Of a stretch of 35,325 bases of DNA, positions 1-35,325 are shown piece by piece. Position numbers and translations under genes: made by a program. The notes beneath the pieces were generated by a model. That model had not been told where the DNA came from. It saw only the letters and a program-made list of their open reading frames with translations, and searched no databases. The DNA comes from a virus: positions 1-35,325 of IMG/VR virus record IMGVR_UViG_3300035660_001483; one strand, 5' to 3'. Each line of letters begins with the position of its first letter. Positions within the stretch are counted from its first letter, which is position 1.

Positions 1-588
1 ATGTCAGAGTCCCCCAGGCGGCATGACCGCCAGGAACTCGACCGTGAGTTCCAGGCGGACGGCTATGCCGCACGCTTCATCAGGGCGAAGGCGAGGCAGT
101 TTGCGCGCAGGGGCGAGTTGGACGAGGACCAGCGGGAAGACATACAGCAGGAACTTACGCTGGACCTGCTCCGGCGCATGCGCCACTACGACCCCGCGCG
201 GGGCCGCCGGGCCACGTTCTATAGGGTCGTCATCGAGCGCGGGCTTGCTTCCATCCTCGAGCACCAGAAGGCCCCCACCAGGACTCCCTCGTCGCCCATC
301 GTCTCGCTCCAAGAGGCCATCAGGCACGAGGACGGCAAGGAAGCCGAGTTGGGCGACACCATCGAAGGCGAGGCGGGGAAGGGTGTCAACCTGCGCGACC
401 TGTGCATCGACCTTGAGGAGGTCCTCGGCAGCTTGTCCCCGAAGCTGCGGCGTCTCTGCCGGATGCTGCCGCACAGAACGACCGGAGAAATCGCCCGGGA
501 CTTCGGCGTCGACCGCAGGACGATCAACCGGTGGAAGGCCCAGCTCCAGGAGCGGTTCAAGGACGCAGGCCTGGATATCTACCTCTGA
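1..588 (+). CDS. Sigma-70-like RNA polymerase sigma factor
   Basis: 195-residue protein that looks like a small sigma-70/ECF-type factor, which would direct RNA polymerase to phage promoters. Seen: an N-terminal helical part with a DPARGRRATFYRVVIERG segment (about residues 64-81) like the region-2 core of phage-borne sigma factors. A C-terminal helix-turn-helix follows (about 160-184; TGEIARDFGVDRRTINRWK), matching region 4.2. The ATG is the first base of the window, so its ribosome-binding site cannot be inspected and a longer form cannot be excluded. It is the first gene of the early plus-strand block. A role in switching on late or cargo promoters is inference. Alternative: a phage transcriptional activator with only the HTH in common with sigma factors. 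Confidence 0.72.
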   Translation: MSESPRRHDRQELDREFQADGYAARFIRAKARQFARRGELDEDQREDIQQELTLDLLRRMRHYDPARGRRATFYRVVIERGLASILEHQKAPTRTPSSPIVSLQEAIRHEDGKEAELGDTIEGEAGKGVNLRDLCIDLEEVLGSLSPKLRRLCRMLPHRTTGEIARDFGVDRRTINRWKAQLQERFKDAGLDIYL

Positions 589-666
589 AAACCCATGTCC
601 CACTTCGCGCTCAACTCCGGTAAGTAACCAGCAGAGGCATGAAACCCCCAGCGAGAGGAAAGGCCC

Positions 667-966
667 ATGGACAGAAACGTCCATCGCTACCAGTTCGAGA
701 AGGGCGTCGCAATGCAGGAGGTCGAAGAGTCGTTGCTCCTGGCCATCCTGGCCGCGGAGTGCCTGCACGGGGAGTCCCGTGTGCGCCTCGACGCTTCCTA
801 CAGCCTGAGCGAAGGGAAGCGTGCAGCCGTGATCGATGCCAGCACGCAGGTCGGTCAGGACATCTGCCGCATCTTCACCGGCTTCGCCATCCGGGAGTTC
901 GGCGAGGACGCCTTCCAGGTCGAGCGCCTCGAACCCACACCTCAACCTATGGAGGTACAAGCGTGA
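667..966 (+). CDS. Hypothetical protein, 99 aa
   Basis: I do not recognise a family. The start is supported by a good Shine-Dalgarno (GAGAGGAAAG) ending about six bases before the ATG. The protein is soluble, acidic and mostly helical, with one Cys and no clear motif or membrane segment. Its TGA overlaps the GTG start of the next gene (GTGA), so translation is probably coupled to the RecA-like ATPase. Position between the sigma-like gene and the recombination genes suggests an early accessory protein; nothing more can be said. Confidence 0.7.
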   Translation: MDRNVHRYQFEKGVAMQEVEESLLLAILAAECLHGESRVRLDASYSLSEGKRAAVIDASTQVGQDICRIFTGFAIREFGEDAFQVERLEPTPQPMEVQA

Positions 967-1817
967 GCAGTCTAATGGCACAGATCGAGGAGAGTCTGCG
1001 GCGGGCGCCGAGGCGGGTAATGCTTTACGGCACCGCCGGGATCGGTAAGTCCACCTGGGGCGCGCAGGCGCCGAAGCCGGTTTTCGTTCCGACCGAGGAC
1101 GGCCTCGGCGGGATCGAGTGCGCCCGCTTCCCTTTGGCCGAGAACTACCCGCAGGTCATCGAAGCCCTCTCGGCGCTGTATGCCGAAGAGCACGACTACC
1201 AGACGGTCGTTATCGACACGCTGGATTGGCTCGAGCGCCTGATCTGGGCAGAGGTCTGCCGCAAGCGCGGCGTCGAGAGCATCGAGGACATCGGCTACGC
1301 CAAGGGCTACGTCTTCGCGTTGACCCAGTGGCGCGAGGTCCTCGAGGGCCTCCAGGCGCTCCGGACCCACCGCGGCATGATGGTCGTCCTCATCGCGCAC
1401 GCGCAGGTGGAGCGGTTCCAGAGCCCGATGGCGGACACCTACGACCGCTACGGCCCGCGCCTCCACCGGCAGGCCTCGGCGATGGTCCAGGAGTGGGTGG
1501 ACGAGCTCCTGTTCGCCTGCTACCGCGTGCAGACGAAGGTCGTGGATGAGGGCTTCGACCGGAAGCGCACGCGCGCCATCGGTCAGGCCGAGCGGGTCGT
1601 CTACACCACCGAGGGCCCGGCGCACGTGGCGAAGCACCGACTGCCCGAACTGCCCGACGAGCTTCCGCTCGAGTACGCCGCCTATGCCCACTACCTGCCT
1701 TCGCCGGAGCTTCGGCAGGCAGGTCTGCCGGCGGGCGTTGCCAACACCCCCAAGTCCCCGACGCGCCACAGCCAGTCTGGCGACGGCGCAAACAAGAAGG
1801 AGAAGACCAATGGCTGA
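963..1817 (+). CDS. RecA-like phage ATPase (AAA_24 / Sak4-type recombination protein)
   Basis: 284-residue P-loop ATPase of the phage nucleotide-binding group that includes Sak4-type single-strand annealing proteins. Those act with an SSB partner in homologous recombination. Seen: Walker A GTAGIGKST near residues 22-30, Walker B-like TVVIDTLDW, and a later MVVLIAHAQ strand typical of the RecA/KaiC-like core. GTG at 963 is chosen because GGAGG lies seven bases upstream and the start overlaps the previous stop; the ATG at 975 has no site at good distance. DUF669 follows immediately, the usual neighbour of this family. Odd: the C-terminal tail is encoded partly by a palindromic repeat (1694-1736, peptide about PSPELRQAGLPAG), an apparent in-frame insertion. 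Confidence 0.85.
   Translation: MSSLMAQIEESLRRAPRRVMLYGTAGIGKSTWGAQAPKPVFVPTEDGLGGIECARFPLAENYPQVIEALSALYAEEHDYQTVVIDTLDWLERLIWAEVCRKRGVESIEDIGYAKGYVFALTQWREVLEGLQALRTHRGMMVVLIAHAQVERFQSPMADTYDRYGPRLHRQASAMVQEWVDELLFACYRVQTKVVDEGFDRKRTRAIGQAERVVYTTEGPAHVAKHRLPELPDELPLEYAAYAHYLPSPELRQAGLPAGVANTPKSPTRHSQSGDGANKKEKTNG
1694..1736. repeat. Imperfect palindromic repeat inside the RecA-like ATPase gene
   Basis: CCTGCC (1694-1699) and GGCAGG (1714-1719) form an inverted repeat around TTCGCCGGAGCTTCG. A second arm, CTGCCGGCGGGCG, resembles the CCCGCC/GGCGGG family found elsewhere in the window. It sits in the poorly conserved C-terminal tail and is translated in frame. Confidence 0.55.
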
Positions 1818-2259
1818 TCTTCGTGGCTTCGACGCCCGCAACGTGGAACCGATGGACGAGTTCGAGCCGATCCCGGCCAGCCAGTACCTGGCTGCCATCG
1901 TGGCATCGGAAGTGAAGGCCACCAAGGCCGGGGACGGCAGCTACCTGGAGCTCCAGTTCCAGGTGATGGAGGGGCCCTACAAGGGACGGCTGCTGTGGGC
2001 GCGTCTCAACCTCGACAACCCCAACAAGCTCGCCGTGAAGATTGCCCGGGCGCAGCTCGCTGCCGTCTGCAAGGCCGTTGGGGTGCTTACGCCCAACGAC
2101 TCGACCGAGCTCCACAACCTGCCGCTGACGGTGAAGGTGGCCCTGAAGCGTAGGGAGGACACGGACGAGCTGACCAACGAGATCAAGGGCTACTCGAAGA
2201 GAGCCGCCCCGGCCCAGGCGCCCCAAGCCAACAGCGACGCCCCGCCCTGGAGGCGCTGA
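1810..2259 (+). CDS. DUF669 family protein (SSB-like)
   Basis: 149-residue DUF669 protein. Members are phage proteins found beside recombinase or helicase genes and are thought to bind single-stranded DNA in an OB-like fold. Seen: the family-like opening FEPIPASQYLAAIVASEVK, a central YLELQFQVMEGPYKGRLLW block, and a disordered Ala/Pro/Gln tail ending PPWRR, which recalls the aromatic C-terminal tips of SSB proteins that recruit partners. ATG 1810 has GAAGGAG upstream; longer in-frame starts would lie within the preceding gene. The stop overlaps the RusA start (TGATG). Inference: cofactor of the RecA-like ATPase. Confidence 0.8.
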   Translation: MADLRGFDARNVEPMDEFEPIPASQYLAAIVASEVKATKAGDGSYLELQFQVMEGPYKGRLLWARLNLDNPNKLAVKIARAQLAAVCKAVGVLTPNDSTELHNLPLTVKVALKRREDTDELTNEIKGYSKRAAPAQAPQANSDAPPWRR

Positions 2260-2651
2260 TGTTCACCCGCCGGCCGTCTGGAGGGCTCGAGTTCGAGTTG
2301 CCGTATCCGCCCAGTGTCAACCACTACTGGCGCCGCGTGGGGCCCAGGACGCTCATCAGCCGCGAGGGTCGGGCGTACCGCGAGGTGGTCTGCTCGATCC
2401 TCGCGGCCCGCCTCGGCGGGCAAGCTTCGGGCGTGCGGCCGCTGACGGGGCCGATCCACGTTGTTGTTGAGCTGCATCCCCCAGACCGACGACGTCGCGA
2501 CTGCGACAACGCAATGAAGGCCCTCCTCGATGCGTGTGCCAAGGGCGGTGCGTATCGGGACGACAGTCAGATCAAGGACTTGGAGGTCCACATGCGCGAG
2601 CCGGCCGAGAGCGGACGGGCCATCGTGCGAATCGAGGAGGTCCGCCCATAG
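2259..2651 (+). CDS. rusA: RusA-family Holliday junction resolvase
   Basis: 130-residue RusA-type endonuclease that resolves four-way junctions formed during phage recombination and replication. Seen: family N-terminal motif LPYPPSVNHYWR (about 14-25), the acidic block RDCDNAMKALLDA (about 80-92) with the paired Asp residues that bind metal, and YRDDSQIKDL (about 98-107) with the further Asp pair. Length is normal for RusA (about 120 residues). Start overlaps the DUF669 stop by one base, so the genes are translationally coupled. Odd: residues around LGGQASG are encoded by a copy of the CCCGCC/GGCGGGCAAGC repeat (2407-2425). Confidence 0.88.
   Translation: MFTRRPSGGLEFELPYPPSVNHYWRRVGPRTLISREGRAYREVVCSILAARLGGQASGVRPLTGPIHVVVELHPPDRRRRDCDNAMKALLDACAKGGAYRDDSQIKDLEVHMREPAESGRAIVRIEEVRP
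2407..2425 (+). repeat. CCCGCC/GGCGGGCAAGC repeat, copy R1
   Basis: CCCGCC, two-base loop, GGCGGGCAAGC. Perfect six-base arms plus a conserved CAAGC tail. It lies in the rusA coding frame. Seven related copies occur in the window, in both orientations. Confidence 0.65.
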
Positions 2652-2668
2652 GCACGGCGACCCAGGAG

Positions 2669-2935
2669 ATGCGGTTCGACGGGCTCACCGCCCCGAGCAC
2701 AGTCGAGGGGCAGAGGTGCACGCGCTGCCACATGGACAAGCCGCTCGAGGCCTTCCGGCGTCAGCGGCAGCGCGCGAACGGGCGCGACACGATCTGCCGC
2801 GCCTGTCGGAGCCAGCGTGACCGCGACGCGAAGGCCAACAGCTTCGGGCCTCTGCCCGAGCCCGAAGGCTCCGAGGGGTGGGTGGCGGAGATATGGAGAC
2901 GCGCGGCCGTCATCCGGGCCGCTCGTGCTACGTAG
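2669..2935 (+). CDS. Small zinc-finger protein (endonuclease VII-like zinc motif)
   Basis: 88-residue protein with two CxxC pairs, CTRCHMDKPLEAF and TICRACRSQRDRD. The C-x2-C plus KPLxxF plus C-x2-C arrangement is the zinc-binding N-terminal motif seen in many phage HNH/endonuclease-VII-type proteins, but no HNH core follows. It is therefore a free-standing zinc finger or a truncated nuclease. ATG 2669 is the first good start after rusA; the adjacent AGGAG is very close to it, so initiation may be coupled to rusA. Odd: its TAG stop (2933-2935) lies inside a palindromic repeat (2926-2957), so the C-terminus has probably been reset by repeat insertion. Confidence 0.66.
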   Translation: MRFDGLTAPSTVEGQRCTRCHMDKPLEAFRRQRQRANGRDTICRACRSQRDRDAKANSFGPLPEPEGSEGWVAEIWRRAAVIRAARAT

Positions 2936-2957
2936 CGAAGCTACTTCGCAGAGCAGC
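2926..2957. repeat. Palindromic repeat with GCGAAG/CTTCGC core
   Basis: TGCT...AGCA outer arms enclose GCGAAG-CTA-CTTCGC. Read on the other strand it contains CTGCTCTGCGAAG, the same 13-mer as at 11129-11140. It provides the stop codon of the zinc-finger gene. Together with the repeat at 2967-2986 it fills almost all of the 51-base gap before the helicase. Confidence 0.6.
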
Positions 2958-2966
2958 AAGAGGGAT

Positions 2967-2986
2967 CCCGCCGGAGGCGGGCAAGC
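2967..2986 (+). repeat. CCCGCC/GGCGGGCAAGC repeat, copy R2, supplying a Shine-Dalgarno
   Basis: CCCGCC-GGA-GGCGGGCAAGC ends on the base before the helicase ATG. GGAGG (2973-2977), the only plausible ribosome-binding site for the helicase, spans the loop and right arm. The hairpin could mask its own SD, which would make initiation structure-dependent. Confidence 0.65.
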
Positions 2987-5734
2987 ATGATCGAGCTTCG
3001 CGAGTACCAGCGTGAGGCCGTGGGCGCCGTCTACGAGCACCTGCGGGGCCGAGACGACCACCCCTGCGTGGTGATCCCGACCGGCGGGGGCAAGACCCCC
3101 GTGATGGCTCAGGTCTGCATGGACGCCGCCGCGCGGTGGAACGGACGCGTCCTCGTCCTCGCGCACGTGAGGGAACTCCTGGAGCAGACCGCCGGCACGC
3201 TGCGCGACATGGCCCCCGAGCTCGACGTCGGCGTCTACTCGGCCGGCCTTGGCCGGCGCGACACCGAGCATGCCGTCATCGTGGCAGGCATCCAGTCGGC
3301 CTACAGGCGGGCGGCCGAGCTGGGGCCGTTCGACCTGGTGATGGTGGACGAGGCGCACTGCATCCCAGCCGACGGCGAGGGCATGTACCGCACCTTCCTG
3401 TCGGACGCTCTCCTCGTGAACCCGAACGTCCGCCTGATCGGCTTGACCGCCACCCCGTATCGCATGGCCACGGGCATGATCTGCGCGCCGGACAACCTCC
3501 TGAACCACGTCTGTTACGAGATCGGCGTCCGGGAGCTGATCGTTCAGGGCTACCTCTGTGCGCTCAAGACCAAGGCTGGCCGCCAGAAGGCGGACACGTC
3601 GGGGCTGCACGTGCGCGCCGGCGAGTTCATCGCGAGCGAGACCGAGGCGCTGATGGACCGCGACGAGCTGGTGAAGTCCGCCTGCGCAGAGATCATCGAG
3701 TACACCCGCGACCGGCATTCCTGCCTGATCTTCGCCAGCGGCATCTTGCACGGGCGCCACGTGCGGGACGTGCTGCGTGCCGAGCACGGCGTCGCCTGCG
3801 AGTGCGTGTTCGGCGAGACGCCCAGCCGCGAGCGCGACGAGGCGCTGGCCAGGTTCCGTGGGAACGGCGACGGGCTCTTTTCTGAGCCCTTGCCCTACCT
3901 CGTCAACGTGAACGTCCTGACCACCGGCTTCGACGCCCCGAACATCGACTGCATTGCCATGCTCCGGCCCACGATGTCGCCAGGGCTCTACTACCAGATG
4001 TGCCTCGACGCGGCCACTGAAGTGCTGGTCCCTGGCGGGTGGGCCAAGTCCAACGAGGTGAACGTCGGCGACGCCGTGGGGGCGTATGACGTCAGCTCTG
4101 GCGAGATAGTGTGGTGCGAGGCCCAGGACAAGGTGACCCGCCCACTCAGGAACGACGAGTGCATGTACGGCATCAGTGCGCCTCATCTGAATGTGCGCGT
4201 CACCGACCGACACACGATGATCTACCGGGGGTGCTCGAAGACGAGCAGGCGATGGAAGAACGCCGAGGCCAGGCAGTTGGCCCTCCGTCGAGGCTCCTAC
4301 CGCGTGCCGGTTGCCAGCGAGGGCGACGGTCGAGGCGTGGCCCTGTCGGACGATGAGCTTCGTTTCCTGGGCTGGGCCTTGGGCGACGGCCACCGCAACC
4401 CGCACAACAACGCCGTCATCATCTGCCAGTCGGCGGCGAGTCCCTACAACGAGACGATTGAGTCGGTGCTCAGGGGATGCGGCTTCGGCTATCGGCTCTA
4501 CCGCACGCAGAGGTCGGGCGGACTCGCACAGTACGCTGACGCGTTTCAGTACGTCGTCCCGTACGGCAGTCCACGAGGCAAGAACAGAGGACTGCGAGGC
4601 TGGGGACACCTGGCGCTCTACTTCAACGCGCCGATCTGCTCCACCCTGGATGCAATCTCCCACCGGCAGCTCGGCGTCATGCTGTCCGCCATGAACCTGG
4701 CGGACGGTCACAAGCCGGACGTGCCCTGGACGCAGCGCACCATGCACATCGCAGTTGGCAACCGCCCCTTCCTTGCTAACCAGCTCCAGAACCTGTGCGT
4801 ACGCAGGGGATTCCGCTGCAACCGGTCTGAGCAGAGGATCAGGACCTCCTGGCATCAAGGCGATGCCCAGGTGCAGTACATCCTGCACATCCGGCCCCAG
4901 ACCACTGCCACCGTGGGGGGTGCCAGCTACAGGCCGAACCGCCTCGTCAAGAAGCGGTCCACGCTCAAGCCCGTGTCTTACACCTTAGGGGAGACGGTCT
5001 GGTGTCTGACGACAGCCCACGGGACGCTCGTAACGCGGCGCAATGGCAAGGTGTGCGTCTTGGGCAACTGCGGCCGCGGCTTCCGCACTGATCCTGGCAA
5101 GCAGGACTGCCTCGTCCTGGACTTCGGCGGCAACGTGGTGCGCCACGGGCCGGTGGACGCCATCTGCATCGCCGAGCGGCCGGGCGCAGGCGGTGAAGCA
5201 CCCGCCAAGGAATGCCCGAAGTGTCATGAGCTCGTCGCCGCGGGTTACGCCAGGTGCCCGGTTTGCGGATACGAGTTCCCGCCGCCTGAGCGCAGGAAGC
5301 ACGCCGGCCAAGCCTCCACAGCTGCGGTGCTCTCCGGCGAGGTGACCACCGCCGAGTACAGCGTCGAGGAGGTCTTCTACGGTGTCCACAGGAAGAACGG
5401 CGCGCCCGACGATCACCCACGCACGATGCGCGTCGAGTACCGCGTCGGCTGGCAGCATTGGCAGAACGAGTTCATCTGCTTCGAGCACACCGGCTACGCT
5501 CGCGTGAAGGCCGAGCGCTGGTGGCGCGAGCGCACCGATTGGCCGGTCCCGGGGAGCGTTGAGGAGGCCGTGGAGGCCGCCCGGGCCGGCGCCCTCTGCG
5601 AGACGCTGTCGATCACGGCCCGCCGCGTCGCCGGTGAGAAGTATGCCAGCATCGTCGGCTACCAGTTGGGGCCGAAGCCGCTGGGCGGTTGCGACAGGGA
5701 GGGAAACGTGTTGACTGAAGAGATCCCATTCTGA
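2987..5734 (+). CDS. SF2 DEAH-box helicase interrupted by an intein
   Basis: 915-residue precursor of a superfamily 2 DNA helicase. After removal of the intein (residues 339-694) a 559-residue helicase remains. Seen: Q-motif-like REYQREAV, Walker A PTGGGKT (31-37), DEAH (121-124), LTATP (153-157), TTGFDAPNID (motif V), and motif VI split by the intein, joining as YYQM|CGRGFR. Downstream is a zinc ribbon, CPKCHELVAAGYARCPVCG, then a C-terminal domain of unknown role. Phage helicases of this layout unwind DNA at forks or recombination intermediates. ATG 2987 uses the GGAGG provided by repeat R2. The stop lies eight bases before the primase-polymerase start. Without splicing, motif VI is broken, so activity should depend on intein removal. 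Confidence 0.9.
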   Translation: MIELREYQREAVGAVYEHLRGRDDHPCVVIPTGGGKTPVMAQVCMDAAARWNGRVLVLAHVRELLEQTAGTLRDMAPELDVGVYSAGLGRRDTEHAVIVAGIQSAYRRAAELGPFDLVMVDEAHCIPADGEGMYRTFLSDALLVNPNVRLIGLTATPYRMATGMICAPDNLLNHVCYEIGVRELIVQGYLCALKTKAGRQKADTSGLHVRAGEFIASETEALMDRDELVKSACAEIIEYTRDRHSCLIFASGILHGRHVRDVLRAEHGVACECVFGETPSRERDEALARFRGNGDGLFSEPLPYLVNVNVLTTGFDAPNIDCIAMLRPTMSPGLYYQMCLDAATEVLVPGGWAKSNEVNVGDAVGAYDVSSGEIVWCEAQDKVTRPLRNDECMYGISAPHLNVRVTDRHTMIYRGCSKTSRRWKNAEARQLALRRGSYRVPVASEGDGRGVALSDDELRFLGWALGDGHRNPHNNAVIICQSAASPYNETIESVLRGCGFGYRLYRTQRSGGLAQYADAFQYVVPYGSPRGKNRGLRGWGHLALYFNAPICSTLDAISHRQLGVMLSAMNLADGHKPDVPWTQRTMHIAVGNRPFLANQLQNLCVRRGFRCNRSEQRIRTSWHQGDAQVQYILHIRPQTTATVGGASYRPNRLVKKRSTLKPVSYTLGETVWCLTTAHGTLVTRRNGKVCVLGNCGRGFRTDPGKQDCLVLDFGGNVVRHGPVDAICIAERPGAGGEAPAKECPKCHELVAAGYARCPVCGYEFPPPERRKHAGQASTAAVLSGEVTTAEYSVEEVFYGVHRKNGAPDDHPRTMRVEYRVGWQHWQNEFICFEHTGYARVKAERWWRERTDWPVPGSVEEAVEAARAGALCETLSITARRVAGEKYASIVGYQLGPKPLGGCDREGNVLTEEIPF
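4001..5068 (+). other. Intein with LAGLIDADG-type endonuclease, inserted in helicase motif VI
   Basis: 356 residues, from Cys1 (CLDAATEVLVPGG) to a terminal Asn followed by Cys+1 (VCVLGN|C). Seen: block A start with Cys, block B VTDRHTMIY carrying the Thr-x-x-His, block C-like LGWALGDG (intein residues 123-130), block E-like LGVMLSAMNLADG (224-236), and block F/G TLVTRRNGKVCVLGN. The two Asp-Gly motifs identify a double LAGLIDADG homing endonuclease. The penultimate residue is Gly instead of the usual His, a variation known in some phage inteins. The insertion point is the most conserved arginine-finger motif of the helicase, typical for inteins. Confidence 0.9.
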
Positions 5735-5742
5735 GGGACGCG

Positions 5743-7992
5743 ATGGCCGAGCGAAACATCCTTCTCCACGCGGCGCTGTCCTACGCCGAACTCGGCTACG
5801 CGGTCTTCCCCTGCGTGCCGGACGCAAAGGTGCCGCTCACCGAACATGGCTTCCGCGACGCCACGACCGACGCGGCGCAGATCGAAGCGTGGTGGGCCGA
5901 GCACCCCGCAGCCAATGTGGGCCTGGCCACCGGGGGGCTGCTCGTGGTGGATGTGGACGGCGAGGGCAACCCGTGGCCCGGCGGCCAGGACGTCTCGCCT
6001 GGCGCTGTGTCCCTCACCCCTCGGGGCGGGCTGCACCTCTTCTACCGGCAACCCGCAGGCAAGTCCTGGGGCTGCACGGCCGGGCGTCTGGCGCCAGGCG
6101 TGGACACGCGCGCAGACGGAGGCTACGTGGTCGTGCCGCCGTCAGTCGTGGGCGGCAAGGCGTACTCCTGGGCCGAAGGCATGGCGCTCGACGCGCCGCC
6201 AGGCGCGTTGCCCGAGCCGCCCGCCTGGCTGGTTGAGGCGCTCGACCAGTTGGCCACACGGTCGCCCGAGGGCGCGCACGTGGCCAACAAGGAGGTTGAC
6301 CGCGCCTACTCGCGCGACCCGGCCCTCGAACGCCGCGCCGCGGCCTACCTAGCCAAGATGCCGGCCGCGATCAGCGGCAGCGGCGGTCACAACGCCACCT
6401 ATGCAGCGGCCACGGCCCTGGTCTATGGCTTCGGCATCGTGCCAGAGCGGGCACTCCAGATGCTTCTCGAGCACTACAACCCCCGCTGCGAGCCGCCCTG
6501 GACCGAGAAGGAGTTGTGGCACAAGGTAGAGGACGCGGCCGCCAAGCAGCACGACCTGCCGTTCGGCTGGCTGCGGGATCAGCAGGCCGAACCGGAGCAA
6601 CCCGCCGAGGTCGACCTCTCCGCGATGCTCGGCCCGGTTGCCGAGGACGACAGGCCGGAGCACCCCGATCCGGGGCCCATACCCGACGCCCTCCTGCGCG
6701 TGCCCGGCTTCCTGAGCGAGGTCATGGACTACACCCTTGAGACCGCTCCCTACCCGGAACCAGTGCTCGCCTTCTGCGGCGCCCTCTCGCTCCAGGCATT
6801 CCTGGCCGGCCGCAAGGTGCGCGATCCGGGCGACAACCGCACCAACCTCTACGTCCTCGGCCTCGCCAACACCGGCGCCGGCAAGGAGCACCCGCGCAAG
6901 GTCAACCAGCGCATCCTCCTCGACGTCGGCCTCCAGGACTCGCTAGGAGACGCATTCGCCAGCGGCGAGGGGATCGAGGACCGCCTCTTCTGTCAGCCCT
7001 CGATGCTCTTCCAGACCGACGAGATCGACGCCGTCATGATCGCCATCAAGGAGGGCAGGGAGGCCCGCTACGAGGGGATCATGCAGATGCTGCTCAAGAT
7101 GTACACGAGCTCGAACGGCCTCTACCCGATGCGGGTCAAGGCCGGGAAGGAGCACAAGGTCATTGACCAGCCCAGCCTCTGCATCTTCGGCACGGCCATC
7201 CCGAAGAACTACTACGAGGCGCTGTCGGTCAAGATGCTGACCAACGGTTTCTTCGCCCGGATGCTCATCGTCGAGGTGGGCAGGCGCGGCAAGGGGCAGG
7301 AGCCCATAGTCCGCGACCTGCCAGCACGTGTCCTGGAGACCGCGCGCTGGTGGGCCAACTTCAGGCCCGGCACGGGCAACCTGGACCGGTGGCACCCGAT
7401 CCCGAAGGTCGTCGAGCAGACACCGGAGGCGACGGCCGTCCTGTCCGACCTCCGCGACCAAGCCGACCGGGAGTACTCGGCGGCCGAGGAGAAGGACGAC
7501 GCGGTCGGCATGGCCATCTGGGCGCGGGGCAGCGAGAAGGCGCGTCGTCTGGCCCTGATCTACGCATGCAGCCAGGACCACGCGGAACCCGTCATCGACG
7601 AGGCGGCGGCACGGTGGGCGTGGGAGTTCGTAGCCTACCTGACCCGGCGCATGCTGTTCATGGCCTACAGCCACGTGGCGGACGACCCCTTCCAAGCCGA
7701 CTGCCTGAAGCTGCTTGAGAAGCTGCGAAAGGCGCCGGACCAGCAATCGGCCCACAGCGTTCTGCTGAAGCGCATGAAGACCGATGCAAAGAGGTTCCGC
7801 GAGTTGATCGAAACGCTGGAGCAGCGGGGCGACATCATCATAACCCGCGTGAGCACCCCAGGACGGACAGGGACGTGGTACAGCCTCGCCGGCCAGGGGA
7901 GGTGCAAAGAAACGGTGATTCAAGGGGTGAATAGTGAAGAAACGGACCCGAAGTCCGTTGCCGGCAGGGTGAAGAACGAGGAACAAAGGTGA
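5743..7992 (+). CDS. Bifunctional primase-polymerase fused to DUF3987-like ATPase
   Basis: 749 residues. N-terminal prim-pol domain (about 1-180) would synthesise primers and extend them. Motif I is LVVDVDG (Asp70, Asp72), motif II RGGLHLF (His98), and motif III PGVDTRADGGYVVVPPS (Asp121). A PriCT-like helical linker follows (GHNATYAAATALVYGFGI). The C-terminal half (about 325-600) resembles DUF3987/primase-helicase ATPases, with a P-loop-like GLANTGAGKE and a Walker B-like FQTDEIDA. Odd: the P-loop ends GKE rather than GKS/T. A C-terminal winged-helix-like segment (about 640-715) closes the protein. Nine-base spacing after the helicase implies one operon. Role: phage replication initiation and priming. 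ATPase competence is uncertain because of the Glu. Confidence 0.86.
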   Translation: MAERNILLHAALSYAELGYAVFPCVPDAKVPLTEHGFRDATTDAAQIEAWWAEHPAANVGLATGGLLVVDVDGEGNPWPGGQDVSPGAVSLTPRGGLHLFYRQPAGKSWGCTAGRLAPGVDTRADGGYVVVPPSVVGGKAYSWAEGMALDAPPGALPEPPAWLVEALDQLATRSPEGAHVANKEVDRAYSRDPALERRAAAYLAKMPAAISGSGGHNATYAAATALVYGFGIVPERALQMLLEHYNPRCEPPWTEKELWHKVEDAAAKQHDLPFGWLRDQQAEPEQPAEVDLSAMLGPVAEDDRPEHPDPGPIPDALLRVPGFLSEVMDYTLETAPYPEPVLAFCGALSLQAFLAGRKVRDPGDNRTNLYVLGLANTGAGKEHPRKVNQRILLDVGLQDSLGDAFASGEGIEDRLFCQPSMLFQTDEIDAVMIAIKEGREARYEGIMQMLLKMYTSSNGLYPMRVKAGKEHKVIDQPSLCIFGTAIPKNYYEALSVKMLTNGFFARMLIVEVGRRGKGQEPIVRDLPARVLETARWWANFRPGTGNLDRWHPIPKVVEQTPEATAVLSDLRDQADREYSAAEEKDDAVGMAIWARGSEKARRLALIYACSQDHAEPVIDEAAARWAWEFVAYLTRRMLFMAYSHVADDPFQADCLKLLEKLRKAPDQQSAHSVLLKRMKTDAKRFRELIETLEQRGDIIITRVSTPGRTGTWYSLAGQGRCKETVIQGVNSEETDPKSVAGRVKNEEQR

Positions 7993-8066
7993 AGCATCGG
8001 GAGAACAAAGATGGGCCGGAGAGGAGCCTAAGAATGCTGAGTACATATACTCTCTCTCTTCTTTCT

Positions 8067-8134
8067 CCTCTTTCACCTACTCCCCCGCGCGTACTCGTTT
8101 TGGGCGCGCGCGTACAGGGGGTGGGTGAAAGAGG
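8067..8134. other. Long inverted repeat in a 252-base gap
   Basis: The gap 7993-8244 has no convincing gene. Pyrimidine-rich CCTCTTTCACC (8067-8077) pairs with GGTGAAAGAGG (8124-8134), with further pairing of TACTCCCCC to GGGGGTGG. The loop holds alternating GCGCGTAC and GCGCGCGTAC. A pyrimidine tract (8051-8075) runs into the left arm. No U-tract follows, so a simple intrinsic terminator is unlikely. It could be an mRNA-processing or regulatory structure before the methyltransferase, or an origin-related element. Confidence 0.5.
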
Positions 8135-8244
8135 GAAGGAAGTCATGGGTCCTACCAGGCGCCGGCCGGCAGGCGGCGGCGCGTGGAACAGCCGCACTAG
8201 AAAAGAGAGTTTGTTTCCCGTGTCAAAACTGAAGGAGAAGCCCA

Positions 8245-9579
8245 ATGGACATTGAACTGCGCGACGTCAGCTCCCTGAAGCCCTACGAGCATAACCCCCG
8301 GCAGAACGACGAGGCCGTCGAGGCCGTGGCGAACTCCATCCGGGAGTTCGGGTTCCGCCAGCCCATCGTGATCGACGCCGACGGCGTCATCATCTGCGGC
8401 CACACCAGGTGGAAGGCGGCGAGGAAGCTCGGCCTCGAGAAGGTGCCCGTGCACGTGGCGCGCGACCTCTCGCCGGAGAAGGTCAAGGCCTACCGCCTGG
8501 CTGACAATGCCACGGGCGACCTGGCGGAATGGGACTACGAGCTCCTGCCCATCGAGCTCGAGGAGCTGAAGGAGGTCGGCTTCGAGCTGGGGCTCCTGGG
8601 CTTCAGCGAGGACGGCCTGGCCAAGGCGCTCGATGCAGGCGGCCTGAAGGAGGGCCTGACCGACCCCGACCAGGTGCCCGAGCCGCCCGACGAGCCGACC
8701 ACGCGCCCGGGCGACCTCTGGCTCCTGGGCGAGCACCGCCTCCTCTGCGGAGACGCCGGCAACGCCGCTGACGTGGACCGGCTCCTGGACGGTGCACCGG
8801 TCCACCTCGTCAACACCGACCCGCCCTACAACGTGCGGGTTGAGCCTCGCAGCTCGACTGCCATCGCCGCTGGCCTGAGCAGCTACCCCGACCTCAGCGG
8901 CCAGATGCACCACCAGGCCTTCGACGTGGCCCGCGGCGTGGTGGACCCCGCCAGGGCCCAGAAGAAGATGCGCCCCAAGGACAGGCCGATGGAGGGCGAC
9001 TTCGTCTCGGACGAGGAGTTCGCGGCGCTGCTCAGGTCCTGGTTCGGCCAGATGGCACGCGTGCTCGGGCCGGGGCGGTCGTTCTACATCTGGGGCGGCT
9101 ACGCCAACATCGGCAACTACCCGCCCGCGTTGCGTGAGAGCAGCCTGTACTTCACCCAGACCCTAATCTGGGTGAAGGAGCACCCAGTCCTGACGCGCAA
9201 GGACTTCATGGGCAACCACGAGTGGTGCTTCTACGGCTGGCGGGAGGGGGCCGGGCATGAGTTCTTCGGGCCTCCGAACGTCACCGACGTCTGGAGCGTG
9301 AAGAAGGTGAGCCCGCAGAAGATGGTGCACCTGACCGAGAAGCCCGTCGAGCTGGCGGTGCGGGCCGTCCAGTACTCGAGCCGCCCGGCTGAGAACGTCC
9401 TGGACCTGTTCGCCGGGAGCGGCTCGACGCTGATCGCCTGCGAGCAGACGGACAGGCGGGCGTTCTTGATGGAGATTGATGCCCTTTACTGCGACGTCAT
9501 TGTCCAGAGGTGGCAAGAGTTCACAGAGCGGAAAGCAGAAAGGAGATCAGATACATGCGTCACACGTCTGGGCTCTTAG
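8245..9579 (+). CDS. ParB-domain DNA amino-methyltransferase
   Basis: 444 residues. N-terminal ParB/sulfiredoxin-like nuclease domain (about 1-90; LKPYEHNPRQND, GHTRWKAARKLG), then an N4-cytosine/N6-adenine methyltransferase. Seen: catalytic TDPPYN (Asp192-Tyr195) preceding the AdoMet-binding LDLFAGSGSTL (about 387-397), the order of the beta-type amino-methyltransferases. TEKPVEL, a typical helix before motif I, is also present. AAGGAG lies eight bases before the ATG. Phage enzymes of this fusion type are usually orphan methylases that protect or mark DNA; no cognate restriction gene is visible. The stop overlaps that of the convergent zinc-ribbon gene by three bases. Confidence 0.9.
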   Translation: MDIELRDVSSLKPYEHNPRQNDEAVEAVANSIREFGFRQPIVIDADGVIICGHTRWKAARKLGLEKVPVHVARDLSPEKVKAYRLADNATGDLAEWDYELLPIELEELKEVGFELGLLGFSEDGLAKALDAGGLKEGLTDPDQVPEPPDEPTTRPGDLWLLGEHRLLCGDAGNAADVDRLLDGAPVHLVNTDPPYNVRVEPRSSTAIAAGLSSYPDLSGQMHHQAFDVARGVVDPARAQKKMRPKDRPMEGDFVSDEEFAALLRSWFGQMARVLGPGRSFYIWGGYANIGNYPPALRESSLYFTQTLIWVKEHPVLTRKDFMGNHEWCFYGWREGAGHEFFGPPNVTDVWSVKKVSPQKMVHLTEKPVELAVRAVQYSSRPAENVLDLFAGSGSTLIACEQTDRRAFLMEIDALYCDVIVQRWQEFTERKAERRSDTCVTRLGS

Positions 9580-9950
9580 TGGCGCTTTTGCGCACAACGG
9601 CGGCAGAGGAACCTGCCGTGGCTGATCTTCTGAAGCGAGATGAGGAGACTGTCTTCCTCCCAGCAAGTCGTGCAGAACGGGCCTGGGCCGAGGCCTTGGA
9701 CGCTCTCGGTCAGGTAGTAGAGGCCGTTCCTGAACTCGACCTTGCTGTGGAGGTCGGCCTTCTCGCGCAGCTTCTCGAGCTGGCTGCGAAGCTCGATGTT
9801 CTCCGCGCGCAACTCGGCCATCTCGCCCTTGAGTTGGGCCGCTCCGAGCCGGAGGTCAGCGATGGCTTCCTGAAGCTCCGCGTCATGGAGTTTCTGCGCG
9901 ACCTTGTAAGCCTTCTCGACAGCCGACAAGACGTTGTCAAGGACTGCCAT
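9576..9950 (-). CDS. Coiled-coil protein with C-terminal zinc ribbon
   Basis: 124 residues: a long helical coiled coil (about 10-68, heptads such as LRAENIELRSQLEKLREKA), then GLYYLTESVQGLGPGPFCTTCWEED and LCRRCAQKRH. This gives two CxxC pairs forming a zinc ribbon. Such small proteins recur in phages, mobile elements and bacterial genomes; their function is unknown to me. The ATG is preceded on the minus strand by AGGAGG at eight bases. It is the last minus-strand gene, separated from the upstream operon by a strong hairpin terminator, so it should need its own promoter in the 150-base gap. I see only a weak candidate there (TTGCTC-17-TAGTCT). Confidence 0.75.
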   Translation of the reverse strand: MAVLDNVLSAVEKAYKVAQKLHDAELQEAIADLRLGAAQLKGEMAELRAENIELRSQLEKLREKADLHSKVEFRNGLYYLTESVQGLGPGPFCTTCWEEDSLLISLQKISHGRFLCRRCAQKRH

Positions 9951-10099
9951 AGCCGCGCCTCCTGTGCCGTTGAGTTGCTTCGGCTGTCCATCGACTTCGG
10001 GAATCCCCTCTGCGAGCGGCTACAGACTATCGCAACGGTGATGCTCGAGCAAGAAGCGGGCGTCGTGTTCGAGGATGTGCCCTCAGAACTGCAAGAGAA

Positions 10100-10124
10100 C
10101 ACCCCGGCCGGTGCGGCCGGGGTG
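10100..10124 (-). terminator. Hairpin terminator of the minus-strand operon
   Basis: Perfect 11-base stem CACCCCGGCCG with a three-base loop. On the minus strand it is followed by TTCTCTT, a modest U-rich tract. It lies 24 bases after the stop of the HARE-HTH gene, so it fits an intrinsic terminator for that operon. No U-tract follows on the plus strand. Confidence 0.65.
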
Positions 10125-10147
10125 AAAGGGGGAAGTGTGTGATGGCC

Positions 10148-10726
10148 TCAACGCGTCAGCTCGAACCTGCCGCGGGCGGTCTTGCGGAAGCGGGCATCGT
10201 CGCCCTTCTTCTGTATCTCGCGCAGGACGGCGGCGTAGACGGTCGCCGCCGGCGTCTTGCCTCCGGTCTTCCAGTAGCCCTTCTCAAGGGCGCGCTCGAC
10301 GATGGCCTTGCACGAGAGCGGCTCGCCGGCCTCCTCGAGCACCTTCGCCGCGGCGTCCAGGCCGCTCATCGCGCCGTCGCCGTCCACGGGCGCGCGTGTG
10401 GCGAGCTTCTTGGCCTTGGTAGCCTTGGCCTCGCGCTTGGCCTTCTTTGCGCCCCTGGCGCCCCCGGTAGCCCGTGGCGCCCGCCCATCGGCCGGCGGGC
10501 AAGCGTCAGGTTCCTCGGGTGCGAGCGCCGCCTCGCCGCGGCCCAGGTAGTCGTCCCAGAGGCACCGGAGCCGCCCGGCGCTCTTGACGCGGACCTGGCG
10601 GTTCGTCTGCTGGTTCGTGCCGACCCACCCGCCCGCCGGATGCTCCTCGTCGATGACGACCGGAGCCATCTTGTCCGAAACCTTCACGGCATACACCTCG
10701 CCAACGCGCACTTCGGCCTTCTTCAT
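10148..10726 (-). CDS. HARE-HTH domain protein
   Basis: 192 residues. The N-terminal half (about 1-60) is a small beta-rich domain with VRVGEVYAVKVSDKMAPVVI and WDDYLGRG. The middle is a disordered, Lys/Ala-rich linker (KKAKREAKATKAKK). The C-terminal 70 residues (GLDAAAKVLEEAGEPLSCKAI... to FELT) match the winged-helix HARE-HTH domain found in RNA polymerase delta, ASXL and several restriction or DNA-modifying proteins. DNA binding is therefore likely. GGAGG lies eight bases before the ATG. Odd: residues around ACPPADGRAP come from repeat copy R3 inside the linker. Role in the accessory operon is unknown; a regulator or nucleoid-type protein is plausible. Confidence 0.78.
   Translation of the reverse strand: MKKAEVRVGEVYAVKVSDKMAPVVIDEEHPAGGWVGTNQQTNRQVRVKSAGRLRCLWDDYLGRGEAALAPEEPDACPPADGRAPRATGGARGAKKAKREAKATKAKKLATRAPVDGDGAMSGLDAAAKVLEEAGEPLSCKAIVERALEKGYWKTGGKTPAATVYAAVLREIQKKGDDARFRKTARGRFELTR
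10480..10504 (+). repeat. CCCGCC/GGCGGGCAAGC repeat, copy R3
   Basis: CCCGCC, eight-base loop, GGCGGGCAAGC. It lies antisense in the linker of the HARE-HTH gene and is translated without breaking the frame. Confidence 0.6.
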
Positions 10727-10729
10727 CGC

Positions 10730-10969
10730 TCAGTCCTCCACCTTCTTCTTGAGGGCGTCGATGGTCGTCTGCATCGTCTGCCCGGCGCCACCGACGTAGT
10801 CATGGTCCTCGTCCAGGGCGGTCCGCATGTGCGACCACCAATAGGCCTCCGCCCAATTCCATTCCTCCGGCGCGGCGTCTTCGAGCGCGTTACGTGCGTC
10901 CTCCAGGGCCTCGATGATGCGGTCCCTGGCGTCCGTCAGGACGTCCGCCGCTTCCTCCTTCGTCATCAT
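10730..10969 (-). CDS. Hypothetical protein, 79 aa
   Basis: Small acidic helical protein starting MMTKEEAADVLTDARDRI, with an aromatic EEWNWAEAYWW patch in the middle and DHDYVGGAGQT later. No family recognised. ATG 10969 is chosen because GGAG lies eight bases upstream; the longer in-frame ATG at 10987 would sit in the stop region of the preceding gene. It is three bases from the HARE-HTH start and clearly part of the same operon. Confidence 0.68.
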   Translation of the reverse strand: MMTKEEAADVLTDARDRIIEALEDARNALEDAAPEEWNWAEAYWWSHMRTALDEDHDYVGGAGQTMQTTIDALKKKVED

Positions 10970-10983
10970 CCGGCTTGCTCCTT

Positions 10984-11268
10984 TCACTGCTCGAGCATGT
11001 CCGCCAGATACCGCGCCAGCTGGCCGACGCTGGCCAGCGACACATCAGTGCCACCGTCCGGGCCGGCGCCGTCTGCGGCGATGGCCCGCGCGACCGCGCG
11101 GAGCCCGGCCGCGTCGGTTTCCTTGCCCTGCTCTGCGAAGCCCGCTACGCAGGGCGAAGCAGAGTCCCAACCCGGCAGGCGGAGCCAACCCTCGCAGCCT
11201 TCGAGGACGTCGGCTGCGCGCCTGAGCGAGAACACCGCTTCCCAGACCTTCTGCTTCTTCGATGCCAC
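10984..11268 (-). CDS. Hypothetical protein, 94 aa, carrying a palindromic repeat insertion
   Basis: Unrecognised small protein starting VASKKQKVWEAVFSLRRAADVLEG. GTG 11268 is chosen over a longer ATG because GGAGGTGA lies five bases upstream. The middle (about WDSASPCVAGFAEQ) is encoded by a palindromic repeat at 11131-11164 that seems to have been inserted in frame into a linker. The C-terminal helix, LASVGQLARYLADMLEQ, looks conserved in style. The stop lies 15 bases before the next gene. Confidence 0.62.
   Translation of the reverse strand: MASKKQKVWEAVFSLRRAADVLEGCEGWLRLPGWDSASPCVAGFAEQGKETDAAGLRAVARAIAADGAGPDGGTDVSLASVGQLARYLADMLEQ
11131..11164. repeat. Imperfect palindromic repeat in a small accessory gene
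   Basis: CTCTGC (11131-11136) and GCAGAG (11159-11164) flank an inner CCC...GGG pair around GCTACGCA. With its flanks it shares CTGCTCTGCGAAG with the repeat at 2926-2957, on the opposite strand. It is translated in frame on the minus strand. Confidence 0.58.
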
Positions 11269-11272
11269 GGCG

Positions 11273-11530
11273 TCACCTCCCTTCCTTGCCAGCGGTTTCT
11301 GCTGGCTGTTGCGTTGGCACGTCTCTATCAGACACAAGGACCGCAAGGAGCGCAGTGCACAGGGCAGTGGCGTGATGCCGGCAGAGCAGAATCTCACGCC
11401 ATCCTCTGCCGCCAGGCACCTCGACCATCACCGTCCCTGCCGTGTGGCATTCGTCAACACAGCAGTGGTATCCCCTGACCCTGCGCACAGGCAAACCCGC
11501 CGCGCACACCTCTTGTTCTCCTGCGTTCAT
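11273..11530 (-). CDS. Small Cys/His-rich hypothetical protein, 85 aa
   Basis: Contains GYHCCVDECHTAGTV and ILLCRHHATALC, an arrangement of Cys and His residues that could bind a zinc ion. No family recognised. The C-terminus is a non-conserved tail (TQQPAETAGKEGR). The ribosome-binding site is weak (GGGAGG 12 bases away), but the gene fits exactly between its neighbours (six bases after the upstream stop, four before the next start). That supports it as a real operon member. Confidence 0.55.
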   Translation of the reverse strand: MNAGEQEVCAAGLPVRRVRGYHCCVDECHTAGTVMVEVPGGRGWREILLCRHHATALCTALLAVLVSDRDVPTQQPAETAGKEGR

Positions 11531-11536
11531 GCGCCC

Positions 11537-11797
11537 CTACGACCTCCCTTCCTTCGAGAGTTCTTCCCGCAGCCGGCGCGTCACGTCCCCCGGCTCCTGC
11601 TGGGCCAGGAAGCACAGCGCCTCAATCATCAAGCCCTGCACGTGGCTCAGGTCGCCAGCGTGTGCCCAGTTGATGCCGTCCTTCTGGGCAAACTCGGCGT
11701 GGTGGGCGACCTCCTCCTTCAGCATGTCCGCAAGTTTGTCGACGTCCCGGCGCCGCACCTCGTAGGCCGCCGCCGCCGTCTGCTTCCTCTCTGCCAT
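11537..11797 (-). CDS. Hypothetical protein, 86 aa
   Basis: Helical soluble protein (MAERKQTAAAAYEVRRRDVD...). A central GINWAHAGDLSHVQGLMIEALCFLA segment predicts amphipathic helices. No family recognised. GGGAGG five bases before the ATG is a good ribosome-binding site. The gene is packed between the 83-aa and 85-aa genes of the minus-strand operon. Confidence 0.66.
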   Translation of the reverse strand: MAERKQTAAAAYEVRRRDVDKLADMLKEEVAHHAEFAQKDGINWAHAGDLSHVQGLMIEALCFLAQQEPGDVTRRLREELSKEGRS

Positions 11798-11809
11798 GTG
11801 GGCCTCCCT

Positions 11810-12061
11810 TTAATCCGCGAGCATCTGGATGATGCGGGCGTAGTCCGCCACGTCGCCCTTGGTGCCGATGTAGCCGTCCAGAGCGTGCTGGACGCGCCGG
11901 GCGAGCTCGTCGAGGTTGGCGGTCTGGCTCGCGCCCACCACGTGCGTGTGGTCGAGCATGCCGCCGTCCCAAATCGCCACAATCACGTTGCCGCCATCGC
12001 GCGTGAACGCGGCTCGGCGCCATGCATTCCTGCCCTCTACCTCTACCCTCATCGTCCTCAT
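11810..12061 (-). CDS. Hypothetical protein, 83 aa
   Basis: Small alpha/beta protein beginning MRTMRVEVEGRNAWRRAAFT, followed by NVIVAIWDGGMLDHTHVVGA and a helical C-terminus (RIIQMLAD). No family recognised. GGAG lies seven bases before the ATG, and the gene starts 27 bases after the amidoligase stop. It is probably co-transcribed with the amidoligase; a functional link is only inferred from order. Confidence 0.65.
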   Translation of the reverse strand: MRTMRVEVEGRNAWRRAAFTRDGGNVIVAIWDGGMLDHTHVVGASQTANLDELARRVQHALDGYIGTKGDVADYARIIQMLAD

Positions 12062-12084
12062 GGCCCTCTCCTACTGGCTAGAGT

Positions 12085-12108
12085 CCGCCTACCGGCCGGC
12101 GGGCAAGC
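12085..12108 (+). repeat. CCCGCC/GGCGGGCAAGC repeat, copy R4, supplying the amidoligase stop
   Basis: CCGCC, loop TACCGGCC, GGCGGGCAAGC. Antisense to the amidoligase, its reverse complement encodes SLPAGR followed by TAG at 12089-12091. The loop sequence matches copy R5 at 28469-28492. Confidence 0.62.
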
Positions 12109-13030
12109 TCGCGTCGAACTTCCGCGCCAGGCGCATCAGCTCGCGCTTGACCGGGCGCAGCGCGCCCATGTCGTCCACCCAGCCCTCGACCGTGCAGGTC
12201 GGCTTGTAGTAGTCCTTGCGGCCGCGGGTCCAGCCCATCAGGTAGAAGAACCTCTTCATCGCCCCGGCGGCGCTCGTGCCGGCGTAGCCCGTCACCGGCG
12301 CGTCGAAGGTTGTGTCGCGCTCCAGGGCGCGCGTGGCGGCGGCCAGGGCCATCTGGACGTAGGCCGTCATCTTCAGGGCCTCGACCGTGCCGCTGAAGGC
12401 CCTGAACTCGACCGTGCGCGTAGCGCCGAAGACGTTCTGGACGTTCAGGAGCTGATACCTGTCGACGCCGGCTGCCTCAAGCCTCAAGGCCTCGGCGGTC
12501 ATCTTCTTCTTCAGGACCTCCTTCTTGCGGCCCCACGTGCCCTGCCTCAGGCTCGCGCAGTAGCGGCTGTTCTGCCGCCTGCGGCTGCCGGTAGCCCCGT
12601 AGAAGGCCATCTCGTGGTGGGCGGTCAGGTTGAGGAGGCGTCGCACCCAGTCGGCCACCTCGTCGTAGTCGTTGCCGGCGGCGCTGACCACCCCGACGTG
12701 GACGTGGAACCCGCAGGTCGGGTTGACGCGGGCGTTCATGCGCCCCAGGAGTTCGGCGACCACCTTGACCTCCTCCAGGCCCTGGCGGCCGCGGAGGACC
12801 GGGCTGACCACCTCGACGCCCTCGTAGTTGGGCAGGCGGGTGGAGAGGCTGCCATCGCGCTGGGCGTTCCAGCCTGGGGGGAACTCGCCGCCGAGCTCTC
12901 GGCCGGCGTGGTGGCCGCCGACCTGGACGGCGCCGCGGGGCAGGAAGCACTCGACCTCGACGCCGAAGGTGATGTCCTGCGCGCGCGGGTGCGGGGCCTG
13001 CGTCTGGCGCGCGGGCGGCGTGGCCTCCAT
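12089..13030 (-). CDS. Putative amidoligase (COOH-NH2 ligase family)
   Basis: 313 residues, resembling the amidoligase family (PF12224-like), ATP-grasp-related or glutamine-synthetase-fold enzymes predicted to join carboxyl and amino groups in peptides or cell-wall material. Seen: the opening strand ITFGVEVECFLP (about 20-31) with acidic metal/ATP-binding residues, TCGFHVHVG (105-113), NVQNVFGATRTVEFRAFSGT, and a helical C-terminus. GGGAG lies about nine bases before ATG 13030; longer reading frames would run into the divergent terminase genes. It is the first gene of the minus operon, after a candidate promoter at 13082-13110. The C-terminus is cut by repeat R4. The substrate is unknown; capsid, wall or small-peptide modification are all possible. 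Confidence 0.78.
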   Translation of the reverse strand: MEATPPARQTQAPHPRAQDITFGVEVECFLPRGAVQVGGHHAGRELGGEFPPGWNAQRDGSLSTRLPNYEGVEVVSPVLRGRQGLEEVKVVAELLGRMNARVNPTCGFHVHVGVVSAAGNDYDEVADWVRRLLNLTAHHEMAFYGATGSRRRQNSRYCASLRQGTWGRKKEVLKKKMTAEALRLEAAGVDRYQLLNVQNVFGATRTVEFRAFSGTVEALKMTAYVQMALAAATRALERDTTFDAPVTGYAGTSAAGAMKRFFYLMGWTRGRKDYYKPTCTVEGWVDDMGALRPVKRELMRLARKFDASLPAGR

Positions 13031-13081
13031 CTGTCCTATCTCCCTTCTCTCGCCTGTGTTACGTTCATCGTTCACGACTGC

Positions 13082-13110
13082 ATGATTGCTCGTTCCGCAG
13101 GGGACATCAA
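13082..13110 (-). promoter_or_regulatory. Candidate sigma-70 promoter of the minus-strand operon
   Basis: On the minus strand: TTGATG (complement of 13105-13110), 17-base spacer, AATCAT (complement of 13082-13087). Each box matches four of six consensus bases. It lies about 50 bases upstream of the amidoligase ATG in the divergent intergenic region. Confidence 0.4.
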
Positions 13111-13167
13111 GGCTTTTCCGCCAGACTCGGCGAGATTCCGGCATGTCGCAAGTGGGCCGGGTTGAAA

Positions 13168-13182
13168 GGCATGTGACATGCC
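13168..13182. promoter_or_regulatory. Palindrome GGCATGTGACATGCC over the start of the small terminase-like gene
   Basis: Perfect seven-base arms around a central G, covering the ATG at 13178. A further half-site GGCATGT lies at 13140-13146, 28 bases upstream. It is placed as an operator would be, between the divergent operons. Which protein binds it is unknown; the HTH proteins next door are candidates. Confidence 0.4.
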
Positions 13183-13378
13183 CGAAAAGAAACCTCTGAA
13201 TCCGATGGCCCTGACGCTCGACGAGGCGGCCAAGACGCTCGGCCTGCCGCGCGAATGGCTGGAGGAGGACCTGGCGGCGGGGGCGCCGCGGAACGCCGAC
13301 GGGACCCTCAACCTGGTGCACTACGCGGCGTGGCTGAACGCGGCCGGGCGGGAGGACGCCGATGCCGAGCCCGCCTGA
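13178..13378 (+). CDS. Nu1-like helix-turn-helix protein, possible small terminase subunit
   Basis: 66 residues with a helix-turn-helix/wing pattern: ALTLDEAAKTLGLPREWLEEDL, then DGTLNLVHYAAWLNAAGR. This resembles the DNA-binding fold of small terminase subunits (lambda Nu1-like), which recognise the packaging site. Its position just before the large terminase supports that role. The domain is visibly similar to residues 17-70 of the large subunit itself. AAGG lies about eight bases before the ATG. The stop overlaps the terL start by 17 bases. It is shorter than a classical small subunit and lacks an oligomerisation tail, so it may only bind DNA. Confidence 0.62.
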   Translation: MPEKKPLNPMALTLDEAAKTLGLPREWLEEDLAAGAPRNADGTLNLVHYAAWLNAAGREDADAEPA

Positions 13379-15650
13379 CAGCCGGCGGACAGGGCTTGAC
13401 CCCAGGGCTCTGAGGCCGGCCGAACTGGCCCGGCTCCTGAACTCCACGCCCCTGGGCGAGGTGCTGCAGTCGCACACCATCTACCGGCAACGCAACCGGG
13501 CCGGATACCGCATCGGCGACGGGCAGACCATCGACCTCGTCCGCTACGTGGCGTGGCTCGCGCGGGAGCGCCACGCGCCGAGGCCCCCCAGGCCGGAGCC
13601 GAGCTACGAGGACCTGAAGGAGCGGGCCCGTGAGCGCAACGCCCGCCTCTCGGCCGAGGGACGCGACATCGCGCCGCTGCCAGCTGTGGCAGACCCCGAC
13701 CGCAAGGCGAGGGCGTCGGGGAGTTTCAGGGCATTCTGCGAGACCTACTTCTTGCAGACGTTCTGCCTCGCCTGGTCACCCGACCACCTGAAGGTCGTCG
13801 CCCGGATCGAGCAGGCCGTTCTCCACGGCGGCCTCTTCGCGCTCGCCATGCCCCGCGGGTCGGGCAAGACCAGCCTCTGCGAGCGCGCCTGCATCTGGGC
13901 GATCCTGACCGGCGCGCGCCGCTTCGTCTGCCTGATAGGGAGCGATGAGGGACACGCCGTCAACATGCTCGACACGATCAAGACCGAGCTCGAGTCGAAC
14001 GACCTGCTCCTGGAGGACTTCCCCGAGGCGGTCCACCCCATCCGCTGCCTGGAAGGCATCGCCAACCGCTGCGCCGGTCAGCTCTACGAGGGGCGCCGCA
14101 CCTTCATCGAGTGGACGGCCAAGGAACTCGTCCTGCCCACCATACCGGGCAGCTCGGCAAGCGGCGCGATCCTGAAGGTGGCGGGCATCACGGGGCGCAT
14201 ACGCGGCATGAAGCACCAGACCGCCGGGGGCGAATCCATCCGCCCCGACCTGGTCATCCTGGACGACCCGCAGACGGACGAGTCGGCGCGCAGCCTGTCT
14301 CAGTGCCAGGCGCGGGAGAGCATCCTGGCGGGCGCCGTGCTCGGCCTGGCGGGTCCTGGCAAGCGGATATCAGGCATCATGCCCTGCACGGTCATCAAGC
14401 CGGGCGACATGGCCGACCGCATCCTGAACCGCGAGACGCACCCGGAATGGAACGCAGAACGCATGAAGATGGTCTACTCGTTCCCGTCGCGGGCCGACCT
14501 CTGGGACCGCTACGCCGAGGTGCGCGCCGAGAGCCAGCGCGCAGGCAGCGACGGGCGCGAGGCGACGGACTTCTACCGGGACCGCCGGGCCGAGATGGAC
14601 GAGGGCGCCGCCGTGGCGTGGCCGGAGCGGTTCAACCGGGACGAGCTATCGGCCGTCCAGCACGCCGTGAACCTGAAGCTCCGCGACGAGGCCACCTTCT
14701 GGGCCGAGTATCAGAACGAGCCCTTGGCCGTCACCGACGGTGAGGCGGAGGCGCTCGACGCCGACGCCGTGGCGAGCAAGTGCAACGGACGCGCGCGCGG
14801 CGAGGTGCCGGTGCGCTGCGAGCACCTGACCGCCTACGTGGACGTCGGGCAGAAGCTCCTCTTCTACGCCGTCTGCGCCTGGGAGCCGGACTTCACCGGC
14901 TACGTCGTGGACTACGGTACCTACCCGGAGCAGGCCCTGAGCTACTTCACCACGCGCGAGGTCGAACGGACGCTGCGGTGCGTCCATCCCGGCACGGGCG
15001 TCGAGGGCGCGGTGTACGCGGGGCTGGAGGCGCTCTGCGGGCGGCTGCTCGGTCAGGAGTGGAAGCGCGACGACGGCGCCGTCGTGCGGATCGGGCTATG
15101 CTTTGTGGACCAGGGGTGGCTGACGGACGTGGTGCACCAGTTCTGCAGGCAGTCCAGGCACGCGGCGCTGCTCATGCCGGCCCGCGGGCACGGAATCACG
15201 GCGAGCCAGAAGCCGATCAGCGAGTACGACCGCAAGCGCGGCGATCGGATCGGCCACCACTGGTGGGTGCCATCGGTGAAGGGCCGCCGGGCGCTCAGGC
15301 ACGTCGAGATCGACACGAACTACTGGAAGTCCTTCGTGCACGAGCGGCTGGCGACGGCGATGGGCGACCCTGGCTGCCTCTCCATCTTCGGCCGGAAAGC
15401 CGTCCAGCACCGCCTCTTCGCCGAGCACGTTACGGCCGAATATCGCGTCCGCACCGAGGGCCGGGGCCGGACCGTGGACGAGTGGAAGCTCCCCGCCCAC
15501 AAGCCCGACAACCACTGGTTCGACTGCGTGGTGGGCTGCGCAGCAGCCGCCTCGATGCAGGGCGTCGAGCGCATCGGCGCCCAGACAAAGCCCGTCGGCC
15601 AAAGGAAACGGCTCAAGCTGTCACAGGTACAGTTGCAGAAGCGCCGCTGA
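13362..15650 (+). CDS. terL: Large terminase subunit with fused N-terminal HTH
   Basis: 762-residue DNA-packaging motor that cuts concatemeric DNA and pumps it into the prohead through the portal. Seen: an N-terminal HTH-like domain (about 17-70; LRPAELARLLNSTPLGEVLQ, then TIDLVRYVAWLARER), Walker A MPRGSGKT (163-170), Walker B DLVILDDPQTDES (Asp301, Asp302), and a coupling-motif region after it. A C-terminal nuclease has YVDVGQ (492-497), CFVDQGW, and a final HKPDNHWFDCVVG. The overall layout recalls GpA-type terminases. GGGAGG lies six bases before ATG 13362. It is the last phage gene before the foreign ABC/DAC cassette; its normal neighbour, the 65-aa connector gene, lies 6 kb away. Confidence 0.87.
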   Translation: MPSPPDSRRTGLDPRALRPAELARLLNSTPLGEVLQSHTIYRQRNRAGYRIGDGQTIDLVRYVAWLARERHAPRPPRPEPSYEDLKERARERNARLSAEGRDIAPLPAVADPDRKARASGSFRAFCETYFLQTFCLAWSPDHLKVVARIEQAVLHGGLFALAMPRGSGKTSLCERACIWAILTGARRFVCLIGSDEGHAVNMLDTIKTELESNDLLLEDFPEAVHPIRCLEGIANRCAGQLYEGRRTFIEWTAKELVLPTIPGSSASGAILKVAGITGRIRGMKHQTAGGESIRPDLVILDDPQTDESARSLSQCQARESILAGAVLGLAGPGKRISGIMPCTVIKPGDMADRILNRETHPEWNAERMKMVYSFPSRADLWDRYAEVRAESQRAGSDGREATDFYRDRRAEMDEGAAVAWPERFNRDELSAVQHAVNLKLRDEATFWAEYQNEPLAVTDGEAEALDADAVASKCNGRARGEVPVRCEHLTAYVDVGQKLLFYAVCAWEPDFTGYVVDYGTYPEQALSYFTTREVERTLRCVHPGTGVEGAVYAGLEALCGRLLGQEWKRDDGAVVRIGLCFVDQGWLTDVVHQFCRQSRHAALLMPARGHGITASQKPISEYDRKRGDRIGHHWWVPSVKGRRALRHVEIDTNYWKSFVHERLATAMGDPGCLSIFGRKAVQHRLFAEHVTAEYRVRTEGRGRTVDEWKLPAHKPDNHWFDCVVGCAAAASMQGVERIGAQTKPVGQRKRLKLSQVQLQKRR

Positions 15651-15681
15651 CACGTGGCCAGGAGCGGGAGCGGCGGCCATG

Positions 15682-15710
15682 TTGACAGGGAAGCTGCACA
15701 AGCGTAGGAT
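15682..15710 (+). promoter_or_regulatory. Strong sigma-70-like promoter of the cargo cassette
   Basis: TTGACA (15682-15687, perfect -35), 17-base spacer, TAGGAT (15705-15710, four of six). It lies 150 bases upstream of the first cassette gene and 32 bases after the terminase stop. The 15651-15858 stretch otherwise holds no gene that I can support. A private promoter is the hallmark of a phage moron. Confidence 0.65.
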
Positions 15711-15858
15711 TATGTGCGTCCTGGGGCATCGCGGTCAGGCGCGGTGACGAATCCGCAGTCGCCACATTGCGTCGGTAGCACGTCAGAATAGCCATGAGGA
15801 GATACGCAGTTGTTGGCGCCCGTCTGACACAGTGCACGTTAGAGAAGGGAGTCTGAGC

Positions 15859-16770
15859 GTGAGACTGTTCTCGCGCCCAATCGGTGTGCGTTCAGCGGAC
15901 ACGGATTGCCCCCGCTACGGCTCGGCAGAGTTGCCAGTTGAGTACATGCCCCTTAGCCAGAAGACGCTGACGACCGGTGAACAGTTCGGACCCATCTCGT
16001 TCAGCATATCACCCTCGTCGCATGAGCATCATCTGGCGTACCTAAAAGCCTGCGGCATCGACGCCATCGAGCAGGGGCAGTTATTGCCCTCGGAGTACTG
16101 GCCTCTCGCCCGTGTCTTGTCGCAGTGGCGCTTCGGAAGGCTGAACGAAGTTATAGCTCTTCGCGCCGGCCGCACCGTCTTTGTTAGACCCTTGACGGGA
16201 GAGACGGTGCTTGCTACGAGTCGTGTTCGGTCTGTGTTCAAGCGGCAGGGCTTGTGTTTCGGTGTGTTCGACTCTGTCGTCAAGGCCGAGTGCGGCTCAC
16301 TGTGTATGCTTGCTGAAGACGTCCTCCTCCTGGCAAACGGATGCGACCCCGTGGCCCTTCGCAGGGCCATAGTGCGGACGGATCGTACTGGCGGCATGGT
16401 AGATGCTGACGGCACGCTGGCGGTCATTGCATCCTGGCGTCTTCAACTACGCTACCCGTGGCCGGATGACAAGTGGAAAAACAATGTGCACACTGACACC
16501 TATGCCACCTCGTTGGGCTACAGATGTGCGTTGGTCGAGGGGCCGGGCGTCATGGACATCGTCTACTGCCACGATCAGGAGCGGAGCCCAGCAAACCGCG
16601 TCAGGCTTTCCTGGAGACATGTTCGCCCTCTCTACCACGGATCGCCTATTGTCCTTCTTACTGGCAACGCGGTCAGCGGGGCCAGCAGACGCTATTACTT
16701 GTGCGAGGCTTCCGATGAGCTGTCGTGGAGGCCCCGCTTGTTGCTCAGCGCGGAGGTGATTGGGATATGA
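15859..16770 (+). CDS. Double-hotdog MaoC/HTD2-like acyl dehydratase homologue
   Basis: 303 residues. The C-terminal half (about 180-303) carries the pattern of HTD2/mesaconyl-CoA hydratase-type hotdog proteins: NNVHTDTYATSLGYRCALVE, then RLSWRHVRPLYHGSPIVLLTG. The N-terminal half resembles a degenerate first hotdog (GPISFSISPSSHEHHLAYLK; ETVLATSRVRSVFKRQG). Family members hydrate or dehydrate acyl-thioesters. The usual Asp five residues before the catalytic His is replaced by Trp, so activity is uncertain and it may only bind an acyl-CoA or related ligand. GTG 15859 is chosen for GGGAG seven bases upstream. The stop overlaps the next start (ATGA), which ties it to the transporter. Confidence 0.55.
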   Translation: MRLFSRPIGVRSADTDCPRYGSAELPVEYMPLSQKTLTTGEQFGPISFSISPSSHEHHLAYLKACGIDAIEQGQLLPSEYWPLARVLSQWRFGRLNEVIALRAGRTVFVRPLTGETVLATSRVRSVFKRQGLCFGVFDSVVKAECGSLCMLAEDVLLLANGCDPVALRRAIVRTDRTGGMVDADGTLAVIASWRLQLRYPWPDDKWKNNVHTDTYATSLGYRCALVEGPGVMDIVYCHDQERSPANRVRLSWRHVRPLYHGSPIVLLTGNAVSGASRRYYLCEASDELSWRPRLLLSAEVIGI

Positions 16771-17759
16771 GCGCCAAGAGGATCGTCATCGCAGTAGGGA
16801 TGTTTGCCGTTGTGCTAACCTTAGTGTGGGCAGTGGCCCATAGGCGTACGAACCATGGGGCGTCGACTCAGGGAATGCCCCTGAGGATACCGGACACAAG
16901 GTTCATGGGGATCCTGCCCTTGTATATCGCCGAAGAACAGGGCTTCTTCCGAAAACAAGGAGTGGAACTCCGCTGGATCGATGTGCGCGATCCCGGGCAA
17001 GCAGAGAAGCTTTTCCACGCCGGGCAAGCGGACCTCATCATGACAACATTTGCGAATCTGATGCCAGCTGAAGCACGGCTGCCTGGGACGCTACGTCTTC
17101 TCTATCCAATATGCGAGTTGTCCTCCCGTCCGGGTAGTTTCATCCTGGTGCGTCCGGACTCCGACATAACGAGTCTTCAGGATCTCCGGGGCAAGAGCGT
17201 CGGCACGTACTCGGGGCCGAGTCAGAAGGCCTACGCCCTTATCGTTCTTCGTAAGCTTGGCTTCAAAGAGCCAGAGGACGTTCGTCTCGTGCAGGTAGCA
17301 AGCGCAACGCAGGTGCAAGGCTTGTTCGGAGGATCGTACGACGCTCTGTTCACTGTGGAAACGTACGGCTCTACGGCAGTTGCGAATGGTGCTCGTGTTC
17401 TTGAGGAGGGCGTGCGCACGAAGTACATCAGCGACCCATTCTGGCTCGGAGCCGCTGCTGTAAAGTCATCGTGGGCAAGAGAGAACCCGGCGGGAGTTGA
17501 GGCCGTCCTGAAAGCACTTGAAGAGGCTGCGGCGTACATAGAGGCGCATGAGCCGGAGGCGCGGGATACATTAGCGCGACGGACTCAGACCGAGCCCGCC
17601 GTGGCACGGAGGTGCGCTCTGTACAAGTGGGTGCCTCACCCTACGCGTCAGGAAATCGAGCAGATTCAAGCTCACGTTGACCTACTGGCGGACGAGAAGC
17701 TCATCGAGAAGAAGATCGACGTGGAGCCCCTATTCATGGGAACCGCAAATGCCGACTAG
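16767..17759 (+). CDS. ABC transporter substrate-binding protein (NitT/TauT, NMT1/THI5-like)
   Basis: 330 residues. A hydrophobic signal or anchor segment (about 5-25, IVIAVGMFAVVLTLVWAVAH) is followed by a two-lobed binding protein with hallmark motifs: LPLYIAEEQGFFRKQGVELRWI, GQADLIMTTFANLMPA, and LQDLRGKSVGTYSG. This family feeds alkanesulfonate, taurine, nitrate or thiamine-precursor importers; the ligand cannot be read from sequence. No lipobox Cys is seen, so it may be membrane-anchored or free in the periplasm. ATG 16767 overlaps the previous stop, with GGAGG ten bases upstream. Its codon use (ATA, TTA, CTA, AGA present) differs from the flanking phage genes. Confidence 0.85.
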   Translation: MSAKRIVIAVGMFAVVLTLVWAVAHRRTNHGASTQGMPLRIPDTRFMGILPLYIAEEQGFFRKQGVELRWIDVRDPGQAEKLFHAGQADLIMTTFANLMPAEARLPGTLRLLYPICELSSRPGSFILVRPDSDITSLQDLRGKSVGTYSGPSQKAYALIVLRKLGFKEPEDVRLVQVASATQVQGLFGGSYDALFTVETYGSTAVANGARVLEEGVRTKYISDPFWLGAAAVKSSWARENPAGVEAVLKALEEAAAYIEAHEPEARDTLARRTQTEPAVARRCALYKWVPHPTRQEIEQIQAHVDLLADEKLIEKKIDVEPLFMGTANAD

Positions 17760-18510
17760 CTCTAGCCCATCCCCAGCACACGGCAGGGCCAGCATGGTCG
17801 CGGCCGATAGCGTGTCGTTCTCCGTCCGCACACGCACGGGCCCCTTTCCCATCATAGACAGCATCAGTGTTGGCCTTGGTCCGCGTGAGATCGTTGGTGT
17901 GTTGGGGCCCAATGGTTGCGGCAAGACCACGTTCCTGAGAATCCTTGCGCGGCTACTGGCGCCTACCACAGGCACGGTCAACTACTGCGATGACATGGGA
18001 GCTGTGGGCATGGTCTTCCAGAATGCCCAGCAGAATCTGGTCCCCTGGTGGACCGCCTTGGAGAACGTCGCGCTTCCCGCGACGCTGGCGCGGAGGGATC
18101 GTGACGGCGCATTGCAGAACGCTAGAGGTGCACTCTCGCACATGGGCCTGAGCGAGCTCGCGGCAAGGCACCCAAACGAGGTCAGCGGAGGGCAGCAGCA
18201 GTTGTTGAGTTTAGCGCGATGGACCGTAAACCGCCGGTCAGTCTTGCTAGTTGACGAAGGCTGGGCAATGCTTGATCTTGTCCAGAGACAACGAGCCTAC
18301 GACATCCTCAGGAGCCTCGCTGACGACGGGTGCGCGGTGTGTGTCGTCAGCCATAACGTCGCCGAACTTGCTGGCGTCGCCTCTCGAGTGCTAATCCTGA
18401 CGAGCCGACCGGCGAGAGTTGCTCAAGAGGTGATCCTAAGTCTGGACGATTCCCAGGTGAAGCGGAGTGAGAACCTATGGGAGGTCGCGAGGCGCGTCTT
18501 TCATACCTGA
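17749..18510 (+). CDS. ABC transporter ATPase (SsuB/TauB-like)
   Basis: 253 residues, the energising subunit of the importer. Seen: Walker A GPNGCGKTT, Q-loop VFQNAQQNLVPWW, signature VSGGQQQLLSLAR, Walker B VLLVDEGWAMLD, and H-loop VVSHN. All catalytic residues are present, though the usual Pro after the Walker B Glu is Gly. The chosen ATG (17749) overlaps the binding-protein stop by 11 bases; an alternative ATG at 17794 would remove a variable Ser/Pro-rich leader. It overlaps the permease start by 34 bases. The cytoplasmic partner should pair with the permease just downstream. Confidence 0.88.
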   Translation: MPTSSSPSPAHGRASMVAADSVSFSVRTRTGPFPIIDSISVGLGPREIVGVLGPNGCGKTTFLRILARLLAPTTGTVNYCDDMGAVGMVFQNAQQNLVPWWTALENVALPATLARRDRDGALQNARGALSHMGLSELAARHPNEVSGGQQQLLSLARWTVNRRSVLLVDEGWAMLDLVQRQRAYDILRSLADDGCAVCVVSHNVAELAGVASRVLILTSRPARVAQEVILSLDDSQVKRSENLWEVARRVFHT

Positions 18511-19241
18511 TACTGGGCCTGGCGCTGATCATGGTGCTGTTTGGCGTCTGGGAGTGGGCCGGCCGAACAGGCAGAGTCTCAGCGCTTGCCTTACCGGTAC
18601 CATCTCGTGTCCTCGTCGAATGTGCGCGCCTGCCGCTTTCAGCACAGTTCGTTGAGAACTGGACCGCAACTCTGGGCGTATGGTTCACGTCCCTGTTGCT
18701 CGGGTTGTCAGCGGGTCTGCTCCTGGGCTTTACATCCGGAGCTAGTAGACCGGTGTCACTGGCTATTCTTCCTCTCGTTGGCTACCTCCGTTCGGTTCCC
18801 CCAATCGCATTGTTCCCGGTGGCCTTAGTCGCGTTAGGCCCAGGCAATCTGCCAGTGGGCGTTGTTGCTACTCTCGGCGCAGCGTTGTATGTATTCCCTG
18901 GTACGGCCGAAGCTGCTAGAGAGGCGGCCGCACGTTTCGCTGACCTTGCTAAGATACTGGGGAGCAGCAGGACCGCTTTCCTGATCCACTTCGTTGCGCC
19001 GGGAGCAGCGGTTCAAGCTGTTGCCTCAAGTCGTGTGGCAGCCACGTATGCCTTCGCCGTCTGTGTTGCCGGCGAGATGATAATCGGTGGCAGGCACGGC
19101 GTTGGCGCGGCGATCCTGGATGCATCAGAACGGTACCTCCTCGAACAGGCTTATGCGTATGTAGTCTACACAGGGCTCGTTGGCCTTGTCATCGACCTCC
19201 TGTTCGGGCGGGTTAGTCGTGTCCAACGCCTTGGGCTCTAG
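18477..19241 (+). CDS. ABC transporter permease (SsuC/TauC-like)
   Basis: 254-residue inner-membrane permease with about six hydrophobic segments: YLILGLALIMVLFGVWEW, LGVWFTSLLLGLSAGLLLGF, LAILPLVGYLRSVPPIALFPVALVAL, VGVVATLGAALYVFPG, and later helices. An EAA loop (EAAREAAARFADLAKILGSSR) would contact the ATPase. This is the BPD_transp_1 fold of the sulfonate/nitrate/taurine class. GGAG lies about ten bases before ATG 18477. With the two preceding genes it makes a complete importer, unusual cargo for a phage late region. Confidence 0.87.
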   Translation: MGGREARLSYLILGLALIMVLFGVWEWAGRTGRVSALALPVPSRVLVECARLPLSAQFVENWTATLGVWFTSLLLGLSAGLLLGFTSGASRPVSLAILPLVGYLRSVPPIALFPVALVALGPGNLPVGVVATLGAALYVFPGTAEAAREAAARFADLAKILGSSRTAFLIHFVAPGAAVQAVASSRVAATYAFAVCVAGEMIIGGRHGVGAAILDASERYLLEQAYAYVVYTGLVGLVIDLLFGRVSRVQRLGL

Positions 19242-19280
19242 GAATCCAGGCCACTGGCGGGTGGTGGGGAGGCGCATACC

Positions 19281-21383
19281 ATGCTCACGCTATACACTGA
19301 GTTGAAGACGATCCTCCGGAAGAAGCTGGATGCCGTCATAGATGAGACTGGAGCGCCCCTAGTGTTTGGACATATCTGCATGGGCGACCTGCAGAAGCCG
19401 GGAGCCTTTCGCCTGACGCACATAGTTCTAGGGGAGAACGGTGGCTCGCCGCTGGTGAAGTTGTCGAGAGAGTCGGGCGTGAGCCATGAGGCCGCCTTTG
19501 GTCGCCACATCAATGTCTTCGGTCGACACGCTGCGCTGTTGGACTGGATAACGCTCTGGCTTCACGACAACTGCCGTTTCGTGGAGCCGCACACGCCGCG
19601 AGACGAGAGGCAGTTCAGCTTTCTCATCAGTGCTGCCCCGGACGCTCTGTACTTGTCGGCCAGCGCCACTTCCGTGACAGCTTCCGGGGAGCTATGTGAG
19701 GACCTGCTACCCCAGGACGTCGTTGCTCGATACCTTGTCTTCCTTTACTCCTCGCGTGGTACCCCTCCTCGGTCAGCCGAACCGATTCCGTTCGAGGCGC
19801 AGCGGCTTATGGGAGCGCGTTCGGCCTGTCTGCGGCGGATGCAGGAAGATAGACACCAGGCGTGCCGTGCCATTGTAGCCAGTCTGAGCGGGAAGTACGA
19901 CCGGCGCAACGTTCCAGAGTCATACCGCGATTGGGCCTTTCTGGGGGCGCTTCAGACGGGCCTGATGTACGCGCGCGCGTCCTTCGCCGATGGTTCTGAC
20001 TCCGCCGGCTTTGTGTCTTTCGGCTGCTGCTACAACCTGCATCGGGACCCTACTTGTATTGCCCAGAACCCTGTCGGAATCATCTCTGCAGTCTTGCCGA
20101 GAGGCCCGGAGACATTCGATAGCTATTCGGGCTTCTTCAGTGAGCTGCTAAGTGGGGAACTTGACCACACGATACATCAGGTACAGAGATACCATAACCT
20201 GCCGGATGGCCACCGTCTGGCAGTCACCGAGAGAGGGCAGTGGCCTGGTGAAAAGATCAGCACGTGCCTGGAAGAAGAGATACAAAGGGTCTTCGAGGTC
20301 AGCGCTTTCCCGGGGTGGACCCATGCGCTGCTGGTATGGATGGCAATGGTAGTTGAGCACTTGCGCGGGGCGAAACATGAACAGCGTTCGCTAAACTTCT
20401 GCTTTGTCGTAGCTGACAAGTCGCAGGTATTGGACAGCGGGGTGTTCGACGTGCTTGCGCTCATGCTACCGCGGCCAGGCGAAGATGATTATGTTCTCCT
20501 ACCGTGGGATAAGGAGGGGAACAAGAGGCAGGGGTTGAACGTGGGGAAACTCCTAGACGTAATGAAGCGCGAGATCAGCAAGAAGAACTACGCTTGGTTT
20601 CAGGAAGGTAAGTACGCCCTCCTATGGGATGCGACTTTCCCCAGTGCATACCCGTCGGCGTTGATTCGCTTTAGAGATAGTTCATGGGATGTGTTCCTCA
20701 ATGATGTCCGCATGAGGAGGTTGAACAGAGCCACTGCAGTCATCCCCGCGCTGGTGTACATACGGGGGGATGGCAGCGGCGGGATTGTCCTCGAGGGCAG
20801 GCACGTTTACTCTTTCCGTGGTTCCGGGCAATGGTCCCGTGGCGACGGGAACAAGCAAGGACGCATTCGGGAGTACTTGAGACAGCATGTCAACGGATGG
20901 GACGTGAAGGTTGAGGACCTTGACCGCCTCTGCAGCATAATGGCCGATGCCTTGGTAGCCATAGCAGAGGATCCGGATTCTGGATGCATGCTGGTTGTGT
21001 ATTGTGCAAAGAATAGCCCGCATCAGTTCCGGCGCATGGGGGAGCCGTGGTTGACTGAGCACGGCGACAACCCTTTAGCAATGTCATGCGACGAACTGAC
21101 CGCACTGATGTCTATGGACGGCGCCACATGTCTCTACGCCGACACGAGTGTTGTGAGGGTCGCGTTCCGCCGACTGGTGAGCGTTCCTGATGGGCGGATA
21201 GCTATCAAGGAGCAGGATGAGCACGAGCATCTGGATGGCAGGGGGGCCCGGACATGGAGTGGGGCATATGCTGCAGGGCGCCCGGGGGTGGCTACTGTCT
21301 TCAACGTATCGCAGGATGGCCCCATAACGGTCTACGAGAAGGATGAGGCAACAGGCGAAGTCTGCCTCAAGGAGGAGTTCTAA
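19281..21383 (+). CDS. Diadenylate-cyclase-like (DisA_N/DAC) protein with large N-terminal region
   Basis: 700 residues. The last 150 (about 542-690) follow the DAC pattern: an initial helix, SGCMLVVYCAKN (the GALIV-type strand), a CDELTALMSM helix, DGATCLY (Asp613-Ala615, the DGA motif), GRGARTWSGAYAA where GTRHRAA is normal, and FNVSQDGPITVYEKDE (the VVSQDG strand). DAC domains condense two ATP into cyclic di-AMP. Here RHR is changed to RTW (657-659), so catalysis is doubtful; it may be a divergent cyclase or a nucleotide sensor. The N-terminal 540 residues are unrecognised; residues about 455-540 (VIPALVYIRGDGSGGI..., SFRGSGQW) look like the sensor segments that precede DAC domains in some bacterial proteins. 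GGGGAGG lies eight bases before the ATG. It closes the ABC cassette operon. Confidence 0.62.
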   Translation: MLTLYTELKTILRKKLDAVIDETGAPLVFGHICMGDLQKPGAFRLTHIVLGENGGSPLVKLSRESGVSHEAAFGRHINVFGRHAALLDWITLWLHDNCRFVEPHTPRDERQFSFLISAAPDALYLSASATSVTASGELCEDLLPQDVVARYLVFLYSSRGTPPRSAEPIPFEAQRLMGARSACLRRMQEDRHQACRAIVASLSGKYDRRNVPESYRDWAFLGALQTGLMYARASFADGSDSAGFVSFGCCYNLHRDPTCIAQNPVGIISAVLPRGPETFDSYSGFFSELLSGELDHTIHQVQRYHNLPDGHRLAVTERGQWPGEKISTCLEEEIQRVFEVSAFPGWTHALLVWMAMVVEHLRGAKHEQRSLNFCFVVADKSQVLDSGVFDVLALMLPRPGEDDYVLLPWDKEGNKRQGLNVGKLLDVMKREISKKNYAWFQEGKYALLWDATFPSAYPSALIRFRDSSWDVFLNDVRMRRLNRATAVIPALVYIRGDGSGGIVLEGRHVYSFRGSGQWSRGDGNKQGRIREYLRQHVNGWDVKVEDLDRLCSIMADALVAIAEDPDSGCMLVVYCAKNSPHQFRRMGEPWLTEHGDNPLAMSCDELTALMSMDGATCLYADTSVVRVAFRRLVSVPDGRIAIKEQDEHEHLDGRGARTWSGAYAAGRPGVATVFNVSQDGPITVYEKDEATGEVCLKEEF

Positions 21384-21472
21384 TGGGCCGTCGGCCTATG
21401 AGCTGCGGCGCCAGTCTGGCAGCGACACAGCGGAACGAGGCCCCTGTGGCGCTTGTATCCCCGCGGCAGGGC

Positions 21473-21500
21473 TTGCGACATGGCGCAGAACGTATAGGAT
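21473..21500 (+). promoter_or_regulatory. Candidate promoter after the cargo cassette
   Basis: TTGCGA (21473-21478), 16-base spacer, TAGGAT (21495-21500). The -10 box is identical to that of the cassette promoter at 15705. It lies 90 bases after the DAC-like stop and would fire toward the terminator-like hairpin and the head genes. The -35 match is moderate. Confidence 0.4.
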
Positions 21501-21563
21501 GATGGAGTAAAAGGAGCATTGGGGAACGCCGGGCGGCTGATCACCGTCGGGCCGAAGAGCCAA

Positions 21564-21620
21564 GGAAACCAACGGGCCGTGCAGGGGCCTGCACCCTCTG
21601 CGCGGCCCGTTTTCTTTGGC
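21564..21620 (+). terminator. Terminator or attenuator hairpin before the head operon
   Basis: AACGGGCCG (21571-21579) pairs with CGGCCCGTT (21603-21611), with an inner TGCAGG/CCTGCA hairpin, followed by TTCTTT. The stem can extend because upstream CCAAGGAAACC partly complements downstream GTTTTCTTTGG. It should end cassette transcripts, or act as an attenuator or antitermination target for the promoter at 21473. The stretch 21384-21633 holds no other gene I can support. Confidence 0.68.
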
Positions 21621-21633
21621 GGAAGGGATGCAC

Positions 21634-21831
21634 ATGGCGGACGAGCTGAAGGACGTCATCGAGAAGAGTGCCCAGGGGCCGAAAAGGGCCAAGGGCGACG
21701 TGGGCGAGGTCGAGCAGCACTCGCTGACTGAGCAGATCGAGGCCGACCGGTACCTCGCGTCGCGCGAGGCGCGGGCAAAGCCGCACAAGGCGCTTCGGTT
21801 CGCCAAGCTGTCGCCGCCAGCAGCGGATTAG
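21634..21831 (+). CDS. Small head-region protein between terminase and portal
   Basis: 65-residue protein (MADELKDVIEKSAQGPKRAKGD...SVEQHSL-type layout: GEVEQHSLTEQIEADRYLAS...RFAKLSPPAAD). This type commonly sits between terminase and portal in lambda-like head clusters, occupying the position of gpW-like or small head proteins. Its exact role is unsettled. ATG 21634 is chosen because GGAAGGG lies seven bases upstream; ATG 21628 is too close to it. The acidic N-terminal helix and basic C-terminus fit a small DNA- or portal-associated protein. It resumes the phage late operon after the cargo. Confidence 0.72.
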   Translation: MADELKDVIEKSAQGPKRAKGDVGEVEQHSLTEQIEADRYLASREARAKPHKALRFAKLSPPAAD

Positions 21832-21847
21832 GGCCACGGAGAACAGC

Positions 21848-23470
21848 GTGTTTGCATGGCTGAAAAGGATGGCGGGGACCACCGAGGCCGCCGATCGCGC
21901 GCCCGGAGAGGCGCACCGGCTGAGTGACGCCGTGCTCGCCAGGCGCTACCTCGCCGTGGTCCGCGCCCGCGGGCTGCGTGCCAGCCCTTCGACGGGCTCA
22001 GGGCGACTTGTCAGTCGCTACGACGCGGCAGCGACCACCGAGGATAACCGCCGCCACTGGGCCAACGCCGATGCCCTGAGCGCGGACGCGGCCGCCAGCG
22101 CTGACGTGCGGCGCACGCTTCGCAACCGCGCCCGCTACGAGGTCGCCAACAACTCCTACGCCCGCGGGATCGTCCTCACGCTCGCCAACGACACGGTCGG
22201 CACCGGCCCCAGGCTCCAGATGCTGACCGGCGCGGACGGCATCAACCGCACGGTCGAGCGCGAGTTCGAGACGTGGGCGCTCGAAGTCGGCCTGGCGGAG
22301 AAGCTCCGCACCACGCGCATGGCCCGCGCGCAGGATGGCGAGTCCTTCGCGGTTCTGGCCACCAACCCGGCCCTTGACCATCCCGTGAAGCTCGACCTGC
22401 GCGTCATCGAGGCCGACCAGGTGACGACGCCGTTCCACTACGCAACGGACGAGAACGAGGTCGACGGCGTCGTGCTGGACCGCTACGGCAACCCCGCCGC
22501 CTACCACGTCCTGAAGGACCACCCCGGCGCGAACGGCTGGGCGTTCTCGGAGAGCTTCGTCACCGTGCCGGCGGCGGACATGATCCACGTCTTCAGGCAG
22601 GACAGGCCGGGGCAGCACCGCGGCGTGCCGGAGATCACGCCGGCGCTGCCGCTCTTCGCCCAGCTTCGGCGTTACACGCTGGCGGTCCTGAGCGCGGCCG
22701 AGACGGCGGCCGACCTCGCCGGCATCCTCTACACCGACACCCCGCCCGGCGGCGAGACCGAGGACATCGAGCCGCTCGACAGCATCCGGCTCGAGCGCGG
22801 CATGCTCATGACGATGCCGGGCGGCTGGAAGATGGGCCAGGTGCAGGCGCAGCAGCCCTCGACGACCTACGCGGAGTTCAAGAAGGAGATCCTGAACGAG
22901 ATCGCGCGCTGCCTCAACATGCCCTTCAACGTCGCCGCCGGAAACTCGTCGGGCTACAACTACGCCTCCGGCCGCCTCGACCACCAGACCTACTTCAAGA
23001 GCATCCGCGTCGACCAGGCCTTCATGGCCCAGAAGGTCCTCGACCGCATCCTGGCGGCGTGGCTCTGGGAGTACGCACTCGAGGCGGGGCTGGTAGACAG
23101 CGTGCCGATGGACGGCCTGAGGCGCATCTTGCCGGCGCACCAGTGGTTCTGGGACGGGATGGAGCACGTGGACCCGGCCAAGGAAGCGTCCGCCCAGGAG
23201 ACGCGCCTCAAGAACCACACCACGACGCTGGCGCATGAGTACGCGCGCCAGGGCAAGGACTGGGAGGCGGAGCTCAGGCAGCGTGCGCGCGAGGTGTCGC
23301 TGATCCGCGAGCTGGGCCTTACAGAAGCCCAGGCGCGGCCGCAGCTCCCGGCGGGCCGGACCGACGAGGTCGAGGACGGCGCAGGCGACGAGGTTGAGGA
23401 GGCAGAGGCTCGGTCGCCGTACGGCGACCAAGGTGCGCCGTGCGGCGACCAAGCCCTGGCGCTGGCCTGA
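21848..23470 (+). CDS. Portal protein (lambda gpB-like)
   Basis: 540 residues forming the dodecameric vertex ring through which DNA is packaged. Seen: family blocks RNRARYEVANNSYARGIVLTLANDTVG, MARAQDGESFAVL, IHVFRQDRPGQHRGVPEITPAL, YAEFKKEILNEIARCLNMPFNVAAGNSSGYNYASGRLDHQ (clear lambda-type portal signature) and a C-terminal helical crown region. GTG 21848 has GGAG seven bases upstream. Odd: residues about 46-55 (SPSTGSGRLVS) come from a palindromic repeat at 21983-22011, and the last residues (ARSPYGDQ, CGDQ) from two tandem copies of a palindromic element. Both are in exposed or terminal regions. Confidence 0.9.
   Translation: MFAWLKRMAGTTEAADRAPGEAHRLSDAVLARRYLAVVRARGLRASPSTGSGRLVSRYDAAATTEDNRRHWANADALSADAAASADVRRTLRNRARYEVANNSYARGIVLTLANDTVGTGPRLQMLTGADGINRTVEREFETWALEVGLAEKLRTTRMARAQDGESFAVLATNPALDHPVKLDLRVIEADQVTTPFHYATDENEVDGVVLDRYGNPAAYHVLKDHPGANGWAFSESFVTVPAADMIHVFRQDRPGQHRGVPEITPALPLFAQLRRYTLAVLSAAETAADLAGILYTDTPPGGETEDIEPLDSIRLERGMLMTMPGGWKMGQVQAQQPSTTYAEFKKEILNEIARCLNMPFNVAAGNSSGYNYASGRLDHQTYFKSIRVDQAFMAQKVLDRILAAWLWEYALEAGLVDSVPMDGLRRILPAHQWFWDGMEHVDPAKEASAQETRLKNHTTTLAHEYARQGKDWEAELRQRAREVSLIRELGLTEAQARPQLPAGRTDEVEDGAGDEVEEAEARSPYGDQGAPCGDQALALA
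21983..22011. repeat. Repeat AGCCC-TTCGAC-GGGCT inside the portal gene
   Basis: Five-base arms AGCCC and GGGCT around TTCGAC, followed by CAGGGCGACTTGTC. It resembles a dispersed element (CCTTCGAC...GGCTCAGGGCGA) seen in many environmental bacterial genomes. Translated as SPSTGSGRLVS. Confidence 0.5.
23406..23450. repeat. Palindromic repeat, two tandem copies at the portal C-terminus
   Basis: Perfect 18-base palindrome GGTCGCCGTACGGCGACC at 23412-23429 and a variant GTGCGCCGTGCGGCGACC at 23433-23450. The 27 bases 23406-23432 are identical to 24187-24213. Translated as ARSPYGDQ. Confidence 0.75.
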
Positions 23471-23480
23471 GGAGGACGGC

Positions 23481-25619
23481 ATGGACGAGGGATTCGTGAC
23501 CATCGAAGCGGCGGCCGACGGGGCGAACCCCAGGGTGAGCGGGGTCGCCTATTCCGGCGGCAAGATGAACCTGCCCGGTTGGCGTCACCCGGTCGTGGTG
23601 GACCTGTCGGGCCTCGAGCTGCCGGAGTCGGTGCCGCTCCTGACCAACCACGAGAACCGCACCGGCAGCCGGGTCGGGATGGTGCGGGCCTTCGTCCAGA
23701 ACAACGCCCTCATCGTCGAGGGCGAGGTCCTGTCCTCGAGCGGGGAGGCCCAGGGGATCATCGAGCAGGCCAGGGCCGGCGCCGACTGGCAGCTTTCGAT
23801 CGGCGCCGAGGTGCTCGACGCAGAGCTCGTGCGGACGCGGCGCCTGGTCAACGGCCAGATGCAGGCGGGGCCGTTCTACCACGTGAAACAGGCGGTGCTG
23901 CGCGAGGTGTCGGTCGTGGCGGTGGGAGCGGACATGGCCACCCGCATGCGGGTGGCGGCCCGGCTGGAGTTCGGCAGGGCGACTTTCAACCTGTACGGAG
24001 GCGAGGCGATGGAGTTCGAAGACTGGCTGAAGGAGCGCGGCATCGACGCTGCGTCCCTGGATAAGGACAAGACGGCCGAGCTGAAGGCGGCCTTCGAGGC
24101 GGGCAAGGAGCCGGACGTCGAGGTGCCCGCGGCCAAGCCCGAGGGCAAGAAGGCTGACCAGGCCGCACGCACGCAGCCGGCCGTCCAGGCTCGGTCGCCG
24201 TACGGCGACCAAGTGGCGCGTGCCCGCGAGGACTTGTCTGCCGCAGCCTCCTCCTACGCCAAGGCTTCGGAGGACAGGTCGGCGAAGGCGGAGGCCGAAA
24301 GCGCCATCCGGCAGGAGCGCGAGCGCGTGGCGGCCATACAGGAGATCTGCTCCGGGGAATTTCCCCGGATCGAGAGGGACGCGATCCGGTCCGGCTGGAC
24401 CCTCGAGGACACCTCGCAGAAGGTCCTGAAGGCGATGCGCGAGAACCGCCCCCAGGCGGACGTGAGCATCTCGGTCAACCGCGACCGCGGCCGGCAGTTC
24501 GACGTCAAGGCCATCGAGGCGGCCCTGTGCCTGAGGGCCGGGATCGGCGACGAGGCGCTGGTCAAGGCGTACGGGGAGCAGGTGGTCGAGATGGCCTGGC
24601 ACGACCGGGACATCTCGCTCCAGCAGCTCCTGGCCGAGTGCGCTCGCCTGGAGGGCGTGCAGGTGCCGCGGACGTTCGGGAATGACACCATCCGGGCGGC
24701 GTTCTCGACGGTGTCCCTGCCGGGCATCCTGAACAACGTGGCGAACAAGAAGCTGCTGAAGGCATTCCAGGCCCAGCCGGTGATCGCCACGCGCCTCTGC
24801 TCCGAAGGCGAGCTCAACGACTTCAAGGAGTCCGAGCGGTACCGCCTGACCGACGTCGGCGACCTGGAGCCGGTCGCGCCCGACGGGGAGCTGAAGCACG
24901 GCGGCCTGACCGAGGAGAAGGCCACCAACCAGCTCGGGACGTTCGGGAAGATCTTCAGCCTGACCAGGCAGATGATCTACAACGACGACCTGGGGGCGTT
25001 CCTGAAGGTGCCCGAGGGGATGGGCGCCCGGGCGGCCCGCAAGATCGACCAGCTCTTCTTCACACGGCTCTTGTCCAACCCGACGCTGGGCGACACCAAG
25101 GCCCTCTTCCACGCCGACCACGGCAACTACAAGGAGGGCGCGGACACGGCGCTCTCGCTCGACAGCCTGGCTGCGGCGGTCCAGCTGTTCATGGACCAGA
25201 AGGACGCCGACGAGCAGCCGATCAACGTCAGCGCGAAGTTCCTGCTCGTGCCAACGGCCCTGAAGATGACGGCGCGCGAGCTCCTGAACTCGACGCTCCT
25301 CCTCGCCGTCGGTGCGACCGACAAGCGCCGCATCCCGACCTACAACCCGATCGCCGACGAGGAGCTGGAACTCGTGACGAGCCCCTACCTCTCCAACGCG
25401 AACTACACGGGCAACTCGGCCAAGGCGTGGTACCTCTTCGCCGACCCGCAGATCGTGGACACGTTTGAGATCGGCTACCTGAAGGGCCGGCGCACTCCTA
25501 CGGTCGAGCAGGGCGAGACGGACTTCAACACGCTCGGCATCCAGTTCCGCGTGTACTTCGACCTGGGCGTCCGCGAGCAGGACTACCGGGGCATGGTGAA
25601 GTTCAAGGGCGAGGCGTAA
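23481..25619 (+). CDS. Prohead protease fused to Mu-like major capsid protein
   Basis: 712 residues. The N-terminal S78-type prohead protease (about 1-165) has its likely triad in NHENRTGSRVG (His57), DWQLSIGAEV (Ser106) and LREVSVVAVGA (Glu142). A disordered, charged linker (about 175-280) probably acts as scaffold and is removed. The rest (about 330-712) is a Mu gpT-like HK97-fold capsid protein (TDVGDLEPVAPDGELKHGGL; IFSLTRQMIYNDDLGAF; FRVYFDLGVREQDYRGM). Such protease-capsid fusions are known; the protein would self-process during maturation. GAGGAGG lies five bases before the ATG. The linker contains two different repeat-derived peptides (ARSPYGDQ about 237-244; SSYAKASEDRS about 257-267). 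Confidence 0.9.
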   Translation: MDEGFVTIEAAADGANPRVSGVAYSGGKMNLPGWRHPVVVDLSGLELPESVPLLTNHENRTGSRVGMVRAFVQNNALIVEGEVLSSSGEAQGIIEQARAGADWQLSIGAEVLDAELVRTRRLVNGQMQAGPFYHVKQAVLREVSVVAVGADMATRMRVAARLEFGRATFNLYGGEAMEFEDWLKERGIDAASLDKDKTAELKAAFEAGKEPDVEVPAAKPEGKKADQAARTQPAVQARSPYGDQVARAREDLSAAASSYAKASEDRSAKAEAESAIRQERERVAAIQEICSGEFPRIERDAIRSGWTLEDTSQKVLKAMRENRPQADVSISVNRDRGRQFDVKAIEAALCLRAGIGDEALVKAYGEQVVEMAWHDRDISLQQLLAECARLEGVQVPRTFGNDTIRAAFSTVSLPGILNNVANKKLLKAFQAQPVIATRLCSEGELNDFKESERYRLTDVGDLEPVAPDGELKHGGLTEEKATNQLGTFGKIFSLTRQMIYNDDLGAFLKVPEGMGARAARKIDQLFFTRLLSNPTLGDTKALFHADHGNYKEGADTALSLDSLAAAVQLFMDQKDADEQPINVSAKFLLVPTALKMTARELLNSTLLLAVGATDKRRIPTYNPIADEELELVTSPYLSNANYTGNSAKAWYLFADPQIVDTFEIGYLKGRRTPTVEQGETDFNTLGIQFRVYFDLGVREQDYRGMVKFKGEA
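24187..24213. repeat. Palindromic repeat in the protease-capsid linker
   Basis: 27 bases identical to 23406-23432, centred on GGTCGCCGTACGGCGACC (24193-24210), in the same reading frame (ARSPYGDQ). Confidence 0.75.
24249..24292. repeat. Repeat encoding SYAKASEDRS in the protease-capsid linker
   Basis: TCCTCC (24249-24254) and GGAGGA (24269-24274) bracket TACGCCAAGGCTTC; GGCGAAGGCGGAGG follows. It resembles dispersed repeats encoding SFAKASEDK-like peptides in many environmental bacterial genomes (recalled, not searched). Confidence 0.5.
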
Positions 25620-25655
25620 GCGCCCGACGACGTTCAAGCGACGGAGGATAGAACA

Positions 25656-25997
25656 ATGGTAACTGCGCGATACGTGCAGGTAGGCGACAGCGTCGACTAC
25701 ACGCCGAGCGCCGACGTCGCCGCCGGCGACATGGTGGTGCAGGCGGACCTGGTGGGCGTGGCGAAGCTGGACATCAAGTCGGGCGTCCTCGGGGCGCTGG
25801 CCGTGAGCGGCGTCTTCAACTTCCCGAAGGCTGCCGGGGAAGGCAAGGCCATCGCCGCCGGCTCGAAGGTCTACTGGGACGCCACGGACAAGGTGGCCAA
25901 GACCGACGACGAGACGGGCGCCAACAAGCTCATCGGCAAGACGGTCAGGGCTGCCGCCGACGCCGACACCACGGTCCGCGCCCGCATGAGCCAGTAG
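25656..25997 (+). CDS. DUF2190 capsid decoration protein
   Basis: 113-residue DUF2190 protein. Members are small beta-rich proteins that stabilise capsids as cement or decoration. Seen: VQVGDSVDYTPSADVAAGDMVV, GVAKLDIKSGVLGALAVSGVFNFPK, GSKVYWDATDKVAK, and IGKTVRAAADADTTVRARM, all typical in order and spacing. GGAGG lies nine bases before the ATG. It follows the major capsid gene directly, the usual position. The 76-base gap after it holds nothing I can identify. Confidence 0.85.
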   Translation: MVTARYVQVGDSVDYTPSADVAAGDMVVQADLVGVAKLDIKSGVLGALAVSGVFNFPKAAGEGKAIAAGSKVYWDATDKVAKTDDETGANKLIGKTVRAAADADTTVRARMSQ

Positions 25998-26073
25998 CCC
26001 TGCGAGCCTACTCGGCTGACGACAGCTTCCGCTGCGACGGCCGCAAGGCTACGCAGGATGAAAGAGGCGGCAC

Positions 26074-26454
26074 GTGTCTGACCTCATCCAACACGGCCTC
26101 GACTGGCTCGAGGGACAGCGCAAAGAGCACCTCAGCCGCGCGGTGACCTACCGCCGCGGCTCGTTGTCAGTCGAGGTCCTGGCCACGGTGGGCGCTACGG
26201 GGTTCGAGGCCGACGACGGCTCCGGCATTGTGGTGGAGATGGAGGCCCGCGACTACCTCATCGCTGCCAGCGACCTGGTGCTCGACGGAGAGAAGACGCT
26301 GCCCGAACGCGGAGACGAGATCGTCGAGATTGTGGACGGCGTGACGCGCGTCTATGAGGTCATGGACCTGGGGCCGGAGAAGCATGCCGTCGCGTGCGAC
26401 CCGGATGGGCGGACGCTGCGGATTCACACGAAGCTTGTCCGCCGAAGCCCGTAG
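26074..26454 (+). CDS. Head-tail connector-like protein
   Basis: 126 residues, beta-rich (SLSVEVLATVGATGFEADD; RDYLIAASDLVLDG; TLPERGDEIVEIVDGVTRVYEVM). This pattern recurs in small proteins of phage head-tail joining clusters. GTG 26074 has AGAGG at about seven bases. The RGDEI and YEVM segments suggest a compact beta-barrel like other joining proteins; the precise role is inference from position. Odd: the stop (26452-26454) lies inside a TCCGCC/GGCGGA palindromic repeat, so the C-terminus (KLVRRSP) may have been reshaped. Confidence 0.66.
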   Translation: MSDLIQHGLDWLEGQRKEHLSRAVTYRRGSLSVEVLATVGATGFEADDGSGIVVEMEARDYLIAASDLVLDGEKTLPERGDEIVEIVDGVTRVYEVMDLGPEKHAVACDPDGRTLRIHTKLVRRSP

Positions 26455-26464
26455 CGAAGGCGGA
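26438..26464. repeat. TCCGCC/GGCGGA palindromic repeat supplying a stop codon
   Basis: TCCGCCGAAGCCC and GCGAAGGCGGA flank GTA; the six outer bases pair perfectly. It provides the TAG of the connector gene. It resembles a widespread GAAGC...GCGAAGGCGGA element of environmental bacteria. Confidence 0.55.
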
Positions 26465-26484
26465 TACGTGGGGACGGAGCAGGC

Positions 26485-26661
26485 TTGAAGCGCGAAACGA
26501 CCAGGCTCTTGGCTGCCGCCATCGAGTGCGTGGGCATCACCGTGACCGGCGTCGGCATCGGCTGCGAGCTGGCGTTTGGCAGCGACCTCTACCTGGTCGT
26601 CATCACGGTCGGGAGCTGTCTGGTCTCGATCGGCGGCCTCCTCTGGGCGAAGGCGCGGTGA
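26485..26661 (+). CDS. Small two-helix membrane protein, 58 aa
   Basis: TTG start with GGAG five bases upstream. Two hydrophobic segments (LLAAAIECVGITVTGVGIGCELAF and LYLVVITVGSCLVSIGGLLWA) are separated by a short GSD turn, with charged ends (KRETTR and AKAR). Such small membrane proteins are often missed in connector regions. Holin-like or structural-accessory roles are possible but cannot be decided. It starts 30 bases after the connector gene and ends three bases before the next start. Confidence 0.6.
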   Translation: MKRETTRLLAAAIECVGITVTGVGIGCELAFGSDLYLVVITVGSCLVSIGGLLWAKAR

Positions 26662-26664
26662 GCC

Positions 26665-27093
26665 GTGGCGATGATCATTCAGATCGCGGACGCGCTGGTG
26701 GCCGAGCTGAATGCCGGCACCTTCAGCCAGACCTTCACGGCCGAAAGGGCCTATGTGCCCCGCTTCAACCTCGAGGAGATGGCCGAGCTGCGTGTCACCG
26801 TCGTACCCAAGGGCGTCGAGATCACGGGCGGGACGCGGGCGAAGAGCGTCCATGACTACCGGATCGACATCGGCGTCCAGAAGAAGCTGGATTCAGATGA
26901 CCTGGCCGGCGTGGATGCCCTGATGGCGTTCGTCGAGGAGATCGCCGACTACCTGCGGTTCCGCCGCCTCGAGGGCGCGCCGGAAGCGCACTGGCTGGGG
27001 ATCGAGAACGGCCCGATCTACGTGACGGGCCACCTGCACGAGATGCGGCTCTTCACGAGCGTCCTGACAGTGACCTACCGCGTGATGAGGTGA
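26665..27093 (+). CDS. Tail completion-like protein, 142 aa
   Basis: Alpha/beta protein: MIIQIADALVAELNAGTFSQTFTAERAYVPRFNLEEM, VTVVPKGVEITGG, YRIDIGVQKKLD, HEMRLFTSVLTVTYRVM. The N-terminal helix followed by strands and the final TSVLTVTYRV strand resemble tail-terminator or neck proteins of siphovirus clusters. Position between the connector and a gp10-like gene supports that. GTG 26665 is the first start; ATG 26671 is an alternative, and neither has a strong Shine-Dalgarno, so coupling to the preceding small gene is likely. Confidence 0.66.
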   Translation: MAMIIQIADALVAELNAGTFSQTFTAERAYVPRFNLEEMAELRVTVVPKGVEITGGTRAKSVHDYRIDIGVQKKLDSDDLAGVDALMAFVEEIADYLRFRRLEGAPEAHWLGIENGPIYVTGHLHEMRLFTSVLTVTYRVMR

Positions 27094-27098
27094 GGCGG

Positions 27099-27566
27099 AT
27101 GAAGTTCGGGATGCGGATCAGCCAGGCGAAAGGGCTCTTCGTCGACGGCGAGAAGGTGAAGCGGGCCCTCGACGCCGCCACACGCAAGGCACTCTCACGT
27201 TTCGGCGCCTTCGTGAGGACCAGGGCGCAGAGCAGCATCCGGAAGCGCAAGGGGCCGAGCCGCCCCGGCACCCCGCCGCACAGCCACGTGGGGCTCCTGA
27301 AACGGCTCATCTACTTCGGCTACGACCCGGCGCGGGAGTCCGTCGTCATCGGCCCGGCGCGGCTGTCGAGCAAGCTCTACGCCGGCGCAGAGACCCTCCC
27401 CGAGGCGGAGGAATATGGCGGCCAGGGGTGGGCGTGGGAAGACGTCGGGTACCGGCAGTGGCGGCGGAAGCGAGCGACGTACCCGGCCCGGCCCTACATG
27501 GGACCGGCCTTCGAGGCGGAGAAGGACAACGCGCCCAACCTGTGGGCGAATTCTGTGAAGCCATAA
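27099..27566 (+). CDS. HK97 gp10-like head-tail or tail protein
   Basis: 155 residues with the style of gp10-like neck proteins: basic N-terminal helix region (KVKRALDAATRKALSRFGAFVRTRAQSSIRKRKG), a PGTPPHSHVGLLKRLIYFGYD strand-turn, VVIGPARLSS, and C-terminal TYPARPYMGPAFEAEKDNAP, the last being a common ending in this family (RPFMxPAF). ATG 27099 follows GAGGTGAGGCGG. The start lies five bases after the preceding stop. It probably joins head and tail; the exact morphogenetic step is inferred. Confidence 0.72.
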   Translation: MKFGMRISQAKGLFVDGEKVKRALDAATRKALSRFGAFVRTRAQSSIRKRKGPSRPGTPPHSHVGLLKRLIYFGYDPARESVVIGPARLSSKLYAGAETLPEAEEYGGQGWAWEDVGYRQWRRKRATYPARPYMGPAFEAEKDNAPNLWANSVKP

Positions 27567-27579
27567 GAGGATGACGACG

Positions 27580-28035
27580 ATGGCTGAGAAGCTCGGCATG
27601 GAGTGCAAGCTGTACTACGCGGACGAGCTGCTGAGTGACACCGTGACGCCGGCGCTCGCGACCTGGAACGAGGCCGAGAACGTCAAAGACCCGACGCTCA
27701 ACCTCTCGACCGGCGAGGCTGACAAGACCACGCGGAAGAACAAGGGCTTCCGTGCGACGCGGGCGACCCTGAAGGACGGCACCATCGAGTTCCAGATGCT
27801 CTGGGACCCGGACGATGAGGCGTTCGCGGCGATCCAGGCTGCCTGGCTGGGCTCGGACGAGATCGCCCTGGCGGCCATGGACGATGACATCACGACGGCC
27901 GGCTCCGAGGGCCTTGCGGGCAACTTCTCGATCACCAACTTCACCCGGGCCGAGAACCTTGAAGAGGTTGTCTGGGCGAGCGTGACGGCGAAGCCGTCGA
28001 GCTTCACGCAGTGGTACAAGGTCACCGGCTCGTAA
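27580..28035 (+). CDS. Major tail tube protein
   Basis: 151 residues. Seen: MAEKLGMECKLYY, ATWNEAENVKDPTLNLSTGEADKTTRKNKGFRATRATLKDGTIEF, MLWDPDDEAFAAIQAAWL, and GLAGNFSITNFTRAENLEEVVWASVTAKP. These are the beta-strand and loop blocks of siphovirus tail tube proteins, hexamers of which stack to make the tail. ATG 27580 is preferred over ATG 27571 because GAGG then lies eight bases upstream. No sheath gene is present, so the tail should be non-contractile. It is followed by the chaperone pair, as in lambda. Confidence 0.8.
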   Translation: MAEKLGMECKLYYADELLSDTVTPALATWNEAENVKDPTLNLSTGEADKTTRKNKGFRATRATLKDGTIEFQMLWDPDDEAFAAIQAAWLGSDEIALAAMDDDITTAGSEGLAGNFSITNFTRAENLEEVVWASVTAKPSSFTQWYKVTGS

Positions 28036-28045
28036 GGAGGTCGCA

Positions 28046-28549
28046 GTGGCCCAGTTCACTGATAACGCAGGCCGGCCCTGGGAGGTCACTGTCCACGTCG
28101 GCTCCATTAAGCGCGTCCGGAGTCTCTTGGGCGTGGACCTGATGGACGTCGTTCAGGGGAGCCTGATGGGCCGGCTCGCGGCCGATCCGGTCCTCCTCTG
28201 CGACGTCCTCTACGCCCTGTGCAAGCCGGAGGCAGACTCCTGCGGCGTGTCGGACGAGGAGTTCGGGCGGTCGATGGCGGGCGACGTCATCGAAGACGCT
28301 GCCCATGCGCTGACGGAGGAGCTGGTCCGTTTTTTCCCGAACCGCCGGCGCCGGCTGATGGAGAAGGCGGCCGAGAAGCTCAGGGTGCTAGAGGGGATGG
28401 CTCTCGACGCAGCCGAGGCGATGCTCGAAAGCGGGGAGCTGGACGAGAAGCTCCGAGCGGCGCTCGCGCCCGCCTACCGGCCGGCGGGCAAGTCTGGCGA
28501 CTTGTCTATGAGCTCGCCGGAGTCTGTGGAGTCGACCCCGGCCCCCTGA
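28046..28549 (+). CDS. Tail assembly chaperone, G-like
   Basis: 167 residues, mostly helical. The N-terminus (FTDNAGRPWEVTVHVGSIKRVRSLLGVDL) and the middle (DPVLLCDVLYALCKPEA) resemble G-type chaperones that coat the tape measure before tube assembly. GTG 28046 has AAGGAGG seven bases upstream. Its 3' end overlaps the T-like frame, in the -1 register, by about 60 bases of conserved sequence and by far more of open frame. A slippery T TTT TTC lies at 28330-28336 in the zero frame. The tail of the protein (AYRPAGKSG) comes from repeat R5, just at the G/T junction. Confidence 0.75.
   Translation: MAQFTDNAGRPWEVTVHVGSIKRVRSLLGVDLMDVVQGSLMGRLAADPVLLCDVLYALCKPEADSCGVSDEEFGRSMAGDVIEDAAHALTEELVRFFPNRRRRLMEKAAEKLRVLEGMALDAAEAMLESGELDEKLRAALAPAYRPAGKSGDLSMSSPESVESTPAP
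28330..28336 (+). promoter_or_regulatory. Possible -1 frameshift site
   Basis: T TTT TTC in the zero frame of the G-like gene, a classic X XXY YYZ heptamer. The -1 frame is open from 28219 through to the T-like stop at 28770. It is far from the G stop, and the -1 stretch just after it is Gly/Arg/Ala-rich, which argues for caution. Confidence 0.35.
28469..28492 (+). repeat. CCCGCC/GGCGGGCAAGC repeat, copy R5, at the chaperone junction
   Basis: CCCGCC, loop TACCGGCC, GGCGGGCAAG. Same loop as copy R4, 16 kb away. It lies where the G-like frame ends and the conserved part of the T-like frame begins. Confidence 0.65.
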
Positions 28550-28770
28550 CGCTTCGAGAGCTCCTCTGGATGGCCGAGGCCCGGCGGCGGGATGAGTGGG
28601 ACCGCACGAGCGCTGTGCTCGCGCTGATCTTCAACGTGAACCGGGATCCGAAGAAGGTCCGGGCGGCGAGCCCGGAGGACTTCCACCCGCTGGCGCGGGG
28701 CCGGCGGAAGCCGACCGGCATCCCGATCACGCGGAAGACGATCAAGTGTCTCAAGGCGCTGTTGAGGTGA
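28492..28770 (+). CDS. Tail assembly chaperone, T-like part (start unresolved)
   Basis: Conserved segment: WRLVYELAGVCGVDPGPLTL, RELLWMAEARRRDEWDRTSA, VLALIFNVNRDPKKVR, DFHPLARGR, then a basic tail. This is the pattern of the downstream chaperone of G/GT pairs. There is no ATG, GTG or TTG in this frame ahead of the conserved block (the first is ATG 28570, inside it), so it is either made as a -1 fusion to the G-like protein, uses a non-canonical start, or lost its start when repeat R5 entered. The interval given is the conserved region, not a proven start. It lies in the -1 register relative to the G-like gene, as expected for programmed frameshifting. Confidence 0.6.
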   Translation, partial: VWRLVYELAGVCGVDPGPLTLRELLWMAEARRRDEWDRTSAVLALIFNVNRDPKKVRAASPEDFHPLARGRRKPTGIPITRKTIKCLKALLR

Positions 28771-28776
28771 CCGGAG

Positions 28777-29556
28777 ATGGAGACTTCCGAGTGGTACGTA
28801 CCGCGGTGGCTGTGGATGGCCCTGGGTGCCGTCGCCCTGGGCGTGGCGGCCCTGAATGCCTGGGGGTGCAGCTCGGACCTGCTCAGGTTCACGAAGACAG
28901 GCCCGCCGCCCATCCCTGAGAAGCCCCAGCCGACCTACGAGCACCAGGAGGCCGTCCGCGAGCTGGCCGACCTGTCAGCCAGGACGCTCGACCGCGTGCA
29001 CGTCGAAGGCGTGCTGGCCGCCGCGCCGAGCATAGGCCAGGCCGCCCAGGCCGCTGCCATCGTGAGCGCCGACGTGGGACCGCCGGCTGCGCCGCTTCCT
29101 TTGCCAGAGCCGGGCGCCTACGAGCCGGTGCCGCAGGTGGATGAGGCCCTCGCCCGCGCCGAGGCCGCACGGGCCGCCCACGGGCGCGCTGTGGCGAAGT
29201 ACGAGGCGCGGTTGGCCGACTACGCCGCAACGCCCGTCAAACGCATGTGGGCCGTCGGGGTGCCCCTGCTGGCGACGTGGGGCGGCTTGCTGGTACTGGG
29301 CCTGGGCGTAGCCCTGGCCTTCCGGGCGGCCGTGAAATACAAGGCCGCGCTCTGGCAGGTCTTCGTGGGCGTGCGCGAGTTCCTGGCCTACTCCGCCGTA
29401 GCAGACTCGGCTGCGAAGGCCGGAAACGGCGTCGGCACGCAGGTCGGCGGCGAGGCTTGCCCGCCTGGGCGGGCCCTCAAGGCGTCTCTGGACAAGAGCA
29501 TGGACAGCGATGCGAAGACCGTGATCCAGAACTTCTACTCGAAGGTCGGAGAGTGA
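28777..29556 (+). CDS. Two-helix membrane protein upstream of the tape measure
   Basis: 259 residues. Transmembrane segments at about 11-30 (WLWMALGAVALGVAALNAWG) and about 157-184 (WAVGVPLLATWGGLLVLGLGVALAF) enclose a Pro/Ala-rich region with a short coiled coil (DEALARAEAARAAHGRAVAKYEARLA). The C-terminal third is soluble. A Cys follows the first helix, but Trp at position -2 argues against a lipoprotein box. No family recognised. GAGGTGA lies about seven bases before the ATG. Odd: GEACPPGRALK is encoded by repeat copy R6. Position is usual for tail-associated or entry-related accessory genes; the role is unknown. Confidence 0.66.
   Translation: METSEWYVPRWLWMALGAVALGVAALNAWGCSSDLLRFTKTGPPPIPEKPQPTYEHQEAVRELADLSARTLDRVHVEGVLAAAPSIGQAAQAAAIVSADVGPPAAPLPLPEPGAYEPVPQVDEALARAEAARAAHGRAVAKYEARLADYAATPVKRMWAVGVPLLATWGGLLVLGLGVALAFRAAVKYKAALWQVFVGVREFLAYSAVADSAAKAGNGVGTQVGGEACPPGRALKASLDKSMDSDAKTVIQNFYSKVGE
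29455..29473 (-). repeat. CCCGCC/GGCGGGCAAGC repeat, copy R6 (reverse orientation)
   Basis: Reads GCTTGCCCGCC-TG-GGCGGG on the plus strand, the reverse complement of the R1-R5 layout. It lies in the membrane-protein gene, in frame. Confidence 0.62.
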
Positions 29557-29558
29557 GC

Positions 29559-29735
29559 ATGGCCAGGGAACGTGCCTACAAGAACCCCGGCGACCTGCGG
29601 GGGACGGACAACTGCCCGGTCTGCGGGCAGGCGATGAAGGTCCAGAAGGGGCTGATGCTGGGAATGCCCGTCCGCAGGCTCACCTGCGGCAAGGGCGACC
29701 ACCACGTCGTGATCCTGCGGCCGCGCGAGGAGTGA
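29559..29735 (+). CDS. Small zinc-ribbon-like protein, 58 aa
   Basis: Contains NCPVCGQAMKV and RLTCGKGDHHVVI: one CxxC pair, then Cys and His-His, which could form a small zinc-binding knuckle. No family recognised. GGAG lies seven bases before ATG 29559, and the start is two bases after the previous stop. Its stop is followed at once by the orphaned first copy of the tape-measure start (29740), showing it was the direct neighbour of the tape measure before the moron inserted. Confidence 0.62.
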   Translation: MARERAYKNPGDLRGTDNCPVCGQAMKVQKGLMLGMPVRRLTCGKGDHHVVILRPREE

Positions 29736-29745
29736 CGAGTTGGGC

Positions 29746-29773
29746 AAGCAGGGAGCCATCCGGGCCGGGCGGG
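29746..29773 (+). repeat. Direct repeat, left copy: relic of the tape-measure start
   Basis: 28 bases identical to 30333-30360. It is preceded by its own TTG start (29740) and GAGGAG ribosome-binding site, so it reads LGKQGAIRAGR like the true tape-measure N-terminus, then diverges into the insert. Confidence 0.85.
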
Positions 29774-29798
29774 TTGCGTGGAGCGTGTGGGCTGTGCT

Positions 29799-30254
29799 TC
29801 AGGCACATGAAGGTGAGTTGGAGGCCGCGCCCTCATCGGGTCGGGACCTCATGGCCCTGCGGCTTCGCACTAGGAGCAGGACGCTGAGAACAGCCCATGC
29901 CAACATCGCGATGGAGAACAGTATCTCCGCGTGCACGAATCGGAAAACGTCAGGCTCCGCTGTCTTCAGTAGAAGCCAGTGCCCTCTCAGCGCTGCCCCT
30001 CCGAAGAACACCAGGAGGCCTATGGCGACGCCGCCGGCGAGAAGCATGGCCAGACCAAATGCCAGGGCAGTCGTGCGACATGCCTTGGCAAGCAGCAGAA
30101 GGGAGGAGACCAGGACAGCGAGGGCAACCGGGTTGGCCCACAGGGAGTCGGCGGGGAACTCACCGATCAGGGACCAGGTGAGGGCTGCAAGGCCCATAGC
30201 CACGCCCAGAATAGCGGGTGCTCTCGACCCGGTCGGTCGGTCAGTCGTTCTCAC
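29799..30254 (-). CDS. Four-helix membrane protein moron inside the tape-measure start
   Basis: 151 residues, antisense to the tail operon. About four hydrophobic segments: AILGVAMGLAALTWSLIG, ANPVALAVLVSSLLLLA, ALAFGLAMLLAGGVAIGLLVFF and ILFSIAMLAWAVLSVLLLV, then a basic, Ser-rich tail. No family recognised. GTG 30254 is chosen because AGAGG lies eight bases upstream and it is downstream of the expected start of transcription; longer ATG forms (30296) overlap the -10 box. It has its own strong promoter (30295-30323) and is bracketed by 28-base direct repeats. Small membrane proteins expressed alone from prophages often block superinfection or change the host envelope; that role is inference. 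No clear terminator was found after it. Confidence 0.72.
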   Translation of the reverse strand: MRTTDRPTGSRAPAILGVAMGLAALTWSLIGEFPADSLWANPVALAVLVSSLLLLAKACRTTALAFGLAMLLAGGVAIGLLVFFGGAALRGHWLLLKTAEPDVFRFVHAEILFSIAMLAWAVLSVLLLVRSRRAMRSRPDEGAASNSPSCA

Positions 30255-30294
30255 GCCTTGGCCTCTCTGCCACCCAGCCGACGTACGCGTCCGC

Positions 30295-30323
30295 ATTCTA
30301 AGAACGAAAGGAGGCAAGGTCAA
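30295..30323 (-). promoter_or_regulatory. Strong sigma-70-like promoter of the moron
   Basis: Minus strand: TTGACC (complement of 30318-30323), 17-base spacer, TAGAAT (complement of 30295-30300). Five of six matches in each box with ideal spacing. It would give a leader of roughly 30-35 bases before GTG 30254. It overlaps the ribosome-binding region of the tape measure on the other strand. Confidence 0.72.
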
Positions 30324-30326
30324 TAG

Positions 30327-32519
30327 ATGGCAAAGCAGGGAGCCATCCGGGCCGGGCGGGCCTACGTCGAGCTCTTCGCCGACGACACGGCCTTCGCCCA
30401 GGGCCTGAAGAAGGCGCAGGCCCACCTGCGCGCCTTCGGGACGGCCGTCCAGGGGATCGGGCTCAGGATGGCGGCCTTCGGCGCCGTCTTCAGCGCGCCC
30501 CTGATTGCCAGCATCAAGGCGGCCGCCGACGCGCAGCGCGTCCTCAGGCGGTTCGCAGCAGTGTTCGGGGACCAGGCTGACGCGGTGGGGGCCTTCGCCG
30601 ACCAGGTGGCGGCCGAACTTGGCCGGACGCGGGAGGAGGTCAGGGACGCGCTCGCCGACTACCAGGCATTTTTCATGGGGTTCGGGTTCGGGCGGACGGA
30701 GGCGCGCGAGCTGTCACAGACTATGGAGCGCCTGACGCTCGACCTGGCCGCCTTCTCTGGCCTGAGCGACGAGGAGGCGCTCAACGCGATGCGGAGCGGC
30801 CTGGCCGGCATGACGCGCGGGCTGCTCCGCTACGGCATCAACGTCAAGGAGGCCGCGCTCGAGCAGGAGGCGCTCCGACAGGGCATCCGTGGTTCGGTGA
30901 ACGACCTCTCCGAGCAGGAGAAGGTCATACTGCGGGCCTCGGTCATTATGCAGGCCATGACGGACCAGGGGGCGGTCGGCTATGCGACCAAGGCGGTAAC
31001 GACCTTCGGTGGCCGGATGAAGGCGCTCCGGTCAGCCCTCCACGAGGCAGCAGAAGAGGTCGGCAATGCGCTCATCCCCGCCATTAAGCCGCTCGTGGAT
31101 CGGGTGGTGAAGGTCATGCAGGCTTTCGGCCAGTGGGCCAAGGCGCACGAGGGCGTGATCATAGCCGTCGGCAAGGTGGTGGCCGTCATCGCCGGGGGCG
31201 GCGCGCTCCTGGCCGTGGTAGGTGCTCTGGCGACGGCGCTGGCCGCCATCCTGAGCCCGATTGCGCTGGTGGCTGGCGCCCTGGGCATCCTGGCCGGCGT
31301 CTTTGGCCTGATGGCCATCAAGTCCGGCGGCGGCGTGGCGGCGCTGTCCGGTCAGGCGAAAGAGGCGGACAACCTGATCACCCGCTACGAGGAGCTCGTC
31401 CGGAAGACCAACCGCACGGCCAGGGAGTCGCTCGAGCTCTACCAGATCACCGAGAAGCTCAGGGACCTCTTCCCGGAGTACGCCGCGGCCATCGACGGCA
31501 CGGCCGAGTCGCTGGGCCGGCTGCAGAAAGCGATACCGAAGGGGCAGGCGACGCGGATGCTCGATCTGAAGCTGAACCGGGAGAAGCTTGCCGGGCAATT
31601 CCGTGAACTTGTCAACCTTGAAGGGGCAATCGAAGTCGAGAAAGCGTCTGTCGCCGGTGCCGAGAAGCAGCTCGGCAAGGGACAGAAGGCGTGGTGGGCT
31701 GTCAACTACGAAGAGGATGTCCTGCCGCTCGAAGCGAAACGCGAGCAGTTGATCGATGAGATCAAAGCCAACAAGGCCTACATCCGCAACCTCATGATCG
31801 CGATGGCAGCAGGCGCGCCGGCGGCAGGCGCAGCAGGCGAGGAGACTCCGGCAGCCCTCACCGAGGGGCAACTCAAGGCCGAGGAGGAGTGGGCGCGGAA
31901 GGCCCAGCAGCTCCGGCTCCAGCTGATCGAGGACGAGCACAGGCGGCGCCTGGCGCTGATCGACGAGGAGTACGACCACGAGCTGAAGGGACTCCAGGAC
32001 CTGAAGGCGACACAGGAGGCCTTCTACCAGCTCGAGTTGTCGCGCGGACTCGAGAAGGCCAGGGCCGAGCGGGAGTACCAGGACAAGCTGGCCGAGCAGG
32101 CGAAGCGCAGGGACGAGGAAGAGCGGCGACGGCGCGAGGGCATCCTCCAGGCGGACGAGGGGCGGCGGGCGGACATCGCAGAGATGGAGGCCCGGCTGAA
32201 GTACAAGGGCATCCGGCTCGAACGCGAGCTGCTCATGCTCCAGATGCAGCGGGAGCTGGTGGCCGCACGACGCGCGGGCGAGGACGTGACGCTCGTGCAG
32301 AAGGAGTTTGGCCTCAGGATGCGCCTGCTCGATGCGGCCGGCGCCGTCAGCGAGCGCATCTCGGTGGCGGGCACCTTCAACCCGCTCGCAGCCGCCGGCC
32401 TGGGCGGCGGCGGGCCGCTCGAGCGCACGGCGCGGGCGACTGAAGCGACGGCTCGGAACACCCAGAGGCTGCTGGAGAAGGCCGGCCAGGGGCAGGTCTT
32501 CGGCGGGAGGGGCTACTGA
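30327..32519 (+). CDS. Tape measure protein
   Basis: 730 residues setting tail length and later forming part of the DNA-ejection channel. Seen: N-terminal AGRAYVELFADDTAFAQGLKKAQAHLRAFG typical of the family, a helical region with FGGRMKALRSALHEAAEEVGNALIPAIKPLVDR (classic tape-measure block), hydrophobic segments at about 275-330 (VVAVIAGGGALLAVVGALATALAAILSPIALVAGALGILAG), and a long charged coiled coil at about 525-625. At about 0.15 nm per residue a tail near 110 nm is expected (family rule of thumb). Its ribosome-binding site (AAAGGAGG, with AAGG nearer) lies in the inserted moron DNA, and its first codons duplicate 29740-29772. Confidence 0.9.
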   Translation: MAKQGAIRAGRAYVELFADDTAFAQGLKKAQAHLRAFGTAVQGIGLRMAAFGAVFSAPLIASIKAAADAQRVLRRFAAVFGDQADAVGAFADQVAAELGRTREEVRDALADYQAFFMGFGFGRTEARELSQTMERLTLDLAAFSGLSDEEALNAMRSGLAGMTRGLLRYGINVKEAALEQEALRQGIRGSVNDLSEQEKVILRASVIMQAMTDQGAVGYATKAVTTFGGRMKALRSALHEAAEEVGNALIPAIKPLVDRVVKVMQAFGQWAKAHEGVIIAVGKVVAVIAGGGALLAVVGALATALAAILSPIALVAGALGILAGVFGLMAIKSGGGVAALSGQAKEADNLITRYEELVRKTNRTARESLELYQITEKLRDLFPEYAAAIDGTAESLGRLQKAIPKGQATRMLDLKLNREKLAGQFRELVNLEGAIEVEKASVAGAEKQLGKGQKAWWAVNYEEDVLPLEAKREQLIDEIKANKAYIRNLMIAMAAGAPAAGAAGEETPAALTEGQLKAEEEWARKAQQLRLQLIEDEHRRRLALIDEEYDHELKGLQDLKATQEAFYQLELSRGLEKARAEREYQDKLAEQAKRRDEEERRRREGILQADEGRRADIAEMEARLKYKGIRLERELLMLQMQRELVAARRAGEDVTLVQKEFGLRMRLLDAAGAVSERISVAGTFNPLAAAGLGGGGPLERTARATEATARNTQRLLEKAGQGQVFGGRGY
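30333..30360 (+). repeat. Direct repeat, right copy: functional tape-measure start
   Basis: 28 bases identical to 29746-29773, starting at the third codon of the tape-measure gene. The spacing between copies (587 bases) is not a multiple of three, so translation from the left copy cannot read into the tape measure. Confidence 0.85.
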
Positions 32520-33355
32520 TGGCCGTCACCGTCGAGGAACGTTACGAGAGCCGCCCGCTGGTCCAGGGAGACGAGCCTGGTTGCACGCTCCGTTACACCA
32601 TCGAGGGCACCGCCGACGAGGCGGAAGCCTCCTGGGCCCTGGCCACCACGGCGCCCACGATCTACCGGGGCCTCGTCCGCAAGAGCTACGAGGTGACGCC
32701 CGCCCATGTGGACGAGGACGACCCTGACCACAGCTCCTGGGAGGGGACCGTCCACTACGCCAAGGCCGAACGCGCCAGGCCGAAGACCGGGGACTCGTCC
32801 TTCAGCTTCGACATCGGCGGCGCCACCCAGCTGATGATGTTCAGCAAGCAGACGGTCGGCGCCTACGGGACAGGCCCGGATGGCGGGGCCGCCGGCGTCA
32901 ACGACTTCAAGCAAGCGATCGGCGTGAGCGGGCCGGAGACCATCGAGGGCGTCGAGGTCTACGTCCCGGTCTACAACTTCACCGAGACGTGGTGGCTCGA
33001 CAACGAGTACGTGACGGCCAGCTACAAGGCCGGCCTCTTCCGGCTGGCGGCCGCGCCCGTGAACGGGGCCGCGTTTCGGGGTTTCGAGCCGGGCGAGGTG
33101 CTCTTCATGGGCGCTTCCGGCTCGCAGAGGGGAGACGAGGACTGGGAGATCACGTTCCGGTTCTCGGCGAGCCCCAACGCCTACGGGTTGGTCGTCGGCG
33201 GCATCGCCGGCATCAGCAAGCGGGGATGGGAGTACCTCTGGGTGCGCAGCAAGCCGGGCCCCTCCGGCAAAGAGGTCCTGCCCATCCCGCGAGCCGTCTA
33301 CGTGGAGCGGGTCTACGACTACGGTGACTTCCGCCTGCTGGGGATTGGCATATGA
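32519..33355 (+). CDS. Distal tail/baseplate-like structural protein, 278 aa
   Basis: Beta-rich protein: an N-terminal domain with ERYESRPLVQGDEPGCTLRY and WEGTVHYAK, a middle SFDIGGATQLMMFSKQT, then VYVPVYNFTETWWLDNEYVTASYKAGLFRLAAAPVN, GEVLFMGASGSQRGDEDWEI and TFRFSASPNA. I recall similar proteins just after the tape measure in prophages of environmental bacteria but know no named family. Start overlaps the tape-measure stop by one base (TGATG), so it is coupled. Position suggests the distal tail or hub. Alternative: a tail-tip adhesin-associated protein. Confidence 0.68.
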   Translation: MAVTVEERYESRPLVQGDEPGCTLRYTIEGTADEAEASWALATTAPTIYRGLVRKSYEVTPAHVDEDDPDHSSWEGTVHYAKAERARPKTGDSSFSFDIGGATQLMMFSKQTVGAYGTGPDGGAAGVNDFKQAIGVSGPETIEGVEVYVPVYNFTETWWLDNEYVTASYKAGLFRLAAAPVNGAAFRGFEPGEVLFMGASGSQRGDEDWEITFRFSASPNAYGLVVGGIAGISKRGWEYLWVRSKPGPSGKEVLPIPRAVYVERVYDYGDFRLLGIGI

Positions 33356-33984
33356 CAGGCGACGAGATGAAGAAGGTCCGGCCGGGGCAGCGGCTCGAGA
33401 TCCCCGCAGGGACCTATAACCGGTTCGTGGATGCCGTCCGCGCGACCGAGCAGAGAGTGCTCTTCCGGCCGGGGCCGCGGCAACCGGACAGCTATGGCCG
33501 CATCTACGAGGTCACGGCCCTGGACCAGCAGGCAAAGACCTGCACCGTCCGGAGGCCCTATGCCGACGGCAGTCTGGACGAGAACAGCGAGCTGGCCGAC
33601 GTGCGCTACGACTTGGACAACGCTCCGAGCGTGGGCGACCGGGGCGAGGTCCTCCGCCTGGCCGGGGGCAGCCTCTACTTTCATCCGGGCGGCGGGACGC
33701 CCGTGATGATCAAGTCGAAGGCCCACATGGCCGCCGACAACGTGGCCTACAGCTGCGTCTACCTCTCGGCCGCAGGTGGTGAGGGCGGTGTGCTGACCGT
33801 GCGCCGGCCGCCCGGGCAGCTCATTCGCAACGATGAAGTCGGCTACCTGGGAAAGGACTCTGCCGGCGCGGCGGTGTTCATCCCGTGCCACGGCCGTCAG
33901 GACCCCGGCATCGGGCTCTTTGTCGAAACGCGGACTAGCGATCCAGGAGCCGAGACGGGGCGTATTTGGCTTAGAGTAGATTAA
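33352..33984 (+). CDS. Tail-region structural protein, 210 aa
   Basis: Starts MTGDEMKKVRPGQRLEIPAG then TYNRFVDAVRATEQ, an opening I associate with conserved but unnamed proteins of this tail cluster. The rest is beta-rich with repeated turns (YGRIYEVTALDQQAKTCTVR; GDRGEVLRLAGGSLYFHPGG; GYLGKDSAGAAVFIPCHG) and no transmembrane segment. Start overlaps the previous stop (ATGA). Probably a tail-tip or fibre-attachment protein; function inferred only from order. Confidence 0.62.
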   Translation: MTGDEMKKVRPGQRLEIPAGTYNRFVDAVRATEQRVLFRPGPRQPDSYGRIYEVTALDQQAKTCTVRRPYADGSLDENSELADVRYDLDNAPSVGDRGEVLRLAGGSLYFHPGGGTPVMIKSKAHMAADNVAYSCVYLSAAGGEGGVLTVRRPPGQLIRNDEVGYLGKDSAGAAVFIPCHGRQDPGIGLFVETRTSDPGAETGRIWLRVD

Positions 33985-34637
33985 TGGCATACACGTGGGA
34001 CACTCGTCTCCAGTTTTTGGTTCCGGAGTACCCCTGGGCCAGGGAGGTGCGGCATCGGCGCCGGTGTCCACCTCTGATGTCTCCCGCGCTTTGCATGGAG
34101 CCCTGCGCATCATGCAGCGTGGGGGGTGCTGTGAAGGCCGTGCCGCTAGTCCCATCCGCGGACGACCCAACACTTTGGGAGGAGGAGACATCGCCTGGAC
34201 ACCCCTTTCGTTGGCACCTGCGAATGTTCACCAAGCAAGGGATTGCCTACCTCCAACACCTGTATCCGGCCGGCGTGCTGATGGGTTTCCATCTGCCTTG
34301 GTTGCCGGCCATCCTTCGCACCAGCATATCGGGATGCGGCGGCGCGTTCGCTTTTGCGAATGACGTGCGATTGCTCCTCCTGTGTCTGAGTGTCGCCTAT
34401 AACCGGCAGGTCGGGATTGGACGTTTTGTGCGCATCGAATATCTGAATCAGACGTGGCGTCTGAATATCAAAGCCGGGACGGGGAAGTACTTGCGCCTTC
34501 GCAGAGCGGTGGAAGATGCAGACCCGTGGGGGATGTACAACGTCGTTGAGCATTGCCAGAATGGCGATAGTTGTGCGTTGTCAGCGTCAGCGTCGGCCAT
34601 CGTGACAGTCGCGGGAACGACGATAGGCGCCACGTGA
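33984..34637 (+). CDS. Hypothetical Cys-rich protein of atypical composition, 217 aa
   Basis: Unrecognised. The N-terminal part has clustered Cys residues (CPPLMSPALCMEPCASC); later there is DDPTLWEEETSPGHPFRWHLR, a hydrophobic stretch (LLLLCLSVAYNRQ), and a Ser/Ala/Thr-rich tail. It begins on the last base of the preceding stop (TAATG), so it is translated as part of the tail operon, yet its DNA is visibly less GC-rich, with many T-ending codons, unlike its neighbours. That suggests recent acquisition, as often seen for host-range tail genes. The antisense frames are shorter and less plausible. Confidence 0.5.
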   Translation: MAYTWDTRLQFLVPEYPWAREVRHRRRCPPLMSPALCMEPCASCSVGGAVKAVPLVPSADDPTLWEEETSPGHPFRWHLRMFTKQGIAYLQHLYPAGVLMGFHLPWLPAILRTSISGCGGAFAFANDVRLLLLCLSVAYNRQVGIGRFVRIEYLNQTWRLNIKAGTGKYLRLRRAVEDADPWGMYNVVEHCQNGDSCALSASASAIVTVAGTTIGAT

Positions 34638-34647
34638 TGACTGAGAA

Positions 34648-34691
34648 GCTTGCCCGCCTCTGGCGGGCCTGCCCGCCGGCCGGCAGGCGGG
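34648..34691 (-). repeat. CCCGCC/GGCGGGCAAGC repeat, copy R7, with a second hairpin
   Basis: GCTTGCCCGCC-TCT-GGCGGG (34648-34667, reverse orientation) followed by CCTGCCCGCCGGCCGGCAGG (34668-34687), another inverted repeat. It fills the 76-base gap before the last gene, just ahead of its ribosome-binding site. Confidence 0.68.
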
Positions 34692-34713
34692 TCTGTTCGA
34701 AAGGAGGTCGCAC

Positions 34714-35325
34714 ATGTTCGCAGGACTGAGAAGTGCGTACTGGGAAGCCCGCCTGCGGGGGCAGCAGCTCTGGTGGCGGCTGAGGTGTCTCGTCGTGGCC
34801 CTGGTGCGGCAGGTCCTGGGCATCCCCAGGCCCGTCGGGCTCCATTCCATGTGGAGCATCCGCCATCGCGACGCCCAGGGCCGGCTGCTCTGGGCCGGCT
34901 TCGGCCACAACATGCTCCACGACGAGGGGGAGAAGTTCATCCTCGACGTGGCGTTCTCGGAGGCCCAGAGCGTCCCTGCCGCTTACTACCTCGGCCTCGA
35001 CGCCCGCACGAGCCTGGCCGAGGCGGACACGCTGGCCAGCCTCTCCGGCGAGCCGTCCGGGAACGGGTACGCCCGTCAGGCCGTCAACAGCGACGCGACC
35101 GACTTCACCATCGAACAGATCAGCGGCGACTGGCAGGCCAAGACGAAAACCGTGACGTTCACGGCGTCGGGCGGCGCCATCGGCCCGGTCACGAAGGCGT
35201 TCCTCTGCACCGTCGCAAGCGGCACGTCGGGCAAGCTGATCCAGTCCGTGGTGCTCTCGCAGTCGCGGACGCTGCAGAGCGGCGAGAGCCTGAACGTGAG
35301 CATGTACCTGCGGCTGAGCGAGTGA
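34714..35325 (+). CDS. Tail fibre-like / tail-tip protein, 203 aa
   Basis: Starts with a basic segment containing a short hydrophobic stretch (LRCLVVALVRQVLGI), then GRLLWAGFGHNMLHDEGEKFILDVAFSEAQSVPAAYYLGLDARTSL. This resembles the N-terminal domain of unnamed phage tail proteins that report fields such as LGLD...SL. The remainder is Ser/Thr-rich beta (FTIEQISGDWQAKTKTVTFTASGGAIGPV), ending SGESLNVSMYLRLSE. AAAGGAGG lies about eight bases before the ATG. The stop codon is the last three bases of the window, so the gene is complete. Role is inferred from position in the tail operon. Confidence 0.6.
   Translation: MFAGLRSAYWEARLRGQQLWWRLRCLVVALVRQVLGIPRPVGLHSMWSIRHRDAQGRLLWAGFGHNMLHDEGEKFILDVAFSEAQSVPAAYYLGLDARTSLAEADTLASLSGEPSGNGYARQAVNSDATDFTIEQISGDWQAKTKTVTFTASGGAIGPVTKAFLCTVASGTSGKLIQSVVLSQSRTLQSGESLNVSMYLRLSE

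What the first reader, a model, noticed from the sequence alone, without database searches (positions are those of the whole stretch)
15682..21620. Self-contained ABC importer plus diadenylate-cyclase-like cassette lodged between terminase and portal
Seen: a promoter TTGACA-17-TAGGAT, five co-directional genes with overlaps or short gaps (double-hotdog protein, binding protein, ABC ATPase, ABC permease, 700-aa DAC-like protein), and a terminator hairpin at the end. The DNA is visibly less GC-rich than the flanking head genes, and I find none of the palindromic repeats that pepper the rest of the window. Known: morons are cargo units with private promoters and terminators, and DAC domains make cyclic di-AMP. 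Inference: a recently acquired lysogenic cargo coupling uptake of a small ligand to an acyl-thioester-binding protein and a nucleotide-messenger-like effector or sensor. I know of no described phage system with this gene set. It may serve host metabolism, envelope homeostasis or defence against other phages.
Basis: partly seen in the sequence, partly recalled or inferred. Interest (0 to 1): 0.85.

Follow-up and report, generated by a model that had tools for sequence, protein, structure and literature searches.

The report
Importer cassette in phage cargo hotspot
A phage of Planctomycetota bacteria carries, in a slot between two of its capsid-building genes where its relatives carry other cargo (often anti-phage genes), a transferred five-gene unit. 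The unit encodes a small-molecule importer, a probably non-catalytic acyl-binding protein and a large protein ending in a damaged c-di-AMP-synthase-like domain. A four-gene core of the unit recurs beside restriction and Argonaute genes in another bacterium, so it may be an undescribed defence or sensing module.

Summary
The five co-directional genes and the low GC are real. The gene set is cargo: GC is 0.58-0.61 against 0.67-0.70 in the flanks, codon usage is shifted, and none of 122 relatives with both flanks (nearest portal 77% identical) carries it. The terL-to-portal gap is a general cargo hotspot in this Planctomycetota phage family. Of 122 gaps, 49 exceed 900 bp, with AbiEi/AbiEii, restriction-like nucleases, sulfatase and a CheB-CheR kinase among the contents.

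The last gene's C-terminus is a DAC-fold domain by profile search, reference-aided AlphaFold and Foldseek. It keeps DGA and the first Arg but has lost the RH-motif His, so it is probably not a c-di-AMP synthase. The first gene is a MaoC-like double hotdog without the catalytic Asp and without a helix-sized segment of the second hotdog. The importer is SsuA/NMT1-type and its motifs look intact.

A planctomycete genome carries the same first four genes in the same order, with a cytidine-deaminase-like fifth gene. It lies next to type I R-M, Piwi/PD-(D/E)XK and two integrases. This suggests a four-gene core with an exchangeable nucleotide-related fifth gene, possibly defensive.

Corrections: the terminator is phage backbone, not private; the promoter is no better than chance. 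Function is untested; only two cores are known.

The parts
13362..15650 (+). terminase large subunit (left boundary of the hotspot)
   Evidence: Pfam GpA_nuclease 8.5e-24; PHROG terminase 9.4e-36
15682..15710 (+). promoter-like site TTGACA-17-TAGGAT
   Evidence: 10 of 12 matches; count of such sites in the region not above shuffles
15832..16770 (+). gene 1, 312 aa: degenerate MaoC-like double hotdog protein (start codon uncertain)
   Evidence: homologue at the head of the same gene order in G313; pair profile hits double-hotdog proteins L198 5e-10 and L199 9e-5 among 5204 proteins; Trp at the catalytic Asp position and 16-aa deletion in the second hotdog
16725..17759 (+). gene 2: NMT1/SsuA-type substrate-binding protein with one N-terminal hydrophobic segment; ATG at 16767 is the likely start
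   Evidence: NMT1 2.3e-21; SsuA_fam 1.7e-25, below its cut-off; PDB 2x26 SsuA 1.7e-15; hydropathy
17794..18510 (+). gene 3: importer ABC ATPase (longest ORF from 17677)
   Evidence: ABC_tran 4e-24; Walker A GPNGCGKT, VSGGQ, Walker B VLLVDE and H-loop SH present
18477..19241 (+). gene 4: ABC importer permease
   Evidence: BPD_transp_1 1.1e-15; SaoP-like 2.4e-22, below cut-off; five hydrophobic segments
19281..21383 (+). gene 5, 700 aa: protein of unknown N-terminal part with a C-terminal DAC-fold domain
   Evidence: no Pfam/NCBIfam/PHROG/PADLOC/PDB sequence match; one distant full-length homologue, 738-aa ORF in G060, E 2.3e-38
20946..21380 (+). DAC-like domain (about residues 556-700), DGA 613-615 and GARTW 655-659 in place of G(T/S)RH
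21571..21611 (+). intrinsic-terminator hairpin; phage backbone, not cassette
21634..21831 (+). small gene in the gpW position (right boundary), conserved in 121 of 122 relatives
21848..23470 (+). portal protein
   Evidence: Phage_portal_2 8.6e-64

Best explanation
Shown: in a phage of the Planctomycetota-infecting family, a transferred five-gene unit fills the cargo hotspot between terL and the small gpW-position gene. The small zinc-ribbon gene that most relatives carry after terL is absent from the window. Genes 1-4 (pseudo-hotdog, binding protein, ATPase, permease) form a core found in the same order in an unrelated genomic island, where the fifth gene is a deaminase-like protein instead of the DAC-like one. 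Inferred: the core builds a high-affinity importer or membrane-facing ligand sensor for a small anion or pyrimidine-like compound, since its binding protein resembles SsuA, THI5 and nitrate-binding proteins. The non-catalytic hotdog protein would be a cytosolic binding subunit that gates or reports uptake. The fifth gene would be an exchangeable nucleotide-binding or nucleotide-modifying output: here a DAC-fold pocket probably unable to cyclise ATP, which reads a nucleotide; elsewhere a cytidine-deaminase fold. The most likely role is protection of the lysogen, against other phages or nucleotide-level stress, expressed from the prophage.
For: Cargo: composition and codon shift; absent from all relatives with both flanks; 122 gaps of which 49 exceed 900 bp, large gaps GC-poorer than flanks in 37 of 38. 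Core: G313:C9 homologues in the same order, 27% (2.7e-12), 34% (5.4e-55), 39% (7.2e-33) and 31% (1.2e-20), with a fifth gene matching dCMP_cyt_deam 2e-10. Defence neighbourhood: same contig carries HsdM, HsdS, HsdR, a weak Piwi match (1.3e-4) beside a PD-(D/E)XK nuclease, and two tyrosine integrases. Hotspot cargo includes AbiEii in 7 ORFs, AbiEi, REase-ARP, PDDEXK_13 and GmrSD. DAC fold without the catalytic His.
Against: Only two instances of the four-gene core were found (1 of 392 Planctomycetota genomes with gene 1 as query; none of 209 Pseudomonadota; none in plasmids or viral contigs). Defence is by neighbourhood only, and the hotspot also carries non-defence genes: sulfatase, beta-helix protein, CheB-CheR kinase. 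Binding-protein importers are usually metabolic. No PADLOC system matches. The gene-5 homologue in G060 stands without an importer, so genes 4 and 5 may not be one machine. The deaminase-like gene might be a chance neighbour.
Confidence: 0.42

Rival explanations
1. Metabolic cargo: the genes give the lysogen uptake of a scarce nutrient (a sulfonate, nitrate-like or thiamin/pyrimidine precursor), with the hotdog and fifth-gene proteins acting in its use. It is an auxiliary metabolic unit, not defence.
For: Binding protein closest to SsuA, nitrate-binding protein and THI5; ATPase and permease motifs intact; hotspot also carries sulfatase, FGE-type and chemotaxis-like genes; a distant SBP relative sits in a plasmid nitrile-hydratase operon.
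Against: Hotdog protein lacks the hydratase Asp; fifth genes are not recognisable catabolic enzymes; the other core instance lies by R-M, Piwi-like and integrase genes.
Confidence: 0.33
2. A membrane-homeostasis or signalling unit: gene 5 binds a nucleotide such as c-di-AMP, which the host phylum makes, and controls the importer, as c-di-AMP controls osmolyte transporters in other bacteria.
For: DAC genes occur in host-phylum genomes; DAC fold kept without the catalytic His; gene 5 directly follows the permease.
Against: The other core instance has a deaminase-like gene instead; the gene-5 homologue in G060 has no importer beside it; the ligand is unknown.
Confidence: 0.13
3. Decaying passenger: genes picked up by chance and eroding, without function.
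For: Second hotdog lacks 16 aa; atypical codon usage; no close homologues anywhere searched.
Against: All five frames are open with intact ABC motifs; the same gene order is kept at 27-39% identity in a different genome.
Confidence: 0.1

Closest known systems
Anti-phage hotspot of P2-like phages (PMC9122126)
   Same: Small variable slot with high turnover between two conserved genes near the portal gene, carrying exclusion/defence genes; here the slot lies between terL and the portal
   Different: Different phage family and host phylum; cos adjacency not tested; cargo here is mixed; the importer cassette is not among known systems
SsuABC/TauABC/NMT1-type ABC importers
   Same: Binding protein, ATPase and permease of this superfamily
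   Different: Scores well below every equivalog cut-off; embedded with a pseudo-hotdog and a DAC-like gene, in a phage
Diadenylate cyclases (DisA, CdaA, DacZ-like)
   Same: Fold and DGA motif
   Different: His of the RH motif replaced by Thr; below Pfam DAC detection; 540-aa N-terminal part of unknown kind
MaoC-like double-hotdog (de)hydratases
   Same: Two hotdog units, H..D..A..G motif region
   Different: Catalytic Asp position is Trp; a helix-sized segment of the second hotdog is missing in the window copy

Membership tests
Phage moron / hotspot cargo | Composition differs from flanking phage genes | tested here: met
Phage moron / hotspot cargo | Absent from related phages, which share the flanks | tested here: met
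Phage moron / hotspot cargo | Own promoter | tested here: inconclusive
   one 10/12 site, not above shuffles
Phage moron / hotspot cargo | Own terminator | tested here: not met
   hairpin is shared with cargo-less relatives
Diadenylate cyclase | DAC fold | tested here: met
   profile search, AlphaFold with DAC rows pLDDT 71, Foldseek top 30 all DACs; the model is partly circular because DAC rows were in its alignment
Diadenylate cyclase | DGA motif | tested here: met
   D613 G614 A615
Diadenylate cyclase | RH(R/x) motif | tested here: not met
   GARTW; the His is present in all 14 reference rows
Diadenylate cyclase | c-di-AMP synthesis | not testable with these tools
   needs assay
MaoC-like hydratase | Double-hotdog fold | tested here: met
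   profile search; no structure model made
MaoC-like hydratase | Catalytic Asp-His pair | tested here: not met
   His kept; Trp at the Asp position in both copies
Binding-protein ABC importer | Binding protein, permease and ATPase with Walker A, signature and Walker B | tested here: met
Known anti-phage defence system (PADLOC) | Match to a described system | tested here: not met
   only generic ATPase hits

The most novel reading that the evidence does not exclude
A new kind of prokaryotic immune or sensing module in which a complete binding-protein importer and a non-catalytic hotdog subunit form a conserved core that pairs with exchangeable nucleotide-handling outputs (DAC-like or deaminase-like), moved by temperate phages and islands.
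Probability: 0.33. Interest if true: 0.85.

Novelty: new variant of a known kind. Interest (0 to 1): 0.6.

Why it matters
A whole nutrient-type importer among phage structural genes is unusual, and linking one to nucleotide-binding or nucleotide-modifying proteins would join transport to phage conflict in a way I found no description of. Independently, the terL-portal slot gives a ready place to mine defence genes in Planctomycetota phages, for which no close cultured relative was found.

Tried and rejected
AlphaFold of full gene 5 with two sequences: pLDDT 32, discarded. Single-sequence and pair scans of viral contigs, GTDB contigs, plasmids and phages for genes 1-5 found no close relatives. 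Nostoc plasmid pNsp_i (L082) and Klebsiella plasmids (L081, L083) have a related SBP (23-27%); their neighbouring genes are not related to genes 1 or 5. Gene-5 search in 289 genomes of the phylum of G004 gave nothing. A private terminator was rejected. Active diadenylate cyclase was rejected as the leading reading because the RH-motif His is lost. The TerS-like look of the gene after the G060 homologue was not supported by any phage match. A first DAC comparison used wrongly oriented loci and was redone. Literature searches for 'DACNV' and for importer-based defence found nothing.

Full report
Observation. The five genes exist as described: a 312-aa protein, an NMT1/SsuA-type binding protein, an ABC ATPase (best start 17794), a permease and a 700-aa protein. 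They lie between a GpA-type terminase (13362-15650) and a lambda-type portal (21848-23470). GC falls to 0.56-0.61 from 0.66-0.71. Scored with the codon table of the phage core, the five genes give -1.32 to -1.55 against -0.73 to -0.98 for most replication and structural genes. AAA24 and RusA score about -1.1, and the ORFs at 10139-13162 and 33984-34634 are also low. The promoter is a 10/12 match but such sites are not enriched.

Site. Portal relatives in IMG/VR and in GTDB genomes show that the phage family infects Planctomycetota; it is integrated in large contigs including a complete chromosome (L161) and isolates such as Rhodopirellula rubra (L136). No cultured phage in the collection is close (portal identity at most 30%). 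In 122 relatives with both flanks the terL-portal gap has a median of 676 bp; 49 exceed 900 bp and 6 exceed 5 kb. Of the 38 gaps over 1.5 kb, 37 are GC-poorer than their flanks. A small gene in the gpW position is present in 121 of 122. Cargo includes AbiEii (7 ORFs), AbiEi, REase-ARP, PDDEXK_13, GmrSD, DUF5131, sulfatase and others, a CheB-CheR-PAS-kinase and a beta-helix protein. No relative carries any of the five cassette genes. A zinc-ribbon gene follows terL in most relatives but is absent from the window. The terminator at 21571-21611 has counterparts in cargo-less relatives, so the cassette ends before it. P2-like phages have a comparable defence hotspot between gpA and the portal, next to cos (PMC9122126).

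Gene 5. No library recognised it. One distant homologue (738-aa ORF, E 2.3e-38) was found in 392 Planctomycetota genomes, G060, without an importer; the region also holds a large ATPase/HEAT-repeat ORF (weak Pfam matches) about 3.5 kb away. A profile of the two C-termini, run against about 5,300 proteins, gave DAC and DAC-related proteins as its only significant hits apart from itself: 6.5e-4, 6.6e-4, 4.8e-3 and 8.7e-3. Aligned with 14 DAC or DAC-like rows, Gly, the Asp of DGA and the Arg of RH are invariant; the His is lost only in these two proteins. AlphaFold with that alignment reached pLDDT 71, and Foldseek's first 30 PDB hits are all DisA/CdaA proteins (TM 0.50-0.65, E from 2e-6). No viral predicted structure matched. 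The model is partly circular because DAC rows were in its alignment; the profile test is not. The N-terminal 540 residues remain unidentified.

Gene 1. A homologue in G313 (348 aa) allowed a pair profile. Its best hits among 5,204 proteins were two double-hotdog proteins, L198 (5e-10, both hotdogs, in swapped order) and L199 (9e-5); the homologue also matches a MaoC protein directly (5e-4 against 30 sequences). The motif KW(K/R)xN(V/I)H has Trp where hydratases (from general knowledge) have Asp, and the window copy lacks 16 residues in the second hotdog. Binding without hydration is inferred.

The core. G313:C9, in the phylum of the Phycisphaerales genome G006, carries genes 1-4 in the same order at 27-39% identity, followed by a deaminase-like gene (PF00383 2e-10). 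The cassette is at about 30.8-35.5 kb of the contig. The same contig holds HsdM/HsdS/HsdR at 1.8-12.7 kb, a Piwi-domain protein (weak, 1.3e-4) beside a PD-(D/E)XK nuclease at 16.1-19.4 kb, and two tyrosine integrases at 20.4-23.8 kb. This second, independent mobile/defence neighbourhood is the main ground for preferring a protective role. It is association, not proof.

Mechanism. I commit to an importer or membrane sensor with a cytosolic pseudo-hotdog subunit and an exchangeable nucleotide-related output. Fold, motifs, gene order and mobility are shown; ligand, signal, coupling and phenotype are inferred. The chief rival is metabolic cargo, at nearly equal weight.

Novelty. The hotspot is a new instance of a known kind. 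The gene set matched no described system in the libraries and papers searched, so I rate it a new variant of a known kind, with a categorically new module not excluded.

Noticed in passing
L129:4495-9450: A 1652-aa CheB-CheR-PAS-histidine kinase-receiver protein fills the same terL-portal slot in a Planctomycetota prophage.
   Followed up: no
window 10139-13165: The 1008-aa ORF has no Pfam match, low GC3 and inverted AT skew; the real genes here may lie on the minus strand, e.g. 12089-13480.
   Followed up: no
window 33984-34637: Another stretch with low GC (0.60) and atypical codon usage near the window end, possibly a second cargo site.
   Followed up: no
L002:716-1152, L003:9077-9766 and other relatives: Small NrdR-like zinc-ribbon gene directly after terL in most relatives, missing in the window.
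   Followed up: partly
L082:8932-13532: Nostoc plasmid pNsp_i has an unknown 320-aa gene, an SsuA-type binding protein, an ABC ATPase, a permease lacking its annotated N-terminus and an unknown 224-aa gene in a row, near PIN and COR-domain genes.
   Followed up: partly
L168:1474-5640 (-): 1388-aa ORF with weak AAA/nSTAND and HEAT matches in the same region as the gene-5 homologue in G060.
   Followed up: no
L195:1868-3364 (-) and L196:4938-6236 (+): Two planctomycete proteins of about 430-500 aa with a C-terminal DAC-like domain keeping GTRH and no other recognised part.
   Followed up: partly
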